Of a DNA stretch of 64,000 bases, positions 1-64,000 are shown piece after piece. The position numbers and the translations under genes are program-made. The notes under the pieces were generated by a model. That model saw only the letters and a program-made list of their open reading frames with translations, did not search any database and was not told where the DNA came from. This DNA comes from Sabellastarte sp. h YS-2021 (taxonomy: Eukaryota > Annelida > Polychaeta > Sabellida > Sabellidae), in assembly GCA_964017235.1 (NCBI GenBank), contig OZ024936.1, forward strand, positions 16,530,496 to 16,594,495. Reading direction: 5' to 3'. Numbering within the stretch: position 1 is the first letter of the stretch; each line of letters starts with the position of its first letter.

Positions 1-113
1 CCTTGAATAACATGTCTCCTGTAGGAGTAAAGGTACAGGAGTCACAACAAGACTTGAGGATGCAGGCCTCTCTAGAGGACTGACTTTGTGTACCTCTCTG
101 GGTTTTCACCTCA

Positions 114-458
114 GAGGACCAAAGTGCAGAATACTACCTTTTTGATAGATTTGAACCTTGTTTGTGATAACTTGGGGGCCACATAGTTGGAACTTTTGCT
201 GTTGAGACAGCACTTGTCCTTACAGGAACAGGAGGGAAAGACACTGAGTAACTGAGACTGTGAACAAAGTTTACATCTTTTATTGAAACATTTGTCAGGT
301 TTACAGGAGGACTTACTCCTTTCTTTTACAGAGGCCTCAGGTTGCTTGAAACAAAATTTACATTTTGAACAGAAAGTACAAAGTCCTGGCTGGAAACAAA
401 GCCCACATTCGGCTCCTTCACTGAATTTGGAGCAGTATGAACATTTAAACAGTAATTG
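114..458 (-). pseudogene. Cys-rich readthrough extension, copy Z
   Basis: The frame after the gag TGA stays open for 115 codons to a TGA at 111-113. It holds LCTFCSKCKFCF, then ASVKERSK, then KRCKLC and a late KDKCC, the same order of CxxC pairs, A-x-x-KER and CC seen in copies A and C. It ends before any polymerase frame. Confidence 0.7.
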
Positions 459-461
459 TCA
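453..461 (-). promoter_or_regulatory. Gag stop with readthrough-type context TGA-CAA-TTA, copy Z
   Basis: TGACAATTA fits STOP-CARYYA, the context that allows stop-codon readthrough in tobacco mosaic virus. In this decayed copy a TAA precedes the TGA in the same frame, so it can no longer work here. Confidence 0.6.
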
Positions 462-2002
462 TTAAAACTTATTAACACCACGGGAGGGCTTCAAGCCACG
501 GAAGCCGCCCCTCCCTCTGCCTCTTGAAGGTCGAGTGGGCTCTGTACTACGGCCAAAAGATCTCCAAGCCGGTTGGTCACCACTAGGAGCACGGGACTTG
601 GTACTCTCCTGTTTCCATGCACCTGAAGCCACTGAGGGATAAGGGTGGAAATGATTAGCCTTCTTCTGTAGAAAACCCCCCGAACCTGAACCGGATTGAG
701 AGGTTCTCCTAGATGATTCAAATTTTGTGATATCCTCCCTGCCTTACGTAAGGTGTCATCTGGGAAAAGGCCATATGAGTGGAGTGGAGCATTCCTCAAG
801 GCGCACCAGTTATCCTGTTTGACACCTGGCTTCAGGTGGTCAAGGATGCATCCCTTCGCATCAGAGTGAAGTTAGACATGGTGATAAACAGTGCATTCGT
901 CATGTGTTGCATCGACTTCCCTAAACAAACGGAAACGTTCAGGTTAAATGCACACAAGTCCTTAAGGTCATCCACTGCCTTCTTGGCTGCCTGTGAACCT
1001 TTGCCTTTGGCCAGTTCTTTCTGAAGGATCCCAACGTTCTCCTGAATTTCGTCCAGTAATTTGGTGACACAACAATTGAATCCTGCCGCCTTATTGCAGA
1101 TATAGGAGGTTTCCCGGGCGGCTTTCTCCCATTTTCTGACCGTATCCTGGGGAAGTGGTCTACAAGCTGGGTGAACCCAACCGGTTGCTGACGCCTTGGC
1201 AACCCTGCTGTACAGACTATTTAATTTGGATGCATCACTGGACCAGTAGTGAACAGAATATCCAGGTTTGGCAGTAGCTGAACTGGTAAGTTATGAATGT
1301 CGTACCAGCATATTTGGCTTTTAGGGGGCTTCAAGAACTGGTCAGATTGAAAACCTCCAGCTTCCATTGACTTTAAATGATATCCAGATAGGGTGGTACG
1401 GTTCAAACCTTCAAATTTTTTGCAAAGCCATTCTTCAGCAGGGAAAGCAACAGAAACCTTGCCCACAGGTTGAGGGCGACCTCCAGCCCATGGGTTGTCA
1501 CAGGAACTTGAAGCAGAAGCCTCAAGGTCTGGGATAAAGTCCCACCCTATGTAAGATCTAACACCTCTTACTGTCTCTCTGTAAGACTGGTCTTCAGTTT
1601 GAATATTGTCCTGATCCGGTGGCAGTTCTGTATCTTAACCAGTAACCAACTCTCCCTCACTAATATCTTCCCTGTCATCTACTTCCGGTCCGGGGGACCG
1701 GAAGTGGACGAAAATAAATGTTCCGGTTCCAAACTGGCTTCACCATACAAGCTAGCAAGAGGAGACTTCATCTGAAAGTGTTGTTGACCTTCTGGGACCT
1801 GATCCGGACTGGACCGGCCAGAAACAGAAGGGTAAAAAAATGGTGTCTTGGAAACAGAAGCAACCGGGGATTTAGCCTTGAGAACCGGTGCTTTAACGGG
1901 AGAGAAGACGGTATCCGTTTTTGGTTTCATAGTAAGTAAGGCTTCAATCCTTGCAAAGCGAGTTGACCATTCATCTTGCAAGATATCTAAACGTTTGTCC
2001 AA
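459..2002 (-). pseudogene. DIRS gag remnant, copy Z
   Basis: Recognisable Gag pieces appear in order but in different frames: WSTRFARIEALL (1.9-2.0 kb), VSVAFPAEEWLCKKFEGLNR with DQFLKPPKSQ (1.2-1.5 kb), and a capsid-like part toward 0.5 kb. They match copy C Gag segments FARMEALL, DDWLCQKLERLNL and DQFIKVPKSQ. Several frameshifts and a TAA directly before the terminal TGA show that this copy is dead. The N-terminal CGH zinc finger is absent. Confidence 0.8.
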
Positions 2003-2029
2003 GTCACCAGAAGGGTTGGAAACAGAAGC

Positions 2030-2600
2030 TGGAAACAGAGGTTTGGAATGTCAAACCAACCTATAGGAAATCATGGGGTGCGAATCTTCTGGTGTGGTCG
2101 GATTTGACCTTGGGCCGCCCCTTCAAGGTCAAATTAGGATAGGCCAGCTTAAAAGTGCTTATAATTCGCTTATTATTGGTCCTAGAGGTTTAGGATGGTA
2201 AACCAACCTATAGGAAATCATGGGCTGTGAGTCTTCTGATGTGGTCAGATTTGACCTTGTATCCCTCCTTCAAGGTCAAACGAGGATAGCCAAACTTAAA
2301 AGTGCTTATAACTCGCTTATTATTGGTCTTAGAGGTTTGGGATGGTAAACCAACATATAGGAATTCATGGGCTGGGAATCTTCTGGTGTGGTCGGATTTG
2401 AGCTTGGGCCCCTCCTTCAAGGTCAAACGCGGATAGCCAAATGTAAAAGTGCTTATAACTGGTCCTAGAAGTTTGAAATGTAAAACAAACCTATAGAAAA
2501 TCATGGGCTGGGAATCTACTGGTGTGGTCTAGGAATCTATTTTGGGCTAGGAATCTTCTGATGTGGTCAGATTTGACCCTGGGCCCCTCTTTTTCAAAAA
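2030..2600. repeat. Tandem repeat of ~150 bp with inverted TGACCTTG/CAAGGTCA pair
   Basis: About four imperfect units, each with the phrases AACCTATAGGAAATCATGGG, GTGGTCGGATTTGACCTTG, CTTCAAGGTCAAA and GTGCTTATAACTCGCTTATT. Each unit holds a short hairpin, TTTGACCTTG and CAAGGTCAAA separated by about ten bases. Further units lie at 10380-10670, so the family flanks DIRS copy A on both sides. Confidence 0.8.
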
Positions 2601-2689
2601 TGTGGGAACTTTCCATGGTTTGAACTTTCCAGGGATTTCTTTACATTTTATCCTTTTTATACGCCTTTATACACATTTCTAAAACCCTA

Positions 2690-2890
2690 AACTGCCTTGA
2701 TCTCTTTTGTTATTGCTTCTACAGGTTTGCTATGTTCGGGGATACACCGCCAGCTCACAATAAAGCGAGCGGCCTTTGTCTAGTTATTGAAAAATGCTAT
2801 CTTCTAAACTATGTTAGTTGGCCTTTTCCGGTGGATACATCTTGCATCTGGCCACAGATGTGTCCTTGGTCTAGTTTTAATAATGCAACA
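2690..2890. repeat. Dispersed repeat tail shared with 10670-10770
   Basis: The text TTATTGAAAAATGCT, then TGGATACA-CTTGCATCTGG and CACAGATG-ATCCTTGGTCTAG, recurs at 10670-10770 just after the second copy of the ~150-bp array. The array and this tail therefore belong to one dispersed element. Confidence 0.65.
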
Positions 2891-2900
2891 TAAAATAATT

Positions 2901-3125
2901 TGGAAAATTTAAAAGTTAAATTAAATTTTTATAAGATAATATCTTACCTAGTGGACCAGTGCATTTGTCCGGCCTTCAGCCGGTCCCGCCAAACGTTAGA
3001 AAAAAACGTCCTGAACTGGGCTCTGACCGGGACAGGAGTGTCGTATCCTTTCGCCAGGTGTCCTCTCTGCACCCAGCTCCCCTACTGCGCGTGCATGCGC
3101 ATGCGCACTTCCTCTTTTTGTTGAG
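2901..3125. repeat. DIRS copy A left (3') inverted terminal repeat
   Basis: Its inner ~180 bases are the reverse complement of 8896-9090 with few mismatches (phrases CTAGTGGACCAGTGCATTTG and CGGTCCCGCCAAACGTTAG). It contains TGCGCATGCGCA at 3096-3107, a perfect NRF1-type palindrome. The outermost ~50 bases differ from the right end and are repeated in complement in the internal region. Confidence 0.88.
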
Positions 3126-3159
3126 CTGAAAAGCAGGGAAGGTAGGGTGGGAATCCCCT

Positions 3160-3257
3160 GGTCCACTAGGTAAGATATTATCTTATAAAAATTTAATTTA
3201 ACTTTTAAATTTTCCATTTTATTGCGTTAATATATCTTACCTAGTGGACCAGTGCAG
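3160..3257. repeat. DIRS copy A internal complementary region
   Basis: 3160-3217 is the reverse complement of the left terminus (2901-2963), and 3217-3257 is the reverse complement of the right terminus (9068-9107). The two halves meet at TTTTCCATTTTATTGCG. This reproduces the junction of a circular form and is diagnostic of DIRS elements. Confidence 0.9.
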
Positions 3258-3381
3258 AATAACTACCCAGTGGATGGAGGGTAGCTCAAAGGCATAGGGG
3301 ACTGAGTCTCGAACTCCAGATACAAACTATTCCTAGAGGTAAAGATCCATCTAGATAGATGGTCCCAAAAACCTCCAAAAA

Positions 3382-3386
<5 letters not shown>

Positions 3387-3428
<42 letters not shown>

Positions 3429-3430
3429 TT
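3387..3430 (-). other. Polypurine tract (A6-G-A-G36 on the coding strand), copy A
   Basis: 36 consecutive C followed by TCTTTTTT on the plus strand, so on the coding strand AAAAAAGA then a long G run. It lies about 160 bases after the recombinase stop and about 130 before the internal complementary region. The same position holds a G run in copies C, E and F. The exact length is uncertain, since homopolymers are error-prone in sequencing. Confidence 0.75.
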
Positions 3431-3592
3431 CTCCCTGTTCAGGAAAAACTGAACCTGGCAAGATAAAGGGGAGAGAAGAGGAGTTCTGTCCCAGGGATTC
3501 CAAAGGAAGTTGCGTAGGAGCAATTACAAGACCAATCCCTCATCCATCATATGTGAAACAAGATAGACTGCAGGGACATGGAGATCTCCTTT

Positions 3593-4683
3593 TCACTTTC
3601 TAATTTGCTGAGCGGCAACCACCGGACCCAAATGGTACAGCTCTGAGTCCGCCCAGGCTACATCCTTTAAGTAGAACTGAGTGAAAGTGTTGTCAGACTT
3701 CCAGTGACAGGCCGACAAAATTTGATCTAGAGGCACCCCTCCTTGAAAGGCTTTGGAGGCCGCGAAGGCGCTGACATCATGTGCCCGAACTTGGTGCAAA
3801 GTCTGAGCCTGTTTGTCCGACAGTTGGTAGCACAAGACAATCGTCAGCTTGATCCAGGAGGAGATGGTAGCGGGAACAATGTCCTTGTGGAAGCTCTTCC
3901 TGAATGAGACAAAAACCAACTCCTTGCCAGAATGGAGGTCTTTGGTCTTGTCCAAGTAATAACGCAATGCCCTAACTGGGCAAAGGGTTCTGTCCTCCTT
4001 AAGGGACCTGTCCAGCATAGGAGCTAAGGCCGGGATGATGACTGGGGTTACACAACCAGGTCCCTCCTTAGCCAGGTGATTCTTTGAAATGAAACCTGGA
4101 GACGGGAAAAGTGACACTTTCGACCAATCCTCTTGGTGTCTGATGTTCTTATGTACCCAAGCATGGATTTCGCTCCTTCTCTTCCTTGAGCCCAGGGCAA
4201 GGAGGAAGATCGTCTTAAAAGAAAGATGTTTCAGGGAAGCCTTACTCACTAAAGTGGTTCAAAAGGTGGTTTGGTAAGCTGATGGAGGACCAGGGACAGG
4301 TTCCAAGATGGAATGCCCCGCCTACCCTTAGGCTTGTCTCTATGAAAACTATCCAACAACCTCGTTAAGTTTTCGTCCTTGCTGATGTTTAACCTGGTAT
4401 TTCCAACTTTGTCAGCTATAGCAGTCCTATAGCCTTCAATAGTACCCGGCTGAAGACCTCTCTCCTGAAACAGGAAAAGGAGGAAATCCGCAATCTCCTT
4501 TATAGACGGAGACCCGAAGTCCACCTTATTGTCCTTGCACCATCTGACAAAAACGGCCCACTTTGATTCATAGATGGCTCTGGTTGAGCGTCTCTGAGGA
4601 GCCTCAATTCTTGTTGCCACTGCGACAGAGAAACCGGCCTGTTTGATGGCCGAGGCTCTAGGAGCCAAGCATGAAGATTCAGG
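3593..4683 (-). pseudogene. DIRS tyrosine recombinase, copy A (frameshifted, active-site Arg lost)
   Basis: N-terminal SAM-like part (ATRIEAPQRRSTRAIYESKW...LDSFHRDKPKGRRG) ends at a stop in frame at 4249; the catalytic part continues in another frame. The first Arg box is LGSRKRRSEIHAW, the HxxR box reads HDVS instead of HDVR, and the tyrosine lies in TFTQFYLKDV. Tyrosine recombinases integrate the circular DNA intermediate of DIRS elements. The frameshift and the Arg-to-Ser change would abolish activity. Its 5' part overlaps the polymerase frame. Confidence 0.88.
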
Positions 4684-6600
4684 TTGAAGAGATTTCTGTG
4701 AGGACATTGATTGAAAGGTTGAGTCAACAAGTTCTCCACCTGTGGCAGAGAGAGGGGAACTTGAACTGACAGATTGACCAGATCCCAAAACCAGGGCATG
4801 TTGGGCCATCCTGGGGCGATCATAATGAGTCGCCGACAACCGTGGTCCAACAACTTTGTGACCACTTGACCTAGAAGGGCTGTCGGGGGGAAGGCATACG
4901 CGTCCAGATCTTTCCACTGAAGACTCAGTGCATCTACTGCCCAGGCCAAACTGTCCGGAACCGGGGATACAAACTTGGGAAGCTTGTGGTTGAACCTTGT
5001 CGCAAACAAGTCTATTTCTGGTTTGTGCCATTTCCTGCAGAAGAGGTGGAAAACCTCTTGAAGGAGAGACCATTCCGTCTGAATTATCTGTCCGTGCCGG
5101 GACAGCTTGTCTGCAATGACATTCAAGTGACCTGGAATATGCCTGGCTCGTAAAACAATCAGCCTTTGGTTGCACCAAAGGAGTCTCCAAAGGAGAGCAC
5201 AGAGAGAGCCTGACCTCATACCCCCTTCCTTGTTGATGTACGCAACCACTGTCGTGTTGTCCGTGCAAACCAGAATGGTCTGGTTCCAGCACAACTGCTC
5301 GAACTGTTTGAGGGCTAAAATGACCGCCTTGAGTTCTAGCAAATTTATGTGCAATTTGCCTTCTGACCTGGACCAGAGGCCTCTTGCCGTGTAATCTCCT
5401 AAGTGTGCGCCCCAACCTTCGTTTGAGGCGTCGGTAAAGAGCTGAAGGGCGTGCTGTAACGGGTGTAGAGGTTGACCCTTCAGGACCTTCTCCGGGTCTA
5501 ACCACCATTTCAGGTGAACATGGAGAGACCTTGGGATGGGGATTGTCTTCTCTAAGGATTCTGGGACATGCCAATGGTTCTTTAAATGCCACTGAATAGG
5601 CCTCATGTGAAGGCGCCCCGAAACCACCTGCTTCTCGGTAGCTGTTAGAAGCCCGATGAGGGACATGAATTGCCTGACCGAGCAGGTCTGTCGCCCTAGG
5701 AGAAGATTGATCTTTTGAGACAGGATGTACCACCTCTCCTGCGTTGGTTTGACCAAGCCCTGAGAGAGGTCAAAACGGTAACCGACAAAGTTGAAAACCT
5801 GTTGGGGACACAGTTCTGACTTTGTCATATTGACAATCCAGCCTAGTCTGCGACATAGGTCCAAGAGGGTCTGGGTATGCCGCTTGCACGTTTCCCGACA
5901 AGGAGCCCTCACCAACCAGTCATCGAGGTACTGGTGGATCCGGATACCTTGAGACTGTGCCATCAATTTGGCCTCCTTGACGACCTTGGTGAACTCCAAC
6001 AGAGCCGTGGACAGGCCGAAAGGGAGGGCAGAGAATTGATAAGTTCTGCCATTGAGATTAAACCTGAGGTATTTCCGCGACCTTGGACTTATGGGAACAT
6101 GGAAGTAAGCGTTGCTGAAATCCAGCGATGTGACCCACTCCCCTTTTTGAAGGGAGAGTCTGATGGTCTCTGGGGTTTCCATTTTGAAGGAGGCTGACGC
6201 TAGGTACAAATTCAGTTGACTGAGGTCTAGAATGGGCCTCCACTTGTTGTTGGGTTTTGGAACCAGAAATAACCGGTTGTAAAACGCGAGGGAGGAACGG
6301 ACCATGACCTTTTCTACGGCTTGTTTTAGGATCAAGGCCTGTAAGGATTCCTTCAGATGTTTGGTGACCTTGACAGGGGTGGTCTTATCTTGAAAGGCAG
6401 TGAGTAACCTTCTTTCAGTATGGATACCACCCTTGGATTCGCACCCAGGGAGAGCCAGACCTGCCAAAAAAGTTGCAGACGGCCTCCCACAGGAGGATTT
6501 TTGACAGCAAGATGGGCACTGTTGACAGGTTGGACACAAAGGCAATGACCTACACAACAAACAGGCTTGACAGATTTTATTCTTTTTTGCAATTGAAAGG
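4500..6600 (-). pseudogene. DIRS reverse transcriptase / RNase H / methyltransferase-like polyprotein, copy A
   Basis: The core is open for about 600 codons. Reverse transcriptase: LDFSNAYFHV (first Asp) and HQYLDDWL (YxDD). RNase H: LFTDASNEGWG, NLLELKAV and VCTDNTTVV supply the D-E-D residues. A further domain with EIDLFATRFN, DAYAFPP and LIMIAPGWP resembles the DIRS methyltransferase-like domain. The conserved start GGRLQLFWQVW lies in another frame (about 6.36-6.48 kb), so there is one frameshift upstream of the core. The frame ends at 4500, overlapping the recombinase. Confidence 0.9.
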
Positions 6601-6734
6601 GGCTTATGTCTTTCTTTTGCGACGGCCCTGTTGCACATGGAACATGACAGACAACATTTAAGCTTACACTCTGTGTTAAGTCTATTAACTTTTGGTCCTC
6701 TACAAAGTCTTTTGTCTGAGGAGCCTCTACACAG

Positions 6735-6743
6735 TAATTGTCA
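6735..6743 (-). promoter_or_regulatory. Gag stop with readthrough-type context TGA-CAA-TTA, copy A
   Basis: AAA-TGA-CAA-TTA follows the RG-rich Gag end. The frame stays open past it through TECKLKCCLSCSMC, AVAKERHKP and CPTCQQCPSCC to the reverse transcriptase region. It fits STOP-CARYYA. Confidence 0.72.
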
Positions 6744-8794
6744 TTTGAACTGTTGTGAGCGGGAGGACTTAGAGAAAAACGAGGAGTTACCACCTCCACG
6801 CCCACGTCCCCGACCCCGACTCTTGTGAGAAAACTGTCTCCAAGACTGCGACGGCTGGGAGGAGTAACCGGCTTGCCTGGCTCTTTTTTGTCGTAAGGCT
6901 TGTACCGGTAATGAGACTGTTTCCTACCAGAGTGCTGTGTAGTGCCCAGACCGGGACCTTGAGCACCTGGTGCCGACTCATGCTTCAATATGTCTTGTTT
7001 GGCCGATGCCAAAACGTCATCTGGGAACAGTGCCGAATGGAACAATGGGGCATTCCTAAGTCTATTACATGTGTCAGGTTTAAGTCCAGTCTTGACAAAC
7101 TCCAGGTAGGAGTCTCGACGTAGGAGAATAAAATTGGCCAATTGAATGAAGAGGCTGTCAGCAAGATGCTGCAAAGCGGTTCCAAGTGCCACCGATACAT
7201 TGGAGTGGAAAGCAGACAAACCTCTCAAATCCCAGGTGGCATCAACTATCTCTTTATGAGCTTTACCTTTAACAATGGTGTCATTAAAGTAACAAAGCAA
7301 TGTGAGTGTTCATCTTCTCTTGAATGTTGCTGGTACAGCGGTTGAAGGCTGCAGCGTGGTTGGTAACATAGGTACCTTCCCTGGCACACTTTTCCCAGCG
7401 ATGGAGAATATCCTGGGGAACCGGTCTTGAGGCCGGGCCCGACTGGGGATAACTAGACACTTTAGCAATCCTGGAAAACTGTGAGTTCAGACACGCCTCC
7501 GAGTCCGATCAACTAAAGATGGATTTCCCCGGTCTGATGTTGGTATCATGTCTAATCCTGTACTGCTGATACCACTTGGCCTGGCTTTTTGGGGTGCGTA
7601 CAAACTGATCCACTTTAAGGCCGGCCCACTCCTGGGAACGGGAGGGGTATCCCTCGGCTACTGTGGTATTCAAACGTTCCATTTTATGACATAGCCAGTC
7701 ATCGGCTGGGAGTTCTACAGAGATTTTACCAGTTTTGCGAGGGTGCTTTCCCTTCCATGGGTTATCTGAACAGTCTCCATCAGAAGCTGACAACTCAAAA
7801 TCGGGAATGTGGGACCAGCCAAGGAAGGCCCTAACAGACCGAACGGTTTCCCTGTAGCTCATCTCTTCATTCTGCTCAATTGTCTCCGTGTCAGATATTT
7901 CGCCTTCTTCAGAATCTTTCACCGACCGGCCGGTCACAGATTCACTGTCAGAATCACCCACAGCAGCTTCACTAACCGGGCCGGAAACATGACCGGTAGC
8001 ACCGGAGGAGTAAACTTGAGCAGCATCAGAGGCTGATAAACTTGAAGGGTCGGCAGATTTGTCTCTCCTAGGTGACGCCACAGAACCCGGACTGGGCGTG
8101 TCCACCTTGGAAGCAAGAGAAGGCTGGATAAATAAGGAATCACCGGTCTGACTATCATCCGGAACCGGTGGGAGGCTAGATGAAGCGGACACATTTTTTG
8201 TCTTCTTTGTCTTCTTGCCAGTACCTTTATTCTTCTTTTGTACTTAATCCACATCCGGACCGGTGGCTCGAGGGTCGGAGAGATCAAAGAAAGGTTGGTT
8301 AGAAAGTGGAGCAGACACTGTAGAAACTGGAATTTTCGGAGTTGAAAATATGTTTCCGCGAGACAGTAAGGCCTCAAACCTTGCAAACTTTTCTTCTAGT
8401 TGATTGCTCAACACATCCAAATCTTTTCTGGAAACAAATTCCTCTGCAGAGTGGTGCGATATTTGAAAAGTTTCTTGAGGACCGGAACCGGACGGGTCCG
8501 GAGCCTCATGTTGTACGTCATCAGCGTCTTGTTCTGGGTCTACAACTCCAACTACAGTTACCTTCGAAGGGGAAACAAGCAATCCTGCCTTTTTCTCTTT
8601 CGTATTTGATATTGTGGGGTAGAAAGCATACCTCGTTGTTGTTCTGTAAGAGAGTCACAATGATTGCAAGGCCTCTTTTTAACACAATTATCTGACCCCA
8701 AACCTTTGTCACGGCAACGTGCACAGCGTTCATGGAGGTCGAAACCAGTCATCATGTGTCCGCAGACGCCCCTTCTTTGTCCTGGTGATGCCAT
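6741..8794 (-). pseudogene. DIRS gag, copy A (frameshifted)
   Basis: Begins MASPGQRRGVCGHMMTGFDL and shows the N-terminal C-x-H...H-x2-C-x2-C finger. Later parts (EEKFARFEALL, VELPADDWLCHKMERLN, VDQFVRTPKSQ, LQHLADSLFIQLANF) lie in at least three frames. The C-terminus reads RGRGRGRGGG...SQQFK then TGA. Gag packages the RNA; the RG-rich end probably binds nucleic acid. Compared with copy C it carries several indels and is dead. Confidence 0.85.
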
Positions 8795-8895
8795 GATAGT
8801 TTAAAACTAATAATATTCACAACTGAGAGGAACAACAACAATATGACACTAAATATGCGAGAGTTTCTTTTAAAATATTCCTTGTAACAAAAAAC

Positions 8896-9107
8896 ACAAT
8901 GGCGCCAAACAAAAAGAGGAAGTGCGCGTGCGCACGCACGCGCAGTAGGGGAGCTGGGTGCAGAGAGGACACCTGGCGAAAGGATACGACACTACCGGTC
9001 CCGGTCAGAGCCCAGCTCAGGACGTTTTTTTCTAACGTTTGGCGGGACCGGCTGAACGCCGGACAAATGCACTGGTCCACTAGGTAAGATATATTAACGC
9101 AATAAAA
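8896..9107. repeat. DIRS copy A right (5') inverted terminal repeat with ETS/NRF1-like promoter motifs
   Basis: Partner of 2945-3125. On the coding strand it lies upstream of gag. It contains GAGGAAG next to TGCGCGTGCGCA (8923-8934), an ETS-like site beside an NRF1-type palindrome. It ends TATTAACGCAATAAAA, a terminus shared by every copy in the window. Confidence 0.85.
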
Positions 9108-9267
9108 AAATATTTTGGGGGTGATCAGTATGTCAACATGCGCTACCAGGAAATAAAATGACTGTTTGTTTATTGAGCCGCATTTTCGTTGGATTTCCTG
9201 TAAGATTTTATTGGCCAATGAGCTGTCAATCAAATCTGCCACCAGATGCCACAGAAAGGTCCATTGT

Positions 9268-9345
9268 CTGTGCCTGGATTTGAACCTACCACCAAATGTT
9301 TGAGTCAGCTGACTCTATGTCAAACTTCTTTATCACTCGGGCTCA
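9268..9345 (-). repeat. tRNA-derived SINE head (degenerate)
   Basis: On the minus strand GAGCCCGAGTGATAAAGAAG resembles an A box region and GGTAGGTTCAAATCCAGGC is a near-perfect B box, 45-50 bases apart. A related copy lies at 62961-63040. No cloverleaf is complete, so it is not called a tRNA gene. Confidence 0.55.
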
Positions 9346-10001
9346 GTTTGCACTGTGCTGGCTACTTGTGGCTAGGAATATGGTTGGATGTATGGGTATA
9401 AAGATAGCCACAACTATATGTAATATGGTCTGATTTATGGCTATCACAAAACTCACCTTATATACATGCATGGTTTGACATATGCTTGCAAGTATGGCAT
9501 CAATCATGCTTTCAGCGTTGGTATTAACTCTATATACAGGATTTCAAGTTATTTTTTCAAGTTTTTTCACTGCTACGTGTCACCAATTGAAGAGTAAATT
9601 TCAAATGTTAACAAGAAAAAAAAAAAAAAAAAACAAACGTAAAAAAAAAGCATCACTGTAGATGTTATGGAACTGGAGAAGTAAAAACAACACAATAACA
9701 TAAAAATAAAACATTTCAGGTAAATATGTGTTTATTATTTCAATTTCAGGCAAATACGTCTTTGTTAAAAAAGAAGGATGTATATGATTCTCTCACATTA
9801 CAATGTAAACAAAAACCAATGTATTCTTCAAATTAAAACAAATCAATTTATAAAATATTAAAACAAAATTGACTCAAATGTGCTGTATAAATATGTATAA
9901 TTTAACTATAAGTATATATAATGAATATAAATAATGTCTTCCAAAAGGAAAATGTATAAAAATACAAAAATTACAAAAATACGCGTAATTACAAAATAGT
10001 T
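9346..10001. other. 3' flank of the astacin gene, no coding evidence
   Basis: AT-rich sequence with an A run near 9607-9632 and a second near 9645. No ORF of note, no recognised repeat and no RNA gene seen. Confidence 0.5.
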
Positions 10002-10007
10002 TTTATT
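10002..10007 (-). promoter_or_regulatory. Polyadenylation hexamer AATAAA of the astacin gene
   Basis: AATAAA on the minus strand 60 bases past the TAA of exon 16. Its spacing fits a short 3' UTR. Other AATAAA-like hexamers occur nearby in this AT-rich sequence, so the true site is not certain. Confidence 0.55.
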
Positions 10008-10066
10008 CATATGTATACAGTCGTAAGTCTCTCTCTTTGTGATGGCTGCGTCTAGATGAAGTTAAC

Positions 10067-10121
10067 TTAGACGCAAATGTCCCCCTGCACATAATAGTTT
10101 GGACAGCAGTAATAACAGGTC
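10067..10121 (-). CDS. Astacin gene exon 16: terminal exon
   Basis: Encodes RTCYYCCPNYYVQGDICV then TAA, after a TCTGTAG acceptor. It completes the Cys-rich tail with four more cysteines. A polyadenylation hexamer lies 60 bases downstream. The Cys content and frame make it a good last exon, but no transcript evidence is available. Confidence 0.74.
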
Positions 10122-13100
10122 CTACAGAATAACAAAGGAATAGCAGATAGCACACTAGTATGAAATACATGAAATAGATAATATAACAAATACTAGTGGA
10201 ATAGTGGCATGAGTTGCCAGATGGTGAAAATGTGAATCTTCTGAGATTTTAAGGTTTCATGTGATTTAGTTGTAAACAAACAGTACCTTTGGTTCATTTA
10301 ATTTTTTACAAAGTGATTAAATAATTATTTTAAAATAGCTTTACTGGATGTATTTGATGGGCAACACGGTTGATTTCCATGTCCGACCTTGGGCCCCTCC
10401 TTCAAGGTCAAACAAGGATAGCCAAATTTAAAAGTGCTTATAACTCTCTTATTATTGGTCCTACAGGCTTGGGGTGTGAAACCAACCTGTAGGAAATCAT
10501 GAGCTAGGAATGTTGTGATGTGGTCAGATTTGACCTTGGGGCCCCTCCTTCAAGGTCAAATGAGGATAGTCAAATTTCAAAGTGTTTATAACTTGCATAT
10601 TATTGGTTCTGAGGTTTGCAATGTAAAATCAACCTAAAGGAAATCATGGGCAGGGAATCTTCTTATAACTTATTGAAAAATGCTGTTTATCTTTAAAACC
10701 ATGTTAAGTTGTCCTTTTACAGTGGATACACCTTGCATCTGGCCACAGATGCATCCTTGGTCTAGTTTGTCACTGATACGGTGAAACTTAATCATTGGTG
10801 TACATGAGCCATGATTTAAAACTTGAAATGGCTTTCTAGAGATATGGTGTTGGTAAGTATCAGCCTTTTAAAAAGCCTAGAAAAGTTTTGTATGTAACAT
10901 GATAAACTGTGCTGAAAATTTCAAGAATGTGCTGTGTGCTGTCCTTTAACTCTGTCAAGTGTGAAATCAATCAGTGGAAGCATCATCAAGTTAGAGTCTG
11001 GAAACGAAAAATGTTGACAGATGCGCACGTGACCAGACAGACAGGCATGCGCACAACCAGACAGACACCAATTTCTCATACAACCTAGCCCAGTCCTACA
11101 ACCCTGGTTTCAAATCGATCAGTGGAATCGTCGGTTAGAGGCCCGGAAAGCATAATATGAACGGATGAATGCACGCCCAAAAGAGGCAAATGAACGGACA
11201 CCAATTTCAAAAGCAACTTAGCCCTGGTGTTGTCCTGTCACCCTGTTAAATTTCAAATTGATTGAACAAAGCATTGTCAAGTTAGGTTCCGGAAACCAAA
11301 ATATTTGAAGGGGCAAATGGACAGACACTAATTTCAAAAACAACCTAGCCCTAGTGGTATCAAATCATCCTGTTAAGATTCAAGTTGATCAGACAAAGCG
11401 TGTTGAAGTTAAGAGTCAGGAAATTGAAATATTTCAGATGACTGCATGCCCAAAACCAGCAAATGGACTCCAATTTTGTAAGGAAACAAGCCCTGGTGGT
11501 GTACTATTGCACTGTTAATTTTCACATTGATCAAACAAAGTGTCATTGAGATAGAGTTTGGAAACTGAGTTTCAAGATGGTGGCCATCTTGTTTTTCCAA
11601 ATGACACCTGGACTAGGTTATGCGATACCACCCCGATAAGTGTCAAATCGATCAGTTGAAGTGCCTTCGAATTAAGAATCTCAAGATGGTGGCCATGGCG
11701 GCCATCTTGTTTTTCCAAATAACATCTACTTCAAAAGCAACCTAGCCCACGTGGTTCCCTGTTAAGTTTCAAATCAATTGGCGTGTTCGAGTTAGAGTCC
11801 GGAAACCAAAATGTTTACTGACAGACATGGGACACATCAATCTAATCCAGAAAACTCAATACTGCTTTAGTACTCATACCAATACTTGTTTATCTTATTT
11901 TGGTCTTTCTTTGCAAAAACTGGCCATGAAGATAACATATTGATACATCCTGTTATGTAAGCCCCCTTTGATTACAGCCTGGAGTACCTTTGTCACAGTC
12001 TTACCTTTTGATGTAGATGCCATTCCAGATGGAGCAGTCTTTTGAACACGGAAACCTGTTACATCTCTCCTTATAATTCTCCTTGCTGAAAATGTATAAA
12101 AAAAAACCAGATATTCTGTTATGCTCTATACATACAACTTTCTGATAAGGATAGTCCATATAGGGAAAGAGTCCTGGCAGAGACAGTTTTCTCTGTAAAT
12201 ATAGAAAAAGAGTATTCTTCCAGCATTTTCATTGTCAAATAAAATTATGGATGAGTTGGTTGCCCTGGTATCTCAGTATCAAGAACATTTTACAAGAATA
12301 CAGTGATGACATTTTACAACTGCCATCTTGTTTGTAAATGCATATAAGTGAAGAAAAGCTTATAATATTAGAAACAATCCCTAAGTCATAAAGAAATTGT
12401 ACACATTTATCCCATAATTTTGAACATTTGGAGACTTTTATTGCAATTGGAAACTGCCATATTTTGGTTTCATGAGTTTCATTTCATGTCAGTGGCATAC
12501 TTGATTGGGGTCGTACTAAAAAGCACCCCTCTTTAGAATCCCGGAATTGGAATGGTTATGCATTGGTGGCCTCCCGATCTGCACATTTTTGATACTGACC
12601 AGTCCCCAAATAAAATTCTGGGAAATTTATTCGAAACTTACTGGAAAACAACGACAACAACAAAAGAACCAGATAGTGAGTTTGGCCATAATTCAATGAT
12701 AGACAAACTTCACATACTACTATCAATTACACATTTGTTAATTATCACTTGTTTCTATTGTAGTGACTAAAGGTCAGCTTACAAGATCATGTGACAGGTT
12801 ACACCTGATCAAAACACAGGTTAAACCTGATCAAACTACAGGTTACAAAGGTGATCAAAGGACAGATTATATACGATCAAACCAATACTTACACCTGAGC
12901 AAAAGAGAGCTTACATCAAATCCAAATACAGCTCACATTTTATGAAAATGTAACTTACGCCTGATCAATGGACAGGTTATTGTTTGATCAAAGATAACAC
13001 CTGATGAAAGGACAGCTTACATCCAATCATAACATAGTTTACATTTAATCAAAACCAGCTTAAGATATAAAGGGTGATTTCCACCAGCTCAAAGTACAGC

Positions 13101-16100
13101 TTGAAACAAAGCCAGGCTGATATCTACTCAAAACAGTGTTTAGACCTAATGACAGGACAACTTACATCTGATCAAAACACACATTAAACCTGCAAAAAAT
13201 GCACAAGTCACAACTGATTAGAAGACCTCAGTGGTAGTGATAGAATGATTGCCTACAGACATTAAATGGTCGGTTGAATTTCACACAAGTAACGATGATC
13301 GATCCGAGAGTAGTGTACATCGATTCATCATTATTACTGACCTTTCCTTAAGTATATCAATAACCGCATGTTTTTTAAAATGTACTAGGCAGTTTTCCTT
13401 AGTAAACTGATAGATTTGTTATGAATTTTGAGTTTGTTTATATCTACTGCCATATTTACAGGAAGTGAGTGTTTTTGGTAGATTCTAAATGTCAGAACAC
13501 CGTTATTCTTACGGATTGACATATACTTCATCCCGGAAACGATTTAACCAACAATGGAGTAAAACAATTGATTATGGCTTGATTATCAGTTGGGAAAATG
13601 GACAACTAATCGACCATAAAACTTGGAGGTGATTCCCAACATCACTACTGAGTGGTCTGGTGGTTGACATTTTTGGAATTAACAAAGCTGCCATTCTTGT
13701 GGGTTTTGGGTCAAGCTCATATCAACATGTAGAATTCACCGCGGACTCATCTCATTATGACCATAACTGTTAATAGATTTCACTGTTCACCAGTTAAAGG
13801 CAACTCTTCATTGACATTATCACTTTTTTTCTTTTTTAAATCCCAAACCTTCAGATTTATACCAAATGACGGTCAAAAACTTACATCTTCATTATGCCAT
13901 TTTCGTAGCAGAATTCGATGACATCGAGGTATCCACAGCCGCCGCACTCGTGGTCACAGGGTCCCCGCACTGTGGTACACAGAGGTGCAGATGTCTGCTC
14001 AGTGGTCACAACTGCAGCCTGGGTGGTAGTGGTGGGTGTAGTAGTTGGCTTTGGTGTGGTAGTGGTAGGTTGTGTAGTTGTAGTAGTAGTCGTAGGTTCT
14101 GTAGTAGTAGTAGTTGTTGTGGGTTCTGTAGTAGTAGTAGTAGTAGTTGTTGTTGTAGGTTCTGTAGTAGTAGTTGTTGTTGTAGGTTCTGTAGTAGTAG
14201 TAGTAGTTGTTGTTGTGGGTTCTGTAGTAGTAGTTGTTGTTGTAGGTTCTGTAGTAGTAGTAGTTGTTGTTGTAGGTTCTGTAGTAGTAGTAGTTGTTGT
14301 TGTAGGTTCTGTAGTAGTAGTAGTAGTTGTTGTTGTGGGTTCTGTAGTAGTAGTTGTTGTTGTTGTGGGTTCTGTAGTAGTAGTGGTTGTAGTTGTAGGT
14401 TCTGTAGTAGTAGTTGTTGTTGTTGTAGGTTCTGTAGTAGTAGTAGTAGTAGTAGTAGTTTTTTTCGTTGTAGTAGTCGTTTTCTCTGTAGTTGTGGTAG
14501 TTGGGTTCAGACACCTGTGGGAATTGACCTCCGCCACCTTGACCTTGGTGATGATGTTGTGTATCGTTGCTGGTTCGGTCAACTCCTGGTAACTCTCATA
14601 ATGCACCACGTTCTCTTTGCCCACCATTTCTTCCAGAAAGTTCACCTCTACGTTATTTCCAATGGCCACCACCATGACCTCAATGCACTTCTCTGCCAGT
14701 TCTGCGTGTAATTTAGCTCTGGTCTCACCGGATTCATACAAACCATGTTTGGAGTCGAGAATCATGACAGCAACATTGCTGACCTGCATAGAAAAGGGAT
14801 CATACTAGGGGTGTGACGAGTACAAATAATTCAGGTCAAATGCTCACAGATAAAATTTTTATCTGTCGACATCGAGCCCTCCCGAAGTTTAGTATCCACC
14901 TTAATGGGAAACGAGATCCAATCTGGCGGCTCCCGTAAACAAAAAAAATACAAAAATAAAAGCTTTGAATTGCTTGAATTAGCTATTGTCAGCACATAAT
15001 ATCAATAATATTGCTTTAAAAATGATGGATTATGCGATTTAATGTAAGGAAGGTGTGTTATTTATGTTTTATTAAATAAAAAATGTAAATGAGTTCTATA
15101 GGTTGTTATATATCCACGAGCACTCGACCCTGAGAATTGGGATCAAATTTTCATGAAATTCGCCTCGCTCGTCGAGTGTCGACTGCTCGGTCTCACCCCT
15201 AGATCATACACTCTCGATATCACAAAATACAACAGCAACACCTATTATCTGATCTATTATCCAAATATATGTATATTCAAGTTATGACCCTTCTTCCACT
15301 CTCTCAAATTTATATTTCTCTATTTTTTATATAATACTAACTTCTATATACTGCTACCTAAACTACAAACTCAAATTCTGGTTTCCCTACCGGGTTCAAT
15401 AATAGACATTCTAGTGCATTTCATTGTCAATATTAAAGTGTCAAATCAAAACTCAAATTGCACAGTAATCCTTGCCTTAAGTTATTAGCCAGCATTTTGA
15501 CCTTCAGTTGGTCTGCCAGTAGGTTTTGGACTAGATCCATCTGGTTACTGGAAGGTTGCTATAAACTTACAAACCATTAAATATATCTTGCAGTATTTAA
15601 AATACACCTTTTGATCAAAGTCCTTCAACATTTCCATAAAATACCGTCCATGGTTATTAAGAAATGCTAGCTATTTGATGAAGTGAGATACAGATTGAAG
15701 TGATGAAGTTATGCTTGGCTTTTTGCTTCCGCTAAACTTGATAAAGTTATGTGCTTCATTTATAATTTTTTAACATGTATTGACAAACTTTAAGAAAAAG
15801 TTGATAACAGGATTTCGACTGATTTTGGAAAACTGGTTATTGAAATATTAAATCCAACTAGAACTCTATTGTACCTTTGGTCGATCTGCCCCACTGCCTG
15901 TGTAAAACTTGTTGACCAAAGTGTCGAAGGCTTTGTAGAGATCAACGGGTTGTGAGGATGTTGTTATGCCACCAAAAGAATCCGTTACTTCAAAGAGATC
16001 CTGGTAGTTGGCTAATGGTGCCCTGACAATGCTCTGCATGGAAAATGTCATGGCACCGCGATGGAGTGAGATACTCGGGTTGTCGATGTACGTAAACAAG

Positions 16101-19100
16101 CGCCGTGCAAGAGCCTTCATCTGGTTGAAGTCTTTACCATTGTTCTCGTGCTGGTCAATCATCAGAACTAGGTCCATATCGGCATCTGAAAGAGGAGCAG
16201 AAATGCAGAAGTAATTTCACATTATAAAAATATTGTAACTCTAGACAGTATCAGGGCCTCAATGCATCTGATATCAATGGCTAGATTCTAGCAAGGGCTC
16301 TGACTGGTTACCTGTGCACCAGTGTTTGGAATTGGCTTCAATTTTCCAGATGGGCTTTTTCCTCCCCATTTTGGGGAGTCAACCAATGACTGAGTCAGAA
16401 TAAACTGTTCACTTTATTTTTCTTGGTTGTTATCGCATAAAAACACTTTCCAGGAAGTATACACTGATGGTTTTAAATATTAAATATCTTCCACTTACAA
16501 CTTCTTTCTGTAACTATAGCAGCATACATAAATAAAACTAAACTATCAATTTATTGTACCAAATAGTTCAATATATGACTTCAAAGATGATCAAAAAGAC
16601 TGGATATTTTGTTATTGAGGAAAGTAATGTTTCTGTAAAATCATGGATAGACTTTTTCAGAAATATTACATCAATATCTTGTTCTGACTCCCCAGGTGTC
16701 CCTTCAGGCACTGTTTACTTGTTATTGTGAGGCCTCTTTGGACATCACAATGATTTCTGTTACCTTAATGATGTTCTTGTGGAAACTTACACGAGTTGTA
16801 ATTGTAGTGTTCACACCTATCTCCCTGGAAGCCGTGCTGACACTGACAGTAGAAGCCATCTCCTGATTGCTGACAGACTCCGTCATTCTGACAGGGACTA
16901 TCACTGCAGCTCGGCTGATCTGAAAACAGAGTTACCTTGAAAACAGTGAATGGTAAAAACTAGTATTTCATTGGTTGAGGTTTGACAAAGACAAAATTGC
17001 AAATTTAATAAGTAAATTACATTTTTATAAGTTAATACCCTATCCAATGGACAACTGCTTTACCGGTCGGCGCCACAGGTCCCGCCGAATGTCAGAAAAA
17101 GACGTCCTGTAAAAACTGTATACGCCTTTCTTTTGTGGCAACCTGGTGACAATATGAGCATTTGCAACACAAAAGTCTACATTCAAATTTACAGTCACTT
17201 TCTTGTCCCCGGCTACCACTGGAGTAGGGTTCAAGCCTGTCTGACCGGTAACACAAACAGAGTTCTTCTGACCGGTCACAGAATTTACACAGTGACTGTC
17301 ATTTACATGGCTTGGAACCCTAAGCCGGCTTGGAACCCTTAGCCTAGACTCGTAAGGGTGGAAACGACCCTGACGTCTGTGTGACTGGCCGACAGAATGC
17401 CTTTCCTCACTTCTGCAGGTTTCTTCCTCGGCCTTGGTGATAATCTGGTCCGGGAACAGTGAGTTACAATGTACTTGGACGTTCTCAAGGTGTTCAGAGT
17501 GTCTTGCTTCACACCAGCATGCAAATACTCCAGATAACTCTCCCTGCGCGCCAGTGTGAAATTCGCCATGCTAATGAACACTCCTTCCGAAAAATCTTGC
17601 ATAGACCTGGCCATGGCTTCAGAGATAGATCTGTTGAAAGTTACAAGATAATCTACTTCATCAACAGCCTGCTTTATTCTTTCACACGGCTTCCCTTCTT
17701 GTCCAGATGTAGGGTTTTCAACTGAGAAGACATGGCATCTTGAACCCTAGTCAAACACCTTGACAAACCAGCAGCCTGATTGCACTTAACAGTCTGTTCA
17801 TGTGCTGCTCTCTCCCAACACCTGAGCATGTCCTGGCTGAAGGCCCGGGAGGGTGGGGCAGAAGGAAGGCTTCTACGTGCAACCTTATTGAAGGAATGGT
17901 TGAGCTTGGTCGGTTTCGGTGACCAGGTGCATACTGTGGTGCTCTCACAGTCCTTCTTCTCAGCATGCATCCCATACCATCTTGACGATCTGGGTGGTTT
18001 GATGAATTGATCTTTGAGGAGGCCAGCTATGTCAGTATTTCTTGCCGGATACCCTTCTGTGATGGTGAGGTTAAGTTTGTCTATCTTTCTGCATAACCAG
18101 TCGTCTACCGGGAGTTTGGCTGACACTTTACCGGTTGGATGGGTACGTGTACCGGCAAAAGGGTTGTCAGCAGAAGAGGACACTGTCTCGAACTCTGGGA
18201 TCTTGTGCCAACCCATAAAACTTCTCACACCTCTCATTGTCTCTCGATAAGTTCCTGATCCTGCAGCCTCTTCCCTGGGGAGGTCTCTATCTGGGGACCC
18301 GTACTGGAAGTTATCATCAGATAGAGAACCATTAACACTGTGTTGGTCACCCTCACTATCAGATGCTGCACAGAGATGGCTAAACATCAGGGACTGAACC
18401 GGGGGCCTGAACAGGCTGGGTTGCTGTCCCAGCACCGGGAGCCTCAGAAGGCTGGGTGGCAGTCTTCATCTCATCTACAGCCTCACCGGTGGCCTGAACA
18501 AGGCTGGGATCGGTATCTCTCTAGCCAGACTGCTGGTGCTAGCACCAGGGTAAAAAAATGGCTTCTGGCTGGTGGTGACTTCTGCTGCTGGTTTCACAAC
18601 CGGGTCAACCGGTACAGTGAAGGACTTGGCTAACAGCATAGCTTCCAGCCGGGAGAACTTCTCTGCCCATTTATCATCTAACTTCTGCAGGTCGTCTGCT
18701 GAAGGTCTGCTACTGGAGCTTGATTTCTTCTTGGAGGCAGAGGGCTTGGGTGAATGACTGTGTTTGCTCTTCTTTGCAGCTGGTGTGGTTTCAGGCTTCA
18801 CAGCCTTGTCCCCCTCCACTTTACCCAGCACACTCACGTGTGAAGGGTCCATGAGAGTGGGAGCTGGGGAGGACAAAACCAGTTTCTTCTCTTTGCTCTT
18901 AGGTTCCCTGTAAGTGGGGGTCGCCAGTTGTAAAACTTGCTCTGGGGTGAACCCTTTGCAAACAGTACAGTCTTTCTTGAGAACGCAGTTGTCTTCTCCA
19001 ACTCCCTTGTCACAACACCTTGCACATTTCAAATGGCCATCAAAACTAGCCATAAAATGGCCACATGTGCCGCGTCTTTGTCCTGGTGAAGACATGATCG

Positions 19101-22100
19101 TAGAGAATTCAGTAGAAATACTTGGAAGTAAAATTAAGCTGGATATATTCGTTGTAGAAATAAAAGTTCGTCCACACTCTCCACGCACCAAACGAAAAAG
19201 ATGCTGTGACGTCATGCTGTCTAGACAGGAAGGAAGTACGATGCGCCACCTGGTGAATACACTCTCCTGACCAGTCCTGCCGGTATTATATACAGGACAT
19301 CTTTTTCTGGCGCTTGGCGGGACCGGTCGCGCTGACCGGTAAAGCAATTGTCCATTGGATAGGATGTATTAACGCAATAAAATTTAAATTTTTCAAAACC
19401 TGTGGTACACTTAAGGCTTGGCACAGTAGGCCACCCACTCGCAAGTTTGCATATGGATGTTATTTTCTGCATTTCTTTCCATACCTGTCCAGTACTTGAG
19501 TCGGAAGCCCCTGTTTGGGTAGTTCCTATGGTACTGAGATCTGAACAGAACCATCACCTCACTGATTGAAGACGTCAGAACAGAAGGCCGATTGGAATTG
19601 CAAAACCTAGAAACATACAGACATTTGGTGTTTTAATTTTACTTATTTATTTCACAAATACTCTTTCCCTAAGCATTCCAGTTATATGGGTTCATATTAT
19701 AACAAATGACCATCAGATTATTTACAGTGTCTTTACTGCAGAATAATGCATCTCAAAACAGTTTGACATGTCACTTCATTTTATCACTCACATGTGACCT
19801 CTGTTATATATTATCATTTACCTGTGATCTGTTATATTTAATCACTCACCTGGGACCTCTGTTGTACATATCATTCCCCTGTGATCTATGTTGTATTTAA
19901 TCACTCACCTGGGACCTCTGCTGTACACATAGATTCCCCTGTGATCTATGCTGTATTTAATGACTCACCTGGGACCTCTGTTGTATGTATCTTTGTCTGC
20001 CCTGATTTCGACCCAGTGGTAACACACACCTCCATAGTCATATATCCCAAAGTCACCAACAAAATCCATCTTCACATGGTAGCCCTGTGGTGCCTTAAAA
20101 ACAAGCAGTCCCAAATGAGCTCTATATCAGCTGTCTTGCAAAGAGCGATAATTCTTGAATGACAAAGCACATTGAGAACAAAGTAAAATTTGGGGTTTTA
20201 TGGCCCTGTTACTTTATATAAGGACAAACCTTCAGTAAATCCAAAATGAAAGCATGGAAAGGCTTTGAACTCATTGCCCAAACAGAGAGAGAAGGAGGTG
20301 ATTAAATTCCAACAGTGTTAAACCTCAAGAACAAGTAGACCCAAATGAGCACTGTGTCAGCTTTTTAACAAACAAAAAATAGCATCAAAGATGCCAGTAC
20401 TCCACACCCTGGGGAAACAGTTTTCAATACCATGAGATATAGAAGTAGTGAAACAGTACAAAGACCGGTATACTTTCAGCGCAGTGTCATTTATAATCAG
20501 GTACAAATAATGTTTAAGTAGAGAAAATAACATCCAAGAGAAAGAAAATGTATGTAAAGATAAAGTACTAAAACAAAACAATTCAATAGCAAGATGACCG
20601 CATTAATCAGTAAACTAAAAAATTTGAAGCTGTAAAATTTATTGATTGGAGAATAGCTGGTAATGGAATTAGCAAAATTATGTAAAAGAGTATATAATAC
20701 ATATAAAACGTAATCAGTTGCAGCAATCCATATATCTTTGTCATAAGAGAAAGATGTCTCAAATATGGCAGGTGAACACACAGCGAAAAGGTCACACCAT
20801 GATGCACACCTAGACCCCTTAACCAATGTCCCTACCAAGTGTCAACCTTCTACACATTATGGAATCCAAGAAATAGCCCATATAAGACTTTAAAATTCAT
20901 GGTCACCATGACCAGGTCAAAGACCAAATCAAGGTCACACCATAACGTTGCACACCTACAACCCCTAACCAATGTCCCTACCAAGTATCAACTGCCTTAA
21001 CACCTTACAGTTTCCAAGATATAACCCAGACAAGATTTTATAGGTCAAGGTCACTACGGCAAGGTCAAATCAAGGTCACACCATGACTTTGCACACCCAC
21101 ACCCCCTAACCAATTTCCCTACCAAGAAACAGTTTCCTACACCTTGTGGTTTGCGAGATATAGCCCAGACAAGATTTTATAGGTCAAGGTCACTACAGCA
21201 AGGTTAAAGTAAGGCCAGATCATGACGCTGCTCACCTACACACATGTCCCTACCAAGTATTAACTTCCTGTACCTTATGGTTTCCAAGATATAGCCCGGA
21301 CAAGACTTTACAGGTCAAAGTCACTACGGCGAGGTCAAGGTTACACCATGATGGTGCACACCTACATCTCCTAACCAATGTCTCTACCAAATATCTACAA
21401 CCCCCGGACAAGACTTTATAGGTCAAAGTCACTACGGCGAGGTCAAGGTTACACCATGATGGTGCACACCTACACCTCCTAACCAATGTCTCTACCAAAT
21501 ATCTACAACCCCTAACCAATGTCCCTACCAAGTATCAACTTCCTACACCTTACGGTTTCCAACATATAGCCCAGACAAGATTTTATAGGTCAAGGTCACT
21601 ATGACAAAGTCTAAGGTCAAATCAAGGTCACACCATGACATTGCACACCTACACCTCCTAACCAATGTCCCTACCAAGTATCAACTTCCTACACCTTAAG
21701 GTTTCTGAGATACAGATGGACAAACTTTTTCCCGCCGCACGCCCGGACACCTACCCACCCCCCCATCCGGACACCATGGGTGAAAACAATACCCCAACAG
21801 CCCTTAAGGGATGTGGGGTAAAAATCAGAAAACTTTGGTTATCTTTTGGTGTGTAATTTAACACTGCTATTTCAAATTTATACCACACAGCATTACAGAA
21901 TGAGAATAAAATATTAAATCATGTAGAATTATAATCTCTGGCTTAAGACTCAAGGCTTCAGTGCCACAACTAATCTGTATTAAAGCTTAGCAGTCACTGA
22001 TTGCTTGTATTGATATTTGATATTCTCATGCTGATAATGCTAAATTACACCAGGCCACTCCAGCTTGCATAGGTAGTGGCTAATGGCTAAAAAAGAACAG

Positions 22101-25100
22101 TGAAATCACAGCTCAAACATTTGGTCATAGTATTTGGCAAATATTCCAATATGTGGTGACGCTTTTAAAGATTATGCAATGTGGTTTCATTCTCATACAA
22201 AAACAAATTTTCTTCCATTATTAAAATGAATCAGGAAATTCAAAATGAAATATAAAATTTGGCATATATTTCAATTTTAATATGAGTTGGAGGGTTGGAG
22301 CTCAGCTTCAGTTCTACTTGCAATTGATATTCTAGCCTAAAACTTTAACGTAGGTCAACTAAATTGTTCCTAGGAATTTGCTATAAATACAAAGTTACAT
22401 AAAAATTTGAATAAAAAAAAAAAAAAAAAAAAAAAAGAAAAAAAATTTGCATGCAAACTGGATGTATGGATTTTAAATGTAAATTAAATTTACCAAACAT
22501 ATGTTGCTGTCAAATGATATTTGAATAGTACCGCTGATGAACAAACAACAGAAGACCCACTGTCTTTCAGCCTTATATATATAGTACTGGCATTGTAAAG
22601 GACCCTGGGGTCTTTTTGAAAACATGCATCAGTCTTTGATCTCACCTTGATGAGCCAGGTACATTCCATTCCTGAGCTATAGTATCTGTCATTAAGATTG
22701 GAACTGCTGTATCCTGGGGTCTCAAGGTAATGTGGCTCTGAACTGGCAGTGACTGTCCCCCCACACTCAGCTGTGTGAGAAATGAATAAATAAAGAATAT
22801 ATTTTAAAGGTCTGTTACATAAATGGGCACTATATGCCAATGCAGGATTTAATCTGAGGAAAGTGTTGTGGGTGTTACAATACATAAGGTCATTGAGTTA
22901 TTGATTTGTCAGTGTCCTACAGAACTGGTCAAGCAAGTACTGATATTTGTTACACTCTGCCAGAGTGACCTATTTATAGATCTGGGGAAAAACCCCCCGA
23001 GGTTTCTAGAACCTTCCTCATTAGTTCTTGTATCAAGTGATTTGATTCAAATATTCAGTCTTGCTATTTACACTTTATGTTACTCACTAGTCTTTCAGGG
23101 GTTGGTATTCACAAAAAAATCAACTGAAGCATACGGCTTTTAACAGTAAACCTAAGCTGAACTTTGGATCAATTCTTTCATGGAGATTGTAAATAATGCC
23201 CCTGTAGGACTCGCACAAACGCACACATTTGACTTGTTATTTTCCCCGTCTGTAACTCACCATTTGTTTCCAGCGGCCAGATACACATACACACTCAGTT
23301 TTGTTATCCATACTTTCTGTCAGTCTTCATCAGTTTCCTATGTAGCCTCACACAAGTCTCTTATTCTTACTTTCTGTCTCTCGCTATTCTTTTCTGTAGC
23401 CAAACTACCAAATATATAGTCTTATTAGTAACACCTTCCGTCACTTACCATCCTTTCCTTTAGCCAGTGTTTCACAGAGCTTTCCCTCCCAACCATCAGG
23501 ACAGACACAGCGAGAGCAGTCATTGGGGTCTTGGTAACCATGGTGATCACAGGATACATGAGGTTCGTTGTCACACGTGTCTGAAATGAAGAGGTGACAT
23601 TGGTTGTTGGAAGTTAAAATGGTTATGTGTTTGGGGCTTACCATCGGTTTCAACAGTGAAGATCCTATGAGCTCTGGCCCTTCAAGAGTTGTACATGTTG
23701 GGCATCAACTGGACTCAAAACCCACCAACCATAAAGGAGACTATAAGGCTGTGACTTCGTTAGAAAAATGACACAAGGTATTTGTCTCAAATGAATCGAT
23801 CCGAATTCGGGTAACGGTGTTTTAGTTGTCACACAGTGGAAGTATCAGAGAAGCAAACATGGCGGATGATGTAAACAAAATCCTGCGAAAAATAATGTTA
23901 AATATCTGTATAAATAAGGAAAATTACATGAAAAACTAACAGTAGTTGGAGAAATCTGACAAAAGATTTACCCAAGTTTTTTGTTGTTTTACAGTATGTT
24001 TAATATTTTTTTGGTTACCTGCTTCACCACTTTGTTGTTGATTCCTCAAAGAATTTGAAAGGTTTTTGGGTAACCGGGGACCCTGTTGCACCCCTAATCA
24101 GGAGACATTCTTGCGAATAAATGCCAAACCTGCTTACCAGTTGCCCACTAAAGCTGTTCACTTTGCAGAGAGATATTGCTCAATTTTGTAGGTGTCAGGT
24201 CAAGTTAGCTGCACAACATTTATAATTATAATTAGCACTTCACAGCCAAAGGACAGCTTAAGGCCTGATTACTGCAATGCTGCTAATATCCTCCAATGCT
24301 CTTATAAAATCATGTTATTACTGTTACGTTATCTCCAATTTTGTTGTTTCAAAAAATCAGGGGCTGTATTCACAAACATCCCAAATCTTAGTCCTATCTT
24401 AGTCCAAAAATTTATGACATTTGTCTTAGTTAAGATAGGTCCTAACTTGGTATTCACAAAGCATGTCCTAGCTAGGACAATTTTCCTAATCCTATCTTAG
24501 TCCAAAGTTGCAAATCTCGTGAGAGTTTGTATAACAACATTATAACCACTGAGATTGCATCATGTGATGTAAACCTTCTTGTCTGCTTATTGTGTCATAG
24601 TGGATGAATTAAGTACAGTTGAGAGGGGTTCTGAACTAACCATTCTTAACTTTATGACAATAGTTAGGACTAAGATAAGACTATGATTCTTTGGAAATAC
24701 CAATTTCACTAGGACAAATTTCCTAACATATTTTTATGACAAAAATCCTAAAGTCAGGACTAAGACTAAGATAGGAATGTTAGTGAATACCGCCCCAGGC
24801 CCCATATTTACAGATAAGACACATAACCTCAGTTTTGTTTCACCTGACATTTTTGGGAAATTGGTATTAGTAATGTCACACAAACATAAATTCAACTTTC
24901 AGGTTACGCTTAATTATGGGAGAGAGGGTAGCCAACTCTTTCCTTTGAGTTTAAGTATAAATTCAGATAATGAGTTCATGCATGGGTTTTAAAGATAAGT
25001 TTACCTTAAGAATTTTTTATATTATGCAAAGTCTGGGTTTAAGAATAAACTAATAACAAGAGGGTCAAAGATGCCCCAAAAGGCGGGTTGCACAGGCAGC

Positions 25101-28100
25101 AATAAGGTTAGCAACTGCTGTAATTAAATTTAAAAACAAGGAAAGAAATGTTAGGTCACCCAGTTAAGGTAAATGTGTTAGACATGCTAAGAAATGTAAA
25201 ACTTGTAATCTAGGTTACATTATTGTATCTATGCTATAAACGAACAAACAGAATAGTACCAATTTCAAAAGCAACTTAGCTATGATGGTGATGTATCTCC
25301 CTGTCAAGTTTGAATTTGATTGGACAAAGCGTTTTCGAGTTAGAATCCGGAAACAGAAATGTTGATGGTCAAACAAACGGACAGAAAATGGACGGAATTA
25401 CACCAATGTCGAAAGGAACCTAGCTATGATGGTGATCTATCTCCCTGCCAAGTTTGAATTTGATTGGACAAAGCATTTTCGAGTTAGAGTCCGGAAACGG
25501 AAATGTTGACGGACAGACAGACGGACACATCAATCTAATAAGCATATTATTTACACGCAACCCGCCTAAAAATGAGTTTATGAGGGAGTATTATACTTAA
25601 ACACAAGTTAAAAAACTTTGTAAATACATGTACAGGCCGAGTTGAATTGAGTGTTGACTTCCAGAAAATGTTTTAAAGACCATTCTAAAATGGTACGCTG
25701 CGCAGTGACCTTGGACACGTCCTTTGCACAATGCTTGAACGGCGAATATAGAACGGTAAATAAAGCACGCTGTTGAAATCTCGTACATCGTCCCTTCGCG
25801 TACAAATGTAAACAAACGACTCGCGGTTAAAATATTCATAAAATTGTTATTTTTTGCTTGATTTTAATAAATAGCATATCGTTTTAAAGCTTACAACAAG
25901 GTGAAAGCATCTACAGTGACAATCTCCCAATATTTCTTTACAGATTCTGTGAAAATAGAGTAACAAATATCCTATATTTTTACAATAGATATCACTATGT
26001 ATGTGGTATTGATGGAACAGCCAACATGGCGTTGGATTTGTTTTGATTTTTGCGTAAGATTTACCATTTATTTTGACCAAATTATTAATATAACCATTTT
26101 AGAATAGGAATAAAAGACAAATTCTCGTGCTTTATGATGGTTTTAAACTATCGATCGGCTGTATTAAAGCACTTTAATATTCAGCCGCTTGATAGTTTAA
26201 AACCATCATAAAGCACTCGAATATGTCTTTTATTCCTATATTTAACCAATGTTATATGAATACACCAGAGAGATAGTTTCAAACTGACAGTCTTTTCAGT
26301 TTTCATAGAAATCTAACCAGGAATAAGGGAGTTGTTAAACATAGGTTCAAAATTATAGGTGGGGATTTTCCACTCCCCCGAATCAGTAACCCGGGTTCAT
26401 TGTCGGGGATTTTCCACCACCTGAAGAAAACACCTTGCAGAGAAGTGGAGATTTTCCATTCAACTGATCAATAACCCAAGATTACTGGTGGAGATTTAAT
26501 TGCCTGAGATTTGTCACTCACCTGAACAGTAAACATGGTTGATTGCCTTGGCATCCAGATAAGACAGTTCTACTCTCTGGCCAATAGTGCGCTGGTAATG
26601 CGGATCATTAGTTTCTATGACAAATCCAGGAGTATACCAGCTCTGTAAATACAAAATGTGGAATGGTTCTAAATGGGACCCAGTTTATAATAACAGAATA
26701 GATTTTCAAGGGAACCTAAATAAAAGACAACAGTGCTGATTGCATTCTTTGAAATAAGGATTCTTTATTAATGAGTTTCCTTATATGGGCTATAATGAAT
26801 GGCTGATTAATATCAGTTACTTATTTGATTTTAAACTATTCCTGGTATTGTATTTACAATTTGATGTTGAATCTGATTAGGGTCAAATTTCAAGTTTTAG
26901 TGTACAGCTACTAGTGCTGTGAGATCGCTTAGAATATCGGTTTCGAGGTTTGGTATCTGTACAAGCCAGCGAACTTCGGTCTAGTTCGATCTTCGAAATA
27001 ACGTTTTCAAAACCAGTGAAAATGCAGAAATCTCACATGAAATCTTGTCACTTGGTTCAAAATATAGCAAAAATATAAAATCCATGTATATCTTAAATAA
27101 ATTCCGCCATATTTTCAATAAAAAAAAACAGGTTTTATAGATTGGCAAAAATAGGATCCGCTGGGATGTGGTCTGATCTTTGTGATTTCTAAATGTTTTG
27201 CAAAGTCCGAATTTCAGACGTTTGAACCGAACTCCGAAATTGGGGCAGTAAACAAGCGAACTATCAAACTTCTTCAAACATCGTAGCAGCACTAACAGGC
27301 TACATCTGCAGATATTCCTGATAACAGGAATTCGATACATCGTAAGTTCCTAAAGAAAAATGCCTTTCTTAGGATCAGCTATTCCACATCTAGTCAACAG
27401 AAAATTCTCATTCAGGTTCACAGGGTTCCACTGTAAGTCCAACATATTAAGCACACAATGTGTATGCAATTTTGGCTCCCAATTACTGTAAAAATACATT
27501 GCATCTAGCAGGACCTGATGAGACAAATTCCGAGCAATACTTCTACAGAATTACCCCAAGCAAGGTACAGCTGACTAGAGCTATAAGAATTTGGCATTTT
27601 AAAACCCGCCATTTTCATAGAAATGTGAAGGTCCTTAACACATAGGCTTCTTGCCCATATATACCACATATTGAATTTGAATACTCTAGGTAAAACCAAT
27701 TTCACTTGTGACATCCTAAAGCAAATACATTCCAATGGCTTCATAAAGCTATCAATCTAGCAACAGGACCAAAGGCAATGCATTGGTAACTTTTGTCCAG
27801 ATATAATAGGAAAACTTCCCGAATGATATACACAGAAAAAATAAAACACGAATGAAGATAATATTATGCAAGTGCGTAGCACGAGTATTATGCTGTTAAT
27901 CTTCATGAGTGATATATTTTTTTCTGTATATGTCTAATGAGGGATGTTTTACTTTTATTATCCACTATTTTGTATGATTTGTAAGTTAAATAAAATCCAT
28001 ATTTAAAGAGAGAAGGTGACAATGGCTGACATATATACAGCGGCACCAGTGAACATAAAAACCTCGATATTTAACTTACGATTTCTCAGCCATTTCCGTT

Positions 28101-31100
28101 TGGATTTTGATACAACTCAAAAGAGCAGAATGGAAAATTTAATAAGTAAATTAAATTTTTATAAGTTAATACCTTACCTAGTGGACAGATGCATTTGTCC
28201 GGCGCCTTGCCGGTCATGCCAAACATTAGAAAAAAACGTCCTGAGCTGGGCTCTGGCCGGGACCGGTAGCGTCCTGTTCACTCGCCAGGTGGCTGTATAG
28301 TCTCGCTGCCGGTGTACTGCGCACGCGCAGCGCATGCGCTCTTCCTCTTTTTGTTGCCTACCGTAGGAAATCCCCTAGGGCTAAAAATAGCGGGGAAGGT
28401 AGGGAGGGAATCCCCCTGTCACTAGGTAAGGTATTAACTTATAAAAATTTAATTTACTTATTAAATTTTCCATTTTATTGCGTTAATACATCTTACCTAG
28501 TGGACAGATGCAGAATAACTACCCAGTGGAAGGAGGGTAGCCAAGAGGGGAATTCCTCAGAACTCCAAACCATGTATAAGAAGGTGGATCCGGAATGATT
28601 AGAAACCAAATACCTCGGATCACACCTACTGCCCCCCCCCCCCCCCCCCCCCTGTCTTTTCTCAAAAGTCCAGTACTGGCTCGCTAGGAGTACAACAGGA
28701 CTGAGGAGGGTAAAAGTTCTGACTAACGAGGAAGAACAGGACCTATAAGACTATCTCATCAAGCCATTAGCCCCACTTTGGATCGCGGCAGACTAAGGAC
28801 CCAGGATAGTGGAAGAAAGTTTTTTTTTTTTTTTTTTTTTATATAATACACAGTATATACATATGTACAAGCCCGAGGATAAAGGAGCTATTGTGTATCC
28901 TGAATCTGTTGGGCTGCCACCACCGGGCCCAAATGATACAACTCAGAATCTGCCCAGGCCAAGTCTTTCAGGTAAAACTGGGTAAATGTATTATGAGCCT
29001 TCCAGTGACAAGCAGAAAGGATCTGATCTAGAGAAATTCCTCCCTGAAAGGCCCTAGAGGCTGCGAAAGCCCGGACATCGTGGGCTCTGACTTGATGGAA
29101 ATCCTGAGCTTTCTGGTCCGAAAGTTGATAACACAACAGTACCATCTGTTTAACCCAGGAGGAAATGGTGGCCGGGTCAATGTCCTTCTGAAAATCTGTC
29201 TTGAAAGGCACAAAGACCAGTTCCTTTCCCTGACGGGAATCCTTGGTCCGGTCCAGGTAGTAACGTAAAGCCCGTACTGGGCACAGAGACCTGTCCCCAG
29301 ACAAGGACTTATCCAACGTTGGAGCTAGAGCTGGGATGACTACTGGAGCCACTGAAGAGGGTCCATCCCGAGCCAGCTGGTTTTTGGAGAGGAAACTGGG
29401 AGATGGGTACAAGGAAACTTTACTCCAGTCCTCTTGGTGCCTAATATCTTAGCTAACCAGGCATGGATTTCGCTTCTTCTTTTGCCTGACCCCAGGGCCA
29501 AAAGGAAAACCGTCTTAAAGGTCAGATGCTTCAGAGAAGCCTTCCGTAGAGGCTCGAAGGGAGCCTTGGTAAGCTGATGGAGCACTAGCGAAAGGTTCCA
29601 GGAAGGGACCCCTCTTCGACCTTTCGGTTTGTCCCTATGAAAACTGTCTAACAGGCGGGTAAGATTTTCATCTGAGCTTATATTGAGTTTGTCATTACCC
29701 ACCATATCTGCGATGGCTGTCCTATAACCATCAATGGTGCTGGGTTGCAGATTCCTCTCTTTGAAGAGGTAAAGGAGAAAATCCGCAATATGATTCACAG
29801 AGGGTGACCTGAAGTCCACCTTGTTCGATTTACACCACTTGACAAATATGGTCCACTTTGACTTGTACACAGCTCTGGTTGACCCCCTCTGAGGAGCCTC
29901 AATTCGTGCTGCCACCTCTTCAGAGAAGCCGTGTTTCCTGATGGTAGAGCTTCTAGGAGCCAAGCATGAAGATTGAGATTCTGAAGGTTCCGGTGAACTA
30001 GCCCGTTGAAAGGCTGAGTCACTAGGTCCCTTGTTAGAGGAAGGGTGAAGGGGATCTGAACGGATAGGTCCACCAGGTCCCAAAACCAAGGCATGTTTGG
30101 CCAACCTGGGGCAATCAGAATCATCCTGTGACAACCCTGATCCCTTATCTTCGAAACTACCTGAGGGAGCAGGGAGACTGGAGGGAATGCATAAGCGTTC
30201 AGATGCTCCCAGGACAAGCTCAGGGCGTCTACTGCCCAGGCTGCCTGATCCGGGACCGGTGACACAAACCGGGGCAGTTTGTGATTGAACCTGGTCGCAA
30301 ACAAGTCCACTAGCAGTGGGGGCCACCTGGAACACAACTGACTGAAAACCTGAGGGGAGAGAGACCATTCGGTCTGAATCACTTGATTGTGCCGAGAGAG
30401 CTTGTCGGCTATCACATTTAAGCGACCCGGAATGTGTCTTGCCCTTAGCGTTATGCCCCTGTGATGGCACCAGGACAGGAGTCTCCAAAGGAGGGCACAG
30501 AGAGAGCCTGACCTCATACCCCCCTGTTTGTTCATGTAAGAGACCACCGTGGTATTGTCCGTTGCCACAAGAACAATCTGATCCTTGCACAGATGCTCTA
30601 ACTGTCGTAAGGCCAGAAGGACTGCTTTTATCTCGAGAAAATTTATATGAAGGCGACCTTCGAGAGGGGACCAAACGCCTCTTGCAGTGAAGTCTCCTAA
30701 GTGTGCGCCCCAACCTTCGTTTGAGGCGTCTGTAAATAGTTGAACGGCGTGCTGAAGAGGGTGCAGAGGTTGCCCTTTCAGAACATTGTTTTCGTCCAAC
30801 CACCAGTCCAAGTGAGGGTGGAGAGATTGAGGGACTGGGATCACCTTTTCCAAAACTTCTGGGACATGCCAGTTCCTCTTGAGGTGCCATTGCAAAGGTC
30901 TCATGTGAAGTCGACCTGAGGAGACCTGCTTCTCCGTGGCTGTCAAGAGACCTATTAGAGACATGAACTGACGGACGGTACACCTGGGAAGGCTCTTTAT
31001 GAAACTCAACTTCTCTTGAAGGGCTTGCCAACGGTCCTGAGTGGGTAATACCCGACCGGAGATCAGGTCGAACCGGTAACCTACAAAATTGAAGACCTGT

Positions 31101-34100
31101 GTGGGAACCAACTCAGACTTGGTCATATTCACTACCCAACCTAATTCTCGACATAGGTCCAAGAGGATCTGGGTATGCTGTAGGCAGATTTCCGGGGAAG
31201 GGGCTCTCAGCAACCAGTCGTCTAGGTACTGGTGGATCCTGATACCCCTTGCCTGAACCATCAGCTTCACCTCCTTGACTATTTTGGTAAACTCCAGTGG
31301 AGCCGTGGCCAAACCGAAGGGTAGGGCTGTGAACTGGAAAGTTTGCTGAAACAGGAAGAACCTGAGATACTTTCTTGATCTTGGGGCTATGGGGATGTGG
31401 AAGTAAGCGTCGCTGAAGTCCAGCGAAGTGACCGACTCCCCCGTCTTCAAGGATAAGCGGATTGTTTTCGGAGTTTCCATCTTGAATGTGCTGGTACTGA
31501 GAAAGAGATTCAAACGACTTAAGTCTAAGATTGGTCTCCATTTGCCGTTTGGTTTGGGAACCAGGAACAGGCGGTTGTAAAAGGCCAGGGACGACTTCAC
31601 CACTACCTTTTCTACTACCAACTTTCGCATGAGACTTACAAGAGCCTCTTTGAGATGCATGTTTTTGGATGGGTTTGCATAACCACTTTGAACCACTGGG
31701 AACCTGGTTAGAACCGGTCTTTGTTTGAAGGGCAAGGTGTAACCCCGTTTTAGGATAGAGACTACCCGGGGATTTGAACCCATGGCTTGCCAAACTTGCC
31801 AAAATTCCTGAAGTCTGCCCCCTACATTCTGTTCGGAGACAGCACTGGGGACACTGGGAACAACAGGGGCAAAAACACAAGGATCTACACAAAATACACT
31901 TTTGACTGACTTTATTTTGTTCAGACAATTGCCGGGGCTTACTCCTTTCTTTTGCGGATGCCCGTGTGAAAGAACAGAACGAACAGGACTGACAACAGGA
32001 CAATACACAGCCAGACGATTCTTGGTTTTGAACAATGGAACACTGTTTACTGTCTGAAAATTGTCTAAGCTTAGATTTGCAGACACACTTTTGTCCTGAC
32101 ACTGAGGGTCCAACTGAATCTGATGTACTAATTTGACTGTTGGACCACCTAGATAATTGTCATTTATATGGCTTAAAGGACTGCCCTTTAGAAAAACGGG
32201 GGTTAGAACCCCGACCACGTCCCCTTCCTCTGGAACGATTTCGGCCAAACTGTCTCCATGGCTGACTTTGCTGTTGAGAGGATTGGTCAGTGGAAGATGT
32301 TTGTTTCCTATCCTTACGGTTGTAAGGCTTATATCTTTGCGTACCCTTCCAACTTGCGTGCTGAGTAGCACCCGGTCCGGGCCTCTGAGCAATGCTACTA
32401 GCTTCAAACTTTTGGATATCCTGCTCTGCAGACATGATGGCTGCATCAGGGAAGAGACCGTAGCCAAACAAGGGAGCATTCTGCAGCAAATTCATAGTAT
32501 CCTGTTTAACGCCCTGCTTCACAAAATCAAGATATGAGTCTCTCCTTAACAGAACTAGATTGGCCATATTCACAAACAAACTGTCCGCCAAATGCTGAAG
32601 AGACGTGCCCATGGCCACCGACACTTTTTGATGAAAGGCCATGAGGTCACGCAGGTCATTCAAAGCATTGGCCACGTCCTTTGAACACTTTCCTTTGCCA
32701 AGACGAGAGGACAACAGAGTAATATTCTGTGACATCTTCTCCTGAAGTTCGGTGGAACAGCGACTGAAGCCTGCCGCATGATTGATGATATAACTGTCTT
32801 CACGTGCGGCACGCTCCCACCTGCGCAGGGATTCTTGGGCAATAGGCCTGGAGGGAGGGCCTGTGGACGGGTAAGCAGAGGCACGAGTTATCCTTGGGAA
32901 ATGTGAATTAACCTTGGCCTCAGTGTTTCTCCAGTTGAAAACAGAATGACCAGGACGATGTGGCCCGTCAGACTTAATCAGGTGCATCTTGTACCATTTC
33001 TCCTGTGACTTTGGCACCTTGATGAACTGGTCACGTCTCAAACCTGCGGAATCTTGTGAGCGAGAGGGGTAACCCTCTGCGATAGTGAGATTTAACCTTT
33101 CCAACTTCTGGCACAACCAGTCGTCAGGGGGCATGGCTACTGAGATGCGTGTGGGCTTTCTTGGGTTCTTCCCTTTCCAAGGGTTATTTGACTTGTCCGG
33201 TTCTGAAAAGTCTGTTTCAAAGGCCGGAATGTGGTGCCAACCCATAAACGCTCTCACAGAAGGTACCGTCTCCCTGTAAGACATATCTTCAGTCTGTTCC
33301 GGTGGATCTGCAACATCAGAAAAATGACCGTCCTCAGAACCGGAAGCAGACCGGTCCAAATCATCGTCAGATACTTGTTCATACTGTTCTTGAGGAAATG
33401 CACAGGCACTGGCACTGGTAAAATCAAGACTGGTATCCTGTTCCGGTGGAGCCATTGGAGTGGAAGATGCAGACTGGAAAAGAGAACCGGAAGACTTTTT
33501 CAAATCCTGACTCTGGCTAGACCTGTCCCCTTTAGGAACAACTGACTGATGGGCAGACTCCAGACCGGAGCTGGCACCAGGCAAAGGGGAAGAAGAAGGA
33601 GCTTTAGTTTTAGACCTTGACACCGGTGAGGGGGACTGGTCACGACTTTTCTCTGGTTTGGAAACATCTTTGCTGCTCTTAGATTTAGATGAAGATTTGG
33701 AGTCACTTTTATCAGAATGTTTGTCTTTTCTGGATTTGTGCGATTTCTTCTTATCTTTGGCATCTACCGGGGTAGCAGCAAGTGGAGCCTCAACAGCTAC
33801 CGGTACCTTCACCGGACTGGTGGGACGGGTAGCTGGAGCTAAGAAGGGGTTATCAGAAATGAGATTCTGAGTGTCGACCGGCTTGACTGAAGATACAGGA
33901 GTGGAAAACACGTTACCTCTAGAAAGAAGTGCCTCCATCCTAGCAAATTGCTCTGACCATTTATCTGCAATGGCTGTTAACTGGTCTGAGGTAACAAAAC
34001 TAGCCGTCTGTTGAGATGAAGAAGGTGGAGTAGAAGGGGGGTTAGCAGAAGACTGAGCCTGTTGGCCAGAAGGAGATTGAAAAGTTGGTTCACTATCCAT

Positions 34101-37100
34101 ACTTTCAACCGGTTGTAAAACAGTAACTTCCTTTGGGGAAACTAACAACCCTGCTTTCTTGTCTCTTCTAATTTTATAAATTGGAGTGGACAACATATCC
34201 TTCTGGGCCGGTGTAAAGCCATCACAAATCTTACACGGCTTGTCCTTCACACAATTGTCTTCCCCTATAAGCTTTTCGCGGCACCGCGCACATTTGTCAT
34301 GTAAGTCGAAAAGAGCCATAACATGGCCACAGGAACCCCTTCTTTGTCCCTTCTTATCGCCCGGAGATGCCATGACACTTCTTACACACAACTAACACAA
34401 ATATTTTAAACAAAGAGCTTGAGAAGAAGTATATAAATTAATTTTTAAAAGTTTCTCTTAAATCCCAAGCGTTCTTCATGCGCCAAACAAAAAGAGGAAG
34501 AGCGCGTGCGCAGTACACCGGCAGGGAGACTATACAGACACCTGGCGAGTGAACAGGACGCTACCGGTCCCGGCCAGAGAACAGCTCAGGATGTTTTTTT
34601 CTAATGTTTGGCGTGACCGGCAAGGCGCCGGACAAATGCATCTGTCCACTAGGTAAGATGTATTAACGCAATAAAAGCGCTGTTTCAAAACGTTTCTAAT
34701 GATATATAATACATATTTGTGGGTTACATAGTTTCTGAGATATTAGTGAAAAACTGGAAGTTATTGACACTAACGGTCCATGGTATGGAGGTACCTTTGT
34801 ATATGAATAAGATATATACCCGCTCCGTATATCCCCCTATATGGATCAAATACGGCTTGCTTTAGATAACAAATAATTACACCACACACTCACCAGTCCT
34901 GCTCTGCCTGGGTAGTGCATGAGCGAGGTGTAGTCATACTGGAAGCCGAGAGAAGTGACCAGCGAGTAAGGGTAGAAGTTGGACTCGTAGCCGTTGGGAA
35001 TCTTGTCCTCGTTGATGGTGATGTAGTCGTTGCTATCACTGCGCTGGTGTTCGTGGATGAAACCCAGAGCATGTGCAATTTCATGCATCACAACTACCTA
35101 TAGGAGTTTAAAGCATACTAAATAAATAAGACAATATTGGGTTTTTTTCATAAGCTAAAGAATATATATTGGCTTTGATATAAAAGAAACCCATATGCTC
35201 TCACTTCTAGAGATCACATTTTTTTTTTTTTAAACAGATTCTGAATTGTGCACTACTCTTGTTTCTTATTGCTTTGAAGCTCGTGGATGTAAACCGAAAT
35301 AAATTTAGCTTTATTTTCAGCCAAGTTAAACATATTGGAAGGAATTAAGTTACAGCATTCTCATAAAATGGACATAATGTTGCTTTTGTCACCATAGAGA
35401 TTGCTTGAGATTCCCCCTCACTCAATCTCTATGTCACCATTTCCCCATTACTCCCTGTAGAAATAATTCAAAGTCATTCACTTTATATTCACTGCAAATG
35501 AAGTTTATTAACTTCAAAATATCTCACGAAAATGTCTTTGAAAAATATGTGTATCTATGGTTAAATATCAGTGGTGTAAGCATATCAAATACCAGAATTT
35601 ATTCGGTTTCAAAGAAAAATTGGTTTCCTTGACCGGAACTGGTTCAATTACTAAACCTTCTTAAAATCATACACAATACAAACCAGCTCTATACTGACCT
35701 TATTGCAGTAGTAACTCAGAAAAACAGGCTGTTTGTTCAGAGTTTTTCCAAGATAAGACTTGCATCTGGAAGACAAAAGAAAACCAATAAAATAGTTTAA
35801 ATTTCATTGTAACATGATACGGCTGTGTCCTCGATTCTGATTGGTTAAGAACCCCCCAGTAAAATTCCTTGTATACTTGCTGGTCAAAAGTAGGCTATTC
35901 CATCTACCAAACATACGTGCACATACGACCTGGTCACAGACAAAAATCAACTAATTTGCAAGGGACACTAAAGCTACATGTGCGATTTTATAACAGAATG
36001 TCAAGGTAGTAGGGACCCCACAATGAAAATTGGCACCAGCTGGTACCGATTGTACAGAGTATTCTGACTAGGGTCAGCATCATAGCTCGCAATATCATGG
36101 ATCTTTCAAGGTGTATTATTAATGGATGATATCGAGGAGTTCCGTTAATAGTACAATAATGTAATTTTATAGGGCAATATGCTGTAGAAATGGACCGCCA
36201 TCAATGACTACCAGCCTGACATATCCATTAGTGCCCGAGGCTTGCCGTATTGTATTAATAGTACAATAATGTAATTTTATAGGGCAATATGCTGTAGAAA
36301 TGGACCGCCATCAATGATTATCAGCCTGACACATCCATTAGTGCCCGAGGCTTGCCGTATTGTATTAATAGTACAATAATGTAATTTTATAGGGCAATAT
36401 GCTGTAGAAATGGACCGCCATCAATGATTATCAGCCTGACACATCCATTAGTGCCCGAGGCTTGCCGTATTGTATTAATAGTACAATAATGTAATTTTAT
36501 AGGGCAATATGCTGTAGAAATGGACCGCCATCAATGATTATCAGCCTGACACATCCATTAGTGCCCGAGGCTTGCCAAGGGCACTAATGGATGTGAAAGG
36601 CTGATAATCATTGATGAAGGTCCATTTTTACAGCATATTGCACATAAAAATTACATTATTACTATTATTACTAGCCGAGTTTCATATAACTGGACGTTGT
36701 ACTATTCAAATATAATGTTGTGACATCATATAACTAGAGGCTGATAAAAATACGTCACCATGAAGTTTTGTTTTGAAGTGTATTTTGTATGTTTTTCTTG
36801 CCGTAAACAAGAACCATTTTTTCACAATAATCAGTTAAACCCACTAACAAATTCTTTATAACATTGGAAAGATATAATTTCAATGCTTTTTTCGTTTTTG
36901 TTGGGTTTAAATCCGTGCAGTAATAAGTGTGACATTGCATGTTAAAAATTTCAAGTGAGAGTACAATTTTTGTAAACAAATACTTGGTGACGTCAGAACC
37001 CAGTCAATAATGCTCATTATTGGACCACGGACTGGCTAGCCGTAAAATACTGTGTTTTTATAGACTCGATTCTGCACTGTTAATCCCCTAGTAACGCACG

Positions 37101-40100
37101 CTCAGCTAGTAATAATGGGCGATAATATCGTTGAAATTGAAAAAACAAGCAAACATGCAATATACTACCAACCTAAAACCCCATATTCCAACAAATATTT
37201 GTTATCCCAAACAAAATATAACCAAAAACTTCACAATTTTTCATTTTGTGATGTCAACAGGGAGTACTAGACAGGAAATGAAAAACAAAATGAAAACTAG
37301 AAATAGGACGCCCTGTTGCTTGTAGCTGCGACATATGAATAGAAACAGGATAGCATAGAAGAACACACATTATCATGTGTAATGTCCACCCTATCAACCT
37401 TTTGTTAAGAAGATAGAAGCAAATTCCTGTTTTTCTATTTTTGGCAAAAATTCGAAAATTCAAAATGGCCGCCATTTTTGGGAAAAGGAAAATTTTTTGA
37501 AAATTGCCAAGAGTACATTTCTTAGATACCCTATGGGTCGAAAATTTCAACGAAATAACTCTATTTTGCACGGTTAAGGCCAGTTTGTGTTTTTCCATTT
37601 TTGGCAAAAATTCGAAAATTCAAAATGGCCGCCATATGTGGGGAGGGGAAAATTTTTGGAAAATTGCAAAGAGTACATTTCTTAGATACCCCTTGGGTCG
37701 AAAATTTCGCCGAAATCGCTCTATCTCGCACGGTTAAGGAGATAGAAGCAAATTTGTGTTTTGCCATTGTTGGCAAAAATGCGAAAATTCAAAATGGCCG
37801 CCATTTTTGGGGAGGGGAAAATTTTTTTAAAATTGCAAAGATTACATTCCTTAGATATCCTGTGGGTTGAAAATTTCGACGAAATCGCTCTATCTCGCAT
37901 GGTTAAGGAGATAGAAGCAAATTTGTGTTTTGCCATTTTTGGCAAAAATTTGAAAATTCAAAATGGCCGCCATTTTAGGGGAGGGGAAATTTTTTTTAAA
38001 TTGCCAAGAATACAATGCTCAAACACCTGTGGGTCGAAAATTTTGACGAAATCGCTCTATCTCGCACGGTTAAGGAGATAGAAGCAAATTTGTGTTTTGC
38101 CATTTTTGGCAAAAATTCGAAAATTCAAAATGGCCGCCATTTTTGGGGAGGGGAAAATTTTTGTAAAATTGCAAAGAGTACACTCCTTAGATACCCTGTG
38201 GGTCGAAAATTTGGCCGAAATCGCTCTATCTCGCACGGTTAAGGAGATAGAAGCAAATTTGTGTTTTGCCATTTTTGGCAAAAATTCAAAATGGCCGCCA
38301 TTTTTGGGGAGGGGAAAATTTTTGTAAAATTGCAAAGAGTACACTCCTTAGATACCCTGTGGGTTGAAAATTTCGACGAAATCGCTCTATCTCACACAGT
38401 TAAGGAGATAGAAGCAAATTTGTGTTTTGCCATTTTTGGCAAAAATTCTAAAATTCAAAATGGCCGCCATCTTTGGGGAGGGGAAAATTTTTTAAAAATT
38501 GGCAAAAGTAGAATTCTCAGATACCCTGTGGGTCGAAAATTTGGCCGAAATCGCTCTATCTCGCACGGTTAAGGAGATGGAAGCAAATTAGTGTTTTGCC
38601 ATTTTTGGCAAAAATTCGAAAATTCAAAATGGCCGCCATTTTAGGGGAGGGGAAATTTCTTTTAAATTGCCAAGAATACAATGCTCAAACACCTGTGGGT
38701 CGAAAATTTTGACGAAATCGCTCTATCTCGCACGGTTAAGGAGATAGAAGGAAATTTGTGTTTTGCCATTTTTGGCAAAAATTCTAAAATTCAAAATGGC
38801 CGCCATTTTTGGGGAGGGGAAAATTTTTTGAAAATTGTAAAGATTACATTCCTGAAATACCCTGTGGGTCGAAAATTTTGCCGAAATCGCTCTATCTCGC
38901 ACGGTTAAGGAGATAGAAGCAAATTAGTGTTTTGCCATTTTTGGCAAAAATTCGAAAATTCAAAATGGCCGCCATTTTTGAAGAGGGGAAAATTTTTGGA
39001 AAATTGCAAAGAGTACACTCCTTAGATACCCTGTGGGTCGAAAATTTTGACGAAATCGCTCTATCTCACACAGTTAAGGAGATAGAAGGAAATTTGTGTT
39101 TTGCCATTTTTGGCAAAAATTCTAAAATTCAAAATGGCCGCCATTTTTGGGGAGGGGAAAATTTTTTGAAAATTGTAAAGATTACATTCCTTAAATACCC
39201 TGTGGGTCGAAAATTTTGCCGAAATCGCTCTATCTCGCACGGTTAAGGAGATAGAAGCAAATTAGTGTTTTGCCATTTTTGGCAAAAATTCGAAAATTCA
39301 AAATGGCCGCCATTTTTGGGGAGGGGAAATTTTTTTTAAATTGCCAAGAATACAATGCTCAAACACCTGTGGGTTGAAAATTTTGCCGAAATCGCTCTAT
39401 CTCGCATGGTTAAGGAGATAGAAGCAAATTAGTGTTTTGCCATTTTTGGCAAAAATTCGAAAATTCAAAATGGCTGCCATTTTAGGGGAGGGGAAATTTT
39501 TTTTAAATTGCAAAGAATACAATGCTCAAACACCTGTGGGTCGAAAATTTCGACGAAATCGCTCTATCTCGCATGGTTAAGGAGATAGAAGCAAATTTGT
39601 GTTTTGCCATTTTTGGCAAAAATTCGAAAATTCAAAATGGCCGCCATTTTTGGGGAGGGGAAAATTTTTTGAAAATTGCAAAGATTGCATTCCTTAGTTA
39701 CCCTGTGGGTCGAAAATTTCGACGAAATCGCTCTATCTTGCACGGTTAAGGAGATAGAAGCAAATTTGTGTTTTGCCATTTTTGGCAAAAATTCGAAAAT
39801 TCAAAATGGCCGCCATTTTTGGGGAGGGGAAAATTTTTGGAAAATTGCAAAGAGTACACTCCTTAGATACCCTGTGGGTCGAAAATTTTGACGAAATCGC
39901 TCTATCTCACACAGTTAAGGAGATAGTGATGGGACGATTAGACCAACGTTCGATTAATCGTCGGCGTTATGGTACAATCGCGTTCGGTCACTGACAACTT
40001 CTAGAAATAGATTAAATCTTACCCTTCCTTATGTGTCTCAATATCCACGTGTTTTTTATATTTTAAGCTATTTCCTTAACTTTCCTTTGATAAATAATGA

Positions 40101-43100
40101 GATTTGTCACGAATTTGGGTTTCTTTATGTCTACCGCCATATTTACCGGAAGTGAGTGCTTTTGGTAGGTTCTAAATGTCGGAAACACCGTTATTCTTAC
40201 GGATTGACAAATACTTCATCCCGGAAAGTCTTTCATAATATATTTTCTTACAGTGGAGTAAAAAAATTGATTAAGGGTCGATCATCGGTCGGAAAATTGG
40301 ACGAATAATCGACCGCGAAAATTGAGGCGATTCCACTCACTATAAGGAGATAGAAGCAAATTTGTGTTTTGCCATTTTTGGCAAAAATTCTAAAATTCAA
40401 AATGGCCGCCATTTTTGGGGAGGGGAAAATTTTTTGAAAATTGTAAAGATTACATTCCTTAAATACCCTGTGGGTCGAAAATTTCGACGAAATCGCTCTA
40501 TCTCGCACGGTTAAGGAGATAGAAGCAAATTTGTGTTTTGCCATTTTTGGCAAAAATTCTAAAATTCAAAATGGCCGCCATTTTAGGGGAGGGGAAAATT
40601 TTTTGAAAATTGTAAAGATTACATTCCTTAAATACCCTGTGGGTCGAAAATTTCGACGAAATCGCTCTATCTCGCACGGTTAAGGAGATAGAAGCAAATT
40701 TGTGTTTTGCCATTTTTGGCAAAAATTCGAAAATTCAAAATGGCCGCCATTTTTGGGGAGGGGAAATTTTTTTGAAAATTGCAAAGATTGCATTCCTTAG
40801 ATACCCTGTGGGTCGAAAATTTCGACGAAATCGCTCTATCTCGCACGGTTAAGGAGATAGAAGCAAATTTGTGTTTTGCCATTTTTGGCAAAAATTCGAA
40901 AATTCAAAATGGCCGCCATTTTTGGGGAGGGGAAAATTTTTGGAAAATTGCAAAGAGTACACTCCTTAGATACCCTGTGGGTCGAAAATTTTGACGAAAT
41001 CGCTCTATCTCACACAGTTAAGGAGATAGAAGCAAATTTGTGTTTTGCCATTTTTGGCAAAAATTCTAAAATTCAAAATGGCCGCCATTTTTGGGGAGGG
41101 GAAAAATTTTTGAAAATTGTAAAGATTACATTCCTTAAATACCCTGTGGGTCGAAAATTTCGACGAAATCGCTCTATCTCGCACGGTTAAGGAGATAGAA
41201 GCAAATTTGTGTTTTGCCATTTTTGGCAAAAATTCGAAAATTCAAAATGGCCGCCATTTTTGGGGAGGGGAAAATTTTTTGAAAATTGCAAAGATTACAT
41301 TCCTTAGATACCCTGTGGGTCGAAAATTTCGACGAAATCGCTCTATCTCTTACGGTTTCTGAGATATTAGCAAATTACTCAAAAGTAGTACTGAAAATAC
41401 ACAATGAAGTACCTAAATGGCTATTACTCATGTACTGACAAAGCTATCAGTCCCAAATGCAATACCAAGCGAGCTATGGACATAACAATCTTGTATTCAA
41501 AATTGTAGTAAAATATCTTTAATTATTTTGGCTTAAATGCATGGAAACCAATGGGTACTGAAAATAGCTGTACTTAAGTATTACTCAGTAAGCAAAAGAG
41601 GTACAACAGCCAAAAGCAATCCCAAGCAAGCTACTGACCCAATAAGCCTGCATACCAAATTTGGTGACAATAGCTCTAATACTTTTCCTTTAAATGAGCG
41701 GAAACCATGCGTGACGCCGGACATCGGACGCCGGACATCGGACATCGGACGGCGCAAAAAGCAAAAATAATATATCCACCCCCCAGGGGGGTGGACATAA
41801 TGATGTCAACAGGAAGTGAAAAAAAAAATGAAAACAAGTCGTCTAAACTGCTTTATTTCTTTAAAAATGGCAAAATGTGTGTACTTTTACAATATTGCAA
41901 ATTTAATAAGTAAATTAAATTTTTATATTATTTATATTTTATATTAAATTATTTTATTGCGTTAATACATCCTATCCAATGGAAAATAGCTGAATAACTA
42001 CCGCTTGGTCGGTGGATAAGTAACTAGGGACTTGAGTGAACTCATAATATAATTAACAAAATTCCCATTTAGGCCTGGGTCGACCTTGAGGTCAGGAAAC
42101 CATTAAGGCCCTAGTCGGTCAACAGAAACCGGTCTAACCTGACTTACCTCCCCCCCCCCTTTTTTCAGAGACCTGCTCAGAGGTATGTGAGAAGAGGAAT
42201 GAGTTCAGTCCCATAGAAATAAAACCTCCCGAAGGAAGCACGTCAGAGTTTTTTATTTTTTTTGTTGCTTCTTAACTATACATATACAATATATACAAGG
42301 GTACACCATTCACGTGTGTACTGATCTCCTCTCAGATCCGGGTTGACGGTGGATCTGCTGAGCAGCCACCACTGGGCCCAGATGGTAGAGCTCCGAATCA
42401 GCCCAAGCCAAATCCTTCAGATAAAATTGTGAGAAGATTTTGTGTGATTTCCAATGGCAGGCTGACAAAATCTGTTCCAAAGAGACTCCAAAGGGCTTTA
42501 ACCTGATGTAATGTGTGGGCCTCCTGGTCAGAGAGCTCATAGCATAGGATCACAGTCTGTTTGATCCATGAGGAGATAGTGGCAGGTGAGATGTCTTTGT
42601 CGAAACCTTTCTTAAAGGAGACAAAGACCAATTCCTTGTTCTGCCTGAGGTCCTGTCCAAATAGTAGCGTAATGCTCTGACTGGACAGAGGGACCTATCA
42701 GACTTCTATCCAGAGTAGGAGCCAGGGCTGGTATAACCACCGGGGCCACACTGTCTGGACCCTCTTTGGCCAGCTGGTTTCTAGAGAGGAAGCTGGGTGA
42801 TGGATACATCTGGACATCTTTGACCAGTCAGATTGGTGTCTGATATTTCTGTTTTGTCAAGCATGAATCTCACTTCTACGCTTGCCTGAACCCAGGGCTA
42901 AGAGGAAGACTGTCTTGAATGTTAGATGCTTCAAAGGGGCCTCTCCAATTGGTTCAAAAGGAGCCTTTGTCAGCTGGTGTAAGACGAGAGATAGGTTCCA
43001 TGACGGGATACCCCTTCTACCCCTGGGTCTGTCTCTATGGAAACTGTCCAAGAGACGAGTGAGATTTTCATCTTTGCTGATGTTGAAGGGTAGATTACCC

Positions 43101-46100
43101 AACTTATCCGCAATGGCTGACCTGTAACCATCAATGGTGCTGGGTTGTAACTTCCTGTCTTCAAAAAGGTACATGAGGAAGTCAGCAACGGACTTTACAG
43201 AGGGTGCCCTGAAGTCCACCTGATTAGTGTTGCACCACTTTGTAAAAACGGTCCATTTTGCCTCATAGACTGACCTGGTTGATCCCCTCTGAGGAGCCTC
43301 AATTCTTGCTGCCACTGCCTCAGAGAAACCCTGTTCCTTGATTGCTGTGGCTCTAGGAGCCAAGCATGGAGATTTGGGTTTGTCAGGTTCCTGTGAGGGG
43401 TCTGATTGAAGGGTTGAGTCAGAAGGTTGGGCAGATTGGGCAGACTCAGTGGGATCTGACTGGACATGGACACCAGATCCCAAAACCAAGGCATGTTGGG
43501 CCACCCCGGAGCAATCAGAATGATTCTCTTGCATGGGGAATCTTGTAATTTCTCTGCCACTTTGCCCAATATGGCTGTTGGTGGGAAAGCATAGGCATCC
43601 AGATCCTCCCATGGCAGACTGAGGGCGTCCACTGCCGTGGCTAGGGGGTCTGGAACAGGAGACATAAACTGAGGTAACTTGTTGCTGAACCTCGTGGCAA
43701 ACAGGTCTATCCTGGGGCGGTGCCACCTGCTGCATATAGTCTGGAAAACCTCTTGCAGGAGGGACCATTCCGTCTGGATGGTCTGGCCTAGTTGGGATAG
43801 CTTGTCTGCTACCACATTTAGTCGGTCAGGATTTGAGAGTTACTTGATGTCTGGTGCACCAGGTCAAGATTCGCCATAGAAGGGCACAAAGTGGACCCGA
43901 CCTCATGCCTCCCTCCTTGTTTATGTAAGACACTACCGTAGTATTGTTGGTTGCTATGAGTACTATTCTGTAGGCACAGAAATCTCTGAACTCCTTTAGT
44001 GTTAGAAAGACCTGCCTGGGGTCAGCAGCAGTACAAATGACAGTTATTGTATAAACAAGTGTTCAATTCTAGGTAGTTTATATGCAGTTTGCTCTCTGGT
44101 AGGGACCAAGTGCCTCTTGCAGTACGTTCGTTCAAGTCAGTGCCCCACCCTTCTTTTGATGAGTCTGTAAAGATCTGCAGAGCATGTTGTATTGGGTGTA
44201 GTGGTTGGCCTACAAGGACATTGTCCGCCTGAAGCCACCATTGTAGGTGAGGGTGCAATGATCTGGGAATTAGAATCACTTTCTCTAGTGACTCTGGCAC
44301 CCTCCAGTTGTATTTGAGATGCCACTGTATGGGTCTCATGTGTAGTCTGCCTAAATGAACTTGTTTTTCTGTAGCTTTGAGCAGACCTATCAGAGACATG
44401 AACTGCCGGACCGAACAGGTCGGTAGGGACAGTATTTTCACTATTTTCTCTTGGAGGTTCTGCCACTGGTCCGGTGTAGGTCAGACCCGAACAGCTCTGA
44501 GGTTGAACTGGTAACCTACAAAATCGAAGATCTGCTTGGGTTCCAGCTCCGACTTGTCCAAGTTCACTAACCAACCTAACTTTTGGCATATCTTTACTAG
44601 TTCCTGAGTATACTGGAGACAGACCTGGTGGGATTTGGCTCTCACTAACCAGTCGTCTAGGTATTGGTGGATCCACCTCTTTTTCACCTCTTTTGCTACA
44701 ACAGTGAACTCCAAGGGTGCTGTGGATAGCCTGAACGGGAGGGCCTTCAATTGATATGTTTGACCCTGGACATGGAATCTTAGGTATTTCCTGGATTGTT
44801 CCTGTATTGGTATGTGGAAATAGGCATCCTTGAAGTCTATTGAGGTGACCCACTCCCCTTGCTGTAGGGATGTCCTGATGGTTTCCGGTGTCTCCATTTT
44901 GAATTTCTCCGTCTTGAGAAACAAATTTAGGTTGTGAGGTCTAAGATAGGCCTCCACTTGTTGTTTGGTTTTGGGACTAGGAAAAGTCTGTTGAAAAAGC
45001 TCAGAGATGTTTTGTGCTTTACTAGTTCCACTACATTTTTGTCTATAAGCTGATGTAATGCCTCCAGTAGGTAGCTGTTCCTCTGGGGATTGACATGACA
45101 GCTTATGACTGTGGGAGACCTTGTGAGTTTTGGCCGGATCCGAAAGGGAAGCGTGTAACCTTCTTTCAGGATTTGAACTACTTTCGGACCGGCACCCAGA
45201 TTCAGCCAAGTTTGCCAAAAGTTTTGAAGTCTGGCCCCTACAGGCAGATTGAAGGCAACATTTGTTACATTTGAGACAGGATTGACACAAGAACAATTGA
45301 GTGACACAAGAAACACTTTTCACAAATTTTAATAGAGACTTTTTTGACTGACATTCTGGCACTCCGGGACTTATACCTTTCCTTTGTGGAAGCCCGGGTG
45401 CAGAAGGAACACAACATGAGACTTTACATTTGAAATCAAAAGATTGTTCATTGTCTGTTCTGTGGGAGCGTTCTGGGTCAGCAGCTGACTTGAACACCTG
45501 TTTATACAATAACTGTCATTTGTACTGCTGCTGACCCTGGGCAGGTCGGGATGAAAAGCTTGAGACCTTGCCCCTGCCTCGTTTGAACTGTCGTCTGTTA
45601 ATGTTCTTTCAGGCAGGTCTTTCTTGTTTCCCCTCCGACCGACCTTCTTGCTTCCTGTCACTCCTTTCATAAGGGTGATAACGATTCTTAATGCGTGATG
45701 TGGTAGCCGTGGGATGGCTCTTGTTATCATACAAAGCAATTTCTTCTTCGGCCTTCTTAACAACTGACTCCAAGAACAAGGTGGCAATGTGGAGGGGGCC
45801 TGTCCTGAGAGCTGCAAAGGTGTCTGGTTTGACCCCATTCTTCAAGTGGCTGAGATATGAGTCTCGGCGGGTCAAGGCAAGGTTTCCCATAGTGATAAAC
45901 ACAAAGTCCGTTAAGTGTTCCATTGCTTTTGCCGCCGCCTGTGTAATGCTAGAGTTAAACTCCATAAGGAATTGCAGTTCTTCAGTGGCTTCAGACAACT
46001 TGTTGGAAACTTTACCCTTGTTGTCTCCCCGGATAACCTTGATCTGTGTCTGCATATCCCCTTGTACTTTAAACAAGCATCGGTTAAAGCTTGTGGTTTG

Positions 46101-49100
46101 GTTGCAGACTACTGAGGCCTCTCTGGCCGTTCTCTCCCAACGCCTAAGAGTGTCTTGTAAAATTCTACGTGAGGCCGGTGGAGTAGCTGCCAAGGCTGCT
46201 TTCCTGGCTATTCTACCGAAGCTGTTGTTCAGTTTGGAAGGGCCTGTATTCCAACTGGTGACAGTGGCCGGATACAATTGCTGGTCCGAGTAAATTCCGT
46301 ACCATTTTGTTTGTGGTTTTGGGAGTCTGACGAAATGATCCATAGGAAGGCTACCGGCTTCAGTAGTTCTCTGTCATAGTGATATTGAGTTTGGATAACT
46401 TTTTACAGAGCCAATCCTCCGTAGGCATTTGGACTGAGATCTTGCTGGGAGCTGGAGCCTTGGGGCCAGCAAAGGGGTTGTCATGTGAGGGATTTGAACT
46501 GTCCACATCAGGGATATGCGACCAACCAATAAATGATCGTATGCCTCTCATGGTTTCCCTGTATGTCTGTTCTTCGGAGGTTGGTAGTTCCTGTTCAGTA
46601 AATTCTTGATCGTCGGACAGTTCTCCCTCCTCTACAAAGAGTTCCACCGGAGGGGTGTCCGAAAGGTGACTCTCAGTATCCGATTCTAAACTAGAAATAC
46701 TGTCTCTCCTGCTTTTCTGAGGGGTTGGTGAAACAGAGCCGGTGGTGCTATAAGGTCGGTCGGAAGGAGGGTGGTCAGTGACCGGCTGGTTGGAGCTCTC
46801 AGCAGAAACAGTGGAAGGTCGGTGAGGGTCGGTACTAGGCTTACCGGTCGACTTTTGCTTCTGGGAAGCGGTGTCTGGACCAGTGCGCCCCTGTGAAGTA
46901 GACTTGAGTTTGTGTTTAAGTTTACCGGCCGACTTTTGCTGTAAAGCAATATTGTCTGGGCCAGTGCGCTCAGATGAAGAAGATCCATGATACCAAGAGT
47001 CCTTTGGTAGCTTACCGGGCGACGGCTGCAAGGCAGCACTAGAGTCTGGGCCAGTGCGCTGAGAAGTATCCACAGGTCTATCTGATGGTTGAAAACAGGG
47101 TTCTGTGTCACAAGCTACCTTAGCTGGAAGTGAGTGAGCTGGAGATCAGATGAAAAAGTCGGTTCCATGGATCTAGCTAAGAGTAATGCTTCTAACCTGT
47201 TGAAGCGCTCCGACCACTTATCATCCAGAGCTGTAATCTTGTCATCTGTAACAGAAGTGGGAGCCGCAGATGATTTCTTTGCTTTAGTAGAAGGTTTGTC
47301 CTTCTTGGGCTTTTTCTCGGGAGGAACAGGTGATTTAGCAATGCTAGTTCTGCTCACAACCCCAATAACTGAGACGCTGGAAGGGTCTACAAGTTCATCC
47401 GTGGGTTGGGTACTATCTAAACGCTTTGCCTCCCTCTTCTCTTTCTTGATTTTATAAGATGGTGTTGAAATTTGAGCACGCTGCTCAGGGGTAAAGGCAT
47501 TGCAAAGATTACAATCCACAGTGTCCTTATTGGCAATACAGGGTTCCTCACCTTTCCCCTTTTCCCTACAACGTGCGCAGAAAGCGTGCCCGTCAAAACT
47601 TGCCATTGCATGTCCACAGCTCCCTCTCTTCTGACCAGGAGATGACATCATAGACTAAAGACACAGATAACTTCAATAAAACAACATTCAATAAAGTTCT
47701 TTCAATATAACGACTAATATTCACAAATTTCTGGCAGAGATACATTTCCAATGTGCACTGGCTCATGCCAAACGAAAAAGATGCTATGACGTCACGCTTG
47801 TGTTCGTTTACCATTTTATTTGTGAAAACAAAATAAGTACCAGTATAGAAACATTTTTGCGAACCTTTCACAAAATCACTACGAAAACCCTTGACAACAT
47901 CGACAGAAGACATCCCTCAGGATGCCATCTCTAATTCTGACATTATGCTGTGTTTTCATGTTTTGTCCCGCTAAAAAAGATAACCTAGCAAACGACAATA
48001 TAATATGTTGTGGTAGTTATAACAACTATCGAGTGGACCAGAATGCACTAAATCGATCATAATCATGAAATACCGACCACCCGGTCACACCCTTAATAAA
48101 TACAGAGAGGGACAAACTGTGTGAACCAGGTGCTGTGTTCACATTATCATTCTAAGAAGTACATGTACTCTGATACTTAGAATCTTCAAGAAAAACAACT
48201 ATTTGTAAGAATTACACAAATTTTGGACAAAAACTGGTTTTATTATTCTGAAAAAAAAAAATAATTTGACAGATTGCATGCAAAAGCTATGTATAGTTAA
48301 CTAGAAAACATTGTTACTTTAGATATTAATTAAAACATGAAGATATTATGTTGGTGACAAAACTGTGTAGAAAATGCTCTTTTATGGCAATTTTGAGAAG
48401 AAAAAAAAAGAACTTATCAATTATGAAAACTTATCAAGCTAAAATTTTTTCTTACTCTTACAATCATTATGTTTCCAAGAAAATTCTTGGAAAGGGCCAC
48501 CCAACCGGCCCCGTTATCAGCTTACTAGGGGTCTTACTAGGACTAGACATGAAAAAGATGCTATGACGTCACGTTGTCTAGACAGGAAGAGGACATACAA
48601 TGCGCCACCTGGCGAATGCGCTCTCTTGACTGGTCTTTTTCTGACGTTTGGCGGGACCGGTCGCACCAACCGGTAAAGCAATTGTCCATTGGATAGGGTA
48701 TTAACTTATAAAAATTACTTATTAAATTTGCAATTTTATTGCGTTAATACATCCTATCCAATGGACAATTGCTGAATAACTACTGCCTGGTAGGCGGGTA
48801 AGCAGCTAGGGACTTAAATGAACTCATAATAAAACAAAAATGAGAGGGCCCATTTGACCTAGGGTCAGAGAACCCTGAGAGGTCAAGGTCGGTTACCAAC
48901 TGACCGGTTAACCGGGAGTCTACTGACGTTGCCCCCCCCCCCTTTTTCTTTCCCTCCCAGGGTTGATCTGAGAAGGGAAAGAGAGAGAGAGAGGGGTTGA
49001 GTTTTTTTTTTTTTATAAAACATATGTACATTCAACCTATTTACATTATGTACATATGTAACATATTTACAATATGTACATATTTACATATATATACAAT

Positions 49101-50976
49101 ATCTCCTCACTTCTGGGCCTGGTGGTGTACCTGTTGGGCAGCCACTACAGGTCCCAGGTGGAAAAGCTCAGAGTCAGCCCAGGCAACATCCTTCAAATAA
49201 AACTGAGTGAAGGTGTTGTGAGATTTCCAGTGGCAGGCTGACAAGATCTACTCTAAGGCGATCCCTGATTGGAATGCCTTAGATGCAGCAAAGGCCCTCA
49301 CATCATGGGCTTTAACCTGATGCAAGGAGAGGGCCTCCTGGTCCGAGAGCTCATAGCACAGAATCACAGTCTGTTTGATCCAAGAGGAGATGGTGGCATG
49401 GGAGATGTCCTTGTCAAAACCCTTCTTGAAGGAGACAAAGACCAACTCCTTATTCTGCCTAAGGTCTGAAGTCCTGTCCTAGTAGTAGCGCAAGGCCCTA
49501 ACTGGACATAGGGACCTGTCACCCTTGAGTGATTTATCCAGAGATGGTGCCAGGGCTGGAATGACCACTGGTGCCACACTATCTGGACACTCCTTAGCCA
49601 GCTGATTCTTGGATAGGAAGCTGGGTGAGGGATACATGGACACCTTAGACCAGTCTGATTGGTGTCTGATGTTCTTATGTAACCAAGCATGTAGTGCTGT
49701 AACGAGTTGACCGAAACTCGAGTCGTAACTCGATGGGCGATATTTGGGGATAACATCGGTTTACGCAATTTAAACTCGAGTTTTTAAGAAATAAATAATG
49801 ATATACTAATCTTGTTACAAACTAGCACTTTTGAAATTTATTTAACCATAAAGACGTAAAAATCAATGAGCAATGGTGGGTTTTTTATTTCCCTTATTTA
49901 CGTGGCTGTTCCATAAAGTGCTCATACATATCTGCAAAATTTAACCGGCAACAAAATATATTTCCTTGCAATAAAATGGTACAAAAGACATTAATGGCGG
50001 ACCCCTTGATGACAATATTTTGACATTGTTATTTTATTTATATTTGTGTCATTTACTCGAGTTCAACTCGAGTTCAACTCGAGTTCAACTCGCATCTAAC
50101 AGGCGATCCTCGATCTACAGAAATCGCTAATGATTACAGCCCTACAAGCATGGATCTCACTCCTGCGTTTGCCAGAACCTAAGGCCAGCAAGAAAACAGT
50201 CTCGAAAGTCAGATGTTTCAAGGAGGCCCCTTTCAGGGGTTCAAAGGGAGCCTTTGTCAGCTGGTGGAGCACCAGGGAAAGGTTCCAGGAGGGAATGCCC
50301 CTCCTGCCCTTGGGTCTGTCTCTGTGGAAGCTGTCCAGGAGACGAGTGAGATTCTCATCCTTACTGACATTAATGGTTGAATTACCCAGTTTGTCAGCAA
50401 TGGCTGATCTGTAGCCATCAATAGTGCCTGGTTGCAACTTCTTGTCCTGAAACAAGTGCAGGAGGAAGTCAGCAATGGCTTTCAGAGGTGGTGTCCTGAA
50501 GTCCACCTGATTACTGAGGCACCACTTTGTAAAAATGGTCCACTTTGCCTCATAGACAGATCTGGTTGATCCTCTTTGAGGAGCCTCAATTCGTGCTGCC
50601 ACTGCCTCAGAGAAGCCCTGCTCCTTGATTGCTGTGGCTCTAGGAGCCAGGCATGTAAGTTCAGATTCGACAGGTTCCTGTGGAGGACCTGATTGAATGG
50701 CTGAGACACCAAGTTTGGTATGTTGGGCAGACAGAGTGGGATCTGGCTGGACATTGCCACTAGATCCCAGAACCAGGGCATGTTGGGCCACCTTGGGGCA
50801 CCTGGCGAATGCATTCTCGTGACCGGTCCTGCCGGTATTATATACAGGACGTCTTTTTCTGATGTTTGGCGGGACTGGTCGCGCCGACCGGTAAAGCAAT
50901 TGTCAATTGGATAGGCTGTATTAACGCAATAAAAAAGAATGTTACTGAAAATGGGCCCTGGACCTTACTTGTCTTT

Positions 50977-51012
<36 letters not shown>

Positions 51013-54000
51013 GTTTGTACACTCCTGACACTAGCTTTACTGAGTAAACATTGGCTGTACAACTTGTATTTATATAAAGTTTACTTTATATTTACTGCAA
51101 CTTAAGGATGGGTCAGAATGAAAATATCTACATTGGGAGGTTGCCAATGCAAAACCTGCCGATTTCAAGCCACCACATTCTAGTACACCCCAACCAAACA
51201 TGGAGGTTTCCTGTTAACAACATTGCAATAAAAGTCTCCAAATGCACAAAATATGAGCTACCCAAGTACATTTTCTTCTAATTTGTGGATAATTTCCAAT
51301 ATTTTAAGTTTTCCTTCCACTTTATCTGTTGACAAGCGAGATTGAGATCATATACTGTCTTAACAAAACATGGCAGTTCTGCTCAACGTATCGCTATAAA
51401 AGTCTGTAAATACAAAAAAGCCTAAAAGCCAAAAACATCTTTAGATTTGGGGTATACATGTTTCTGATATTTTAACTCTTCCTTCTAGTGTTGGTATCGA
51501 ATGATAATATGCACATCGATATCAAACCATATTTTTGCCTTGCGTATCAATCGATATTGAAATATCGGGGTATTAGATGCTTCCCTGGGAGAGACCTTCC
51601 AAACTCTTTCGCGAGGTTTAGTATTTCCCAAAACGTAAACAAATATGGCGTTTCCGCTTTAGCGGTAAGTGAAAGTTGACAAAAATAATATGAAAACCAA
51701 TGCATTCTTCAAAGATTGTCCTTTATTTGAATGAAAAACCCCATATTTGTACCTGTTAAGTAGTATATTTCGATATTGATATGGCACTCTACATTATTGA
51801 TATCGGCAAACTTTGCGTGAATCGATAAATATTTCAATATCGATAAACAATACCAGCACTACTTCCTTCCATTATATGTGTTGGCAAGTGAAATGGCGGT
51901 TTCAAAATCTAGTCATGGTATTTCAGTAAAATAATCTCGATACCAAGATACCAGCGCTTAAGTTGACCCATCCCTACACTGCAACTAGGCCATGGCAGAT
52001 GCTGTCCTTACCCACTTGACAGCTGCACAAATTCCAGACGATCTGGATAGGTATATGTGGATTTGTCGTACTCAGAAAACCTCAGACATGTGACCTTCTC
52101 CAAGTGAGCCATAGCTTCGTGAATCGACTGCAGCAACGCAGTATCTGTGGAATTAAGAAAACAAACTACGTGAGAAACAGTGAGAAAGTGAAACTACTGA
52201 GTATTAGATAAGAGCACACCGCCATAGGAATAAAGTGAGAAACCTAGAGAAAATGAAACTAAAGAGTAACAGGAGAGAGTGTGAACCATTTTTCAGAAAG
52301 TGAAACTACAGGGAGTGCTTCCAAAGTTATCAATAACTGACTCCAACAAACAAGCATTTGAGATTGTGAGAAAATGAAAGTAAGAAGTAACAAATGTGAG
52401 AGAAACCCCAATCACTAGTGCTGCATTTGATAGTTCTATCATTTAATGCCTCGAATCTGAAGTTCAGTTCACCACAACTAAAACTCACACCACATCCCAA
52501 CAGATCTTATTTTCGCCCATCTCTAAAACCTGTTTTCTATTGAATATGTGGCATAAATTATTTAAAATATACCTGGATTTTATATTTTACTATATTTTCA
52601 ACAAAGTAACAACATCTTATGTCAGATTTCTGCAATTTTTAATTGGTTTGGAAAATGTAGTTTCTATATTGGAACTAGATCAAAGTTCACTGGCTTGTAA
52701 AGATACCAAACATTATACCCGAAATTCGAAGCGATTTCACAGAACTACCATTCACGGACATGTAGCTTTCTCCCAACTGAGTTGTACATGTATTTACAAA
52801 CAAGCACAGCTATATCTGTGTACCCTATAACGAGAAGTGATTCAGCAGTTTGAAAACATGATACTACACATTGGTTGTTAAAAGAAATTGTTCCAACAAA
52901 GAAATCTTTACTCTTATAACAAAGGGCTTAAGTCCCTGTCGCAGAACCAAAGTGTAATTTACAGAAAGTTTTATCGTAAAGTCATGTAGCACAGGGATTA
53001 AGGTGGCAGTGTGTGTGTGTGTGTGTGTGTGTGTGGAGGGGGGGGGTGTTATTAAAAAAACAGACAGTGAACAGCAATGAACTAATATTAAAAAGTAAGA
53101 GTACATTTATTAAAATCATGATTCTGTTACAACACTCGCTACTTCGACATTTTGTAAAGGTTCACCTGTACAATGACAATAACATGTTGATCTTTATTTT
53201 ATTTATCTTTTTTTCCAAATCGGGTAATAAAAAATTCCTTTAATTATACATGTACAAGGTTTCTCTTAAAAAAAAAAAAAATAGAATGCCATTTGATTAG
53301 AAATTAAGTGTTCCCATGGGTTTAGCCAACTAGTGCTGTAACGATTTGACCAAAACTTGAGTCATAACTCGGTGGGTGATATTTAGAGGCAATGCAATTT
53401 AAACACTAGTTTAAAGAAATAAATAGTGATACACCAACCCAACTGGTTCTGAGATTGAAAACCGGTTTCCGGGGCTTTGAAACCGGTTTTCAATCTCAGA
53501 ACCGGTCCGATCACTAGTAACTAATAATCTGTAGATGCAAAGATATCGAAAATCCTTACCAGTGACACTAGAGGCTATCTCATAGTATATGTGTGTCGGC
53601 CACTTGTTGGTGTGAAAATCCGTATCCACTTTCCTCCTTTTCCTGCTGACACCACTGCTAATTGCACCTGATGACCTCTTGTCTCTGAGTGCCTGGAGAA
53701 ACTCCAGGGCTTGGCTTTTGTCAAGCAGCACGTCTCCAAAACAGGCCAGTCCATCAGCAGCTTCATAGCCGGTCTCCACCTGAAAATGCACACACAAAGG
53801 TATGAAAATTAGTGGTGTGGCGATTAGACGTATTGTCGATGAATCGTCGGTGACGGTGTAGAAATAGTCGATTATGGGTCGAACATCGCTCGGAAAAATG
53901 GACGAATAATCGACCATAAAAATTGGAGGCGATTCCCAGCACTAATGAAAATTGCTACTTACACCCAAGATCAGAACACAGGGTCAGTGTTTCCTGAGCC

Positions 54001-57000
54001 TCTTTTTTCTGGAGGTCAGTTGACCCCCTCCTTTGAAAACCGGGGGTCAATCAAAATTTTTGAGGGTCAGTTAGGCTTGACCCCCTTCTACTTAAACTGC
54101 CGGTTAGAAAAATAATGGACAAACAATACCTAAAATACCTTAAAAAGACAGTGTGTGTGTTAGAGTTACGAAATGTGGGGTACCATGTACCCATGGGCCA
54201 TCGAATATGGGGTACAAGTGATATTCTGCCAGATTTTCCTCAAAAAACAATGTTTAGATACACCCAGTTACTAAAAAGCAATAAATCAGATTTAAATTTA
54301 TGACTTTGAAAATAAATTATAGTACACTGTACATTGTTGTACATTCATAAAAATATCTGAAGGTATATCAGGGTAAAGAAAACAGTCAAAAAATACATTT
54401 GAATTTTTCCTCTTATTTTTGGATGATTTTTAAGGTAGCAAAAATGAACAGAAGCACTAATGAACTACTGAATATAGTATATGTTGATAGTTTCTAAAAA
54501 ATTATTTTATATTTACACTACAAATATGATATCTATACTGTTTGAAAGACAAATTATTGTAGTTTAAGTTGCTTTTTATTTGACAAAAATCCATTGAGTG
54601 GTTCCAAAGTTACAGTGATTTTGCTACAACCCCTGTAAATATTTTTGAATTTCAGAGGTAATATTTTTCCGGGGTTAAATATTCAAGAATTTCCGAGATT
54701 TAGTAGAACGTATCCCCCCTGCACAAGGTATATTTGTCATCGTTCGGAAACGTTGTTTCCAATGGTGTCCTGGCACAGATCACCTTTTCTTTCGATATGT
54801 AACGTTTCGAATAAGATTTGCACGGGTACATTATAACACTGGCCGTCGAAGATGGATCTGCGTAGCTCTCATCTCACATGAAATTTTAAAATATATAGCT
54901 TATCTTCAGTGCTGTTTTTATTGCATGTGCATCTATCTTTCATTAAAAAATAAATCTCGAGTCCTTTCTTGACTAACGCGAATGCGCATGCGTGACCTCG
55001 TGAACTCTTCACCTCTCGACCTTTTGATCCCACGCATGCGCATTGACAGGTAAACAAACAGGAAATCGGCCATTTTTGTTTTGAAATTGGAATAAATAAA
55101 GAATTGCTGCATATATTGACGAAATATCAGTATTTCTTTTTACAAATACTTCTGCGTCAGTCTGACGCTCAGTTAAATATTATGTGCGTAAATCGCTTGA
55201 TGTCGACGTAAATTTACGCACGTTTGTGCGTAAACGGAAACACTGAGGGTTCCCACAGACTTTTGATAACTGGATTCAAGGTCTTTCCAAGGATTTTCTA
55301 GGCCAACAACAACCATTCTCAAGCATATATTTTAAGCCACAGCCTCCTTTACCTCCCCTTCTAGCCATCCGTTCCTCCCACAAAATTATGGTTTTTTTTC
55401 ACTTGATTTTTTTCCCACAGCCTAGGGAAATATTTTCAACACTATGAGATATAGAAGTACTGTACCAGTACAAAGTTCAGGATACTTTCAGATCACTGTC
55501 AGTTATATAAAGTTCCAAACAATGTTTAAATGGAGAAATTAATGTTTAAAAGAAAGATAATGCATGTAAAGATGAAGTATTAAAACAAGATAATTCAATA
55601 GCAAGATGACAGCATTAATCAGTAATTTAAAACTAAAATTCAACACTCTTTATCTACATCTGTGGTAACACTCTCGCCTCCCACCTCTGAGGCCGGGGTT
55701 CCATCCCCATCACGGCCTCAAGTGGGAAAGCTGGTAGTTGCTTGCCGTTGGTCGGCAGTTTACAGTACAGAACCCTAACAAACTCTATGTACTGGTTTTC
55801 TCTGCCCTTCCAACTACCCGTCGTGATATGACCTGTACAGTGTTGAAAGCGACGTAAAACCCCAAATAAATCAATAAATAAATTATCTACATCTGCATGG
55901 CCAAATTATGGTTTAGATGTTTTGAATATTACCATGCATACAGAAGTGGTAATACATTCAATGAATGCTTATGTGTGGTGTTGGAGCAAAATCTGTGGCT
56001 CACTTGATGAAATTCTATCTCTTACAATGGGAAGCTATGAAAGTAAAATTCTTAATAAATTCTAATATGAATTAAAAGTGCTTAATCTGCATCAAAAGAC
56101 AGACCCAAAGGTGCAACAAGATTTTAAAGGTCAAGGTCACTACAAAAAGGTCAAATTAAGGTCACACCATGATAATACACACCTATAGCCCCTAACCAAT
56201 GTCCCTACCAAGTACCAACTTCCTACACCTTACGGTTTCCGAGATATAGCCCAGACAAGATTTTATAGGTCAAGGTCACTATGGCAAGGTCAAAGGTCAA
56301 ATCAAGGTCAGACCATGATGCTGCACACCTACACCCCCTAACCAATGTCTCTATCAAATATCAACTTCCTACACCTTACAGTTTCCAAGATATAGCCCGG
56401 ACAAAATTTTATAGGTCAAGGTCACTACAGCAAGGTCAAAGGTCAAATCAAGGTCAGACCATGACGTTGCACACCTACACCCCCTAACCAATGTCCCTAC
56501 CAAGTATCAACTTCCTACACCTTACAGTTTCCGAGATATAGCTCGGACAAGATTTTATAGGTCAAGGTCACTATGGCAAGGTCAAATCAAGGTCAGACCA
56601 TGACGATGCACACCTACACCCCCTAACCAATATCCCTACCAAGTATCAACTTCCTACATCTTACAGTTTCCGAGATATAGACCGGACAAGATTTTATAGG
56701 TCAAGGTCACTACGGCAAGGTCAAAGGTCAAATCAAAGTCAGACCATGACATTGCACAACTACACCCCCAAACCAATGTCCCCACCAAGTATCAACTTCC
56801 TACACCTTACGGTTTATGAGATATAGCCCACACAAGATTTTCAAACTCAAGGTCACTACGGCAAGGTCAAATCAAGGTCAGACCATGACGTTGCACACCT
56901 ACACCCCCTAACCAATGTCCCTACCAAGTATCAACTTCCTACACCTTACGGTTTCTGAGATACAGCCCGGACAAACTTTTTAACGCCACCCGCCAAACCG

Positions 57001-60000
57001 CCCGCCCGCCCATCCATCCGGACACCATGGGTGAAAACAATACCCCGACAGCCCTTAAGGGCTGTGGGGTAATAAAACTCAATGATGCAGATGCAGAAGT
57101 TGGGCAAAAACAAATGCAAGGACTTTTCGAGGATTTTATTCAATTTTGGCAAAATTCAAGGACTTTCAAGGCCTTGAAAATGAAGTAATTATTTTCAAGG
57201 ATTTTCAAGGATGTGGGAACCCTGGTACAGTTGCTTTGTTGGCCAGGTCAGGAAAGTTTCTTTTTCTTCAGAGAACTCACTCTCTCCAACACAGTGACTG
57301 CAAGCAATATCTACAGCCCATTAAACACAAAGATTGTACTGATGTGTCCTATCAACTGATAAAATTTTAATATACCTGGAATAGGTAAGCACTAGTCATC
57401 AAGGTTTGTTTTACTTTTATTATTCACAAAATTTCCTGGAATAATGCAGTGCATATTTCTAAAACAAATGCAAAATATCCGCTGTTAAACGCAACCACTG
57501 CAAAGTTGCAAAGTACACCAGTCCATTGAATATAGGACTTTTTTTTTTTAGATTATTTTACCATGATTCTATCAACATGGATTTTAATGCAACAATAAAT
57601 AGCAGCGGCACTCTAACAGAACTTACAGAAGACCTATAAAGATACTTTGTTTACTTATTTAATTTAATCTATGCAATACACAGTTGTATCTTGTAAACAG
57701 CACAGCAAAAAATCGTTTTAAATTGTTTTCCAATATTAAGCAGGAAAACTTCCTACTCAATCAACTCAAGTGACAGGACAACTCACTCTGTGGTAGACGA
57801 GTGCTATTTCTTGGCGGATCTCTCTGCAGATATCCTGGATCTGTCTGTGTTCCATGCTGTCACACATGCCCCCTGTGTGGATGAAGTTCTCATCACTGCA
57901 GTCAGAGTTGTCGGGTACTGGGGGCTCCTGAAATATACAGCAATATGTGCTGGATACAGGTGGGTCCTTAAATAAACACATATACACTGGATACTAGTGG
58001 TGGGAACGGTAAACCGACTTACTGCATCACATTTTGCTTAGGTAAAAATGACGAATTCTGCAAGGAATATTTTAGTACCCGTTTATTGAAAACGTCATTA
58101 TATTAGGCTTTCTACTGGTTAATACTTCGTCAAAACAGAGAAGAACATATAAATTTGAGGAAACATCTTACATTGTCACTTTATATTCCTGGTAAATAAA
58201 GTTTGTAAACTTCAAAACATCTTGCGAATACAGATTTCCTCTGTAAAATATACCTCATGCACGTTCGCATTAAATTTTCATGATCACGGTACCAACTTTC
58301 AAAATCTCAGATTTTGTTTGGTTTCAAAGCCCCGGAAACCTGTTTTTATTTGACAAACCAGTCCAACCACTACTGGGTACTGAAGGCTCCTTAAAAATAT
58401 ACATGTATAGAGGTATACTCCAGATACAGGAGGCTACTGAAATATACAAATATAAACTAGAGGATCGCTCGCAAAAAAAAAAGATAATGTTTTTGCATAG
58501 CAAAAACAAAGCGTCCCGAAAAGGATATAAAGGTGAGTGCTAAAGTATTAAGAAAATGCTTCGTTTCTAGCCTTATACTGTTGTGGCAACCAAAGTCGGT
58601 GCAGTCCGCTCTATCTAGCACGGTTTTCAAGATATAAGCATTTTTGTGTTTTGCAAAAAATTTGAATATTCAAAATGTCCGCTATATTTGGTGAGACAAA
58701 AATATTTTGAAAATTGGCATGGCTACTCTGCAGAGATACCCAGCAGGTCAAAAATTTTGTTGAGTTCGCTCCATCTAGCACGGTTTTCGAGATATAAGCA
58801 TTGAATGAGTTATTTGAGAAAAATTGGCTATTTGCAATACTTTTAAGAGATAATTCGCATTTACTCATTTTGAGTAGGTGAGTAATTATCTACGGGTCTG
58901 AAACTTCACCATGTGAAAGCTCTCCCAAAAGTACATGAATGAGTTATTTGATAAAAACTGGGTATCCGCAATAGTTTTTGAGATAATTAGCATTTACTCA
59001 TTTTGAGTAGGTGAGTAATTAGCTACGGGTCTGAAACTGCACCGAGTGAAAGCTCTCCCAAAAGTAGGTGAATGAGTTATTTGAGAAAAATTGGCTATTT
59101 GCAATACTTTTACAGATAATTTGCATTTACTCATTTTGAGTAGGTGAGTAATTAGCTATGGGTCTGAAACTTGACCATGTGAAAGCTCTTCCAAAAGTAG
59201 GTGAATGAGTTATTTGAGAAAAATTGGCTATCTGCAATACTTTTAAGAGATAATTCGCATTTACTCATTTTGAGTAGGTGAGTAATTATCTACGGGTCTG
59301 AAACTTCACCATGTGAAAGCTCTCCCCAAAGTACATGAATGAGTTATTTGATAAAAATTGGGTAGCCGCAATAGTTTTTGAGATAATTAGCATTTACTCA
59401 TTTTGAGTAGGTGAGTAATTAGCTATGGGTCTGAAACTTCACCAAGTGAAAGCTCTCCCAAAAGTAGGTGAATGAGTTATTTGAGAAAAATTGGCTATCT
59501 GCAATATTTTTAGAGATAATTCGCATTTACTCATTTTGAGTAGGTGAGTAATTATCTACGGGTCTGAAACTTCATGTGAAAGCTCTCCCAAAAGTAGATG
59601 AATGAGTTATTTGATCAAAATTGGGTATCCGCAATACTTTTAGAGATAATTAGCATTTACTCATTTTGAGTAGGTGAATATTTAGCTACGGATCTGAAAC
59701 TTCACCGAGTGAAAGCTCTTTGGGATAGCTGCTCTGCAGAGATATCCTGAAGATCAAAAATTCCGTCGAAATCGCTCTATCTAGCACAGTTTTCGAGATA
59801 TAAGCATTTCTATGTTTTGCAATTTTTGCGAAAAATTCGAAAATTCAAAATGGCTGCCATTTTTGGCAAGATAAATTTTTTTTGAAAATAGGCATGGCTA
59901 CTCTACAGAGATACCCTGTGGATCAAAAATTTCATCGAAATCGCTCTATCTAGCACGGTTTTCGAGATATAAGCATTTTTATGTTTTGCAATTTTTGCGA

Positions 60001-62396: not shown

Positions 62397-62960
62397 TGCT
62401 CACCCTGACCTTGGATCTGATGATGTACAAACTACTCCTTTCAGCTCTCGAATTTTGTTCCTCAGTTCACCTCACACTATCCATAAAAAGTGAGAACAAA
62501 AGAATTAACACAACAGATCAGTGTTTGACTCCCTGAAACATGCCTTGCACAGAAAACCAAAGTCTCATAAAACATTATATGGTACTACTATAGACTACCA
62601 CCTTAATTACCAGTAGTGTGTTAGTATCATATACCAATATGTCAATATTAATGACAGGGTTCTGAATTTCAATATTGATGTAAACACTGTCAGTATCAAC
62701 ATAATTTCCAACAAATCAGTGAACACTTTCCTCAACAAAGTTCTGTAATTTACACTTTCCAACAAGAAAGTCCTTAATTTATAACCTCAGCTATAATTTG
62801 AAGTTTCAAATTTTATTGCAATGTCTTATCAAGTTTATGAAGATTTTTTTTACATAAATGGTGGGTCTTATTTAGTTGATGAAGAATTTTTCTATATATC
62901 TGGTGACTACAGTGTTGGACTTCAGATTTAGGTTTGGCAAGTAACTACCAACTTTCCAAC

Positions 62961-63040
62961 ATGAAGCCAAGATTCAAACCAGCAACCTCAGAGGTTTAAG
63001 TCAAGCACTCTAACCTCCACACCACCGAGCCCCCATGTTG
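62961..63040 (-). repeat. tRNA-derived SINE head
   Basis: Minus strand GGGGGCTCGGTGGTGTGGAG then TTAGAGTGCTTGACTTAAAC and GGTTTGAATCTTGGC give A- and B-box-like parts with tRNA spacing. Related to 9268-9345. Confidence 0.6.
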
Positions 63041-63313
63041 GAATTGGGTCATCAAGATTGTACCCATAGACAAGGTAGTTTATTGTTTACACGTGTCCCT
63101 TTCCACCCAGGAGTACTAGTCTACGAGGTATAAACATTACATGGGTTAGCATGAAGTGGGTCCACAAAACTTTTATGAACTGGAAGTGGGTCGATTTCTC
63201 CCATATTCAGATTTTGACCAAATCTATGTGTTTCTTGGATTTATTATTATTTAACAGTACACACAAAAAAATTGTTGGGAAGCAAATAGCAATCAGTTAA
63301 TGAACTAGAGCTG

Positions 63314-63469
63314 GGGTCGTATTCTATAACAACAATTTTCTGGCACTTTGTATTCACAAACCAGAAGTTTAGAATGTTCAGTTTCATCATTTCTTACTTT
63401 AAATTATCTAAGAAATACTTGAAATCTAAGTTAGAATTGATATAAGTATTGTTGTAGAATACGGACCCT
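63314..63469. mobile_element. Small MITE with GGGGTCGTATTCTATAACAA ends
   Basis: GGGGTCGTATTCTATAACAA is inverted as TTGTTGTAGAATACGGACCC. The end type resembles the MITE at 24360-24796 (GGGGCTGTATTCACAAAC). No coding content. Confidence 0.7.
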
Positions 63470-63749
63470 GATTTGTGAATGTGTCATGATGCAATTGCCA
63501 CCAGGATATTTCCCCTCATAAGAAAACGGGCAAAAATAATAATAATCTGTGTACAGAGTTTTGTTCGATAGCTATATTTCATCATGTAGTAGCAAACCTT
63601 TCATCTTGTTGATGCCAATGAAAGTTGTGGTACTAGGTGATCGACTTTATGATCACTCTCACAAACGATAGTCTTCTTTTGCATTTTTAAACCCAAAGTT
63701 TATTTAAGGCTAGGGGGAAATTTTACTTTACCAGTGTGAGCCCCGAGAT

Positions 63750-63850
63750 TATACCCCCCCTTCATTTTACACCCGGGTAGATTCTGGGAGGGCCCAAGTA
63801 TACCCCGGGGAGGTCCCCCAGAATCTACCCGGGTATAAAATGAGGGGGTG
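63750..63850. repeat. GC-rich palindrome
   Basis: CCCCCTTCATTTTACACCCG plus GGTAGATTCTGGGA faces TCCCCCAGAATCTACC plus CGGGTATAAAATGAGGGGG, a ~35-bp stem around GGGCCCAAGTATACCCCGGG. Probably a foldback element. Confidence 0.82.
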
Positions 63851-64000
63851 GGTGGCGGGGGTATACTTTCAGAGTTTACACCGGTACAGGATCCGCCATA
63901 TTTGATAATTGCAGGAAATGAGGTGCGACTGTAGAATCCCCCTGACGGAAGTGAAAATATGATAATTCGAAAATCTATAGGAAAAAATAAATAATAATTG

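Follow-up and report, generated by a model that had tools for sequence, protein, structure and literature searches.

A conserved TGA-CARYYA context at the gag stop of DIRS1-like retrotransposons suggests readthrough into the tyrosine recombinase frame

In the window, by which we mean the whole 64,000-nucleotide stretch of DNA that was analysed, the gag gene of a DIRS1-like retrotransposon ends in a TGA stop followed by CAATTA, and both stop and context are retained in most related copies of the same genome. We consider it likely, with a probability of roughly 0.8, that this is a programmed leaky stop at which UGA readthrough of the tobacco mosaic virus (TMV) type would yield a fusion of Gag, a Cys-rich domain and a tyrosine recombinase (Gag-Cys-YR). 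Conservation of the motif, selection on the Cys-rich domain and the open frame behind the stop all support this reading, which comes from the comparison of related copies.

Structure of the focal element

The focal element (28129-34676, minus strand), delimited by inverted repeats at both ends and by its open reading frames, is DIRS1-like by its repeats and enzymes. Its inverted terminal repeats have arms of 156 nt (left 34502-34657, right 28173-28328) that are 96% complementary to each other. An internal complementary region at 28420-28512 consists of two arms (28420-28474, 55 nt, and 28473-28512, 40 nt) that are each 100% complementary to one element end (28129-28183 and 34637-34676, respectively) and that join at 28473-28474, the circular junction.

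The gag gene (32163-34373, minus) is an open reading frame of 737 codons with 164 protein relatives, and a His/Cys-rich stretch near its N-terminus (CGHV...CARC...CKIC, 34224-34331, minus) is a possible zinc finger. The pol gene (29798-32491, minus; reverse transcriptase (RT), RNase H and a methyltransferase-like part) is open in the +1 frame, with strong selection only from about position 31825 downwards. Its RT matches RVT_1 at E = 1.2e-21, exceeding the cut-off of that model, and its RNase H matches RT_RNaseH at E = 5.4e-4, under the cut-off; the methyltransferase domain 3' of RNase H gives only a weak Dam match (E = 0.28, below cut-off). The frame that follows the gag TGA is that of the tyrosine recombinase (YR), for which the best integrase-type matches of three full-length relatives have E values of 2.1e-3, 4e-4 and 5.3e-4, all under the curated cut-offs; the C-terminal block of the YR is highly conserved in the alignment of relatives. 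The remaining part of this frame 0, including the YR, lies at 29343-31112 (minus) and is frameshifted near its end in the focal copy, as judged against relatives.

Conservation of the gag stop and its context

The end of the focal gag frame reads TAT AAA TGA CAA TTA, with the last codon AAA at 32163-32165, the stop at 32160-32162 and the hexamer at 32154-32159 (all minus), and the +1 pol frame is open across it. The nine bases from the stop onwards, TGACAATTA at 32162-32154, are also found at the gag ends of copies A (6735-6743) and Z (453-461), while the copy at 42.3-47.7 kb, of family C and called E in the earlier note, carries TGACAGTTA (45510-45518) and copy B carries TGACAGTCA (17293-17301), all on the minus strand. 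That note had reported these five gag ends as all fitting STOP-CARYYA, and its sequences proved correct. Families are named D for the focal copy and A (with A2 and A3), B, C and Z for the other window copies. The window copies have diverged to 37-58% amino-acid identity with the focal gag, yet TGA-CARYYA is present in 5/5. At even base use CARYYA has a chance of 1 in 512 per site, and its occurrence at all five homologous gag ends is not chance. Across the window as a whole the nine-base stop motif is not enriched (9 matches against 6.66 expected, with 9 reached in 16 of 100 shuffles).

Other features of the window are an EGF-like sequence (CSDSPCQNDGVC...CQCQHGFQGDRCE, about 16800-16910, minus) downstream of the decayed end of copy B and several tandem arrays. 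One array family with a 169-base unit occupies 37286-41487 and 59671-60428; further arrays have units of about 110 bases (36145-36686), 133 bases (58802-59764) and 146/139 bases (56116-56985), the last being related to 20743-21735.

The earlier note had suggested comparing the stop among related copies. Using each of the five window copies as a query, we collected 129 copies with DNA, the five included, all from one genome; about 40 copies were scored per query out of 43 to 4667 candidates. The site was located in 91 copies as a near-motif ([AT]AA, [TG]GA, [CT]A[AG][CT][CT][AG]) in the expected stretch, in 18 B copies by [AC]AATGAC, and in 20 Z-like copies by alignment, preferring a near-motif within 25 bases. 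With these finders, which skipped no copy and lean towards the motif, the gag stop was TGA in 124/129 copies, the hexamer was CARYYA in 123/129 and both were present in 119/129, spanning five families; stop and context are thus kept. The family states are CAATTA in D, A, A2, A3 and Z, CAGTTA in C and CAATCA in B, such that family-wide changes fall only at the R (family C) and at one Y (family B), as expected from the claim that variation stays within these positions. Exceptions at the stop are GGA (L057, an A2 copy), TGC (L119), TGG (L120 and L122) and TAA (L124), and six copies have altered hexamers (L036, L085, L089, L102, L106 and L122). L119, L120, L122 and L124 are Z-like, and since the last three are distant matches (70-72% identity), a Z-like lineage without TGA may exist. 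Such a lineage would be a natural comparison for the copies that keep the TGA.

Departures from the family majority have frequencies of 0.000-0.044 in the hexamer and 0.000-0.063 in the TGA, versus 0.021-0.214 in the 24-base stretch preceding the last gag codon. In a tree built from 91 copies, TGACARTTA as a whole underwent one change on internal branches against a mean of 3.8 per gag third position, in an alignment that is imperfect just upstream of the stop. Counted without alignment, the codon immediately 5' of the stop is AAA in 126/129 copies. In a set of 109 copies it is AAA in 107, while the lysine codons of the 32 codons upstream are AAG 197 times and AAA 52 times. The window Z copy has TAA at this position and 19 of the 20 other Z-like copies have AAA. 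Database gag proteins with an RG-rich end have a C-terminal K in 51/54 cases.

The frame behind the stop

Frame 0 of the focal copy stays open for 348 codons past the TGA. It comprises a linker 3' of the motif (32010-32153) with no amino-acid constraint seen in either frame, a Cys-rich domain in the gag/YR frame that overlaps the start of pol (31824-32009; in 68 copies from six groups, 14 columns are Cys at ≥90%), and the first part of a spacer between this domain and the YR (31116-31823), which overlaps RT and is kept open although its sequence is not conserved (all minus). The in-frame TGA that ends this run (31113-31115, +1047) is limited to the focal copy (L001) and L014 among the stops listed (at most four per copy), and in the close copies L012, L015, L018 and L024 frame 0 has no stop in the whole 1.9 kb of DNA fetched past the gag TGA. 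According to the earlier note, the frame continues open into a Cys-rich segment in every window copy. This holds for the focal copy; the others are Cys-rich, partly in shifted frames, and copies A, B and C have indels or frame loss downstream of the gag stop.

A protein search with the frame past the TGA returned 505 relatives, of which 120 were listed, many of these with lengths of 940-1106 amino acids. Database relatives span the Cys-rich start through the YR, and 12 of 13 aligned relatives extend to the YR end. The strict Cys pattern is present in 54 of the 120 listed relatives, and many others have their start within the domain, past it or in a different frame. Neither Pfam (at E 10) nor PDB gave a match to the Cys part of the focal copy. 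Two scans of viral contigs found no relatives.

We estimated dN/dS with a dual-frame method, from ten chosen pairs for whole regions and from 18 representatives of six groups for a finer split. Many copies being decayed, 68 of 109 were kept for the latter after dropping 21 without the full Cys pattern and 20 with an early frame-0 stop, and the representatives, none of them a Z copy, were drawn from these. All intervals are too narrow because codons were resampled over pairs that share copies. Among the ten pairs, gag before the overlap gave 0.18 in the gag frame and 0.74 [0.59-0.94] in the pol frame, the latter being what the method returns for an unused frame; the 335 bases of overlap upstream of the stop gave 0.22 and 0.87 [0.73-1.05]. 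From +3 to +329 the values were 0.55 [0.44-0.71] in frame 0 and 0.87 [0.68-1.08] in the pol frame, and from +330 to +999 they were 1.08 and 0.14. Codon-position counts from 11 chosen pairs likewise place the switch to pol near +330, and pol, the +1 frame, shows a selection pattern opposite to that of the gag/YR frame past the TGA.

Within families, the linker evolves without constraint in either frame (1.25 in frame 0, 1.77 in pol), such that the first 19-48 codons past the TGA are unconstrained, and none of the 18 representatives has a frame-0 stop in it. The first Cys cluster follows with a frame-0 dN/dS of 0.10 [0.02-0.26] and the second with 0.28 [0.13-0.47]; values between the clusters are 0.79 and 0.75, and behind the second cluster pol falls to 0.53 [0.33-0.77]. 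The Cys domain is therefore under purifying selection in frame 0 within families. The earlier note had named dN/dS past the TGA as a test of its proposal, and the outcome is largely in its favour: within families the Cys domain has a ratio far lower than 1, but the second cluster reaches 0.79 [0.38-1.63] between families, and the closest copies give no signal. Among 30 close family-D copies, frame-0 synonymous changes from +3 to +329 make up 5/26 variants shared by at least two copies and 7/42 singletons, versus 79/153 and 147/611 in gag, where a signal is present.

The A-rich stretch between the Cys clusters (AKER...NK, 31911-31955, minus) is kept in both frames and might be a second recoding signal or a dual-coding constraint. 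Farther downstream, frame 0 over the RT overlap contains 0, 0, 0 and 2 stops in the four of six copies that could be tested, against 20.8, 19.7, 23.1 and 25.0 expected when pol codons are shuffled synonymously. This stretch is therefore kept open despite its unconserved sequence.

A frame-0 ATG precedes the Cys domain in only one of 24 family-D copies, and in three D copies listed the first one lies at +621, behind the domain. Because 23 of the 24 lack such an ATG, translation of the Cys domain in D needs readthrough, frameshifting or splicing. Of these, we favour readthrough given the readthrough context, the open but variable linker and the continuous frame. Counting against readthrough, all 16 kept copies of family A have a frame-0 ATG inside the Cys domain.

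Entry into the pol frame

Pol-frame ATGs occur upstream of the stop in 30/30 D, 17/22 A and 3/8 A2 copies, but no pol-frame ATG is common to all groups tested, the linker and Cys region included, and no clear pol-frame selection was seen upstream of the gag stop. Across the linker, 64/68 copies have an open pol frame, while 68/68 have stops in the third. With one representative of each of six groups, such openness has a joint chance of about 8e-5 under a Markov null, yet it is unsurprising given the frame-0 codons in a codon-shuffle test, and openness over the first 109 pol-frame codons was not significant in six copies (P 0.06-0.30). These patterns suggest that pol is entered at or near the gag stop; support for this is moderate because a null that keeps the frame-0 codons often yields an open pol frame. 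Pol may need a second recoding step, and AAA-UGA-C could also serve its entry. Since both frames vary little between the Cys clusters, translation of pol may already be under way there. The A-rich island in the Cys domain is a less likely frameshift site into pol, since AAA-G is missing from some protein families, with Q instead of E in P0064.

Sixty-eight pol-frame proteins extend far enough for the site of the gag stop to be compared. N-D stands at the expected distance in 59 of them (33 clusters at 90% identity), and is followed by [NS][YHQ] in 59/59. Of the nine without N-D at the site, P0134 and P0138-P0140 start behind it, the others being P0161, P0170, P0208, P0235 and P0314; in P0225 the N-D that fits is the second, preceded by a different one.

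Alternative explanations

The context might be kept solely for the N-D-[NS]-[YHQ] that it specifies in the overlapping pol frame, with no recoding at all. In many copies pol does stay open across the stop, and the uniform residues of the pol-frame proteins agree with this. However, Y, H and Q are exactly the residues of the sense codons YAN, and N and S exactly those of ARY; pol dN/dS upstream of the stop is no lower than where pol is not open; the linker downstream is without constraint in either frame; and selection on the Cys domain acts in the other frame. Moreover, a T-to-C change at the first Y of the motif would be silent in both frames, but T stands there in 91/91 of the first copies. 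Because the residue sets are translations of the motif and pol-frame selection is not clear upstream or in the linker, a constraint at the nucleotide level would fit better than pol-frame coding, and the preference for AAA at the last gag codon also points that way. We regard the purely coding explanation as very unlikely.

Alternatively, the UGA might serve mainly for +1 frameshifting at AAA-UGA-C into pol, the frame-0 product arising otherwise than by readthrough. The nearly invariant AAA, which runs against the preference for AAG upstream, speaks for this, as does the linker that is open in the pol frame and never in the third, and in Euplotes a poorly decoded stop has been proposed, in the sections consulted of PMC5009743, to allow +1 re-pairing. 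Against this, CARYYA is a readthrough context and the Cys domain is selected in frame 0, the open linker is unsurprising given the frame-0 codons, openness over the first 109 codons is not significant, and upstream AUGs in the pol frame are present in all D and most A copies, though in a minority of A2. We think it improbable that frameshifting is the main function. The least probable alternative in our assessment is that mRNAs which are spliced or start internally supply YR and pol, the gag stop being an ordinary one. There is precedent, in the material available from each source: a promoter in the junction of Candida Tca2, rather than readthrough, drove a reporter in S. cerevisiae (PMC2194720), and GFP fusions of all three DIRS-1 ORFs could be obtained in Dictyostelium lacking RrpC or AgnA (PMC5633606). 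Such mRNAs would explain neither CARYYA nor the AAA, nor why linker and spacer are free of stops. Leaky scanning was rejected, since the gag of D has 33 AUGs in all frames, and so was reinitiation at the AUG within AAAUGA, where the frame ends after 4-5 codons in the window copies.

Proposed readthrough mechanism

Under programmed readthrough of the gag stop, most ribosomes would terminate at the UGA and release Gag, while a minority would insert an amino acid there, with help from the TMV-type CARYYA and perhaps also from the AAA in front of the stop. These ribosomes would remain in frame through the unconstrained linker into the conserved Cys-rich domain, which is probably zinc-binding, and would continue over the long stop-free stretch that overlaps RT into the tyrosine recombinase. 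The product would be a rare Gag-Cys-YR fusion that could deliver the recombinase to the gag particle. An entry step of its own would be needed for pol, which lies in the +1 frame. No shared RNA structure was found behind the stop in five folded windows (z = -1.4, -0.9, 0.0, -2.6 and +1.4, only B being notable), and we know of no need for RNA structure in CARYYA signals. In HEK-293T human cells, CARYYA after UGA in the OPRL1 context gave about 15% readthrough, with all six bases mattering, in the results consulted of PMC4132726.

A bolder and rather doubtful possibility is that AAA-UGA-CARYYA acts as a three-way switch, in which termination would give Gag, readthrough Gag-Cys-YR, and a +1 slip of the lysine tRNA Gag-Pol. 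It would fit the data because the linker is unconstrained yet stop-free in both frames and the AAA is nearly invariant. A single stop codon would then set the ratio of capsid to recombinase to polymerase, and a stop that also feeds pol would be an unusually compact switch.

If readthrough is confirmed, these elements would provide a case of a retrotransposon with a readthrough-dependent recombinase fusion, and annotation based on ORFs would miss both the Cys domain and the true start of the YR in such elements. The conserved leaky stop that we propose offers a direct and cheap test of how YR and Pol are produced from overlapping DIRS frames.

Comparison with known systems

With DIRS1 of Dictyostelium and its relatives, as described in the sections consulted of PMC3266345, PMC5633606 and PMC9210276, the focal element shares gag, RT/RNase H, YR, inverted terminal repeats and internal complementary regions, and as in these elements its YR frame can overlap pol. 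Overlapping ORFs or domains appear in the corresponding sections of PMC3266345, PMC9210276, PMC6681497, PMC4157794 and PMC5633606; the first of these gives long overlaps in half of 28 elements and no long overlap in Mollusca. What differs is that the three DIRS1-like sources, in those sections, present separate ORFs, with no gag stop in a readthrough context and no frame shared by gag and YR. The word 'readthrough', looked for in that one spelling, is absent from the available text of the five papers. We thus found no description of a readthrough gag-recombinase fusion for the DIRS group in the literature searched, which does not establish its absence from print.

Like TMV-type readthrough, the proposed signal consists of a stop followed by CARYYA and a conserved coding extension. 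The readthrough stop is UAG in TMV and also in the gag of murine leukaemia virus (MLV), whereas here it is UGA and lies in a retrotransposon, with an extension that includes a Cys domain and runs on to a recombinase. Among retroelements, MLV and Candida Tca2, the latter with UGA, resemble our proposal in that a single in-frame stop separates gag from an enzyme frame downstream, although the Tca2 junction alone gave no readthrough in S. cerevisiae (PMC2194720, in the part available). In those elements the extension is pol, whereas here it would be the Cys domain and YR, with pol in another frame.
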